From Pegea sp. RAD2-039 (taxonomy: Eukaryota; Chordata; Thaliacea; Salpida; Salpidae): a stretch of DNA of 64,000 bases. Position numbers and translations under genes: made by a program. The stretch spans positions 248,001 through 312,000 of the forward strand of contig JAQGEQ010000335.1 of NCBI GenBank assembly GCA_034620365.1. The letters run 5' to 3'. Below, one piece after another: positions 1-64,000 of the stretch (the stretch's first letter is position 1; each line of letters opens with the position of its first letter). The notes under the pieces were generated by a model. That model was not told where the DNA came from. It saw nothing but the letters and a program-made list of their open reading frames with translations, and searched no databases.

Positions 1-17
1 TCCTAAATATGATAACA

Positions 18-165
18 GTTTAACTGGATTTAGATAACAAATTTAGAAGCAAACATTTTATCAGATCTTCATCTTTTTGTTTATCAATAACTACTTCTTT
101 TGAAGGACTTTTGGTAACATTATCATCAGTTACTGAGAAAGTTTCAAGTTTTGGCGATGTCAAAA
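18..165 (-). CDS. possible 3' terminal exon of an unidentified gene
   Basis: The minus strand is open across this stretch and ends at a TAA near position 18. It encodes a charged, lysine- and aspartate-rich segment ending in LLLNLLSKSS. Possible acceptor AGs lie near 140-165. No domain is recognisable, and the rest of the gene would have to lie to the right or has been lost. This could equally be chance open frame in AT-rich DNA, so it is recorded only as a possibility. Confidence 0.15.
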
Positions 166-269
166 ATTATAAAATAAATGATTTCAGATAAATGTATTTA
201 AATATATATATATTGATTAGATATAGAAAGTTATAAATTGCAAAAAATGAAGACTAATAATAATCTTAT

Positions 270-635
270 TTATGGTAATTTGATTTTTTTATTCATGGTA
301 ACAAAAACTCGATAACAAGATCGAGAAATTATAGCAAATAGACCAGATCGTCTTCTAAACCCAAAAAATATGCTTACTAATCGACGTTGAAGTACCAAGT
401 GATGCAAATGTAAGTAAAAAGGTACTACTTGATATTGAAGTACCAAGTGGTGCAAATGTAAGTATGCTTTTACACATTTTACGCAAACAACTTTTACTGT
501 CAAATATCCCCCACAAACTAAGCATCGCATTAACCGAGGCCTCACTGCAATTAACTTTGTTCCACTTCTAACTGTTCTTGGTTTATAAACAACAGCTGGT
601 GATGCACTCTTTAACATCTTTAATTTTAGTTTCAA
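270..635 (-). CDS. possible exon with a zinc-ribbon-like CxxC...CxxC motif
   Basis: A 121-codon open frame on the minus strand contains CLVCGG followed by CVKC, an arrangement seen in zinc ribbons. Downstream it holds a doubled YLHLHHLVLQ segment produced by the 48-bp-period repeat at 387-464. The repeat lies inside the frame, and clear splice sites are missing. I do not recognise a family. It may be a decayed exon or a chance frame. Confidence 0.2.
   Translation of the reverse strand: MKLKLKMLKSASPAVVYKPRTVRSGTKLIAVRPRLMRCLVCGGYLTVKVVCVKCVKAYLHLHHLVLQYQVVPFYLHLHHLVLQRRLVSIFFGFRRRSGLFAIISRSCYRVFVTMNKKIKLP
387..464. repeat. two-copy tandem repeat, 30-bp unit, 48-bp period
   Basis: Positions 387-416 and 435-464 are near-identical 30-bp units that differ at one base (gatgc versus ggtgc) and are separated by 18 bp. 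Each unit ends in a donor-like gtaagta on the plus strand. Confidence 0.8.
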
Positions 636-639
636 AATG

Positions 640-2318
640 ATAAATGAGTTAAATATTGTTACAGGGTTAAGTTTTTGAACAGATTTTAAATTTGATACTT
701 TACAATTTACTTTTGTATTTGTTTTTACAGAAGAAATATCTATAGAAATATCTTAAGGTAACCTAGAGGTATTTCTTGGACGATGCTAACTGCTATAATT
801 TGCAAAGAACAAAGTTTGTCGGTGAATTTGTCAAGAAATTTCATGATTAGTAAAAACACTGTTTGTTAATTTACTTTTTGATAAAATTAATCTAAAACTA
901 ACTACAAAAGATTGGTCTCGACCTGTCAAAGCAACGTGGTCTGATATTCAAGTTCCTCTCTAGTTTAAATTACAGAAAAGGGAAATAGGTATGTCAGTCA
1001 TCAATCAAACTTACTATGTAACTTGGTCAGCATTGAGAATCAATAAACGTGTAACTTCATTTTGTATTTTTACAGTAATATATTTTAGTAAGAGGTATAG
1101 TTGATTAACAATAATTAATTTTTCTTATAAGAGTTTCTATGAGGCTATAAAGTATTCAGGAATTGTGCAAAAATGAAAGTCCATGGTCGTATATGTTTGC
1201 AGCTGTAACTTTTTCAAATATTATCAGAGATTTATAGTAGTAAGTGAATATGCTGGAAGCATAAAGTTTGAAAGGTGGTAATTACTTCAGTTTTTTGATG
1301 TCACAGCTTCGTATTCGAAAGCTGATGAAAGCATTACATTAAGAAAGTTTAGTTTAATAAGCTCATATCAATGTAAGATGGTTTACTAAATTATTTGATA
1401 AAGAAAGTAAGAATTTCGAAATAAAGACTATAGAAACTATCATGATGATTATCTAGGTTAAAATTCAATCAATTGTCTAAAGTTATTTTATTTCCACAAA
1501 TATTTCTCTTTGTTTAATAAATTAGTGGTTAGATTTACCTCCACAGTTTATAAAACCTAATAATTGACTAGTTTAAAATTTCAAGTCATTTTAGTGTAAC
1601 CCACTAATATCCTTCTAATAATAATGAAAGTTTTAGAAAAGTAATATTTTTTACTTTTTATAAAATTTATCGTATTTGGGTCATAAGATAAAATTTTAAA
1701 GAAATAATAATGAAATTAAAATAAAATATTTGGAAAGTAGTTGGAAAAGATTCTGTTGAAGTAGTTAATAATCAATTGTAAACTAAAATGAGTTTTTTAA
1801 AGACGTTTCAGTGTTCACTTTCAGTAAAAGTTTAATTTTGACATTTGTATTTAGGAAATATTGATATTAGTTATTGTTATAAAACATTTCAGTTTAAACG
1901 AAACTGACAAATAATTTCAAAACGTTTAATAATTCATGCTTTTACAACCCACATTTATATAAATAATGAAATTTTAAAGTTAAGAAATGATTATTATCAA
2001 ACAACTATACAAAGAATTAGGTTTCAGTTTATCTAAGAATCATTTTTCTATCATTGTTCATTATTAAATGTCAACCAGAATGTTTATCTTAAAACAGCCG
2101 AAAATTGAAGAAAATAAACTTCAAGAATTTTTAAATAAATGTTTTACTACTAATTAGATGGAATAACAACGAATTGGAGAAAAGTTAAATCGATTGTATA
2201 TAAAGATGTGGTTTATAAAATTAAGATAGATTACAACTTTGTCTTCAAAGATACAAAATGTTTATACTTGATAAAGAGTAATGTTTCCTATCGAACGCTG
2301 AAGTTATCTTTCCAAACT
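640..2318. other. gene-poor AT-rich stretch
   Basis: I see no supportable exon, RNA gene or recognisable transposon here. The sequence is low in GC, with frequent stops in all frames. Confidence 0.6.
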
Positions 2319-2560
2319 GTGGATGAATATAGTTGTTTCAAAAAAATGTGTAATAGTAAACCATGAAAGAAAATTCATATCCAATGGTCTCGAATCTACT
2401 TTTCCATATAATTGAGATTTGTATAATAAAGTTTAAAGCTCTATGGTAAATTTCAATACAGCAAGTATCACTTTCTTTCTATCTACATAGCTTCCAAAGT
2501 TCACTATAAAAAAAGATTATTCCAACTGTTTAATAATTAATTTGTCAAAGTTTTATTACT
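2319..2560 (+). repeat. direct repeat, copy 1 (non-coding)
   Basis: This block shares long runs with 3231-3480, including tggatgaatatagttgtttc, a second run covering the ccatgaaagaaaattcatat part, and a later stretch around ctacatagctt. Spacing between copies is about 912 bp. Identity is high in the first 75 bp and falls off afterwards. It is an old local duplication or two copies of an unidentified interspersed repeat. No protein is encoded. Confidence 0.75.
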
Positions 2561-3230
2561 TATTGTCATTATTTAATGATAACAAATGTGTTTAGATTAT
2601 TTTATAAGTTTAGGTGAAAACAAATACTTAAAAATTTGATACAAATATTTATAACATTTCTAATGTCAAAAAAGCTACCTAAAAAACACAAATAAATTTG
2701 TTAATGGAAATGGTCTATAACTTCTCTCCAAGCAAACTGACCTTTTGTTCCTAAATAAGTCTTGGCCATCAGATAAAATATTGAGTTCAATAATATGTCC
2801 CCCTGGGTATGATGTCGTCGGGCATTATCATAGAGACACTAGAGTAGTTGGTATCTGCTACTTTATAATAGTGACTTAAAGGTTGAACAGTTCGATATAA
2901 AGTTAGGTTATTTCCAATATTCCTGGAAACAGTTTTTAAACCATTTATGTTGATCTCTTTAACTTATTACCTGGAGCAAAATTTATCAGTATTAATATCC
3001 CTTCTTTAACGTTTCACAATGGACTATTATTGAACTAACCTGAATCAGCTAAAAAGTCATCTGAAAGTCTTTTAAGCTTGTCTTGTTTTTGATAAATACA
3101 AGTGCAAACTTCTTTTATATTCTCATAGCTGGTCTAAGCAAAGTTTATAGTGATTTTATTCACAATTATCTGATTTAAACTTTGATATTTGCCTTTAATA
3201 GTTTCCACGTCAGGTTAACTTGTTGTTTAA

Positions 3231-3480
3231 TGTGGATGAATATAGTTGTTTCAAAAAAAGGTGTAATAGTAAACCATGAAAGAAAATTCATATGTATTGA
3301 TCTCGAATTTACTTTTCATATCATAAACATCTATATAATAGACCTCTATTGTAATTTCAATAAATGTATATATAATTGAATTTCAATAGAGAAAGTATCA
3401 ATTTCTTTCCATCTACATAGCTTATAAAGTTCAGCAGAAATTCTTTCAGTTGTTTAATAGTTAATTTGTCAGCGTTTTCT
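3231..3480 (+). repeat. direct repeat, copy 2 (non-coding)
   Basis: Second member of the pair with 2319-2560, in the same orientation. The homologous core covers the first ~75 bp and resumes around the ctacatagctt segment near 3412. The short open frame across it has no family features. Confidence 0.75.
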
Positions 3481-3489
3481 TTAAATTTT

Positions 3490-4730
3490 TGAATAAATTA
3501 AATAATTGTTTGACTTTATTGTTGTAACTAATAAAAGATAATCCCTTTAATAATCTCTTCAGCGACTTTTCACCAGCCAACTCATGATAGCATCATGAAG
3601 CTTATTTCGGCTCACCAATAACATCATTAATGTCAATAGAAGCCGAAATCAGCATCTGCATCAGTAGGACACCAAGTATTTAAGTGTAAGTGTTTTGAGA
3701 ACAAATTCAATTTGTTTGTTTCATCTAAATATCAATTTGATGAAATCAAAATATGCAAAATATCCTCAGCAAAAAGGCAGCCATGATCTTTGGAGATTCT
3801 TGGCTTTTACTTCAAGTCAAATTTTGTTGAAGTTAATAAAAACTGTTTTAACATCAGCAAAAGTCCCAAAAATATTTGCTCAATCAATTATAAAATAATC
3901 TTTAATCACAATTTCTATTAAAATTTTCCCAATTCTGCAGATATAAATTAACCAACGTCGGATGACAGGTTTGAATCAGAATTGGCCGAGATAAGTGTTA
4001 ATTAATCCACATTTAATGCAGAACCATTTAAACCCAATTGATTTTAACCGGATGTTTTCAATTTTTTTAAGCTTACACTAGAACAGACGAAATAAATCTA
4101 AGAGGCGCAATTATTACATTCTTTTGAGAGAAAGTTTAATTTTAAGTTAAAACATAATATTGTAAATTGTCTTTTAAATCAAGAAATCTGAAAATTAAAA
4201 ACAAATTTCTGGTTGAAAATATAATTAAGTTAAAAACAAATGTTTACAGACAAATAAAAGTAGCTGGAAGATTGTTAGCTAGTAAATGTCCTCAAGTTCT
4301 CTCAAAAAGAAATCTGTAACTTAATCAACAGTTGTTTTTTCAATTATAAGGTGGTAGAAGATGCAAGAAAAACCAAGTGCTGTAAAAGTGATCTTCATTC
4401 TTTACTTTTCTATTTTAAATCTTAGATTGTTAAGAAATGTTTTAGTTATACAGAACTTGTTATTATTAGAGAAAGAATTGTTAAAAACTTGATGAACTTT
4501 CATTCCTAAATAAAACAAGAAACAAAAAAGATCTGAATTGATGAACAAAATAAATCTCTAAATTCTAACAAACCTTTTTATATTTTGTAATTTATCAAAC
4601 AATTAAAAAACATGAAAATATTCATGAAAGAACATTTTGATTTTATTCTAAATGTTTTTGAAAATAAACACGACCTCAAAAGCAACTTTATACTGAAAAT
4701 AAGCTTCACAGCAATCTACTAGTAAAATTT
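3490..4730. other. gene-poor stretch left of the KLHL gene
   Basis: No exon or RNA gene is supportable. This is downstream flank of the KLHL gene, which is transcribed leftward and ends at 4736. An AATAAA on the minus strand overlaps its stop codon. Confidence 0.55.
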
Positions 4731-4735
4731 ATTTA

Positions 4736-7610
4736 TTAAAATGGGAAATTTTCACATATGTCAGGTACATATGGTTGATAGGTGACTATGACATGATTAA
4801 TCCATTCATTCGTTCTTGCAACTTCTTTCCATTCATTTGTTACTTCATTGTAACATTCGACAATTTCTAAATAACATTCTTGACCTACATTTTCTTCTTC
4901 ATAATCAACTTCGGGTAAACTTCCTGAAACAATCAACAAGCTCATCACAATTATGCAAATTATTGTAAACATCATAAACATTTTATTAAAAAGTTTTTCA
5001 ATTCCAAACATAAGAAAAGTTTTACCAAAAACATAAATCTTCTTATTAAAGACAACAGCTTTTGGATCTTCTCTTGCATATTTCATACTTGCTACAAACT
5101 CCCAATTATCATTGAGGACATCGTATCTTTCAACAGTCTTTAAATCTTTTTCTTCTTCATTTAAACCACCAATGGCGTAGATATAGTTGCCAAGCGTGAC
5201 TACAGCTTTAATGATTTTAGAATTAGTTATCGTCATAAGATCAAAACGTCACCGTGACGTCATCAGCAAGTACCTAGATGGCTTCGACGTGTCAACATCG
5301 ATTTTGCAGAACTCCATTCGTCCCTCTGTGGATCATATTTCTCTACACGAGCAACTGGGATAAAGAGTTCTTCGTCACCACCGACAACATACAACATCCG
5401 GTTGAAGACAGCACAACCGAAAGAGTAACGATATCTATATAATGAAGCTCTTTGCGTCCATTTATCAGTGATCGGATCGTATCTGGAAATAACATAATAG
5501 TTTTTGGAAAATGAAGTTTTGGTTGAAATGTCATTTCATCACTCACTTCATCAATCTAATTTTATTACCACCTTGAAAAAGATACAGTTCATTTTCAATA
5601 ACTCCTAATCTCGGCCAACACAATTTATCGTCTAAACTTTTGCACTTCTTCCACTCATTTGAAATTGGATCGTATCTAGAAATGTGATGACGTCATATTT
5701 AGTTTGCAATGATGATGTCATCATTTGCTTCATGCTTCTAACCTTTCCATATCACCATTCCACTTTAAAATATAAATGAAACCGTTGATGACAACAGATC
5801 TTAAATTCATTGGAAGACCTATCTTTGGAAGTTTAAACCAAACATATGTTTCAGACAAACGGAACTTTTGACTTTCCAAAGATTTCTCATCAGATCTACC
5901 GGATCCATCAATGACGTACATCACCTGTGACGTCATATGTCAGTGGTTGAAGTGAAAAGTATTTAATTAAATAATCTTACCTGCCGAATATCAAGTTGTC
6001 TTGGCTTACTTTCAATTGGTATGTAAGCTTTGAGGTCATCGAGGACCTTGTTGAGATATTCATAACAAGTATCTCTAATTACATCACAACTTTCTAATTT
6101 CATCGAAATAAATTTTGGTTTTATCAAATGGCATCGTACCTAGAGAAATCATAATTTTATACTCATAAGTCTACAACTTTATAGTTTCTAGATACTTACG
6201 TTCTTAATTAAGTTATTTAAGTAATGTTTTCTTGAAGTTAAATCATATTTGATCCAATTTAAGAGAGCATTGAATATTTGGGATTCACAAATCACATGAA
6301 GCTCATCTTTAGAAATTATTTTAGAAATTACAGAGTCTGGTTGTAATTTGAATTCTTCACTTTTTGAAATCTGGTAAATATCTTGAGATCAATCAAAAAG
6401 TTTTTCTTATTAAATATGAAAAGAACAAAATCAGTAGAAATAACGAAGCAAGGAAATATTTCATAAATATTTAAGTTTGATGAAGTAGAAAAAATCTTTC
6501 TACTTAAAATGTTTTAGCCAAGAAAATAACATTTCTCTATTTTCTTACTTCTATAAAGTTTTTTCCAATAAATTTTTCTATTTTTGTTGAAAGCTCCAAA
6601 AATCCATAATTCTCAGTAAATGTTGAAAATCCAATACAGTTGGAAATTTCAATTTGACTTTCCAAAAAGCTGTATTTGATAAAGTAAAGTTACAAAAAAC
6701 TATTGAAAGAAACTGATTTATAAAACTAGCTTACTTGCAACATAAATTCTCTAAACCAGTTATTTGATACATGGAATTTGCAATCATCAGTTTCTTAACA
6801 TTTTCTTCATTTATTTGTATTTCGTTTGAGTAAATGTATTCTAGAAGATCAGAGAATACATTTGGGTCAACCTCATTTAAGGTAACTTCTCCCGAATATG
6901 ATTCTTTTAATCCACCTTAATAAATTCAAATAGTTTTTTGTTCATATATTCAGTTATTTTACAACTGAAGTTGAATCTTGAATCTAACTTACGACAAAAC
7001 ATAGCTTCAAAATAAGGTGAAGCAGCAACTAATATTACTTTGTGACAACTGAAACTTCTTTCCAAACCATCCAAATTTACTTTGATGGTGACATCACATA
7101 GCTGAGAAGTTTGACGAAAACCATTTAGTTTCAATCGAAGTTTTGTACAATTATCAACTTCCGAAACTTCATCTCTAAAAACATCAAAAGTATAATTTAC
7201 TTTAGTATCAAATTAAAAATAAAGAATTAGAAGAAACATATAAGTTAGATAAAAATAAAAAAGTGAATAAATAAAATCACAAATACTTATTTCAGTTCTT
7301 AAATTTTTAAATAAATAAAACAATAAAATTTAAATTCTTCTAAATCATTTAGTAACACAAAAATAACTCTAAAACAAATTAGAAAAATAATAATTGCAAG
7401 TTAAAATTGATAAAATTTAATTATTTATCTTTTTAGATGCAACATAAATAATTTTTCTAATCTGTGTTTATTTTAAATAAAAAGTGAATTTAAAGTAACT
7501 TTACTTAGCGAACAATTTTAAGTCAAGACACAAAATTCTACTAACTTTTTATCATCTGTAGGTGGCATAATTGAATCAAAAGCAACTTTGCTATTTGATC
7601 TATCAACCAT
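4736..7610 (-). CDS. BTB-BACK-Kelch protein (KLHL family), 588 aa, 11 exons
   Basis: KLHL proteins usually serve as substrate adaptors of Cullin-3 ubiquitin ligases. Exons: 7546-7610, 6993-7174, 6735-6915, 6549-6669, 6200-6370, 5981-6139, 5743-5924, 5547-5675, 5274-5482, 5026-5205, 4736-4923; all phases agree, 1,767 bp. The BTB domain (about residues 35-140) has QLCDVTIKV, CHKVILVAASPYFEAMF and a YIYSNEI segment. The BACK domain follows, with FLESQIEISNCIGF and FIGKNFIE. The C-terminal half carries five or six kelch blades, with LYVVGG, IYAIGG and YDPITDKW-type motifs. Introns are 56-371 bp. Three introns contain a TGACGTCA octamer. Adaptor function is inferred from the family; the substrate and the vertebrate orthologue are not identifiable by eye. 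Confidence 0.93.
5255..5935. promoter_or_regulatory. three TGACGTCA (CRE-type) octamers in KLHL introns
   Basis: Perfect palindromic octamers lie at 5255-5262, 5688-5695 and 5928-5935. All are intronic, and the last almost abuts the acceptor of the exon that starts at 5924. The octamer is the consensus CREB/ATF site, but regulatory use is not shown. The same octamer is dense in the palindrome at 18-32 kb. Confidence 0.6.
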
Positions 7611-10600
7611 TTTGATGCAATTAACAAGTTTAGAAAATCTACCAACTGTTGATGTTATATAAATGAATTAGTTGATTTAACTAAACAGTTTAAATTTAAA
7701 ACTACCAAATATTTTAAAATATTAAAAATAAAATTAATGGTCTAAGTAAGATAAATACTAAATAATTGCAAAAGAAAAAGGTAAATCAATAAAAGATTAT
7801 TAACTTCTTAAAAATATTTTTATACTAATTTTCCAGAAGTAAATAAATCTTATAATACCAAATTTTAATAGTAAAGCACCTTGCAGGTTTGTATCAAACA
7901 TATTATTATATATGTAAAACTATTGTATATAAATTATTATATAAAATATAATATTAAACAGTGTATATTCAAAAGTCCAGCCATACATAAACTATATTTC
8001 CTGTAATCAATATCATATTTAGTCATCTTTAAATCTTAGATTTCCATAAAATTTGTAAAAGTCATCATGTTTAAAATGGTTATAGGTCTTGATAAAATCA
8101 ACAAAATTTATGGCATATTTAAAATAAACACAATAGTTACACTATTAAAGAAATTTATTAATGTATAACAACAATTGTTATTTGGAAAAAATAACTAATT
8201 ATATAATTTTTCTAGAAACTTATTAAACAGTTTATATTCAGTCATACCAAAGGTATAATACAACTTTATAATTTTACTTTAGGTAAAGTACAAAAGTTGC
8301 AATTATATTAGCTATTTTAACAACATAAAAATTTACTAAAGTTATATACTAAAAAGAATAAAAAATATACTAAAGTTATATACTAAAAGATAAAGATATT
8401 ATAAATAAATATATTTTTTAGCTGATTCTGTTCTTAGAAACAAAAGGTTATTACAGAAAGAATTAGAAAATTCTATTGAAACATTATTTTACAGTTAAAC
8501 AAAAATGTTTAAAACTTCTAAATAATTAATGAACAATTAATCAAATTTTACACCACTAATATACTAAACTGAAATATGTGTGAAGTAGCTTAATATTCAA
8601 AGTAGTATTTAAAAGTCAAATTATAATTATTCAGTTAAAATTATTTATCTAAAGTATGAATTTTCAAAATAAGCAAATACTTTTGCCATTCTAAAATCAT
8701 GTAATGCTTTATAGTTCAGTTGTAACATGAACCTCTTAAAATTATCCTGTAACTATCTCAAAAAGTTTAAAAAACTTATTTTCAAAATCAATACAACAAT
8801 AATAAAGCTGATATTAAACAGTGGTAAAGATATTAGTCAAAAAATAAAACTGAAACACAACACACAATCTCCAAAAATATAATGCGATATGAAATAAGCT
8901 CACTAGAACTTTTCTTCAGTGCGAAATTTCAAAATGTAAAAAATATTCCAAAAAATAAACTCTAGAATGCACGTGATATGTTAATTAAAAATTGGTGCAT
9001 AAAGATTATTTGTGTTGACGCGCTCTCGATTAGTTGACCCGTAAAACCTGCAAACTCATTTAACAGCTGTTTAACAATTTTACATCTATTCATAAATCTT
9101 TATAAGTTAGACAAGATTTTTCAGATTTTATCTAATATTTAGTGTAAATATTTAATGTTATATTGTACAGGATTTACTAAACTATCAATTGTTACATCAT
9201 TTTTTTTAACTTAAGTATGTATAATAGGTCTCTTCTGAGCCTAGTAGTTGGTGGGAAATTTTATTTCGAGAAACTGTTAAAGTTAGATTCATCATTCATT
9301 AACTTCTTTTCTAATCTAAGCAAACTTACATACAAGATTGTATTGGAACTAGTAGCGTGTATTAATATGTTAAGAGAGCATGCCTAGAAGCCTTTTACAA
9401 TTAAAATTAGTGCTGGCAAAAATGTTTTTTAAATATATCTATTGATTGAAATTTCGGATCACTTTGGAGTGGTATGGAAAAACAAACATAAATAATTTTT
9501 ACAAACAACTGAGTAGAAAAAGTAATTATACAAGGATCATAAAACAGAGGCAAGATGTAGGTATCATAATTACTATCAATAGATACTGTTTAAAATTGTA
9601 TTTTTAGTCTTACAAAGTTGTCTTGCACACTTTAAGTCTGACTAAAACTTACACAAGATAAGATAGTAAAAATAAAGATGAAAATCCTTTTTATAATTTG
9701 ATCTGTTACAATTTGGTGTATTAAAGTCGACAAATAATTACAATCAAATTAAATTAATTTACCTTCACTAAGCGATTTTATTTAACTATAGTAAAAATTT
9801 CAAGAAGCAATTTTTAAAAGGAATATAGTTTTTCTAATTCTGTAAAATATCATCTAACTTAGTGCAGTGATATAGCCTTATAATTTTAGTACAATTGTAC
9901 GACTATTTTGAAATAAATCAGTTTCTTTATTTTCTTATAAGATCTATATAACTTTTACTATTTCAATTCTAACTCAATTATTACATTAGTGAATACTTCA
10001 AGTATGTTGGCAAGTTTCATTTCTACTGAATGACTTTTGTTCACTTAAAGTACGTCCAACTTCAAAAAAATACTTTCTTATTATTATTCAGAAAACTTTT
10101 AATTTCAGTTATTATTTAACTAAATTTATAAAAAGTTGGTTTATTTTAGTGTTTTGCAAAATCCTACTTCTTTCAAAAACTCTTTCGAGAGATGATTTAT
10201 TTGAGATCTTTCGAAACCAAACTTGTAACATAAGACATGTCAGGAAACAGAAATTGTAATATTAACTTTAAAACATGTTTGATGAGCTTACGGTTTGATT
10301 TTCACAAATTAACTTGAATTTTAGTGAAATAAATTATTTTTACGTCTTACAATAATAATTATACTAAAGCATCAACCACTTTTTGAAACAATCTTCTCAT
10401 AATTTAAAGTTTTAAACGATTTATCTTTTTGTAAAATTGAAATTAATCGCGACATAAAAAGATCAAATTCCTTTTTATCCACTTTTTATTTTTCTTAGAA
10501 ATTTATTGACAGAACGATTAGAGGTTTATAAAAAAAGAAATAGAAAGGAAAGCAATTTCAAACAAATTCGTATTTTTCCTTGTATTCTGTAGATAATTCA

Positions 10601-11139
10601 CTCACTGTATCTATAAAATGTTTTAGTAGAAACTCTGCATGATAAACAACATTGCATGTAACAGCAATTATTACTAAAATTTATGCTGCTGCATGAGTAA
10701 TCTTACCAATCATTAATATATTTGATAATACAATAGTGCGTTTGAAGAAAAGAACAAAAATGAAACCATACTCATTGATAATTACATTTAAATTCTGAGC
10801 TAATAAAGTCTTAGAAAAATAGCTAAACCGAACATCGTGTTTGATATAATTTTTTGATAGTTTAAACAAACGGAATTCGGTGAACAATTATGAATTTTCT
10901 CAAAGCATTCATCCAAATCTAACAATAAAAGATCATAAAGTTTTATAAATTTTGTAAAACTTTTATTTATTATGAATAATATGCAAAACTTTATGCAAAG
11001 ACTAAAGTATAAATTGAATATTTGATTACACAGCTATAAGCTTGGAATACATTACAAGAAATTGTAAGTACAAAGTCTCAATAATATTAGAAATAAAAAC
11101 TACCCGATATTCAATCTAACTAAATAACTATTTACTTAC
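7611..11139. other. gene-poor region between the KLHL and TSP1/EGF genes
   Basis: This region should hold the KLHL promoter (right of 7610) and the missing 3' end of the TSP1/EGF gene (left of 11,140). I found no further EGF, TSP1, membrane or other recognisable exon. A short frame after an AG near 11,071 could complete the TSP1/EGF frame, but the evidence is too thin to call it. No RNA gene was seen. Confidence 0.5.
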
Positions 11140-14100
11140 TTGTGCATTCTTTTCCATTTCCTTTATATCCCTCATTACAGGTGCATGAATATCCTCCAAT
11201 TGTATTATTACAAATTGCTTCAATATGGCATTCGTGTGTTTCACTTCCGCATTCATCAATGTCTTCATTAAAAATGAAATGATTATAAGAAAAGATATTA
11301 GGCTTAAATACAAGTTTTTTACAAACTCTAATGGATTTTACTTAGCTATTATGCTAAAAATATAAAAACAAATTATAACTTCTAATAGTAACAGTTTCAT
11401 TACGTATCCGAAAGGATTTTTGTCTAAATATCTAGTAGTGACGGTAAGTAGTAAAACAGATTAACAGGAAAATCTCATAAATGAAAACTTTTGTTATTAG
11501 TCAAGCAGCTAATTGATTTTTTATTGTGGAATAGTTGTTAGTAAAAACTATAGTTTCTGATAATCACAGTTTCCTTATTGCAAATCACTTTCTTATTTTA
11601 AAAATTTAGACACGGATGTTTTTATTGAAAATTTAATTTATCTCTAAATCTCACAAATGATAAAACTTAACGTATATCTTGCAAGTCGGATTTTGTTCAT
11701 TTTTGATTAAATGAAACTATGACTTACAAACTACTAATAGATACAAAAATATTCAATCAGATGAAGGTAATCAAATTACCTGAACAATTGTAACCGTTTC
11801 CTTGGTATCCAGAGTTACATTTACATTTGTAACTACCAATAGTATTAATACAAGCAGCATTGAAATTGCAATCTTCTAATTCATATAAACATTCATCAAT
11901 ATCTGCATATAAATGAAAAATATTTCAATTTTATATTACATCCTTTAAGAAAAGTAGAACACAAACCAAAACAAGATAAACCATTTCCCCTGTATCCACT
12001 TTTACATATACATGTAAAACTACCTTCTAAATTATTACAATTAGCTTCAGAATGACAATTATTGGTTTCATCTTCACATTCGTTAACATCTTTTAAAACA
12101 GTTTTTTTATCAATGAGAGCATTCTACTTAATCTTCATTTAGTTTTTCATTCACCTGAACACGTGACACCTTCTCCAGTAAAACCCTCTAAGCATTTACA
12201 TTGAAAACTGCCATCAATGTTGATACATTTTGCTTTACTATTACAATTGTCTTTATTCTCTTCACATTCATTTATATCTACAAGAAAATCAGAAATTTCT
12301 ACTTTGCAAGAAAATACTTAATCAAAAATCTATACTACAAATTTCTAGTATCTACTAACATTTATAAATAATCTCTTATTAGTCTATATTTGAAACTATT
12401 TTATTCATAACGAAGTTTCATAAAATAAAATAAATTTAAAATTTTGAAGAGACGCTAATTTATTTAAATCACATATAAAGATTTTTTTAAATAAGAATTT
12501 AAATTGAATACTTTGTGTGATAATAATAAGAAAAAAACATTTTTGTTCAATTAAAACAATTGTTAGTAACTGTTGGTGAATTTTACAAAAGCACAAAAAT
12601 TATCGTAGCTAATCCTTCAAGAACATATATTTACTAACCAAGACATGAAAGTCCGTCTCCTTTGTATCCTTCTTTGCATAAACATTCATAATGTCCTTTT
12701 ATATTGAAGCAATTTGCATTAACATCACAATTATGTTCGCCGTTCCCACATTCATCAACGTCTGATTGTAAAAAAACAAATTTTTTTGTTTAAACTTTTT
12801 AGTTTGCACTACCATACTATACTAAAGCTTCCATCACAAAGGATCAGTTTAAAAGAAAATAAATTTAACAAGAAGTTAATTTCAAAATTAACCTCTACAA
12901 ATAGTTCCATTTCCATGATATCCATTAGCACAAGTACAAATATAGCTGCCCAATATATCTGTACAGATTGCATCTTCATGACACAAGTCAGTTTTTATTG
13001 AGCACTCATCATCATCTAAAAAACAAGAAAAAATATTTAGAAAATATGATAGAATAAAATCTTAAGATGATAATATCAAGGTCTTTAAAAACCAAATAGT
13101 TACTGGTGCTTGTTATCTAAACCAATGATGAATCTTACGGTTATTAAGGGAGCAGTAAAAGTTTTATGATTTGTTAAAACTAAATCCTATAAAATAGTAA
13201 ATGTTCACATTTAATCGTAAATTACAAAAAAATAATTAACAATTATAAACAAATATTCTCTTACTTATACATTCGATACCATTTCCTGAATATCCTTGAT
13301 TACAAGAACATTTAAAGCTTCCAATTAGATTTGTGCAAGTTGCTACATCATTACAGTTATTTAAATTGTTTTCACATTCATCAACATCTGAAAGTTATTT
13401 AGAATTAATATTATACTAGATTTGAAATCTGTAGAAAGATTTTGAATACATAAGCTTGATCTCATCCTAACACATTTTTAAGTACCATTTCAAAGTTTAA
13501 ATCAATATTTGTTTTTTATTTACAAAATTTACTTCATGACTTTGAACAAACCTTCATCACAACAATCTCCTTTCCACCCTTTTGAACATTGGCAAGTTTG
13601 AGTTGAAGCATCTGGTGTACCATTGTTAAAGCAAATCACATTACATGGTTTAACTTGTTCAAAATAATCCGGACAAGTTCTTCCATTGCAACTTTGTTGC
13701 TGAGTAATACTTCTATTTCTTGTTGTAAGTCCTGAAACTCCACATGACTTAGTACAAGAAGTCCATGAACTCCATTGTGAGACTTGGCAATCCACTTTAA
13801 TACAATTAGTTGTTAAAAAACGTATAAAATGACTAATGCAAATAATAATTAAAAATAAATGATTTAAAAACTTTTTATAATATTCTTTTTGTGAAAGAAC
13901 AATTATTTTGTGAAGTCGGTCATTAAAGTTTTAAAACCTACAAACCTCACCTGGACAGCATTGAGTATTACAGTTAGCTATTTGAACACGTTCTCCCTCA
14001 CATACATCACCACCACAACTTGCTTCAACTTTTATTCTACGAAATCGTGTTTGCTTGCCAGTACCACAAGTTGCACTACACCTGTTTACATTTTATGTTA

Positions 14101-15335
14101 GTGTTTATACTCATAAATATCTAAATAATAAACTTACCCTTGCCATGCAGTCCATTCTGTCCATGAACAATCAACCTTACAACATTCAGTGTTACAAGAT
14201 CTCGAGTCGTTGTTTGCTCCTTGGCATGATTTGCCATGACAACTTGCGATCGTAGCAATTGTCCTCTGTCTAGATTGTAATCCACTTCCACAAGACTTTG
14301 AACAGCTTCCAAATTTACTCCAATTTGTCCATTTACAGTCAACAGCACAACACTGTGTGTTGCAGGTTATTGTTTCTGTATTTGGACCAACACAAGCGGC
14401 TCCACCGCAGCTAGCTTCTCTCGTTTTATTTCTTTGTCTGCTCTGCGATCCAGATCCACAAGTAAGTGAGCACTTATCATAACTGCTCCATTGCCCCCAT
14501 ACACAGTCAACTAGACAGCAACCACTTGAACATTGTTGTGTTTGAGTTGTTGGTCCAGAGCATGGATTCCCTCCACACTTGGCAGGTTTTGAAATCGATC
14601 TTGATCTAGTGTGGTTCCCACTTCCACATGTCACTGGACATTGCCCATATACTGACCACGGGTTCCAGATGCAATTTTCTGGGCAACAGACACGTCCACA
14701 CTTTTTACTTTCCCTTGAGCGTCCTGAGCAATCTGTTCCTTTCGACCCAAAGGCCTTTTTAGTTCTTGTTCTGTAAACTTCGGATATCGAACATGTTGTT
14801 TTGCATTTACTCCAACTAGACCAGCTGTTCCACTGACAATCTGATTTTAAATGAAATCTGTTTTATTATAATGTTTCAATATCATACTTTTGTATTGGAA
14901 TAACTTTTTACCTACGCATTGTGGAGGTGAGCATGATCTAGAATCTGGAAGGCTGCAATAACCACAGTTTCCTTGATAATTTCTTTTAACTGGTCTTATT
15001 TTAGCATCAATGCATGATGTTGATGGGCATGGATAAGAAATTAAGGTAAAATCAATAGGTGGTGCAACAGGTCTTTGGCATGTCGTAATTTGTTCACATT
15101 TACTCCAAGAAAAACAATAATTCGGACATCGTTGTCTTTTCATAAAAAAATATTTCTGAATCTTAATCATTAAGCTTCAGTTTTGTATAAACAACAAAAA
15201 TCAAGTTTTGGTTGTTTTACGAATGAATACTATTTACAATTCCGATTAAACAATTTCTAACCCATAAGCCTTTATCGGGAGATAAATCATCAGAAAATAG
15301 TTCAGTAAATATATCAGCTGTAAAGAATTCAACAT
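11140..15335 (-). CDS. secreted TSP1-EGF repeat protein; 12 exons found, 3' end not found
   Basis: Exons: 15262-15335, 14912-15135, 14138-14840, 13951-14081, 13552-13794, then seven of 123 bp at 13265, 12893, 12639, 12155, 11967, 11780 and 11140. They give 745 residues plus an open phase-1 end. Exon 1 encodes a hydrophobic leader (starts MLNSLQLIYLLNYF). A cysteine-rich segment follows, then six thrombospondin type-1 repeats with W..WS..CS.TCGSG cores and CNTQCC-type ends, one EGF-like unit, and seven calcium-binding-type EGF domains (DIDEC...CxNTIGSYxCxC..GYxGxGxxC). This suits an extracellular matrix or adhesion protein. The order TSP1x6 then EGF recalls the C-terminal half of hemicentin, but no G2F domain is visible. 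The true C-terminus is unknown. Confidence 0.88.
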
Positions 15336-15339
15336 TCTC

Positions 15340-16480
15340 AGCTTCTTGAGTTTATTCTGTAAAAAATTTAAAAATTTTATTAGAATTAGAAACATAAAAA
15401 AGCTGTTGAAGAAATTTTAAGAAACAATAAAAATCTCAAAAAGTGAAATAACTTCTGAAACAGAAACTAAATTTCTACAAAACCATTCGAGGTTATAATT
15501 TAGTGATCTGCTTCTATAAGCAACCATTCTCTTTGCAACTTGATTGGTAAAATAAAGCGTTAGAGAGCACATCCGCAAAGATGACATTTTACTTTCACTT
15601 CCGAGAGGAAAACTTGGTTCTTCCTGGTTGTCACACTGACGTCTTTTTGAAAGTTAATTACCAGAAAATTTATATAATTTGAATCTAGATTTTACTAATC
15701 TGTATATATCTTCTATAGATCTTCTTTTATAAACCTTAACTAATAATAATTCATCTTCTTTTGTGTTTTTAGTAAAGATAAATCATTGTACATCCGTATA
15801 AGATTTAATTAGTTATTGTTCAACTTTTGGTTTGCAAAATTAATAATTGCATTTTCTATAAGTCCTGAATGAAATCTTTAAGAATTTTTTAGTTATTTTT
15901 TGCATTGATTTAGTTTGTGATATAGGCTCTAATCCGTGAGCTTTACAAGCTATATGATTTTTCTAAATTTCATTACAAATGGTTATGCTCCAAATTATTA
16001 ATAGTCGCTACTAGTTAAAACGGTTTTTTATTCTGTTTAGTGATAAATTAGCTACAATTTCAAAAATTTAGATTTTTCATTGTATTTTTTTAGCACAAAA
16101 ACCTTTGAATTTTGCGTAACAAAATATAAATATTAAATATTAAAATATAAAATTTGAGCCTGTCTGATTGCACATGATATGTGTGAAGATGATCGCCTAG
16201 AAAATAAATTTCTTCTAAACAAAGTATGAAATCGAAAATAGAAGGAAAGACTGACTTCATTTAACCATTCACAACCAATTTATTTTAAGTAAACATTTCG
16301 AGGTTCATCATGGGCCTTAAAAATCAACAAGTTTTTTTTCAAAAAACGGGATAATCACTGGACCCACATCTTCTTTCATCAAACTCTCTTCGCAAACAAT
16401 TGTGAACACCTGAGATATCAATTTACAGAAGCCTATCATCAAATCTAACAAGCGTCAAAAAGACAATTCTTCTATCACAT
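15340..16480. other. 5' flank of the TSP1/EGF gene; no gene seen
   Basis: AT-rich sequence with no supportable exon. It should contain the promoter of the leftward TSP1/EGF gene, but no distinctive element stands out. Confidence 0.5.
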
Positions 16481-16485
16481 TATGT

Positions 16486-16755
16486 ATGTTCTCCAACGCA
16501 CGGTCGATTATTAACAAAATTTTCCAATTGAAAGCTCTTTTGTATTCCCAAGATTTCACATTTGTTTTCATTATTGAAACTTGGTTGAAACCGTTTTATC
16601 CTGATTCTTTTCTGGTTGACGGTAATCTTTTTTGTGTTTTGCGTTGTGATAGACTGTATGATAGAGGCGGCGGTGTTTGCGTAATTTACAAAATGTCGCT
16701 TGCACCCATGATCTTCAGAATTCAGATCGATACCATTAATTTTCTAGGATTTTAA
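16486..16755 (+). pseudogene. non-LTR retrotransposon endonuclease fragment
   Basis: The 89-residue translation shows SNARSIINK near its start, then ETWLKPF, and RCDRLYDRGGGVCV near the middle. These match the N-terminal part of the AP-endonuclease domain of CR1/jockey-type LINE ORF2 proteins. It is truncated on both sides and is followed within 60 bp by an oppositely oriented RT piece. A dead fragment. Confidence 0.8.
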
Positions 16756-16811
16756 ATTATCGCTTTTGATTTTCATTCCTCAAAGTCCAAATTTTCTTGT
16801 TTTATTTGTAC

Positions 16812-17690
16812 CTACCTACCACCCTCTAAAATTAATGACGGGGTTACTATTAAGGCACTATTGAAGGTTCTGAAGAGTGTTGTATGTCCTGATTTATATA
16901 TTTTACTATCGTATTTAATATTAAGTTTCCCACATACTAATCTCGTAAATGTGGCCTGAACAGATTCGATTTTTTTGATATCACTAACTTGATATGGCAT
17001 CTGTGCACTGTGACATTGTATTCAAGAATTGGACGTACGTACAATTTGAAAAGGTTGATAAAAAAGCATGGGTTCTTAAAATTAAAGGTCTTTATAATAA
17101 GAAAGACAAGGTTGATTGATTTTCCAAAGATTTTGGAAACATAATTGAGCCATTTAAAGTCAGATGACAGAGTAATACCAAGGTCTAGGACCAAAGATAC
17201 TCGTTGAATAATAAATCCATTGATGAAGTATTGGTTTAGAAAATTTGCAGATGGACTACTTTCAGACTGGGCTGGATTCTGATCTGACAGTTAATAGACC
17301 AGTTTTTTACAATATTTAGTGCAGTTTGTAGTTTTGAAGGGTTGCAAGATAATAGCTTCTCATAAAAATCACACTGATATCATTTACTGCTACTAGTAAC
17401 TGATGAGGTCTTCAAGTAAAAGTAGAAATAGAAGGGGACCTAGAACGGAACCCTGAGGAACACCACTAGTGATTTGACTAGGAGTAGATAAAAGACCTTT
17501 CAACACGAGTTTGTTGGATTCTACCTGATAAATAATCTCCAATCCACTTTAAGATAAAGCTGCTGCTTTGTAAAACAAAAAGGAGTTTGTTATTTTGGAC
17601 AGAATCAAACGCCTTAGCAAAATCGAGATATTAAATGTCAACAAGAGTATTACATTCAAAATGGGCTGTAAGCTCACTAAAAAAAGAAAG
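16812..17690 (-). pseudogene. decayed LINE reverse-transcriptase fragment
   Basis: Reading the minus strand from about 17,690 leftward gives YLDFAKAFDSVQNNKLL, then SGVPQGSVLGPLLF, a VAVNDISV remnant where the catalytic YADD box would be, then DLGITLSS, LYVRPILEYN and KKIESVQATFTRLVC. These are reverse-transcriptase and thumb motifs in the right order. Stops and frameshifts interrupt them. The element is CR1/jockey-like and inactive. It may belong to the same insertion as the endonuclease piece at 16,486 after an inversion. Confidence 0.85.
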
Positions 17691-18603
17691 ACTTAAAAAT
17701 ATAACATAGTAAGCCTTAGTTTATTTTCATATAAAGATATAATGAGTAAATCAAATAATCTTAAGCAAATGTAAGACAAATGCATAATGGCATATTTGAA
17801 AGATATAATAATATCAACATCTTATATCACAGTTTCGGAAGAATTTAATAAACAGCTCCTTTAGTTAATAAAGATTGTGAAAGTTTATTTTCTTTCTGTT
17901 TATACATGTTTTAAATTATTAAAAGAAATAGTTTCTTAAATCTTATTTTTTGCAAATAAAGCTCGAAACTGAAAAATCCAAATTTATCCGCTGTTGGTTT
18001 TGTTCTTTGATATTTGTGTTTATGTTCAAAATACTATGTTCAAGATAAAAGTTAAACTATTTAGATTTAATGAAATTGTTTCAACTTTTTTTAAACAAGT
18101 AAGTTCAAAATATTATTCATGAATTCTGAAAATTGTTCATATATACAAAAGCATCTCATTAGTAGTTTTCTTGAAAATTTCTTCATAATTCCTAAATGCT
18201 TTCATGATTATGTGTTTTTATTTAAGTTGTTCAGAACTAAAAAAGGATTTTTTTTTAGTGAAAAAGATTTTAGAGAATTTATTTCTAATTTTTTTTTCTA
18301 ATTTTCAAAATCAAATTTAAAATTTCCTTTAATCAATTTTCAGACTTTCACTAAAAGTTTTTTCTATTTATGTTTATTAATTTCTTCTTTTAGAAGGAAA
18401 ATTAAATTATTAAAAATCCTTTTAATCCTTTTAATTATTAATATTATATTAAATATTTGTTCAAACTGCCAAAGAGATGTATTAAACATTTTCTAGATAG
18501 AATTAGTGCAAGGTGTTCTTTGTTTAAAATTTTTAAGAACAATGTTTAATTTGCAGATCTTTTTTTATAATGTCTTTAAAAATGTAAAAGTTTTTGTTAA
18601 ATA

Positions 18604-21600
18604 ATGATTGGAAGAAAGTGGAAAGAGGTCATTCTTCTTTTTAGTTTTATTTTTATTTGTTTTGGAGATAAACAATATTCAAAATTTGTCTTCAAAAATG
18701 AAAAGGAGAATCTGATTTTGCATCAAAATCAAAATATTTCTTTAAATTGTTCTTTAAATCTTCAAATTAGAAATAAATATTATGAAGTTTTTGGAAATGT
18801 AACTTGGTTTAAAGATGAAAAAGAGTTGAAATCAACTTCTCATCATTGGATCCTTCAAAACAGATCTTTAATTATTTTCAATCAATCTGAACTTTCTAGT
18901 TTTTATCATTGTAATTTTGTTTTGATGAATTCCATAAAACTTTCTTCCAAAAGATTTAGAGTCAAAAAAGCAATTATTAAAAGTCCAACAATTTCAGGAG
19001 ATTCAAATATTCAAATTGGTTCTTTTATTCACTTAATTTGTAATTTTTCAAATTCATTTCCCAAACCAAAAGTCTTATGGTTTCATTCTAACACATCATT
19101 GGATGATAATTTGAATGTGAAAATACTTGAAGATGGGAATTTGTTGATTTTAAATTTAAAATCGACAAATTTGGGGAAATATTTTTGTGAAATTTCAAAT
19201 GTAGCTGGAGATGAAAGAAGTGAAGAAATTGAAATCAAAATTGCTTCTCAATCAATCCCTGAGATGAAGTTCTTGAATCCTTGGAACAAATCCAGCTTCC
19301 CAGGATCAACAATCTTCTTTCATTGCTTCTCGAAGACTACTTATGACGTCGTTTGGAGTCAAGATTCAAAAATCTTGAATTTTTCAACAAATCATTTTAG
19401 AAAATTTCAAAATGGAACTTTAAAAATCACAAACATCACCTCACGTGACCACGGTATCTTCACGTGCTCATTACGTCATCAAAATATGCAAATTAGCCGC
19501 ACAAATGCTACTTTGGAAGTCATTTCACCTCCTTTCTTCACTTCAACTCCAAATCCGATTTACAAATATTCAAATTCGTCCAATCAGGTGATCCCTTGCT
19601 CAGTAGGAGGACTTCCTCAACCGGAAGTGACGTGGCTGAAGAATGGACGCGTTATTCCTAATCATCAATTGACTTCAAGTGACCCAGTTGGTTTCTATCA
19701 ATGTTTAGCGACTAATAAGTTTGGAAATATGCAAATTATAACGCAAATTGTGAATCCGTTCACTTCTACTTTCAACTCCTCATTTCATTTCAACGAAATC
19801 GCGAATGATTACGTCATTCTCAATTGGAAAAAGCCCGAAAACGATCACGTGAGCTTTGTGATTGCTTGGAGCGGCGACCGGAAATCGGAAGCGCGAATCG
19901 TGTATGAACCGGAAGTGACTATTTCCGGTCTGACGTCACAAAACAATTACGAGTTTCTACTTCTTTTTTGTGACGTCACATTTCTCGCTTGTCATCTTCA
20001 ATCTGATCTTCATCTTTCATCTGACGACTCGATTGACGTGAAGATTACTAACGTGACGTCATCAAGTGCATGCGTTGAAATCACTTCATTGATGACGTCA
20101 CAAATTAATGGAAGTTTTTACAATTTGATTGTTAAAAGTGAAAAGGAGAAATTTGAAATTGAGCCAATCACAAGCAAGTATGAATTGAATCATCTTAAAT
20201 CACAAAGTGAATATTTGTTAAAAGTTCAAATCAAGTTTCCAGATCAGAAAGTCTTCTTCACATCTCAATCGCAATTTGTTTTCAAGACTCTTGAAGAAAC
20301 TAGAAAGGTTTTAGAAGCTCCAGAAAATCTTTGTATTTCTTCCAACAAAACGTCTTCTATCATTACCTGGTCTCCTTTAAAAACAAATCAGTCTTTTGAT
20401 GGTTACAAAATCGTCATGAAAACGCGATTTTCAAAGAAGAAGAAAGTTTTTGAGGTTCCTTCAACATCAACGAGTTTTGTGTTTGGATCGCTCAGAAATC
20501 AATTGATCAAGGTGTGCGCGTTCAATAGCGCAGGTTTGGGTCGATTTTCATCACTTGTGACGTCATCAACATCAACATTAAGTCTTCTTCGAGATGAAAA
20601 TGAAGAGGAAGCTCCGGAAATCATCGAAATGATCTCAACTTCTTCCACCATCCAACTAAAATGGCGCTTATCGGAAAAATCTTCTGAGCAAGGATCTGGT
20701 TACATTTTGAAATGGGGCGAGCTATCACCAGACGCGCGTCAGAAGCGTTTACGACGTCACAAAAACTCCTTTACAATCCGAGACCTTATTCCAGACACAA
20801 CTTACTACATCAGCATCCGATGTATTAACTCGAAAAGTCACGAAAATATTCAAATTATCAAAACACAAAAGAAAAAAGTCGCCTCAACCCAAACCGACCT
20901 CTACCCACCATTAGGTGTCGCTATCGAGGTTTTATCTCCAAATTCGATCAATGTGAGTTGGGGCGATACAAATGCAAGGGCACTTGGGTCTTTTTATTCA
21001 ATTAGATGTAGAACTTCCGCTTCTGTTGACAACAAACTTCAGTTCTTCAACACAACCTCTCAAAATCTTCAAATCGATCATCTAACACCTTTCACTTATT
21101 ACCAAGTTTCAGTTCGAGTCACCGAAGCTGATGACATGATCAGTGATTGGTCGATGATTGCATCAGCAAGGACCAGTGAGATGCGACCCACATCAGCGCC
21201 TTGTGACGTCACTATTATGTCACTTGCTAATGACGTCACCAGTGTGACGTGGCAACCTCCTGAACAAGCAAATGGCAACTTGAATGGATATTTGATATTT
21301 TATTCAGTTGATTTGAAACTGGATATTTCTGATTGGATGATTGAAGTTGTAGTTGGTGCAGATGATTTAAGTTGCAAAATTGAAGGTTTAACTCCAAATA
21401 CTCATTACTATTTCATTGTGCAAGCCAGAAACAGTAAAGGGACTGGTCCTCTGTCAGATGTGGTTCACTTTCAGACCCCTAAGTCAAGTAATCAATCAGA
21501 AGACGAGGATCAGAATGGAAATTATAATATTTATTTAGTGATTGGAATCTTAGCTGTTTTGTTTATATTAGTCGTTGTCGTAGCAACTGTTGTTGTTTGT

Positions 21601-22140
21601 TGTAATGATAAATTTCCCTCATTATCATTGAGCAAAAGTAGTGAAGCAGAACGTAAGCGTCGAATCAAATACTCTCAACCTAATCACGTGACTACAAGCA
21701 CTGAAATATATCGAACCCCTGATCGAAACAGGTACCTGTCGAATGGGGTTCCTTCTAACTCGTGGTCGCGTACAACGCTGTATCGAAGTAAAACTGGTTG
21801 CTATGACGACCGAAGACTCGATTCTTACATCACACAACCTACAACAGATGAAACTCGTCCAACAGCTAGAAATAAGGAAGCCTACTTTGCGCCTTTTGCA
21901 TCTCATTTTCCCTGTGAAGCTTCTCTCAGTGATTTTGCCGGTGATAGCGCCTATGGAAGCGATCATCCGCTGACGTCATCACATCGTGATGAAGCCTGCA
22001 GTAGTCGTTTCCATGGAAACTATCGAAATGTGTCACGTGGTTTAGTTGATAAAATGAATGCTGAATTAGCAGAAGTTGTTGAGTTTGTTGAAGATATGAA
22101 AAGTAATCATTCAACAAAAGATCATGATGTTCAAGTGTAG
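18604..22140 (+). CDS. DCC/neogenin-like receptor, intronless, left copy (1178 aa)
   Basis: This is a type I membrane protein. A hydrophobic leader (residues 1-21) precedes four Ig domains (about 30-118, 125-213, 218-307, 312-385) with paired cysteines and W...C patterns. Six fibronectin III domains follow (about 390-960), then a membrane segment (about 975-999) and a ~178-residue cytoplasmic tail. Four Ig plus six FN3 is the DCC/neogenin layout, and the tail's last 35 residues contain MNAELAEVVEFVEDMKS, loosely like the P3 helix of those receptors. Netrin or RGM binding is inferred only. The start chosen is the first ATG, directly before the leader. The gene is one uninterrupted 3.5-kb exon, unlike its intron-rich neighbours. 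Robo-type or another IgFN3 receptor is an alternative. Confidence 0.9.
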   Translation: MIGRKWKEVILLFSFIFICFGDKQYSKFVFKNEKENLILHQNQNISLNCSLNLQIRNKYYEVFGNVTWFKDEKELKSTSHHWILQNRSLIIFNQSELSSFYHCNFVLMNSIKLSSKRFRVKKAIIKSPTISGDSNIQIGSFIHLICNFSNSFPKPKVLWFHSNTSLDDNLNVKILEDGNLLILNLKSTNLGKYFCEISNVAGDERSEEIEIKIASQSIPEMKFLNPWNKSSFPGSTIFFHCFSKTTYDVVWSQDSKILNFSTNHFRKFQNGTLKITNITSRDHGIFTCSLRHQNMQISRTNATLEVISPPFFTSTPNPIYKYSNSSNQVIPCSVGGLPQPEVTWLKNGRVIPNHQLTSSDPVGFYQCLATNKFGNMQIITQIVNPFTSTFNSSFHFNEIANDYVILNWKKPENDHVSFVIAWSGDRKSEARIVYEPEVTISGLTSQNNYEFLLLFCDVTFLACHLQSDLHLSSDDSIDVKITNVTSSSACVEITSLMTSQINGSFYNLIVKSEKEKFEIEPITSKYELNHLKSQSEYLLKVQIKFPDQKVFFTSQSQFVFKTLEETRKVLEAPENLCISSNKTSSIITWSPLKTNQSFDGYKIVMKTRFSKKKKVFEVPSTSTSFVFGSLRNQLIKVCAFNSAGLGRFSSLVTSSTSTLSLLRDENEEEAPEIIEMISTSSTIQLKWRLSEKSSEQGSGYILKWGELSPDARQKRLRRHKNSFTIRDLIPDTTYYISIRCINSKSHENIQIIKTQKKKVASTQTDLYPPLGVAIEVLSPNSINVSWGDTNARALGSFYSIRCRTSASVDNKLQFFNTTSQNLQIDHLTPFTYYQVSVRVTEADDMISDWSMIASARTSEMRPTSAPCDVTIMSLANDVTSVTWQPPEQANGNLNGYLIFYSVDLKLDISDWMIEVVVGADDLSCKIEGLTPNTHYYFIVQARNSKGTGPLSDVVHFQTPKSSNQSEDEDQNGNYNIYLVIGILAVLFILVVVVATVVVCCNDKFPSLSLSKSSEAERKRRIKYSQPNHVTTSTEIYRTPDRNRYLSNGVPSNSWSRTTLYRSKTGCYDDRRLDSYITQPTTDETRPTARNKEAYFAPFASHFPCEASLSDFAGDSAYGSDHPLTSSHRDEACSSRFHGNYRNVSRGLVDKMNAELAEVVEFVEDMKSNHSTKDHDVQV

Positions 22141-24531
22141 ATGCTTTCTCTGATCTTCATTTTGATATTACTGATCTTCATCTGAGTCTAATTTTTTTTA
22201 TCTTTCTTTATATCAGATCTTCATCTAATTCTTATTTTCGCCAATCTTCATCCAAACCTCAGCTGATTTTTCTTTCATCATCTTATCATCAACCAACTAC
22301 TTTTTCATTTTCTTTATCTTTTTACATTAAACTCAACTAATTCAAAAAACTTTATCTCATCACCTTCTGTATCCATTGGCAATCATGACATCATCTTACG
22401 ACCTTATGACGTCATCAACTTCTTTGTTGTTTATTTGTTATTTTGTTGATGTTAATTACAAGATCAGTTCAGACAATCAAACCAACTCAAAGTCTAAATA
22501 TTAACCAATCAGCAACCGATCTATCTAGTCTACCTCATAGCTGACAACATTTATTTTTTACTTTTTTATCAAAGCACAAGTTTGTCAAATTGAAATTTGC
22601 ATGTCTCAATATTTTCTCAAAACTTTTTTATGTCATGCTTTGATATTTTGTTTTTTTTTTTTGCATGTTTAACTTTGTCTTCGTCTTAATAAATATTTTT
22701 ACAAAACTTGTTATTTGTAGTTTCTGAAAAGGGAGTTTACCTGAAAAGTTACAATTAATCATCATTTGATGACAAATTAAATTTCCAGCTGATTTTTTCT
22801 ACAAAATTATTTTTCTAATTTTTAATATTTATTTTTGATTGATGTTTGTTAGATTTGTGATTTAGATATTTGTTGTTTAGAAGCTTGATGAGGTTTAAGT
22901 AAATTTTCAATCAATTTTCTTTTAGTTAGAAAAACTACATTCGACTTTTTCGTAAAGTTTCTGATTACTGAAAAAGTTTTGTAAACGCTGAAAGTCATTG
23001 AAGCGTAACGACTGAAAAAACTGTTTAAAAAAAAAATAATGAAAATTAGAAATAAACACACAAAAGAAAAAATGAATAAAAATTAAGTTGATTAATAAAA
23101 TTTTGAAGAAATTATCAACAAATTTTGCTAATTTGATTATTTTAAATTTAGATTTTCCATTAGACGCTATTATCAACTTTTCTCAAAATAATTTGTTTAT
23201 AAAAAGTTTCAATTGTTTTCAAAACAACTTTTTTGTCATGATTCAACTTTTCAGTTTGTTTTCAAAATTTCTTCTGAAGTTGATTTATAGAAATTGACGG
23301 TTTTAGCTTTTATACTCAACAATTTCAATTCAAATTTTTTAGTTAATTTTTTTAAATAATTAAAATTGAAATTTGCGATGAAAAATTTTGTTGTTTTTTG
23401 TCATCTTTGAAAACAATTATTTTCAAATTTTTGGATTTTTTTCTGATTCAAAAATGAATTGAAAATGAATCCCAACAAAATTTTTGATTCTTTTTTTTTT
23501 TAATTAATAAAACTTTTTTTTAAATTTAACTTTTAAATGTTTACTTTTTTCTTATCTTTTTAAAACAAATATTTGAATAAATCAGAAAAATATTTCATTT
23601 TTTCAACTCAATTCATTTTTGAATTTTTCAAATTTATTATTTTCATCTCAAAGAAACTCCAAAAAAATTGCAAATTTAATTTTCCTAAATGATATTTTTC
23701 TATATTTTTTAGTTTGAAGTCAGTTTTGACACTTAAAAATCAAATTAAGTTTCAAAAATTAATTCTTTTTCAGTTAAATTAAACATTTCATTAAAAATTC
23801 TTAGGAAGTCCTTAAAAGCGACCAAAAATTGTGACAAATTTGGCTTTTTTCACATTTGGTGTCAAAAATTCTGTTTTTCATCTTTCAACAAATTCAAAAG
23901 ATGAAATTTTACAAATTTGAAATTCAGAATTCAAACTTTCCAACATTTTTTGTCAATCAAGCATCTAATTCGATTATGACGTCATCATCGCAACACTGAC
24001 CCTTGAGGTTTAAAAACTTTTGATTGACGCCTAGAAGTTGACTTGTTTATTATTACATCAGATCGATGACGTCATAAGCTGTGTAAGTTGACAAGTTCTG
24101 TAATTTGAAGAAATTTTTTGATTAAAAGTTTTAATTTTTAGATTTGATTTTTGTAAAACTCAATAAACTGTAAAATTAAAAAAACTTTTTCCAATTTTAA
24201 AAGTATTTTTGTGGAATTACGAAGAGTTTGGAATTGATACAGAATCCTTCTTCAGTCCAAAAACAAAAAATTTGTAATGATGGAAAAGTATTTTGGAATA
24301 ATTTCAAATTTGATGAATGACTTTAACAAGAAGTTATGAAAGTGAAAAAATCATTTTCATCAAAATGATTGATGAATTTTGATAAAATCTCACTTCCGTA
24401 TAAATTGATTTATTTATTAAAAGCTTTTTCATAATTTTAAATTCAATAAAATCTTTCCAAAAATGAGAATTAAGAAAATTTATTTTTAATAATAATCCAT
24501 TTATTTAATATTTATTAACTTGATGACGTCA
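19931..24531. promoter_or_regulatory. cluster of 12 TGACGTCA octamers in the left arm
   Basis: Perfect copies start at 19931, 19971, 20054, 20093, 20558, 21204, 21231, 21971, 22407, 23977, 24067 and 24524. Eight are inside the receptor coding region, in more than one reading frame (VTS, DVT and LTS contexts), and four are in the 3' non-coding part. Near-matches such as ttacgtcatc and gtgacgtgg add to the cluster. The octamer is a consensus CREB/ATF site; function is unproven. The right arm mirrors the set. Confidence 0.75.
22688..22693 (+). promoter_or_regulatory. likely polyadenylation signal of the left receptor gene
   Basis: AATAAA about 550 bp after the stop codon, in the same orientation as the gene. 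Plausible 3' end; no cleavage site confirmed. Confidence 0.35.
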
Positions 24532-24598
24532 TCAGTGAGTTAGGTAATGCTGAAAAATTCGAAATTAATCAAAATAAATAATAAAGGTTTTTTTAGAT

Positions 24599-26076
24599 TC
24601 AAATCCAGTAGAATTAGAATTTTTTTTAATTGATTTGTAGATTAATGGAAAAAACGAATTACGAATTGAAAATATTTGAAAAATTAAAAAGTTAAATCCA
24701 ATTTTCCTTAAAGAAATGATTTTTCCTAAAAAAATTTTGAAGCTCTAAGAATTTGATGTTAGTTTTTATTTCAATTTTAGTTTGAAAAAAAGTTTCGAAT
24801 CTTTAAAAAATAGTTTTAAGCTTTTAAAAACATTAACTAAAAGTTTTTAATTGAAATTTTCACAAAAAATATTTCTAATTTTCCTCTAGGAAGTCAATTG
24901 TATAGAAGCTTTAGTCAATAATCTATTAATAATTAAAAGAGAGTTTATATTAAAAATTAAATTATTAGATGGTTGTTAAATACAGAAGGTTTTTGTAAAT
25001 TGCAAATTTGCTGAAAGAAAATTCGAAATAGTTGAAAAATTAGAAAAAGTTTTTTAGTTAAAATTTATTTCTGGACTTTTATGGATTCTACAAACACAAG
25101 GAAAAGTTTTAAAAACACCAAATAAAAGTTATTCAAATTAAATTGATTATTTTCAAAACAAAAAGCAAATTGAAAAATAATTTTAAAATCGATAAATAAA
25201 TTTTATGTTAAAATTAAAAAAAAGATATTCTAGTATATTTACAATTTTTTGTTTTGGATTATTTCCAAATACAAACGACAAAATTGAATTTTAAAAAGAT
25301 TTTCAATCGATTTGAAATATGTCAAAAACGATTAGAAGAAAATAAAATAACAAAAAAACAGATTTTCTGAAAAAAGTTTTTATTTTTCTGTTTCAAAAAA
25401 AAATTTGAGAATTAAATGAATTTTTTGAGATGCATCAAATGTTAAATCCTTTTAAACTTTTTAATCTTTCTATTATTTGAATCCAGTATTTGTAAAAGAT
25501 CCTTTTGTTTCTAATGAATAATTTAAAGCAATTTGAAATTTAAAAGATATTACACAAGACTTAAACTGAATAAAATAGTTCCAAGAAAACTGAACTAACT
25601 AACATCAAACCTAGTAATAAAAAAAAATGTAATATTTATTTGTTGACCTTGTGCTTGTTTTTAAGGTCATTTTTATTTTCAGCAATTTTGTGAGTTTATT
25701 TTTCCTTTTCAATTACAACTTTAAAACATCAAATTTAATCAAAATTAAAAATTTTACTCAAAATAAATCCAAAAAGAAGAAATTATTATCAAGTTTGTAA
25801 GAAAAGTTTAATTAATTTCAATCATTAAAAATTCGAAATTTTGAAAAATAGTAAAATTTAAAACAATAAAAACAAATTTAAAGAAAAATTTTCCAAACAT
25901 CAAATCTTTGATGAAAAACAGAATTCTTTTTTGACTCAACAGATTTATCAAGATTTGTAGAAACTAAAGATCTGTTGAAAGACATCAACTTTCAGTTGTC
26001 ACTTCAAAATGATAAATCTTTTTGTAATTCCTTTTCATTGATTGAAATATTCAAAAATTTTCAGTTAAATAAATTT
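24599..26076. other. unique spacer at the centre of the palindrome
   Basis: These 1,478 bp have no reverse-complement partner in the window. They are extremely AT-rich with long A and T runs. I see no exon, transposon ends or RNA gene. Confidence 0.75.
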
Positions 26077-27981
26077 ATCTAAAAAAACCTTTATTAATTA
26101 TTTTGATTAATTTCGAATTTTTCAGCATTACCTAACTCACTGATGACGTCATCAAGTTAATAAATATTAAATAAATGGATTATTATTAAAAATAAATTTT
26201 CTTAATTCTCATTTTTGGAAAGATTTTATTGAATTTAAAATTATGAAAAAGCTTTTAATAAATAAATCAATTTATACGGAAGTGAGATTTTATCAAAATT
26301 CATCAATCATTTTGATGAAAATGATTTTTTCACTTTCATAACTTCTTGTTAAAGTCATTCATCAAATTTGAAATTATTCCAAAATACTTTTCCATCATTA
26401 CAAATTTTTTGTTTTTGGACTGAAGAAAGATCCTGTATCAATTCCAAACTCTTCGTAATTCCACAAAAATACTTTTAAAATTGGAAAAAGTTTTTTTAAT
26501 TTTACAGTTTATTGAGTTTTACAAAAATCAAATCTAAAAATTAAAACTTTTAATCAAAAAAATTTCTTCAAATTACAGAACTTGTCAACTTACACAGCTT
26601 ATGACGTCATCGATCTGATGTAATAATAAACAAGTCAACTTCTAGGCGTCAATCAAAAGTTTTTAAACCTCAAGGGTCAGTGTTGCGATGATGACGTCAT
26701 AATCGAATTAGATGCTTGATTGACAAAAAATGTTGGAAAGTTTGAATTCTGAATTTCAAATTTGTAAAATTTCATCTTTTGAATTTGTTGAAAGATGAAA
26801 AACAGAATTTTTGACACCAAATGTGAAAAAAGCCAAATTTGTCACAATTTTTGGTCGCTTTTAAGGACTTCCTAAGAATTTTTAATGAAATGTTTAATTT
26901 AACTGAAAAAGAATTAATTTTTGAAACTTAATTTGATTTTTAAGTGTCAAAACTGACTTCAAACTAAAAAATATAGAAAAATATCATTTAGGAAAATTAA
27001 ATTTGAAATTTTTTTGGAGTTTCTTTGAGATGAAAATAATAAATTTGAAAAATTCAAAAATGAATTGAGTTGAAAAAATGAAATATTTTTCTGATTTATT
27101 CAAATATTTGTTTTAAAAAGATAAGAAAAAAGTAAACATTTAAAAGTTAAATTTAAAAAAAAGTTTTATTAATTAAAAAAAAAAAGAATCAAAAATTTTG
27201 TTGGGATTCATTTTCAATTCATTTTTGAATCAGAAAAAAATCCAAAAATTTGAAAATAATTGTTTTCAAAGATGACAAAAAACAACAAAATTTTTCATCG
27301 CAAATTTCAATTTTAATTATTTAAAAAAATTAACTAAAAAATTTGAATTGAAATTGTTGAGTATAAAAGCTAAAACCGTCAATTTCTATAAATCAACTTC
27401 AGAAGAAATTTTGAAAACAAACTGAAAAGTTGAATCATGACAAAAAAGTTGTTTTGAAAACAATTGAAACTTTTTATAAACAAATTATTTTGAGAAAAGT
27501 TGATAATAGCGTCTAATGGAAAATCTAAATTTAAAATAATCAAATTAGCAAAATTTGTTGATAATTTCTTCAAAATTTTATTAATCAACTTAATTTTTAT
27601 TCATTTTTTCTTTTGTGTGTTTATTTCTAATTTTCATTATTTTTTTTTAAACAGTTTTTTCAGTCGTTACGCTTCAATGACTTTCAGCGTTTACAAAACT
27701 TTTTCAGTAATCAGAAACTTTACGAAAAAGTCGAATGTAGTTTTTCTAACTAAAAGAAAATTGATTGAAAATTTACTTAAACCTCATCAAGCTTCTAAAC
27801 AACAAATATCTAAATCACAAATCTAACAAACATCAATCAAAAATAAATATTAAAAATTAGAAAAATAATTTTGTAGAAAAAATCAGCTGGAAATTTAATT
27901 TGTCATCAAATGATGATTAATTGTAACTTTTCAGGTAAACTCCCTTTTCAGAAACTACAAATAACAAGTTTTGTAAAAATA

Positions 27982-27987
27982 TTTATT
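27982..27987 (-). promoter_or_regulatory. likely polyadenylation signal of the right receptor gene
   Basis: Minus-strand AATAAA, mirror of the signal at 22688 and about 545 bp after the right copy's stop codon. Confidence 0.35.
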
Positions 27988-28531
27988 AAGACGAAGACAA
28001 AGTTAAACATGCAAAAAAAAACAAAATATCAAAGCATGACATAAAAAAGTTTTGAGAAAATATTGAGACATGCAAATTTCAATTTGACAAACTTGTGCTT
28101 TGATAAAAAAGTAAAAAATAAATGTTGTCAGCTATGAGGTAGACTAGATAGATCGGTTGCTGATTGGTTAATATTTAGACTTTGAGTTGGTTTGATTGTC
28201 TGAACTGATCTTGTAATTAACATCAACAAAATAACAAATAAACAACAAAGAAGTTGATGACGTCATAAGGTCGTAGGATGATGTCATGATTGCCAATGGA
28301 TACAGAAGGTGATGAGATAAAGTTTTTTGAATTAGTTGAGTTTAATGTAAAAAGATAAAGAAAATGAAAAAGTAGTTGGTTGATGATAAGATGATGAAAG
28401 AAAAATCATCTGAGGTTTGGATGAAGATTGGCGAAAATAAGAATTAGATGAAGATCTGATATAAAGAAAGATAAAAAAAATTAGACTCAGATGAAGATCA
28501 GTAATATCAAAATGAAGATCAGAGAAAGCAT

Positions 28532-31500
28532 CTACACTTGAACATCATGATCTTTTGTTGAATGATTACTTTTCATATCTTCAACAAACTCAACAACTTC
28601 TGCTAATTCAGCATTCATTTTATCAACTAAACCACGTGACACATTTCGATAGTTTCCATGGAAACGACTACTGCAGGCTTCATCACGATGTGATGACGTC
28701 AGCGGATGATCGCTTCCATAGGCGCTATCACCGGCAAAATCACTGAGAGAAGCTTCACAGGGAAAATGAGATGCAAAAGGCGCAAAGTAGGCTTCCTTAT
28801 TTCTAGCTGTTGGACGAGTTTCATCTGTTGTAGGTTGTGTGATGTAAGAATCGAGTCTTCGGTCGTCATAGCAACCAGTTTTACTTCGATACAGCGTTGT
28901 ACGCGACCACGAGTTAGAAGGAACCCCATTCGACAGGTACCTGCTTCGATCAGGGGTTCGATATATTTCAGTGCTTGTAGTCACGTGATTAGGTTGAGAG
29001 TATTTGATTCGACGCTTACGTTCTGCTTCACTACTTTTGCTCAATGATAATGAGGGAAATTTATCATTACAACAAACAACAACAGTTGCTACGACAACGA
29101 CTAATATAAACAAAACAGCTAAGATTCCAATCACTAAATAAATATTATAATTTCCATTCTGACCCTCGTCTTCTGATTGATTACTTGACTTAGGGGTCTG
29201 AAAGTGAACCACATCTGACAGAGGACCAGTCCCTTTACTGTTTCTGGCTTGCACAATGAAATAGTAATGAGTATTTGGAGTTAAACCTTCAATTTTGCAA
29301 CTTAAATCATCTGCACCAACTACAACTTCAATCATCCAATCAGAAATATCCAGTTTCAAATCAACTGAATAAAATATCAAATATCCATTCAAGTTGCCAT
29401 TTGCTTGTTCAGGAGGTTGCCACGTCACACTGGTGACGTCATTAGCAACTGACATAATAGTGACGTCACAAGGCGCTGATGTGGGTCGCATCTCACTGGT
29501 CCTTGCTGATGCAATCATCGACCAATCACTGATCATGTCATCAGCTTCGGTGACTCGAACTGAAACTTGGTAATAAGTGAAAGGTGTTAGATGATCGATT
29601 TGAAGATTTTGAGAGGTTGTGTTGAAGAACTGAAGTTTGTTGTCAACAGAAGCAGAAGTTCTACATCTAATTGAATAAAAAGACCCAAGTGCCCTTGCAT
29701 TTGTATCGCCCCAACTTACATTGATCGAATTTGGAGATAAAACCTCGATAGCGACACCTAATGGTGGGTAGAGGTCGGTTTGGGTTGAGGCGACTTTTTT
29801 CTTTTGTGTTTTGATAATTTGAATATTTTCGTGACTTTTCGAGTTAATACATCGGATGCTGATGTAGTAAGTTGTGTCTGGAATAAGGTCTCGGATTGTA
29901 AAGGAGTTTTTGTGACGTCGTAAACGCTTCTGACGCGCGTCTGGTGATAGCTCGCCCCATTTCAAAATGTAACCAGATCCTTGCTCAGAAGATTTTTCCG
30001 ATAAGCGCCATTTTAGTTGGATGGTGGAAGAAGTTGAGATCATTTCGATGATTTCCGGAGCTTCCTCTTCACTTTCATCTCGAAGAAGACTTAATGTTGA
30101 TGTTGATGACGTCACAAGTGATGAAAATCGACCCAAACCTGCGCTATTGAACGCGCACACCTTGATCAATTGATTTCTGAGCGATCCAAACACAAAACTC
30201 GTTGATGTTGAAGGAACCTCAAAAACTTTCTTCTTCTTTGAAAATCGCGTTTTCATGACGATTTTGTAACCATCAAAAGACTGATTTGTTTTTAAAGGAG
30301 ACCAGGTGATGATAGAAGACGTTTTGTTGGAAGAAATACAAAGATTTTCTGGAGCTTCTAAAACCTTTCTAGTTTCTTCAAGAGTCTTGAAAACAAATTG
30401 CGATTGAGATGTGAAGAAAACTTTCTGATCTGGAAACTTGATTTGAACTTTTAACAAATATTCACTTTGTGATTTAAGATGATTCAATTCATACTTGCTT
30501 GTGATTGGCTCAATTTCAAATTTCTCCTTTTCACTTTTAACAATCAAATTGTAAAAACTTCCATTAATTTGTGACGTCATCAATGAAGTGATTTCAACGC
30601 ATGCACTTGATGACGTCACGTTAGTAATCTTCACGTCAATCGAGTCGTCAGATGAAAGATGAAGATCAGATTGAAGATGACAAGCGAGAAATGTGACGTC
30701 ACAAAAAAGAAGTAGAAACTCGTAATTGTTTTGTGACGTCAGACCGGAAATAGTCACTTCCGGTTCATACACGATTCGCGCTTCCGATTTCCGGTCGCCG
30801 CTCCAAGCAATCACAAAATTCACGTGATCGTTTTCGGGCTTTTTCCAATTGAGAATGACGTAATCATTCGCGATTTCGTTGAAATGAAATGAGGAGTTGA
30901 AAGTAGAAGTGAACGGATTCACAATTTGCGTTATAATTTGCATATTTCCAAACTTATTAGTCGCTAAACATTGATAGAAACCAACTGGGTCACTTGAAGT
31001 CAATTGATGATTAGGAATAACGCGTCCATTCTTCAGCCACGTCACTTCCGGTTGAGGAAGTCCTCCTACTGAGCAAGGGATCACCTGATTGGACAAATTT
31101 GAATATTTGTAAATCGGATTTGGAGTTGAAGTGAAGAAAGGAGGTGAAATGACTTCCAAAGTAGCATTTGTGCGGCTAATTTGCATATTTTGATGACGTA
31201 ATGAGCACGTGAAGATACCGTGGTCACGTGAGGTGATGTTTGTGATTTTTAAAGTTCCATTTTGAAATTTTCTAAAATGATTTGTTGAAAAATTCAAGAT
31301 TTTTGAATCTTGACTCCAAACGACGTCATAAGTAGTCTTCGAGAAGCAATGAAAGAAGATTGTTGATCCTGGGAAGCTGGATTTGTTCCAAGGATTCAAG
31401 AACTTCATCTCAGGGATTGATTGAGAAGCAATTTTGATTTCAATTTCTTCACTTCTTTCATCTCCAGCTACATTTGAAATTTCACAAAAATATTTCCCCA

Positions 31501-32068
31501 AATTTGTCGATTTTAAATTTAAAATCAACAAATTCCCATCTTCAAGTATTTTCACATTCAAATTATCATCCAATGATGTGTTAGAATGAAACCATAAGAC
31601 TTTTGGTTTGGGAAATGAATTTGAAAAATTACAAATTAAGTGAATAAAAGAACCAATTTGAATATTTGAATCTCCTAAAATTGTTGGACTTTTAATAATT
31701 GCTTTTTTGACTCTAAATCTTTTGGAAGAAAGTTTTATAGAATTCATCAAAACAAAATTACAATGATAAAAACTAGAAAGTTCAGATTGATTGAAAATAA
31801 TTAAAGATCTGTTTTGAAGGATCCAATGATGAGAAGTTGATTTCAACTCTTCTTCATCTTTAAACCAAGTTACATTTCCAAAAACTTCATAATATTTATT
31901 TCTAATTTGAAGATTTAAAGAACAATTTAAAGAAATATTTTGATTTTGATGCAAAATCAGATTCTCCTTTTCATTTTTGAAGACAAATTTTGAATATTGT
32001 TTATCTCCAAAACAAATAAAAATAAAACTAAAAAGAAGAATGACCTCTTTCCACTTTCTTCCAATCAT
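28532..32068 (-). CDS. DCC/neogenin-like receptor, intronless, right copy (1178 aa)
   Basis: Same length and domain order as the copy at 18604-22140: leader, four Ig, six FN3, membrane segment, tail ending KDHDVQV. I count eight amino-acid differences, left to right copy: Lys73 to Glu; Ser to Leu in the ISGDS and YSNSS contexts; Ser to Asn in DHVSF; Asn to Ser in DENEE and DRNRY; Leu to Val in MSLAND; Asp to Gly in EDEDQ. Both frames are fully open. This suggests a very recent duplication, ongoing gene conversion, or two alleles placed in one contig. The two genes converge, with 3' ends facing the palindrome centre. Netrin-receptor-type function is inferred from domain layout only. Confidence 0.9.
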   Translation of the reverse strand: MIGRKWKEVILLFSFIFICFGDKQYSKFVFKNEKENLILHQNQNISLNCSLNLQIRNKYYEVFGNVTWFKDEEELKSTSHHWILQNRSLIIFNQSELSSFYHCNFVLMNSIKLSSKRFRVKKAIIKSPTILGDSNIQIGSFIHLICNFSNSFPKPKVLWFHSNTSLDDNLNVKILEDGNLLILNLKSTNLGKYFCEISNVAGDERSEEIEIKIASQSIPEMKFLNPWNKSSFPGSTIFFHCFSKTTYDVVWSQDSKILNFSTNHFRKFQNGTLKITNITSRDHGIFTCSLRHQNMQISRTNATLEVISPPFFTSTPNPIYKYSNLSNQVIPCSVGGLPQPEVTWLKNGRVIPNHQLTSSDPVGFYQCLATNKFGNMQIITQIVNPFTSTFNSSFHFNEIANDYVILNWKKPENDHVNFVIAWSGDRKSEARIVYEPEVTISGLTSQNNYEFLLLFCDVTFLACHLQSDLHLSSDDSIDVKITNVTSSSACVEITSLMTSQINGSFYNLIVKSEKEKFEIEPITSKYELNHLKSQSEYLLKVQIKFPDQKVFFTSQSQFVFKTLEETRKVLEAPENLCISSNKTSSIITWSPLKTNQSFDGYKIVMKTRFSKKKKVFEVPSTSTSFVFGSLRNQLIKVCAFNSAGLGRFSSLVTSSTSTLSLLRDESEEEAPEIIEMISTSSTIQLKWRLSEKSSEQGSGYILKWGELSPDARQKRLRRHKNSFTIRDLIPDTTYYISIRCINSKSHENIQIIKTQKKKVASTQTDLYPPLGVAIEVLSPNSINVSWGDTNARALGSFYSIRCRTSASVDNKLQFFNTTSQNLQIDHLTPFTYYQVSVRVTEADDMISDWSMIASARTSEMRPTSAPCDVTIMSVANDVTSVTWQPPEQANGNLNGYLIFYSVDLKLDISDWMIEVVVGADDLSCKIEGLTPNTHYYFIVQARNSKGTGPLSDVVHFQTPKSSNQSEDEGQNGNYNIYLVIGILAVLFILVVVVATVVVCCNDKFPSLSLSKSSEAERKRRIKYSQPNHVTTSTEIYRTPDRSRYLSNGVPSNSWSRTTLYRSKTGCYDDRRLDSYITQPTTDETRPTARNKEAYFAPFASHFPCEASLSDFAGDSAYGSDHPLTSSHRDEACSSRFHGNYRNVSRGLVDKMNAELAEVVEFVEDMKSNHSTKDHDVQV

Positions 32069-32475
32069 TATTTAACAAAAACTTTTACATTTTTAAAGGA
32101 CATTATAAAAAAAGATCTGCAAATTAAACTTTGTTCTTAAAAATTTTAAACAAAGAACTTTGCACTAATTCTATCTAGAAAATGTTTAATACATCTCTTT
32201 GGCAGTTTGAACAAATATTTAATATAATATTAATAATTAAAAGGATTAAAAGGTTTTTTAATAATTTAATTTTCCTTCTAAAAGAAGAAATTAATAAACA
32301 TAAATAGAAAAAACTTTTAGTGAAAGTCTGAAAATTGATTAAAGGAAATTTTAAATTTGATTTTGAAAATTAGAAAAATAAATTAGAAATAAATTCTCTA
32401 AAATCTTTTTCACTAAAAAAACAAAACTTCTTTTTTAGTTCTGAACAACTTAAATAAAAACACATAATCATGAAA

Positions 32476-33653
32476 AGAATTAAAATTAACAAATTTGGAT
32501 TTTTCAGCTTTTAAATACTTTGTTTTAATTTAAAAGTTTCTAACTGTAAGTTCAAAATTTTAAAATAAAAAACTTATGTAGCAAAAAACTTCATTAATAA
32601 AAAACAAAATATAAAATAGATTTTTTTTGAATGGACATTCTTGATCTGTTAACTTCTATTATAAATTGTTCAACAATTGATTTTTTCAAACAACGAGTAC
32701 AACATGATTAGACATTCATCTTTTAACGACAATTTTTTTTCAAATTCTGATTTCTAAACATCGTTCTGTTCCACTCAAACCTCTCTTCTACTCCAATTCA
32801 ATTAAAACTCCTTGCATCAAATACTTGCTGACTAAATAGCCTCTCTTCCACAAACAATCTAAAATTCAATTTCATTCATATTTCAGTCAATAATTCCTAT
32901 AAAGCAAGTAACAAGTTTGAAGAATTTGAAACTGATATTATTAAGTGGTAAGGGAAAATATATAATTGTGTTTACGGTTGACAAGTGATTTGTTAAAACT
33001 AAACTATTGCTCATCAACATCCTTTGACAACGATAAAGATACTTACAATTGTTAAACAAAAACTGAACTTCTTCAGCCAAGGTTTATAACATCAAAACAA
33101 GCTGACTGTCAAAGTAAACAAATTCCTTCTTATATTATAAATTAGTTTTTTAAGCAATTATTTTTATTATCTAAGCTGTAATGCTCGTCTTTAAATTCTA
33201 TGTTACTTCTAGTTATTTATTCTTCCAACATCTTTTCCACATGTGACTTTTCCTTCAATCTACTCCAAACTCTCGATTGTATAATTTGAACATGAGTTAA
33301 AATTAAATTAACAAGGGCGGTAGAATTTTCTTCTGTTTTTAACTGAAATCTTTTACATACAGATAATAATACAAGTAAAATGGATTCAAATAAACTATGT
33401 ATTGGGATAACCACAAGTCTCAACTAAAGGGTGATTCTACAATTCATTTATATTCAGTACAAAAAGGCTATTGGTTTTATACTTTAGCTCTTGAAAGTCA
33501 CGTTCTGCGAAAGTCACTCTGCGTTAAAGTTTCAGTGAGTACTTTTCATTATTTTCACACAACACCTTTATAAAACTACTTTTTATTGACCTTCCCAATG
33601 CAAAAGCTCCATCACTATCTAAATCCATAAAATTAAAAGTACAAATAAGCGAT
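32476..33653. other. right flank of the palindrome; no gene seen
   Basis: No exon with family motifs or splice support. Short open frames here have no recognisable features. Confidence 0.5.
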
Positions 33654-33710
33654 TTAACTACCGGCCAATTTTTCTCATGTGCAGACTCTGCTAAATTGGC
33701 CGGTAGTTAA
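33654..33710. repeat. 57-bp hairpin with perfect 18-bp GC-containing arms
   Basis: The arm ttaactaccggccaattt (33654-33671) is exactly complementary to 33693-33710, across a 21-nt loop. The core accggccaatt is much richer in GC than its surroundings. It could be a minimal foldback transposable element, the end of an unidentified one, or a structured RNA or DNA site. No target-site duplication is clear. Confidence 0.85.
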
Positions 33711-33982
33711 CCTTTTCTAAAACAGCTTATTTTTTCAATATCATTTTAAGATCGTTGAATTGTTATTTTCTTTCTATATTTTTAGTTTGTTGTTAGTTCC
33801 AAGATTATATTCGATGTTTTAATTTTAATGTTTACGTAGCTTAGGTTTTGATTGAATGACAACTTTAAATAAGCTTCAATTATCTTTAGCTAGTTTAAAA
33901 TTACTTTAAACATTCTTTTTGATGAATCTATTCATATAAAATCAAATATTACTTTTTTAGTTCAAACTTTTCTGTCTTTCAG

Positions 33983-34103
33983 ATATTAATGAATGCGAAG
34001 ATGAAAGAGATGCCCTGAAAATTCGGAATGTCGAAACTCAATTGGAAGTTTTAAGTGTGAATGTTTACCAGGATACTCTGGAGATGGTTTGAACTGCAAC
34101 AAA
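33983..34103 (+). pseudogene. orphan EGF-domain exon with a frameshift
   Basis: After a tctgtctttcag acceptor the sequence reads DINECEDER. It then shifts frame by one base near 34,010 and continues as CPENSECRNSIGSF and CECLPGYSGDGLNC, giving all six EGF cysteines. A gttgac donor-like site follows. It closely resembles the 123-bp EGF exons of the gene at 11-15 kb but lies alone on the opposite strand. No adjoining exon was found. Probably a stray duplicated exon that has decayed; a sequencing error restoring a real exon is possible. Confidence 0.75.
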
Positions 34104-34743
34104 GTTGACTTGTAACTTCAATACTGGTGTCTAACTCATTACGCAGAAATGTTACTTTTAATCTACGTTATAAGATTTTTTTTACTCTAAAACCAAGTTT
34201 GATTAACTTAAAGCTATAAAAATCATCGATCAAAACTTTACAATGACTTTGGATTTAATCAACTATAATGTGTTGTTCTGTAGTAATAAAGTAGAGACAA
34301 ATTAGCCTTAAATATAATCTTCATAATAACGTTATTAAAAAAAAACTTCTACTAATTCTTGTGGTATGATTGAAATGTCTATTTGTGAGGTATTTTGCTG
34401 CTGATTAAATTGCTTGTTAAGCGTCATTATCGTATAGGCGGTTGTCATCCGGTAATAGTCTTTGTGGTAAGTTGAGCGTTTCGTTAATATATTTATCGTT
34501 ATTAATTTGATAAAAGCTTGTTATAAGCAGTCGTTAACCTAACAGTTTATTTAAAATAATAGATTTAATTTTTCGACGAGTTTCTGTGGCGTTATTGGAG
34601 CTTATTGTAGTTAAAGCTTAGCAACAATTAAGATAGTTTATTTTTGCTACACCTAGTATAGATTAGAGTACGATTTTATTTAAATGATTATAAATCGATT
34701 TTTTTTTTACTGTAACAAAGATTTTTCTTGTTTTATAAACAAA

Positions 34744-35950
34744 GAAATGGATACATTATTTTTACCTAAAGTATTGTCTAAGGACCCGAGTAGTTCGTCG
34801 GCAGCCAAAGAGTGGAGGAAAACTTTCACTCTTTCCTGAAACAAGTCAAATTAACAGCACTTGTCAACTCAAGAAACATATGAATACTTCGAGAGCTGCC
34901 ATACTTATTTAGAAGCTTAGGCGACGCTGGAAATGGTTTTATATAAAGAAACCAAATTAATTGTTTGCTCGTCATCTACTACGAACGAATAAACAAAAGC
35001 CAAGATAATATCTAAAAAAATGTCGATGCACTTTGGTACGTTTAATCAAGAGCTGAGATTTCAAGAATGTCGAGGCAAGAGAACACAGGGAGGGTATGAC
35101 CAGGGATTCATTTATAGATGGATTAGCCTCATCAAGTACAAGGCAAAGGTTGTTGGGAAATGTAATATTAGAAGAAGCTATTAACTAAGCAGTGACACTG
35201 GAGGATACCCGGTGAAACAACCAATACTTTGGGACTGATAGATTGGTTGAAGCTGCAGAAAAACCAGTGAGTTCAAGAAAACTCATGGAGGAGGACCAAG
35301 TGGAACCGACGGTAGCGGTTACGAAAGGAGTTTGCTTAAAATGTGGAAGTAGCAAATCTCATGATTTTACAAAGTGCCAGCTAGTTCAATTACGTGTTCC
35401 AAATATAATCGAGTCTGTAGTCTTCAGAAAAGGTCTCCTAAGAAACAGTCAGAAAGGCAAAGAATGGAAAGAGTTGAAGTTACTAGCCAAGGGCTTAAAG
35501 CACTGCTTACTCGATTTTCTAGGAAATTGAACCATGCGATGGTAGATGTCTCTATTGCGGGCAATGTATTTAAAGCTCTTATAGATACCGGATCTTCGAA
35601 GACCCTTGTAAGTGAAAAGATTGCTCGAAACTTCAAGATTCACAAAAGCTTGAAATAAATTTAAAGTAGAAGTGGCTCAATCGTTTAGAGTGTGCAAGAT
35701 AACTTAATTTTGCAAAGGAAACCTCCATTTGTTAAAAACATTGCAGAAATATAAATCTGTTTATCATGGAGGGCCTCGATGTAGAGTTGGTGCTGGGAAG
35801 AGACTTCCTTGAAACTTGTTAGAAAGTTGTTAGAGTTTGGAGGTCCAAAAGAAGATTTAGTGGTACACACTAAAGATGAAAGGAGGAAACAAAATCGAAA
35901 TTATTAAATGTTTAGAGTGTGGGCAGAGAAGACATTATAGCAATTTGTGT
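34744..35950 (+). mobile_element. decayed LTR retrotransposon gag-protease segment
   Basis: From 34,744 a broken gag-like frame begins (KEMDTLFLPKVLSKDP, then EYFESCHTYLEA and ELRFQE segments). A zinc knuckle CLKCGSSKSHDFTKC lies at 35,333-35,377. A retropepsin active-site region, ALIDTGSSKTLVSE, lies in another frame near 35,570-35,625. A second perfect CCHC knuckle, CLECGQRRHYSNLC, lies at 35,909-35,950. Multiple frameshifts and stops make it non-functional. The order suits a Ty3/gypsy-like element. I could not delimit LTRs or find RT, RNase H or integrase. It is a retrotransposon remnant, not a host gene. Confidence 0.75.
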
Positions 35951-37550
35951 GAAGTTAAAATTTGGTCATTCAGGAAGTAGCTGCATAGAAATGGAATAAA
36001 AGAAGAGCTGCGAAAACAGCCTAGACCAGAACTGAGTATTTGAGCGCTACTCAGCTTAATGAAAGTGCATCCGGGCGCTCTAGTTGTTATGAGGTAGAAA
36101 AGTTAAAAAAGGAAAGCAGAAGGAGAGATCCTGCCTTACTGGCTAAAGAACAGACAATAGGCTCTACTATACCTGTCAGGGATCTATAAGTAGTCTTACG
36201 CTTTATCGCTGCGAAGAAGAGCAAGACGGAAGCCATCACGAATGGTGACGGGAGAGATATGAGCGTTTTGCCGAGAATAATAATGAATTTCGTAGTTGTT
36301 GCAACCACGGCGGAAGAGAAGATAGTGGAAGCGGGACAATAGACTTTGTTGCGCTTGAATCCTTTTTATTTTTGCATTTCTCGCTATTCTGTTTACAGTG
36401 GGCAAATTTTTCTTCGTAGTCCATCGGAGACACGAAAATGACCTCTATTACAGTCTATGGAAGAACTTTTATAGAAAAGAACTTTGTTTCCAAGGTTACT
36501 GTGTGGAAAGAGATTAATCAAAACCTGATTCAGAATATTTGAAACTTCTGATAGATCTTCATTTCCTTACAAATCGAAGTCGTTGCAAAAAGCGCTGACT
36601 TCTTTAGCTTATAAAGATGGCTTTATACATTTTTGGATAAGGTCGATTAATTCTCTGTGAGAAGAAAGAGAGGTGGTGAGTTTAACATGAAATAGGAACT
36701 ATGATGGCGATATAATTGAAGATGTTAAAAGGTCTTGTCCTTATTCTAGCTAATAAACAAGATGATGAAAGTGTAAAGAAGGTTGAACTACTGAAGGCTA
36801 ACCGATGTACGCGAGAGTCTGGATGGCAGAGAATCCAACGTTTCTGTGAGGGATCTAGGCAGATACCCAAATGATCATGAACAAGACTTTGACGTTCATT
36901 TAGGACGAGGTAATAAATAGTCCCCGACGGGTTTTACTGGGTGATATAAGGGAGAATCCCGATGACAACGCTATGACTAGTGAGGAAGAAGATGAAAAGA
37001 GGAACGAACCTAGTGTGCAGGTTTCCTATGATTTCACTCTCTTATAACTTTCAGTCATTCTGTGGTATGTTTGTAGTGTGTACCGTTGTTACTAATAGTT
37101 GCTGCTAGTCACCTTATACAATTGAACAAAACTCTATATAAAGAGTTATTATCATTCAACCATACAAATGACACTTAAGATTTTGCTCATCAGAAGAAAA
37201 TAACTTTAGAAGAATTTTAATTTTAATCTAATTTGTCAAATATAACAAAACTCATTTAAAGCTTTCTGACATGTATGACATAGTAGTATCAGTCAACAAA
37301 AATCTTTAATCAATTAAAACTCTATACATTTTGTCTAAATTAAAACTGACTTAGCACGTGACAAACAGATTCATCATGAAAAATTTATTTGATAATTACA
37401 TAATTTTACAACTAATAATATTTAATTTAAAGTTGTAGCTTTAAAGATTTCTCAAACTGTTTTATTCATATGGGGAATACACTATAATTTACTTTGATTC
37501 AGAGAAAATATGATGTTAAAAATTGTCAAAGATAAATCCTGCTATAAGTT
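35951..37550. other. probable degraded retroelement sequence and 3' flank of the sugar transporter gene
   Basis: Base composition is less AT-rich up to about 37,030, which suggests continuation of the retroelement, but I cannot recognise pol domains. From 37,040 the sequence returns to AT-rich flank. No host exon is supportable. Confidence 0.4.
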
Positions 37551-40500
37551 TTAACAATTTTCTTTTTTGAAAATGACATCTTCATCATCTTGATGGTAGG
37601 CTACTGTATATCCATTTCTGTGAAGAATTAATTTAATAAAATAAATTTTTCTAAAGTAACTATTTAACAAAACAAAATAACAGTTATTTAAAAAAAGTTA
37701 AAATAAACCAAGAATTAACTGATAAAAGACATAAAAACAACAACCTTTTATCAAATAGAGCATTAATTTCAGCAAATGTTCTGTTTTTAGTTTCCGGCAT
37801 AACTATTTGCAAATAAATTGTAATTATTATTGAAACAACCATAAAACCAATAAAAACATAAGGCCCAGTTGCATTCTGCAAAAAAATTTTTAATTAATTT
37901 AATGTTTTAAAAGAAAATTAAATATATAAAAAGAGAAAATAGAACGTACAACTACAGCAGGAAAGCCGATGCCAATAAGAAAGTTACACATCCAGTTAGC
38001 CACACAGGACAGCATAGAAGCTGCTGGTCTTGCATCTTGTGTGAAAAATTCAGAGCTCATAATCCAAGGAACAGGTCCTAGTTGAAGTAAAATTGATAAA
38101 AATTCAAGGAAACGAATCGTCGGTTCTTATCAAAAAGATGATGAGTTGAAATAAAACTAGTTTATGATTTGAGAAAATGTTTTTTGCGTAAAATATTTAA
38201 ACAAACCTGGCCCAATTGAAAATCCAATAACGTAGCCAACTACACAAGCAATGCTAAGATAAGATACCCATGTAGTATTTCCATTCTAATAAATGCATTT
38301 GATAAGCAGTTTATTTAACTAAATCCTAAAATTATATTCCTTTGTATTCACTGATTGCCATGGAGCCAAAAATGTAACTTATATTTAGTATTTACTTGAT
38401 TTATTAATGTAATGAAGAGTTCAAATAGATTAAACAGTTAAGAATTTAACTATTATTTAATTTATTTGTAATTTAGTTTTTAAAAATGTTCAATAAGACG
38501 TCTGATTTGAGCTACAAACTCTGTAAGTGTTCCAAATAAATAAAAAAAATTAAACATTAGTTTAAGGCATTTGAGTTTCTTGAAATTTCATTTTAATGTT
38601 TGTTGTAAAAATCAACAAAATTATGATCAATGAAACTATTACATAAATCTGAAATTAGATGACTAACTTTTGTCAAACTTATAAGAACGTTTAAAGTAAT
38701 CGTCAAGGCTAAACACCAAAACGCCATTGCCCCAAATCCAAATACCAGAAGCTTCTTACGCCCGGCTTTTTCAATGATGGAAGCCTAAATTTATTCATTT
38801 GAATATTTTAACTTGTTAATAAGATTAACTTACAGCTAATATAGACATGAAAACGTTAACCGCCCCTATACCGACAGAAGCAAAATCTTGTGGGTTACCT
38901 TCAGGGATTTTGGCAGCATCAAATATCTTATTTGCATAAAAGAACACCTGTAGAAATTGATATAGATTTGCAAGATACAAAAAAAGATTAAATTCTTTAA
39001 GCAAATGAAACCTTTTGTGAGTTGTTTTAAAAATCTGATTTAGCTTTTAATATATTGTTGCTAAATGACTGAAAACCAATCTAATCTTAAAAATATTATT
39101 TCGGAATAAAAAGTTGATATTACAAAAATACTAAGGAAATTTAAAGTAAGCTTTGTACCCTAAGTATCGTTAAAATACTGAAGTTTTTATGAAAAGTAAA
39201 CTGACAGCATTGATACCAGATAGTTGCTGGGCCATCATCATAGCTAGAATAGTGATCAGTTGCCATCTTAAAGATCTCTTGTGGATCAATTGGAAAATTG
39301 ACATCGCTCTTGTTTGAGATTTAGCTTTTGCTTCCTCCTTCATTTCATCCATTTCAGCAGAGACATCATCAGTTCCTCGAAGTTTTATTAATTCTTCGAT
39401 TAAAAATGATTGTGAGCAAAAATCATCAAGTTTTAATTGTTTTTTTTTACTTTTTTTTGTGGTTAATTGTTAAGATTTTTATCGAACTAAGTTTTTGTTT
39501 TTGGAAACTTAATTATACAAACATGAAAGAAATACTATATTATTTACCTACAAATTCAACAGCTCTTATAGCGAACAAAAACCAAATATTACGAGTAAAG
39601 AGAAGGTCTTAGGTATTATAAGTTAAGATTAATGCCGCAACAATATAAACACCGTAGAGGCAGATGTTGAACGTAAATTATAAATCAAAAATTTGGTATG
39701 ACAAAGTAAAAGAAGAAAGTGAGGAAACTGGCAGTGTTGCGTATCACTTGCTAAGTAAGCAACTTGAATCTTCTTTTTTTATTAGATTTTTAAAGATACG
39801 AGAAGTTTTTATGGAGTGGTCGAAGATATATGTGTATAAATGGCACTCAACATCAACAACGATCATTTCAGAAAAAAAATTTTCTATGTGAGTAATTTTG
39901 CATCAAGTTAATTCCTTAAAAGTCTGTTTATAATATTTGCTAAAAAATGATTATTGTACCTCCATTATTTCTAAGAAATAGTATTTAGTAGCATATAAAA
40001 ACTGGCTGTTAAAAAGATTAAAAACGAGATAATTTGTTTAAATAAATTTTGACAGAAACAACCTTGTTTATGCTTAAAGGGGAATCAGGTTTGTACAGAT
40101 TCAAACAGATACTATGAGAATCAAAGCTGTAAAACTTTTTTGTACTTTTAAAATGTTTGCAATATTAGTAATTTTAAATTTAACGACAATGAAACAGATG
40201 TAGAGTAATCTTCAGCGAGGTTAGCAACTGATTTAGCAAATATTACAGCTTAAATTATTTTAAAATTTACATAAAAGTTATTAACTCAAGATATAAAGAT
40301 AAAAGAACTTTTATGGACGGCTTAAAAAGTCAAATTTATAAAAAGCTAAATTTTCTATTTTTTGAATTCAATTAAACCTTTCATGGCCGCAGCTTCATGG
40401 CCAAGATCGATGAGGATGAATCTGGGGCTTCTGGGCATATAAGGAATACAGATTGCTTGTATCAAAGAAGGTACACATGTAAAAGCAAGTAGAAAAGGCC

Positions 40501-43000
40501 ACAATTTCTCAGTTCCAAGAATAAATTCCAATCCAAATATCTATTGAAGAGTGTATTTTAGATTTTTAACTGATGCTACTGAAGAATCATTTTTGTAATT
40601 TTGTAGTTGAAGCAAGTTTCAACCTGTGCAACAAGTATTCCAATTGTTAAAAGTATTTGATGGGCAATGCCAAAAGCTCCTCTTAAAGTCCGAGGTGCAA
40701 TCTCACCGATGTACATCGGAGTCATACCAGATGTCAAGCCTAATCACAAATCATCTTCAGAAAATTTGATAAATATTTGAATAGATGAAACAGTTTTTAT
40801 AAAATAGTTTCCTTTATATAAGAGTTCTATGATTGAAGGAATTATCAACTAGTAATAAAATGTAAATTATAAAAAATATCTCTTTTAGAATTCAAACTTA
40901 ATGATTATCTGAAATAAAGTCTTTAAACAGTTTTGATGACTTTAAAAATTTTAACCTATACTAAAAAAAACTGAAGGAATTGTTCGACGTTTAAAACTTG
41001 TAATAATACTCCACATATCTGGGTTAATTAAACTAATAGTATAGAATCTAATAATAAGTTTATGATGGTTTAAAGATAAAACCAGAAAACTGAAGTAAGA
41101 AAAAAGCTTATCAAATTTTCCAAAAACTTCTGTTGTAGTTTTTACAAATTCAATAAAATAGCTAAAAAAGTTGCAGAAAAAAGCTTATCTACTTTTACAA
41201 TTGTTAGATGACTTCTACCTGAAAATATTCCAATTAAAGCTCGTCCAAGTATAATCAACGAAAAGCTGTTTGCATATTTGGCAGCTCCTAAACAAACTGC
41301 AGCTGCAAATGATATTAAGTTGTTCATCATAAGACCCCCTCTTCTGTTTGTAAAACAACCAAATGAAAAATGAATTTTTGTACAATATAACCCTGACAAC
41401 TTGCCTGCCAAATTTACCAACAAATGTGCCAACCAGTAGGGCTCCTATCATTCCTGAAAACGCAAACACAGCTACAGCGATAGCATACATATTGTCTCGA
41501 TATGCTTGGTAAGATTTCTGCAAATAAAAAGAAAGTTATTTTGATGATTTGGAGATTACAATCAACTTACTGTGCATTCTGTTACATTTTCATTTAAATT
41601 TCCTGTTTCATTGCAATTGAAGAAATAATTTTGAATTTCCTAAAAGTATGTTATAAACATTTTGGTGGTAATTAATATAGTAAAGTTTTAACAACACAAA
41701 AATGTGAAGATAAAAACTATCTCACCTTTGTTGGTGCATTCATTACAGCTATATTGTAACCAAATTGAAATGAAGAACCAATCACAGACATTACCACGCC
41801 AAATAGTAAATGAAATGTCAGCTTTGGCTGTTGATTAAATAAAATGTCTTTAACTTATAGGCGGACGACTTAATATCAAATTAATTTGAAATTAATATTT
41901 CAAATTTAGCTTTCTAATTTTGATTTATTTTTTTGCATTGATTAATTATTATTATTGAAATAGAAAATGGTTTCATTTAACATCTAATTAGTTGATATAG
42001 AAGCAACTATAGTCATTGCAAACGTTTTTTATTATGTGAGTAAATTTGTATAAAGTTAATTCATTAAAAGTCTGTTTATAATATTTGGTAAAAGATGATT
42101 TTTTTACCTCCATTATTTCCAAGAACTATTATTTAGTGGCATATACAAATTGTATTTTGCGATAATGTACTTACATAAAGAAACTAAACCGAAAATTTAC
42201 ATGATTAATTTATTAAAGTTTTTATGTATTAAATTATATATATATATATATTATGTATTACCAATAAATTCCAAAAATAATAACTTATCAGTTTTCTTTG
42301 TAGTGAATTGTAACTTAAACTTTAAATAAATTTTATACATATGCTGTTTACGTCTTGGGTTCAAAGGTTAATTCAGAAACTTATTGCTTTATAACTAACA
42401 TAACAATTTAAGTAAAAATAAGGGGGGTTTAATAACACAGTATTTATTGGTTTTACTTAAATTTATACTTTAAAGTTTAAAACTTATCAAAATAAACCAT
42501 TAAAATTCGATTAAAATTTCTTTTTGACTTACATACAATAACTTGATTAAATATAGTTCTAAAAAAATAAGTACAATATATATTATATGTTATCATCATT
42601 CAAATATTTAGTATTATTTTATTATTATATTATTATTTAATATTATAAATATTGTTTAAAACAAGCTTGAAATTTATCACACAACAAAATATTTTAACAA
42701 AATCAATTTAATAAAAAAGTTTCGAGCTTCAAAATATGAAACTTATAAATATTTTTATTATTATAAAAATAATAAAATAATATTTGTTATAATAATAATT
42801 ATTATTTTATTTTTTATAAATATCTTAGATTAGTTTTAGAATAGTTTTCTTACCAAATTACAATTTGCATAAATGTGAACAAATACTATCAAATAAATAT
42901 TACTAAAATTAGTAATTATCTTAATAGATAAAAGCGTACAAAACTTATTAAAAAAATGATCAAATACCTTTTCCCTACTTATAAATTCTGATTTTACCAT
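37551..43000 (-). CDS. SLC2A/GLUT-type facilitative sugar transporter, 514 aa, 14 exons
   Basis: A twelve-helix plasma-membrane hexose carrier. Exons: 42968-43000, 41726-41827, 41571-41639, 41405-41517, 41219-41343, 40624-40739, 40378-40540, 39206-39393, 38834-38947, 38668-38784, 38207-38285, 37950-38077, 37745-37875, 37551-37617; 1,545 bp with every phase consistent. Family signatures in order: [12 protein letters not shown] (helix 1), GKFGRRRGG loop, [46 protein letters not shown] and PETKNRTF. The QLS triplet that precedes QQLSG in class I glucose carriers is replaced by MMA, and several segments look more like GLUT5-type class II. The substrate is therefore uncertain (glucose, fructose or another). 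One intron uses GC-AG. Confidence 0.95.
39885..40000 (+). repeat. intronic direct repeat, copy A
   Basis: About 115 bp in the 984-bp GLUT intron matching 42034-42148 in the same orientation. Shared runs include taaaagtctgtttataatat and tacctccattatttc. Possibly a short interspersed element; a short open frame across its edge is not a gene. Confidence 0.8.
41344..41404 (-). other. GC-AG intron of the sugar transporter gene
   Basis: The exon ends ...GGCAG and the intron starts GCAAGT, the usual consensus of the rare GC-AG class. It ends at an AG before AAGAGGGGG. Splicing here restores the conserved GRR loop after TM2; the nearest GT donor gives the wrong phase. Length 61 bp. Confidence 0.8.
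42034..42148 (+). repeat. intronic direct repeat, copy B
   Basis: Partner of 39885-40000, in the first GLUT intron. Roughly 85% identical by eye. Confidence 0.8.
42235..42251. repeat. TA dinucleotide microsatellite
   Basis: Uninterrupted (TA) repeat of about eight units in the first intron of the sugar transporter gene. Confidence 0.85.
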
Positions 43001-43624
43001 GATGCTGGTAGTAGCGTTTGCTGTACAATCAGTAAAGTTCTTATTGAAGCACCTAAAACCTTAAGCTAATTTGTTTTAGGTGATAAACAAGATATAAAGC
43101 AAGGTATAAAACACAGTATTATAATAGTTTTAGAATAACAATTGAACAACACTGCGAATTGCTTAATTGAAAATAAAGTTTATAAAACTCATAACGACTT
43201 TTCAAACTATATAACATTAACAATGATAACTGTCAATAGCTAAAAACAACACTTTAATCTAGATTTGGAAATTATTCAAAACAATGAAAGTTTTGTTTTT
43301 AAATTTTATAAGTTGTTTTGAAAGAGATTTCCTTCATTAAAGTTAATCTTATAAAAGTTCATTAGAATGAAGTTTTACTTTCAAAATAAATTATATTTTA
43401 TTTATTTCAATAAATGCGAAGGAAAGTGCTTAAAGAGAGCACCTCTCGATAATACACATTCTCACCAATAACATCTATTAAGTTAAAAATATAGAAGGTA
43501 AAAGATGTAACACATGGCATTTCGATAGCTCTCAAAGCATATAACAGTGAACATTTACATGGAATGTTAATAATATAAGAAAAGGAAAAAATCACAGTTT
43601 AGAAATGACAATGTTGGCAATATT

Positions 43625-43895
43625 ATAACGTTTCAACTTCTTTTTGAACAACGCGAGCGACTCCGACATGACAATGTCTGATGGCAGCTGGTTCCATGTA
43701 CTAATTGTGAGGAATGAGAAAAAATTGCTCTGGTTAACGCATTAGGTGATATGGGCTTATTAAGGTGTAATGTGTGTCGTCTGAGCTGATATAACTTGAG
43801 GGAAGGACTAATGGAAAAGAAACCATTAAACTGAATGTCAATTAAATTGTGGATAATTTTAAAAATAAGAATTAAGTCGTATTTAATCCGTCAAA
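43625..43895 (-). pseudogene. LINE ORF2 C-terminal fragment
   Basis: The minus strand reads RIKYDLILIFKIIHNLID, then FFSISPSL and LRRHTLHLNKPIS. After one frameshift it continues with STWNQLPSDIV and ESLALFKKKL. This is the typical 3' end of CR1/L2-type ORF2 proteins. Truncated and inactive. Confidence 0.8.
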
Positions 43896-44399
43896 TTTTC
43901 AAAGTATCTAAATTGAAGAAGCTAAGAATATTATAATTTTAATTTTAGATATTTTAATTACACAATAAACCATGGAACATAAGAATTTAAATAAAAAGCA
44001 CCTTATATTTTTGTCGATAGTTATAATTTGTTGTACCGATTTTGACAAAAATACGATAGCAATATAAACAGAAAAAATTAGATCTTGCTTTTGAGAAATC
44101 AGCTTCAAAGTTCTAAATAACATTTTAACCATTACCAACTTGATTAAAATCTTTTGGACTTTTATCATCAAACAATTGAAAGGATGTTAAGCTTCAACTC
44201 ATTTATCTATTTTGTTTAACTGCAAATAACAAATTATTCAGCTCTTATAGCAGCACATAGCCATATAACTGCAGCAATATAATGAACAGATTGCAAGTAT
44301 TTTTGTAGCATAATTATTATTGAATAAAAAGAGAAACACTGCAGAAACAGTAAATATAAGTTGAAAAAGAAGAAGAAAATAGAGAGATTAGTAGCTTTT

Positions 44400-44830
44400 T
44401 AATTCATAGGTGAAGAAAGCTACTTACATGATGCTTTTTAAATAAAATATCAAAAAATGATATATTTTGATAGAATGATGAGAGTAGGGAAGAAGATTTC
44501 AAATCTATCGAAAAAGCTTTTACTCCACTTGGTATCATTAGAATTGTTGAATAATTTTGAATGAAGAGACTCTGAGGACGTATGAAAGATTGCAATTTTT
44601 AAAGAGGTCGTTAAAGTTAAGGTGAAGAACCTATTATAGATTTCAGATAGTAGTGTGAGGTTGAAGAAAAGGCTTTCAAACTAAACTTACGGAGACGGTC
44701 TTTGTATTAAGAATAGATTATGACACATTTAAGGAAATCTTTACTAGTAAACAATTTTTGAACAGATTCAAGTTGTATAAGATCTTTTTCAAGGCACTCC
44801 ATACAGAAGAGTTGAATTCTAATTTAGGAT
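44400..44830 (-). pseudogene. LINE reverse-transcriptase thumb/tail fragment
   Basis: The minus strand shows LEKDLIQLESVQKLF, like the KDIDLLEKVQRR motif after the RT palm, then YKDRLRKFSLKA, with stops between. With the fragment at 43,625-43,895 it may be one LINE copy read leftward, interrupted between about 43,900 and 44,600. Confidence 0.65.
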
Positions 44831-44834
44831 AGAA

Positions 44835-47800
44835 GTATTTTGTTCAAATTTTTAACAGTGTCCAAATATTTCTGAAACTTTGTCCCTCACTGGGTTCAGA
44901 AAAGTTTGAAAATCTTTCTTTGTAAGGAAAATTCGAAAATCTGTGGACAGTCGGGGATTTTGAAGATACAACTTAAAGTTCTTTGTAAAAATTCCAGCCA
45001 GGAACTCTATAGTTTAGGTGATATGAAGATAAGAACTCAAAGACTTCTTTTTATTGCGGATTTGAAATGGGTCCATCTTTATATTGCTAACACTGTACTT
45101 CTTATGATTTTATTGATTGATGCAATTTAAATCTCTCCTCAGGTGTTAGCCACTGTCATCTCCTTTTAATATTTTCAAGTGACAAGAAAAAGTTTAAATA
45201 ATCACAAAAACACTTAACACTTGTAAGCCTTATAAAAATAAAATATAGCCTAAAGCTTTGTTCAAATAGAATTTACAAAAAAAATATTTCATGATTGCTT
45301 TCATACTTTGCTTAAGAAGTTTTTAAAAAGAGGTGGTCCCCTGAAAAAGGGAACATCACTTCCTTGCACTCTAACAAACTGCTGCAAAAATGTATCAACA
45401 AAAGAACGAGGCGTTAAATGATTTATTAGTTTAAATTTAAATCTTTCAATATTTGCATTGGTCTTGAAACTCAATATTTCCTCTTAGGTTGTTTATCTTT
45501 TCGCTTAACATTTTAAATTTATTATTTCTTTCTGTTTGATTTAAAAGGTATAATTAATAATTATAATTAAGCTTTTCTTCTTCTAAATAACAAACTTTGG
45601 ACATAAAAAGGTTTAAATAAATTTGCAAAGTTGCCTTTCTTTACTTTGCAAGTTTTGATGTTTTTGTAATTAATGAAAATTTAAAATTTTAAATTAGACT
45701 TTCAAATCGATAATCTAATTTTGAGAGCATAAAAAGACATTTGGTAACTTCAGTTTGAATTGTCAGGTTATTTAACAGCTGTGTTGAAAAGTTTGTAATA
45801 ACTTCAAAATTCTTCCTCTTAAGTAGATTCTGTTGTATATGAAGACGATTAATTTGCCTTTATCAGTAAGTTATCCAACTTAATTTGTCCAACTTAAATC
45901 TAAAAACAGGGTTTCTCAATTGAAATAAGTTGAACAACTTTTAAAAATCAATTTGTAGATAATTTTTTGCTTTTATTAGTGTAAACACTATTGTTTGATT
46001 TCTTAAGAAACTTGTCTTAAGTCTGTTTGTGTCCAAAATATAATAAATGAATAAAATAAAGAAAGTCATAACTTTTGGTTTTTTAAGGTTTTTTAATGAA
46101 ACCGATCGCAAAATAGAAAAAGCTAAATAAAAAACCCAAAAAAGGTTTGAGTGATTTTCTTTTGTTTAAATTTAACTATTTACATATTCTATGAATTTAC
46201 GGGAGAAAGTAGATCTACAAAAAAATGAAGATGCATTAATCAGGTAAACAAAAATCAAATCTTCAGATAAAGACTAAATTAGAAGTGACATGTATCTGAT
46301 ATCATTGATATAAAATTATTTTTAAAAATCATCTCGTTTAACTGTTAAAGGATTTATCACAAAAAGTTTCTTAAAAACTGAAATATTTTCTAATCTGTAA
46401 AAGCTACGTAAATAATCAATCACAAAATCAAAATAGTGTTGTAAAGATTCACTTTTGTGATGATACATGAGCATTTAAAACAACAAATTATTTTCCTGGA
46501 TTTCTTTACCTACCAGGTTTCAAAGCAAAAAAAGAAATTGAGAAATATAATCTTAGTGAAAAAAGTTATTGATGTTAAATAATTTTCAATAGCTTTTTAT
46601 CGTTTGAAAATATTTAAGTCACTTAATCAATGGTTACAAACAGATTTTTACAAAAAATATAGAATAATATATTATGTATTGCATATCACTTATTTTTTAA
46701 AAGATGCATAAGTATCAAATCAAAATGTAATTCATTCTGAAGATAAATTTTAATAAATTTACAAGATGATTGTTTTAAATGCATTTTTTAGCGAATTGAA
46801 CGTTTGGTTTTTGATTCATAATCTCAAATCATGTCTACAATAACAATCAAAAAAACTTTTCAAACTTTTTTAGGTAAAAATATATTTGAAAAGACTCTTA
46901 CTGAAAACAAGTTTTTTTTATAAATTTTGATTAGATTGAAGCAATTTGATATATGGATTATTCTATTAATAAGATCTTTAAACATCTACTTCTTCTAAAT
47001 AAACCTTATAAAGAAAACAGCTAATTTGTTTTAAATAATTGACTGAATTTAACTGGAGGCTCAAAAATGTTCTTCAAAAAAGTAAAAGAAATTAAATAAA
47101 TGTTGATAAAACTGAAACTACAAAAGATTTATTTGGAAAGCTAAATATTTAATTTCTTTAACTTAAGTATTTTGAAAACAACTAAAAAAGGTTTTTATAC
47201 TCTGGCTTTTATTTACTAAGAAAAAAGAAAGAAAAAAATTGATTATTATTCAAATAAAAATGCTCATGAACTAATTAAAGTTAATAGAAAGCACATGAGA
47301 GGTATTAAACAAAAGTAATTCAATATTTAGATTACTTTTCTAGTAGAATTAAATGTAAAATTAATATACAAATATGGTTACACTTAAAATCATTATTACT
47401 AATACAACTTTCTTAAATTTATGAAGATCGATGAAATGTATTTAACTTTCTTAATGTATGACTGGTTTTCAGAGGTTAAACATTTTTGTAAGTTGAGCTA
47501 CTTTATATTTAAACAAATAAAAACTTGGAAATCTTGAGTTTAAAAAGTTAGTATCTCAATGGAGGTTAATTAATCATCAAAAAAACGTTCTATTTTAGTC
47601 ACTAACTCAACATTTTGAAAAAAAAAACTTGTGCATAAGACTACAAACTTTTTTTTTAATTCAGCAGTATATACATTTATATCATAATAAGTCGTAATTA
47701 CTGCTTGCACCAGAGATTGTAAACGAGTTTTTAAACCGAAATTTAAAACTTTTTAAATACCAGTTTTAAAATAAAGCTCTTTATATCAACGAAACCTTTA

Positions 47801-48260
47801 GACCGCTCTTGGTGGCTTACAACTTTTAAACTCCAAACTAAATCACTAATTAACGAGTTAAATTAATGTTTAAGCTAGTAGGATAATTTCACTGCATATT
47901 TAAAGTTTTATTTGTTTCTTTAAAAATAGGTTTTTCTAAAAAATGTTTGTTTAGTTTATCGAAATTTATAATTTTTGTTGTAAGCTTTATCTTTTAAAAG
48001 ATATAGTTTGATTGTGATCCTGGAAAAACTAGAAAGAGATTTTTCAAGTTATTTTTTGTTTCACTGTTATACAAGTAAGCATGTTGCTTTCTATTCTGTA
48101 TGTTCTTTAAAATAGGTATAATAAAAGTAAATTTAAAAATATAAATCATCAAAATTTACTGTAAATTCCTAGCATTAAGTGAATTATCATTTTCTGAATT
48201 GTTCAACTATCTTTTTATAAACAATAGAAAGCAGATTGTAAAAGAGAGAAGCTGTCAGAA
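44835..48260. other. gene-poor AT-rich region
   Basis: No supportable exon, RNA gene or mobile element in this 3.4-kb stretch. It separates the LINE fragments from the COG6 3' flank. Confidence 0.55.
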
Positions 48261-48378
48261 CGACACTGAGTACAGTGACGAACTGTCTACGAGGCTCCAA
48301 CTCCGGTTTTGAATTTAGAGTTTTGCATCTCCTAGAAGTATGATCATTAACAACAAGGTCCTTTCTACCGTTGTGAAA
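48261..48378 (-). repeat. SINE-like repeat lacking the tRNA head
   Basis: About 120 bp similar to 53640-53770 in the same orientation. Both start with cgacactgagt and share the exact run gagttttgcatctcctagaa. This copy has no tRNA-like part, as expected of a 5'-truncated SINE if the element reads on the minus strand. Confidence 0.7.
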
Positions 48379-48564
48379 AGATCAAATTTTATAAAACTCA
48401 AGTTAAAAGTTTGAAGATGTGAATATTTATTTGAAAAACTAGTTTTACTCAAAACCCCAGAAGGGAAACAGAAAAAAAACGTTTTAAGTATAATCAGATG
48501 TTTATTAAATACATGTATAATATAAAAAGTAAATATTTGATACATATAAAATGAAGAAATGCTG

Positions 48565-51143
48565 TTAGCAAAGTAATAAACGAATTTGTTGAGGAGTTTT
48601 TGCGTTGCATGGTTCGTATCTATTACTTGGATCAAAAAAAGCATCGTAAACTGTAGCATAAGCATTTGCAACTAAATCATATGATCTAGTTGTAACCACT
48701 TCTTTTAACGTCGCACTTGCTAGCAGAGAAACCTGGAAGATATCGATGAGATAATTATGTGTGAAAACTTATCTATTTACTTGTTGCAGCATTGCTTGAT
48801 TGGTTGTTAGCATAACCGCTTCAAACTGCTGGAATGAGTTCACCATAACATTCCGATTAAGTTCATTGATAGTTGAAAATGGAACTGAAGTTTTATTACT
48901 TTCATGTTTCAGTATCAGCTTATAAACATTTCCAAGACCTCCAATATTCATCAAGTCAGATGTCTGGGTTTTAAAAGAGTTAATTTTTTGTTGTTAACTC
49001 AACACAACAACATACTTGCTCATTTACCAAAGTATCTGTATGTGCTTCCATTTGTGCAGAAAGCATTTCTATCCTAATTATTAAAGTTTTTAAATTTGAA
49101 TCGTTACAAACTAGAAGCTAACCTTTCATCTGTAAACTCATACAAAGAAAGAACAAATTTGATTGAATGAATGCAATTAATCATGTAGCAAGCCATATCA
49201 GCGGGTCGTAATTGACTAGCAGAAATTTGACACATTTTCAGAAGAGGATCAATCAGATGATTCATTATCTGAAAGTTTAAAGGATAATTATTGATTATCA
49301 ACAAGCAAATATTTCTAAACCTGAAATAAATTTTCTTTTCTTTCTTTAATTTGAACGATAGACGCATCATATGTATCGAATAATTCTTTGAGTAACTTCA
49401 GAGTTTCATTTAAGGTTCTAGGTGGTGATAAGTCTCGAGGAGGTAGTTCTATCCGCTACAAAAACTTAAAATTTGAGAAGTAATCGAAACTATGTACTCT
49501 TACTTTATCCAATAATTTGCTAGATAGCAATTGTAAGCTGGTGAAAAACAGCTTGTTACACAGAATTGAAGTTTCATGAAGAATTTCTACCAGTTTGCAG
49601 CTTTCATCACCAATAACTTCCCTACGAAATAAACGATTAAGTTCAGTAGAAGGAGTATCAGCTCACTTACAAAATGGTCAGATGATAAAACTTCAACAAG
49701 TTAGTCATTCTGTACAACACTAAAGTATCTGGTTGAGAAACCAACACCTGTTCCACACGAACACGAAAAGACTCTATAATCCCCTCAAATATACTACCTA
49801 ACAAACCCTCTACTTTTTGTAATGATGCTGTCGAGCAAGTTAGTTGATCAAATAGAATGTCACTAACTGAGACTAACTTGTATCACAGTTGTTTAGCAGC
49901 TGAAGAAGATTCTCTTTCTCTGAGGCAAGATTCTGATGAAGCCATGCAAGTATATCACCAGCATATCTAATAGGATCATGTGCGTGTAATTCTATTGGAC
50001 GATCATGTCGATTATTAGAGTTTCCACGAGTTAAAGCATTACTAAACCCTTGAACAACAGACCCTCGACGGGAATTAACATACTCTTCTAAACAATAACT
50101 GTTTACAAAATGTTCCATGTTAGATGATTGTTCAACTAAACTGTGAACTCACGTAAAAAGAACATTTCTGGATTGCAACAATTTCATTGCTTCCTGCTGC
50201 ATTGGAGTTATATCAAAATTCTGAGTTGTCATTGATCGGCATTGACTTTGACTCCATCTGTACAATCGTTCAAATGCTGTCTCTTGTTGTAAGGCCATCT
50301 GTTCCATGATCTCTAAACTATTAAATCAGTTTTAGTTGGTGGTGAAGATATTTGTATGCTTTATACCTTGCAGTTTGTTGATTGGTTCTCAGCAACACTT
50401 TCACTTCAGTGTGAATTTTTTGAATCTTTTTTAAAACTTCAAAAAATTCCTGAAATAAAATCATGAATTTTTTTTTTAAATAATAAATCAAATTTACTGG
50501 TTTAATATTTCCATCTTTTGAAGCTCTTAGAATATCTGTCTCTTCTGGTTTTAATTGAAACTTTTCAATAAAACTTCCAGCTAGCTGACATTGTAACTCC
50601 ACCTTTTTTTCTTCTTCTTGAAGTCGACTTGTTTTTGTAATCAACTCTTGAGTTTGCTCTTTAGTTGTCTAAATCAAATCAAAACTAAAAAATTCAACTA
50701 AAGTTTATTCTTTGATCAACTCACCAATAAACGTGAGATCATATCATTACAACAAAACGACATCGCTTCAACATCTTTATGTATTGCTTCTAAATCCTAC
50801 AAAAGATGAATTTAATCACTTACAACAAGAACACAGTAGATACTTTAATCATGTGGCTGAATGCATCTACAAACTCTTCATTAATTGTTAAAATTCTTCT
50901 TTCAATTTCACTTCTTAAGCTTCGGCGAGATTGGATATTATTCTCTGTGAAAAATGTGGACACAGTCTTAAGGACATCTACAAGCTCCTAAAGAAAAAAT
51001 ATAAAAATAATTAAGTTTAGTTAGTGGCAAAATAAAAAAATAAAATTTTAAGTCACCTTATCGTTATCTAATCTTGTACTCAGAATTTTTTTGAGTTTTC
51101 TTGTCAAAGGATTAAAATCTTTATTTGCAACATTATCTTCCAT
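48565..51143 (-). CDS. COG6: conserved oligomeric Golgi complex subunit 6, 635 aa, 14 exons
   Basis: COG6 is a lobe-B subunit of the COG tethering complex, needed for retrograde traffic within the Golgi. Exons: 51057-51143, 50844-50987, 50725-50796, 50498-50668, 50367-50449, 50153-50317, 49878-50098, 49671-49827, 49504-49621, 49321-49455, 49123-49268, 49016-49073, 48781-48963, 48565-48732; 1,908 bp, phases all consistent. Family landmarks: coiled-coil N-terminus starting NPLTRKLKKIL, LEIMEQMALQQETAFERLYR, NALTRG, HAHDPIRYAGDILAWLHQ, ASEKENLLQLL, VLYRMTNLLKFYH, DPLLKMCQISASQL, LYEFTDER and a final TPQQIRLLL. Length is close to the ~657-aa human protein. Thirteen introns run 47-69 bp. A minus-strand AATAAA lies at 48,501-48,506. 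Confidence 0.96.
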
Positions 51144-53639
51144 TTTATAAGATAATAATTCGGTGAGTATAAGATTTTGAAAAAAAGAGGATATGGATAT
51201 CTATAATTGAATCCACAATTAAAACTCAATTATTATCAGAATACTTTTGAATTTACTTATGATTAAAATTGATTAAATTTATAACTAGCAGAATAACAAT
51301 AGTACTTATAGTAAGCACTTTAAGTTTCATTCTAACTTAATTATTAGGATATACTAAAACTAAAATAGTGATTTTTTAAATTTTACTTAAGAGTTTTAAG
51401 CAAAAAAGTAGACTTTAAGTAATTATATATCAAAAAAATAACTTATTTATTCTATTCAATAGTAAAGCACAAAAATTATAGAAAAACATTTATTAGTTTT
51501 TTAAGCAATTATAATAAAAAATCTTTTTAAATTTGAGACAACTATTTAATATATTCATTAAAATGCTTGATTTAAAATAAGAAAAAACTGAAATAATTTA
51601 TTTTTAATGTTTAACAAATTATATTTCAAAATCTCTAAAAACTTTTTATTAAATTTACTTTGATAATACAAACAACTTTTTTTTATAATCTAATTTACCA
51701 TGTACTTTTAAAACCAAATTATACTGATGAAGGCAAAAAATTTTGCTATAAATATTAATTAGTAATATTAATCAGTTCTAACTAAACAACAATATATATA
51801 AAAATTACATTATGTATAAAACTCGTAAAACAAGATAAGGGTATTATATTCCATTAATTAAAAACAAACTATTATGGTGTATTACAGTTTTGTAAAAACT
51901 TAAAAAAAGTCTTATAAGGGTTAATGAACAATAATTATAAAAATATTTTAATTCTAAGCATAATTAAAGACAAACTAAAATAAAAACAAAATATGTAGTC
52001 ATAGATGCTTCAAATTTGTAATGCTAATGTTAAGCGTTTTATTTTGTATACTGTTAAACTAGATTATTTAAACAACTAACTGCTTAATAAGTTTACGTAT
52101 AGTAAACATTTTTACCATTTCAAAGTACATTCTAAATTAATCATCCTATTTTTCTTAAGTAAAATCTAGATTTAAACTAGAAAGAAACTTTCTTAAGCAT
52201 CATACAAAGCTTCTATTTAGATTGAGAAGGTAGAAAACTTAAGAGTAAACTCTAAACATATTTAAATAGAATATTCTAATGTAGTTTACATCAAATGTTT
52301 ATCATCAATAATCAACTATTTTAGGCGCTATTCTAAGGAGTTCCAAACATACATCTTAAAGCCAATTGATAAATGGAAGAAAGTTGCCACCAAAAGTTAA
52401 GATATTTGCTAATATGGCAGCATTTCTTTCTAATAACAGATCAAAGGAAGATCAAACTCTAGAGATTTCAAAAAAATACAAACTAGAAATTAACAACAAA
52501 AAGTATTCTTTTTATATTATTAGTAGCAGTAGGTTTGAAAAAAGTGCAGAATATTTAGTACTATGTTGATACTAATACCTGCCCCGGAAAGTTTTCTTAA
52601 AAATTTTCTTAAAACAAAATTTAAACATTAAACGCTTTATTTTTTTGTATCGAAACATCTTTAATTTCATAAGAAGATATCTAAAATACAGGTTGAAAGG
52701 TTTGTTTTTATAGAAAAAATAGTTTGTTAATTGCTATTTCTATTAAGTAAAACCATAACTTATACAATTTGAACATAATATGATTACAGAAAGGCAAAAG
52801 AATTTAAACGTATAAGTAATGAATAAAACAAATTGCAATTTTTGATTTATCATATTAATAATTGAATTTCTTATAACGCAGGTTCTTATAACACTCGGTA
52901 TATTTTTTGTAAAATGTCAAAAGAATAATAACAAGATTTTTTATTCTGTTTATTTCCCGATTTTTATATAAACTAGCTCTAAAGCTATACAATTATGTAG
53001 ATAACAAGTTATTAAGCTTTAAATTCTTAAAAACAATAAATTAGTGATATCATTAATTAGATCTTATCGGATCCAACTCTTTAGGGAAGCAAAATTTAAA
53101 TAAATTGATATTTACGATGAAAACTGCACCCAGAAAGAACATCTTCATCTTCATCCTCCATCGGAATTAGCATATTAAGATGCAGCTTCAACTCCGTAAT
53201 CTGCCAAGATTGAACCAAAGTTCTTATTCATGAGTTTCTGTCGTATGTGAAAAAAAATTGGAAATAAATAAAAGAAAATGTTCTCGAAATTGTATCCACC
53301 CCAAATCTTGTGGATTTTAACAAAGAACAAACCTTTAAGTAGAATTTACATCAAAAATATTAACTGATCGATAATACATCCGTAAAACTAGCTGTTGGGG
53401 TATAACCTGTAACCACTAAGGAGTTCTTCTTATTGCACTACGAGATTCATACTGGAGTAAATAAACTGTGGATTTACTTATTGGTGTTCCGATGTTTATT
53501 AAAACTGGTTATTTTGGATATTAAGTTGGTGAGTCATCTGTTTTCGGTGATCTATGGTATTAATTTATCAATTTGTTTGGTGGTATACTTACAAAAGTAA
53601 GAAACTATCGAAAGATTAATGCAAAGACTAAATACAAAA
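51144..53639. other. intergenic region between COG6 and the connexin 3' end
   Basis: AT-rich and without a supportable exon. It holds the COG6 promoter side just right of 51143. No distinctive element seen. Confidence 0.55.
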
Positions 53640-53858
53640 CGACACTGAGTCCAGTGAAGAACTGTCAGCGAGGCTTCAACTTTGACTTTGAGTTCGGAGT
53701 TTTGCATCTCCTAGAAGTGTCGTCATGAAACAGACTAACAAGTTCTCTCTACCAGGATTGTTATGGAACTTTCCTTGTCGCAAATATGTGTTCGCCCGGC
53801 TCGAACCCGGTGACTTCCGCATATTAAGCGGAAGTGATAACTACTACGGAGGCAAACA
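53640..53858 (-). mobile_element. probable tRNA-derived SINE
   Basis: Read on the minus strand, a tRNA-like head (53858 to 53789) is followed by a ~130-bp tRNA-unrelated body (to 53640), which recurs at 48261-48378. A pol III promoter head plus a repeated body is the standard SINE layout. Only two relatives are visible in this window, so family status is an inference. Confidence 0.65.
53789..53858 (-). tRNA. tRNA-like sequence (SINE head or pseudo-tRNA)
   Basis: The ends TGTTTGC and GCGAACA can form a seven-pair acceptor stem with one T-G pair. The anticodon arm is strong (CTTCCGC and GCGGAAG around loop TTAATAT; by position the anticodon would be AAT). GGTTCGAGCC is a perfect B box. The overall sequence recalls tRNA-Val, but the D arm is shortened and the T stem is imperfect. 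A functional tRNA is doubtful. Confidence 0.5.
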
Positions 53859-54445
53859 TTAAATTAAAATTTAAAGTTTAGCGATCCTTGTTAAATTTCA
53901 AACGCAGAGTTAAACTCTAATTACTAGTTATTGAAGCAAGAATCCTTTCTAGTTAAATTTGTCAGAGTCAAAAGCAAGTTTATACCTGAAGATGTGGGTT
54001 TCTAAACGCTTACAGCTTCTCGCGGTTAAAACAAGTTAACCAAGATATTTTAAACTTGGGTAGCTAAGAGGTGAATAAGCTTTTGCGTTAAAACCTTTCA
54101 TTGAAATGATTTTAGTTTTTTAGTAAGCACGCTTTTGTAGATTGTATTTGTTTATTAAAAACGTGAAATATTTCAAAAGTAAGTAAAAAATTGTTGAATC
54201 TAAAATGATCTGGAAAGTGCATATTCATCATTTTGTAAAATAAAAGTTTGTTGTTAACAATAAAAGTCTCTTTTCTTCTTACATCTTCCTTCAAACAAAC
54301 ATCTTTTTGGCATTATTGAGACATTTTATAGAAATGAAAATATAAAGACAAATCAAAGCAAATAAAGCTTGCAGAGTCCTCTTCTTCCTTTATCGCTGAT
54401 CCAACAGGGAGTAATCACATAGCTGAGTAATTCATTTTGCATTTC

Positions 54446-57400
54446 TTAGTAAGAATCCATAGACTGATCATGATTATTTTGGCCTATGTCTTCTTGCATT
54501 TGTTGATCAAAGTCATCTGCACCGTCATTGAAGCTTCCAACCTCAAACGACTGATCATTATCGTAAATTGAGCTAACAGCTTTAGAATCAATCGATTTAT
54601 CACTGTCGTCTTCGTCTTCTTCCGAGCTAGAAGTCGAAAGCGTTGATGCAGATAATGCTTCTTCTTCTTCCTTAGCTATCAACGTTATACTGTAAAAACA
54701 GTTTAATTCATATCAAGTTTTTAAATTTGTCTTAATCTCTACAACCTTCGAAGACGTAAAAAGTTATCTGGTCTTCTACTCCACCATCTCTGTTTAGCTT
54801 TACGGCTAGCAATTTCCATACGAGCCTGGTGATCTGTGAAATTGTGTGTAAGTGAATCACACTTTGAATTTCAAAGTTTATATAAAATCATTTGGAGATC
54901 GTTTTACTTAGACTATAAATATAATCATTTTCTGAAAAAAACTAAAAGTTTTTTTTTTAAATAAACAAAAAAATCTACCAATGTTTGAAAGCGTTTTGTC
55001 CTTAAACACTCGCCAACAAATTCGACGAATCATGATAAACAATTCATAAATTGATAATGTTACGCAACAAATTGTCACACTAAACATGAACCACAACATA
55101 ATGGTTTTTTCTTGTGGTCGGGAAATGAAACAGTCCACCTGAAAAGTAACAAAAATACTCTTAAGTGGCTAAAATGAACTTTACATTTGAAAACCTTTAG
55201 AATAAGCTGCTGTAAGTAGGAAAAAGATGATCAAGAAATAGATAAAAATACATTCTATCGCTTATCACGATTCAGGTTGCTTGAAAATGTTTACTTTTAA
55301 ATATTTTTATTTATTCTTGCTGTCAGATTGCTTTTCCTTAATTGATATAACATCAATCTAATCTCGGCTTATCTTCAAGATACTTCCTGCTTTATTCATA
55401 ATGTTTCCGAACTTGCCATTTTAAAATACTTTTACCGAAATTTCATTACTTCAGAAATTCAACAATTTTACACAAAAAATTAAATAAATTATCATCTTTT
55501 AACTACAAATTGATTTTACTGTGTTTGGACACGGCCTTTTCTCACAACGGAACACATTTGGTACGTTGAAGTCAAAGAAAAGATATTGTAGCAGCAAGAA
55601 ACCACCCTCTACCAGTAATCGGAGCACGCTTTGAACAAAGTAAGCATTTTCGATCTTTTTCTCAATTTTTTTGATCTCCAAATCATTACTGATACTTCGA
55701 CTACTGATAAAATTTTGTTTACTATCATTCATTTTTGCTTCTATCTTGCTATTTGCTGTTTTTTTAGCTGATAAAGTATCCGCTACTATAGATGAAGGCA
55801 AAGGACTTGCTAAAAGCAAGTTGTTTTTGGAATGAATTACAGTTTTAACGCGTTTCTTCTCATTCACTGTAAACATGGAAGGGTGCATGGGCGAACTGGT
55901 TTCTATTGGTCCAAAAAAGTAACTTTTGTGCGCAAAAGGACGTTGAGTAAGATCAGAGTAACGACTTGTGGAAGCGAATGAAATAGTTCGCTTTCCAAAG
56001 CTCTGTGTTACTCGATATTCTGAATTTATTGAGTTGGTTTGCATAATTTTGCCACTAGAAACTTCACTCAGACGAACGCATTCCATTATGATATTCTGAC
56101 GTTTTATGTTCCCAAGTTTTCGAGCAAGTGGTCGATTACCGGACCTTAAGCTCTGAAATAACAAATTGTACCTTTCAGTAATCTACTTTTTCTAATCAAA
56201 CAAAATTTAGAGTTATATTAGATAAGATTCAGATTAACTCTAAGACCCTCACCCGAGTCTTTGTCGCTATATTTCGACAATCGCTAACAAAACTTCTTTC
56301 CCGCCTTTCAAGTCTTTCACCTACTTCTCTTGTTTTCAGGGTAATTGAAGTGAAGCGAGGATAATTTCTTCTGATGTTTCTCGACAAATGCCTCTCCACA
56401 AATAAATCATTTTTCTTCATTTCTGTTTTTGCACTGTAGTCTCTATTTGATACAACATTTTCATCTTGTTGATAAACCAACATTCATTTTTAATAATTTA
56501 ACAAAGTTGAACAAATTTTAAAGTATAGACAATAAGAATATGATAGATTATCTATTATCTATGAAAATATTACGGAATAAATTAAATAATCTTTTAAATA
56601 ATTGACAGTTTCAACCTGAGCTGCTTGTTGTAATGTGGTAAGTTTGCCATCCTACTAAACCTTTCATTAAAGTAGGGTTTTTTACGAAGTAAAGCTTGTA
56701 AAGTGTTTGCACAATGAGTTTTCTCATTGTTGCTATACATTTGTACCTTAAAAAAATACAAATATTCAGTAAATCAACTTAAGTCGTTTTGATGCAGTTT
56801 CAAAGCAAAAACATGATGCAAACTTGTCGCCTCTAAGATCTTTAGTTTGTTGATCTACTTTATTGCAATAATAAAAGGATTAATTATTCATTCAGGAATT
56901 TATCAGAACTATTTTTACTACTTTTGAAGTTTCAGATTTACAACTATAGCTGTAGACTCTTATAGAATATGAGATGCAGTTTGTTGAAGATATTTACAAA
57001 GTTCAATTATATTTAGACCAATTCTTATGAGGAATAAATGCAGAAAAGTGATATAATCTTGGAAACTTTAAGTTTGACTAGAGTAATTCTAGCTGCTTTA
57101 ATTTTTTATAAGCCTTAGAATTTTTAACATTAATTATTATTGAACATAAAAATGCTAGGGAATTAAAATCGTTTTCGAGCGAGACTCGAAATAAAACTTG
57201 ACTCATAGCCAAAGATAACAAATCTATTTTCATTTTCTAAATTCAGTAATGGCAATTACAAGCTCGGTACATTTGCTATAAACGCTTGTCAATCATCAGT
57301 TGCTATAGCGACAGCAAACTAGTATGTTTCTTTGGAAGAAATAATTTATAATTTATCAAGTTGAGACAGGAAACTGGCTCTAAACAAACTGTTTCTTGTT

Positions 57401-60400
57401 TACATTTGAGTTGCTGGAAAAGCACTCCGATTATCAGAAAGAAAAAATGAATGAAATGTGACTTTTTAAGAACGTTCAAATGATTCAGCAGTGAAACACT
57501 AATTGAAAGTTTGTTGAAAATTGTTCACTTAATTCCACCACTTAATTCCAAATTTAATATTTTGTTTTATTCAGAATCTGATTGAAGTGCTTTCTATAAA
57601 TTAGGATACCTTTTTGGGCTTTGGAACTTCTATCGCCGATTTAAAATAATTTTTAGAAGGCTTTTTGATTTTTAAAGAGCTATGCGGTCTCTCTTTCAAT
57701 GTTTCTTGTTCAATATATTGCAGCTTCTCTTCTAAAAAAATAAAAAAAATTTTTGAGATAGTTATCAATTGAGACATGCATGAAAAATTTTTTATTAGAT
57801 TGTGATCATTTTAAATTGTCTGACAGTATCTTAAAATTAACTTTAACGAAATGTAAACACCCATCACAAACTGATTTGTTTTAGAAAATTGTTAACTCCA
57901 TCTGATGACCATACTGTAGCATTTCATGCAGCATGAAATTAGAATTAATTTAAACACTAAAAAATATAGATAAATTTAATTTCGAAAGTTGTAGCTACAT
58001 GGAAAGTATTTTAAGTTGTTGATAAAACAGCTTGCAACATTTCACAATTAAAAAAAATAATTGTAAAAAGCTTCAGAAACTTGAAATATATTTGGATTAC
58101 TATTGTAATCTGTCAGAGTAGTTATATGAGATTTATAATTTTATTGATTATGTTTTTGAGGTTAGCTTGTAGTATTTGACATTTGCTTTTTGAATCAATC
58201 ATTATTTAGTTTTTAACTCCATCTAAACGTGAAGCATTTCGACTTGAATTAAAAAATATAAATCTACTTTTTGACGTTATAAGGCTATTAAGTTAAAAGA
58301 AAGAAAGATTTTTGCTGTAACTTCCTTTTGATGGAATTAAGATTTGCAATCAATAAAAATTTGATTTGTTTGAAACTGGAAATGTTGGACTAAAAATCAT
58401 AATATAAGACATCAGGATAAGTTTATGGAAAATGAACAAATGAGAAAAAGAATTTTAATTCTTTCTATGTTTAAGTTAACATTGTATATTTATGAATATT
58501 CGTTGTCGAAGCGGGCATCTTTCTTTTCTTTCTAAGTAAATATTTCAAACTATTAAACATATTTTGGATATAAAAGATTTTTTGCAAAGATTTTTTTGAA
58601 TTAAGAATACATTTGTGAGTTTTGCTACTATGTTTGTCCTTTCAATAAATTTGAAAGTACATTGATGATGCAAAATCATAAATGACATTTCAATCAATAA
58701 AAAGCTTATTAACCAGAAAAATACAAAAGTTCAAATGACACAAATGTTCATTGAATATCATTCTTAAATCAATAAATTCAATTTTCAGGACGGATTTAAC
58801 AAACGAAAGATTAGATATTTGATGATTACGATAATTCAAAGTAAAAAGTTCTTAAGACTATATTTGAACTAAACCCTATACGAGATTATACAACAATGCC
58901 AGATGGTTCAGATAAATTCAAAACGTTAATTTATGATTAAACATAAAAAAAAGTTAATATATGTTCTTTTTAGAAGCCATTATCGTATCATATATATTCA
59001 TGTTCCAGAAACTTTCATCATCACAGTATAAGTTTTGTAATCAAATACTAAAATTTTTAACACATTGATTAAACTTACGGTTAGTTTCAAACATTTTTGA
59101 ACGTTTTTTTCTTCGCCGTTTCTTCGATTTCTTCGGTTTTTGCAGAAAAGGAAACTTTGAGGCGATGTGGGCAGCATAGATAATGTAGACCATTGAAGGC
59201 ACAGCGGAAAAGAGAATCTGAAGATGTTGAAAGAAACATTAGTTGCTAATCATCAAAACTACAAAAGCATTGTTAAATTAAATATGAAATTGAAATTTGT
59301 TGAACCTTTATTACTTTTAGAATTCTTTTAAACGATGTAATATACAAATGAGTTATTTTTTCAGTTTAGATACAAAAGCAAAGAGGCTTACTTGTAAACC
59401 CCAAAACCGAGGATGTGAAATAGGTGAAAACAGATTGAAACAGACGTTCTCACATCCAGGCTGTCGAGTATTGCATCTTAAAAAAATGCTTTGATCAATT
59501 TCGAAAGAGCAAAACCATTTAGAGACAGTTTCTAATTAAACAGCGAGTAATATCATCTAATAAGTAAAAAATCTGAAGCTCGATAGATAAGAAGACTTCA
59601 GATATAAGATTAAAGGTGACAAGCTGTTGCTTTGTTTCCTTGATAGGAAGGAAATGCACATTTTAAGGTGTTTACTGACACAAGAACTGTTTGATAGTGA
59701 CATAAATATATCATCAAAAGTGTAAATTCAAAATAGTGAATTTTATTGTTGCTTATTGTCTCTACAGTTTAAATGCATCTTTATAATCCTAAATACTTTA
59801 TGATTCGGAATATAAAGCTTCAAAAATGTAGTAAAAGTCAAAATAATGTTAAATTAATCAATTACACTTATAAGCTTCGTTCAAACTAAAGATATACAAA
59901 CCTTTAAAAACTTTGTAAACTTTAATAGTAATACTAAACAGTTAAATAGACATTTTATTTCTTAGTTTTCTGACTTGTTTTAATCTAATACATTTAACTG
60001 GAATCAAATTGATCTCTTCATTCAAAATGTTATGCTGAAATATTTGCAATGTAACAAGCAATTGTTGTAATCCAAGATTAAAAGTAAGTATAATCTAATG
60101 AATGATGTAAGTATAAAATTAATATGAAATTGAAAAATATCTACTTAACAAATTTGATTACTTCATCTAAGCAGTCGTTTAAATAAATATATTTAATTTG
60201 AAGTTTCTATCTTTATTACTTAAAAAATAGATAAACTTTTTGATGAAACATTGTTGTTCTCTCTTTTCCACACAACTTTTTTTTCTAATTTTCTTCATAT
60301 TTAATTTAAGTGACCTAATGTCATGACCACGGACGTAAGGCAGAATAAATTCTGCTTCCTTTTTAATATTTTAAATTTCTTTAGAAAATAATTGAAGAAA

Positions 60401-63400
60401 TTTCTAAATAATCAAAAATAAATTATAAATTTATTATTTAATTTTTTATGCTTAAATAATTTAAGACTGACAAAAACTCTTATTTACATTATCTTATGAA
60501 AATCGAAATTTATCCACAAATGTAAAAAAAGAAAGCATCAAAGAGTTGGATTAATCTATCATCATCATTTGCAAATAATTTCGGAATAAGTCGATGATCC
60601 ATATTTTCAGTATTTTGTCTTTAGCAAAATGGATAATTAATCTTCAAATTTTACTAAGATTTGTCAAAATTTAAAGTTTTATTTAAAATCTACAAGTTTC
60701 GAATAATCTTTAAGTTGATCGATACAATAACCTCGGTCAGATTTCTAGCGAAATTTTAGATCAAAAACAAACATGAAGTTATTATACAAAACATTATGTA
60801 AAATACAAAAACAAATAATTTTTAGATATTCATTCATACTAATATTAATATAATGAACTTTCAAATAAATATTTAATGCTGACAAGAAAAGTAATTTATC
60901 TATTTTAATGTAATTATTGCAAATTGTAAGATTGTGACTTTATGAGAATCGAATAGCAAACTTTTAAGCCTCGTTCAAAAATTGACCATTTGTGAAATTA
61001 CTTTTTTCGAATTTATAACAGGCTTCATCATTTTGCCATCATCTTAGTTCTTGATTGCTAGATTCTTTATTTTCTATCAAGGTACAACTGAATATAAAGC
61101 ATTTATTGAAGTTCTTATAAAATGAGAAATTTCTATAAGAACGGTTTTGATGCATGGAATATTTGCTTGAGCTGATTATTCAGGCTATGAAGCCTTTTCT
61201 TTGCCTTGAGATTATGTTATTATACATCACATTCTAATGCTGGGTATTATGCTTAAAGTTGAATTAGTTAGGCTTCTACACTGTGTATTAGATAAAAATA
61301 TGCTGTAGTTGTCAGGGAATTTCTATTAATAATTTATAGATTTGTAGCTTTTTACAGTTGAAACCGTCTCTAGGGCTATCAATTGAAAACGATACTAAAC
61401 AAAGTTGTACATTTTTATTTAATTGTAAACTATTCAGACGATATTTGAAATGGTGTATTCATTAACCAGCGAATATATACTAGTTTTGATATCTTTTGAA
61501 AAAACTGAAAGCAACAATTTTAATTGGATCCTAATTTTTTTACAATTTTATAATGACAACAATATAAACAAATTGAAATATACTTACAATGCTTTCTTTA
61601 ACCAAACAAATTTTCTTAAATTAACTAGTTATTGGTTTATTTATCGAGTCTTGATTTTAATTTTATGAAAATACACAAAAAGTAAACAAAAGCATAAATT
61701 ATTGTGATAAAACATAAAAGTTAACAAAAATATCATTTAAAATCTTCTCTCGTTAAGTTTTCTTAGGTAAATGAATTTAGTATTCTAAATTTATATTCTG
61801 ATTTATATTCTATTAAATTAATTAACTAATTTCTCAAACAGATTAGCAGCAGAAGTGGAAAGATATGTTAGCTATTTGATGATTTTCGAAATAAACTGTT
61901 AGAATGAGTAAATAAGTCAGAAATACTAAAAAAATAAGAAAATTGTGTTAATTAGGTTGATTGTAGCAAAACAGAAGTATTTGAAATATCAACGTTGTTA
62001 GATTGTAACAAATAAAAATCTCTAAATTTGACTACTGACAACATTTGTGTATATTTATTCATAAGAGAAATAGGATTGGTTTCAAGTAAGCATTAAAGTT
62101 TGAAGAGAGTAAGATTAGAATGAAATCTTCCACAGGTGATAACTGGCAGTGTGAAAGCAGCTTAATAAACAAGATATTTAATTTATAAGTTCAAGTGATA
62201 CCTGGTAAAGTGTGTTGGTTCATTGAAATCTAGAGACAAAGAAAGAAATGTATCGGATGTGTAAGTGTTTGCATTAATAAATAAAATTTATTTGTCACAG
62301 TCAATTAACAAACTAAATACTGGCACGGATGCAGTTTTTACAAAATCTCTTTAAATTTTAATCTTTTTACTTAATTTACTGTTTATCTGTATACAGTTTG
62401 AAGCTTGGGTTTTAGTCGATTAAGTTAATAAAACCTCATTTACATTTTTAGTGATCAACTGTTGTTCATTGAACTGTTACAAAATCGATCGAATTTGTTG
62501 CAAGTAAGCGAAAAAGAATTGATTTTGCCATTTCTTTGAAACTATGTCACTAAAATCTTCTGTTGAAGCAACAGACGCAGAAAATTTAATCTAAATGACT
62601 TATCAGTAGAAAACTTACTTTAACTTAAAACATTTTAAGTGTTCAACAATTATAAGATTACGATATCTAATTCACTTTCAAAAGCTACTTTCATTTTTTG
62701 AATATCCGTAAAAAGTTGTGTTAGAAAACAATAACTAACAGTTAGAAATTAATTTTTAAGTAGCTGATTGTAGAAAAAATATAATAATCTTTTATAATTT
62801 TCACATTTAGCATTAAAACTTTAAATTTAGTTTATAAAATTGTTACCTAGAAAATGAATGTTTTAAAATTAGCATGATTAATATCAATTTGGTTGTTTTG
62901 ATAGATTTATATAATTATAAATATTCAAATTGATATCAACACGAACAGAAACCGTATCAACTTAAGTGAAAATTTCAGTAAAAAAGTATTTAAATAACAT
63001 TAATTTCCACTGTTACGGCTCTAATGAAATATTCATTTGTAAAAACTCAGTGACTTTTGTGAACTAATAACTCGTTAAAAAAGAATTTTTATTCAAAACT
63101 GAAAAGATTTATTGCTTCAGTGTGGCCTAAGTTTCTTCTAGAAAAAAAATTGTATAAATTTTGTAAAATTTTCTTATAATCTGAAATTAAAAACTGATTT
63201 AAATTGAAACTATATCATTGATAAATGGCAAGTTATATTGATTTATTTATTTTCAAATCTTTTTTTGATATTTATAAAATCTTTGGTCTAAAGACGTGAA
63301 AAGCCGAATGTCTACGCTTAGCGCTAAATCAAATTTAAAATTTAATAAATTGAAGAAGACTCTTTTATTCAATCTCTTCTCTATATTCAACGATTTCGAA

Positions 63401-63785
63401 CTCTAGACTATTTTATTCATCTAATTTCTTTTAGACTTGGTAACTGCCAACTATAAAAACAGCTGATCACTAATTGATAAATTTTGATTAAATAAATTGT
63501 AAATATTTTTCCGAATAAATAATTTTTGTTAAAATATTTTTCCAATTTATTTGATTCTATGTTTTAATTTATGGCTTAAAAGTGCTTTTTTATCAATTTT
63601 TTTAAACCTTTAAAATATTTAATTTCTTACTTGAAAGCTGCTTGCTCGTCTGCGTACAGAGGTTCCCCTATTTTAGAAAGAATAACTATCCGAAAAATAA
63701 AGATTACCACGACCCAAACTTTTCCAATTAAAGTGGATTGCTTGGAAGCTTCGTCGAGTATTTTGTCCAAAAAATGCCAAGTCAT
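54446..63785 (-). CDS. connexin with a very long cytoplasmic loop, 648 aa, 10 exons
   Basis: A gap-junction channel subunit. Exons: 63631-63785, 59392-59476, 59079-59217, 57610-57731, 56616-56746, 56253-56442, 55520-56152, 54979-55138, 54746-54833, 54446-54689; 1,947 bp with consistent phases. It starts [18 protein letters not shown] and has TM1, then extracellular loop 1 with [14 protein letters not shown] (CX6CX3C) and [11 protein letters not shown]2 follows (residues ~82-103), a basic loop, TM3 with [17 protein letters not shown], and loop 2 with [19 protein letters not shown] (CX4CX5C... pattern as in connexins: CEKRPC then VDC). TM4 and an acidic Ser/Asp-rich tail ending QSMDSY complete it. 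The cytoplasmic loop is about 340 residues against roughly 50-150 in most vertebrate connexins. The loop exons at 56,616 and 56,253 are less certain. Confidence 0.93.
59477..63630 (-). other. first intron of the connexin gene (4.15 kb)
   Basis: The largest intron found in the window. It contains no recognised exon, transposon or RNA gene. A 72-codon open frame on the opposite strand at 61,450-61,668 has no family features. Confidence 0.6.
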
Positions 63786-64000
63786 GTTTAGTTAAATAAA
63801 TTAATACAAAAAAATCTAAATTTCTGTTTAAACAAAAAATATGAAACTTTTTTTCTAACGTGTAGATAACATCAAACCTTAAAAAGACAAAAGATTAATT
63901 ATTTAAGTGTGTTTCGAATACATAGTTCAATTGATAGTGATGTCTTCAAAAAAAAGAGTTGAAACAAGTTTAAAAACTCTATTTTTGTCAATCTTAATAT
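63786..64000. other. 5' flank of the connexin gene
   Basis: Immediate upstream sequence, AT-rich. No clear promoter element recognised. Confidence 0.5.

Follow-up and report, generated by a model that had tools for sequence, protein, structure and literature searches.

The window, by which we mean the whole stretch of 64,000 nucleotides that was analysed (C81:248001-312000), contains two copies of a netrin receptor gene that converge on a spacer and are carried by the two arms of a palindrome, and its first part is the edge of a block of duplicated sequence. The features, in positions of the window, are:

1 to 14913, no strand: edge of the upstream block; most of it duplicates, in direct orientation and at 96.5-99.4%, a region situated about 26 kb upstream, and it contains fragments of Kelch and thrombospondin type 1 genes
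16905 to 17686, no strand: repeat that lies 0.5 kb beyond the outer end of the left arm; its other copies on the contig are 78-85% similar to it
18200 to 24598, plus strand: left arm of 6,399 bp, with an inverted self-match of 99.42%; the arm occurs at full length twice in the assembly, this being the first place
18604 to 22140, plus strand: left copy of the DCC/neogenin-like netrin receptor gene, a single exon encoding 1,178 aa
24599 to 26076, no strand: spacer of 1,478 bp with 19.6% G+C, found at full length at one place in the assembly
26077 to 32475, minus strand: right arm of 6,399 bp, the reverse complement of the left arm; the second full-length place
28532 to 32068, minus strand: right copy of the DCC/neogenin-like netrin receptor gene, a single exon encoding 1,178 aa, of which 8 residues differ from the left copy

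When the window was compared with itself by BLASTN, positions 18200-24598 matched 32475-26077 in inverted orientation at 99.422% over 6,405 columns (E=0; 25 mismatches and 8 gap openings), and this was the sole long inverted pair, the second-longest repeat in the comparison being 117 bp. The match of arm to arm exceeds chance by far. Alignment of the arms by MAFFT gave 26 substitutions and 6 indel events. An earlier note made from the sequence had described a palindrome here with two near-perfect reverse-complement arms of 6,399 bp, each with an intact gene, and this description is confirmed by both alignments and by an uninterrupted ORF of 1,178 codons in each arm. That the arms are of exactly equal length is a coincidence of indels, because in the MAFFT alignment six bases are gapped in each arm and the length differences cancel. 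The same note had called the 1,478-bp spacer unique, which is correct in that it has one full-length place in the assembly but has to be qualified in that about 100 bp of it have a second match, at 73%, on contig C71. With 6,399 bp at 99.42% identity in opposite orientation, the arms fall well within what is called an inverted segmental duplication (more than 1 kb, at least 90% identity, opposite orientation).

In each arm the coding sequence is preceded by about 400 bp and followed by 2.5 kb of further sequence. Pfam found fn3 in the arm protein (E=1.7e-43), with 4 stretches passing alone, and Ig_3 in 3 stretches. The top match among solved structures was neogenin (E=2.1e-50, residues 669-962), and a solved structure of DCC matched the immunoglobulin part, residues 171-385. 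Because of these matches to neogenin and DCC, the arm gene is, as judged from its predicted protein, a DCC/neogenin-type netrin receptor. It has the domain order of these receptors, immunoglobulin domains at the N-terminus followed by fibronectin III domains. DCC/neogenin receptors span the membrane once and carry conserved motifs, P1-P3, in their tail; in the arm protein, one hydrophobic segment can be made out by eye after residue 970. The present gene differs from DCC/neogenin netrin receptors in being a single 3.5-kb exon and in having a cytoplasmic tail for which a search of solved chains gave no match at E=10 or below. When the 105.7-Mb assembly was searched with the protein, no further DCC-like gene was found among the 39 of 44 candidates that were scored; apart from the two arms, these yielded a lone and marginal fibronectin hit, with E=4.1e-4, on contig C1. 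Among the best 150 of 438 candidates of the fn3 family, the frames longer than the arm gene, up to 6,547 aa, were all on C1, and the fn3 frames on the other contigs listed had at most 533 aa. From these frame lengths across the contigs listed, a single 3.5-kb exon for such a gene is therefore unusual in this assembly, though not unique.

The coding sequences of the two arms differ at 14 of 3,537 bp, with 9 changes taken as nonsynonymous (two that share a codon were both put in this class) and 5 as synonymous, which gives a pN of 0.0032, a pS of 0.0066 and, from these 9 and 5 changes, a pN/pS of 0.49. The nonsynonymous share of 9/14 is indistinguishable from neutral (P=0.16). Neither stops nor frameshifts are present in the reading frame of either copy, and none of the 6 indel events falls in the coding sequence (P=0.008 for an even spread), an argument that is weakened by the A+T-richness of the noncoding parts, which have 18-23% G+C compared to 37% in the coding part, because indels are favoured in sequence that is richer in A+T. 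Because the frames are intact and the indels are confined to the noncoding parts, both gene copies look functional or only recently released from constraint. Both copies are probably expressed and would be roughly redundant. Since the two genes converge, overlapping 3' transcripts of the pair could also yield double-stranded RNA.

Whether the palindrome belongs to the genome or was made by the assembly was judged from the sequences around it and from copy number in the assembly, which has 105,744,746 bases in 387 contigs. The contig (C81) is 465,785 bp long, the palindrome is well inside it and the sequence runs on past both arms. Homology ends sharply at 18200 and 32475, and in the BLASTN self-comparison of the window the outer flanks share no match with each other. 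The left flank (510 bp) has a single match in the assembly and the right flank (1,825 bp) has one full-length place and 5 partial repeat matches; this 1,825-bp flank was used instead of a 9.5-kb right-flank query, which was dominated by a dispersed repeat (best 39 of 836 candidates). Two places in the assembly, both on C81, contain the arm at full length, and the other 13 matches listed for it are short. Thus, within this one assembly, the arms are bounded by distinct flanks, and the homology does not extend outward to a contig or read end as it does in a head-to-head join or a hairpin. The earlier note had put forward two such artefacts, a head-to-head misassembly of two haplotypes and a chimera from whole-genome amplification, and both are disfavoured because either would extend the homology outward past the arms. 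The first does not agree with outer flanks that are mutually unmatched and have, as sampled, one full-length place each, and the second should lack the two different unique flanks that are present here. Whole-genome amplification does generate artificial palindromes, as described in PMC6218980, and like these the present structure consists of inverted copies close together; the difference is that its flanks are two distinct sequences that occur once and its arms carry 26 substitutions.

It is improbable, in our estimate, that haplotypes or an amplification chimera were merged into a false palindrome by the assembly. The arm divergence of 0.6% is within the range that two tunicate alleles could show, the contig is repeat-rich and so of the kind where assemblers err, and the structure is known from one assembly, in which a subtler local error may be present. 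Against this, the two outer flanks are different and they and the spacer have one full-length place each, no homology is found beyond the arms, the palindrome is in the interior of a 466-kb contig, and a third full-length arm is absent from every contig. A haplotype in which the segment is inverted would likewise fail to put the spacer between opposite arms, a point that was reasoned and not computed. A simple head-to-head join is disfavoured; it yields neither differing flanks and a spacer nor bounded homology, neither an interior position nor just two full-length arms.

The junctions were also compared with each other. As a check for target-site duplication, no 7-base match was found between the left flank and the start of the spacer or between the end of the spacer and the right flank; in the other two junction comparisons the matches fell within the arms, save for a single A/T-rich 7-mer that is located in the spacer. 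Microhomology at the junctions is at most 1 bp either way, by eye. Without a 7-base match and with so little microhomology, the junctions point to neither arm as the ancestral one. These findings bear on the idea that the arm is a mobile element or an mRNA retrocopy that was inserted twice in opposite orientation. The netrin receptor gene is intronless, whereas the nearby connexin gene contains an intron (by eye), and there are repeats at distances of 0.5 to 1.3 kb from the arms, both of which would suit such an origin. However, there are only two full-length copies in the assembly, neither a strong terminal inverted repeat in the arm nor a target-site duplication was found, the arm ends have no poly(A) tail by eye, and the arm consists of a host gene flanked on both sides by noncoding sequence. 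A mobile element is disfavoured by the copy number and for the lack of a strong terminal repeat and of a target-site duplication, and double insertion of any such copy is hardly credible. It is possible that the gene itself lost its introns by way of an mRNA copy, before the duplication.

The neighbourhood of the palindrome was examined in C81:48001-248000, a region picked because it adjoins the window, which was joined to the window and compared with itself (264 kb in all), with duplicates taken as matches of at least 1 kb and at least 80% identity. Duplicates make up 66% of the upstream 200 kb, with 48.2% having an inverted partner and 50.5% a direct partner, and they make up 90.3% of window positions 1-16000. 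For positions 16001-64000 the value is 26.7%, which is accounted for by the palindrome. Duplication is not spread without a break, there being a direct array at the start of the upstream piece, a nearly copy-free stretch at about C81:78,000-123,000, and a main block that extends from about C81:123,000 into the first 17 kb of the window and in which pieces of Kelch, thrombospondin type 1 and reverse transcriptase occur. The 264 kb contain 11 inverted pairs that are at least 1 kb long and whose members are no more than 15 kb apart, counting the palindrome, which is the longest, the most similar and the closest of them; many of the others share the same stretches and are hence not independent events. 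Just before the palindrome there is a direct pair that is as similar as its arms, with 99.36% identity over 6,050 columns. Because the adjoining sequence is built of large direct and inverted duplications, a local inverted duplication is unsurprising here. In the repeat at 16905-17686 an ORF on the minus strand (16937-17290) resembles a reverse-transcriptase tail by eye and had no Pfam match. Elsewhere in the window there are connexin matches at 54908-55168 and 55499-56182; according to PMC8769644, connexins are used by chordates and innexins by non-chordates, so that these matches suggest a chordate, which from its genome size is probably a tunicate. COX1 was not found when the assembly was searched for it (of the controls, which were prokaryotes, 8 of 14 were positive).

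The explanation that we prefer, with a probability of about 80%, is that a segment with an intronless netrin-receptor gene was recently duplicated, locally and in inverted orientation, where a block rich in duplications has its edge. Such structures usually arise by template switching during replication repair or when a captured copy is end-joined. In the present case 6.4 kb containing a complete DCC/neogenin-type gene would have been copied once and placed, reversed, 1.5 kb away, presumably by template switching in replication or because broken ends were joined with little microhomology or none, and the copy is probably young. The earlier note had suggested that a genuine palindromic duplication was kept similar by gene conversion; a genuine inverted duplication does fit best, and as for conversion from arm to arm there is a weak hint, no more. 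The outer 800 bp of the arms hold 9 of the 26 substitutions (P=0.003, in a test chosen post hoc), and divergence is higher in the outer 5' noncoding part (6 substitutions in 404 bp) than in the inner one (6 in 2,458 bp; Fisher P=0.0035, also post hoc). This excess in the outer 800 bp is not predicted by a simple single duplication. On the other hand, the positions of the substitutions do not depart from an even spread (KS P=0.13), and the longest tract free of substitutions, at 1,274 bp, is within what even placement of the 26 would give (P=0.08).

An older palindrome whose arms were kept alike by conversion, as in sex-chromosome palindromes, is thus something that we consider unlikely. An arm identity of 99.4% does not need conversion because a young duplication suffices, so that for a divergence of 0.4-0.6% conversion is superfluous if the copy is young, and the neighbouring duplicate pieces span a range from about 78 to 99.4% identity. 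The palindromes of primate Y chromosomes mostly have longer and more similar arms, and conversion in them has been shown by comparison of species. The present palindrome is like these in its long inverted arms, intact genes and short unique spacer, and unlike them in that its arms differ by 0.6%, the evidence for conversion is weak and it has no known sex linkage. Quite improbable, too, is a fuller scheme in which the convergent netrin-receptor pair would exchange sequence by conversion that is strongest near the centre, so that the sole DCC-type gene, which is intronless, would be kept homogenised and double-stranded RNA from the converging transcripts would perhaps tune its dose.

A recent inverted duplication, as we prefer to read the locus, has counterparts in other animals. 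In C. elegans newborn duplicates are often adjacent and inverted, according to PMC2728529 and PMC4546093, and the latter gives 77 of 143 young intrachromosomal duplicates in human as inverse. The present copies are like these young duplicates in being adjacent, inverted and highly similar, and differ from them in that the duplicated span comprises an entire single-exon gene, of which either copy has an intact frame. Since adjacent inverted newborn duplicates are common in C. elegans and inverse ones make up 77/143 in human, the present form is a known and ordinary one. Among the matches listed in the literature on tunicate palindromes and inverted duplications, intronless neogenin in ascidians and DCC in Ciona, such a locus was not found in the titles and the starts of the abstracts.

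For users of the assembly it follows that the number of netrin receptor genes, the mapping of reads to them and the variants called in them are unreliable unless the two copies are handled as a pair. The locus adds a clean and apparently young inverted duplication from a small animal genome in which the duplicated gene is the sole one of the DCC type to be found. Given sequenced relatives, inverted pairs of this kind could show how fast conversion acts compared to divergence.

When the 200 kb of contig C81 (JAQGEQ010000335.1) upstream of the window was compared with itself and with the window, a block of direct and inverted duplications was found upstream of the palindrome. This block and two other features lie along the contig as follows.

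L022:7822-9999 (coordinates within this upstream piece of C81), minus strand: 726-aa open frame, extending up to the end of that piece
C81:about 123000-248000 (pieces L023-L035) plus window 1-17000: duplication block
Window about 34390-37160: dispersed repeat, with its near end some 2 kb beyond the right arm

The duplicated pieces within the block were about 78-99% identical, and the block includes fragments of Kelch, thrombospondin type 1, and reverse-transcriptase sequence. One unit, about 23 kb long, recurs in direct orientation some 26 kb farther along the contig, where the copy extends into the first 15 kb of the window. Upstream of the block, the L022 frame carries an LDL-receptor class A domain and a seven-helix receptor domain, and a separate direct repeat (C81:48001-66698, pieces L016 and L017) has about three copies with a period of 6.35 kb that are 98.4-98.6% identical. 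The dispersed repeat near the right arm had, among the matches listed, dozens of matches of 67-95% identity across the assembly; by eye it looks retrotransposon-like, and one ORF inside it had no match in the Pfam search.

Two further regions, one of them on another contig, were noted.

Contig C1, roughly 737600-836300: region of a giant fibronectin III gene, from fn3 family matches in the assembly
Window 54908-56182, minus strand: connexin gene, coding sequence split by one intron

Among the matches listed, the open frames in the C1 region reach 6,547 aa, and our guess is that the gene is titin-like. The matches listed recur with a period of about 4.2 kb, which suggests an internal tandem duplication in this region. 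The connexin gene is the marker that points to a chordate host. Its intron appears by eye to be a canonical GT-AG intron, whereas the nearby DCC/neogenin gene (window 18604-22140) has no introns. A possible explanation is that the DCC/neogenin gene underwent an older loss of introns via an mRNA copy.
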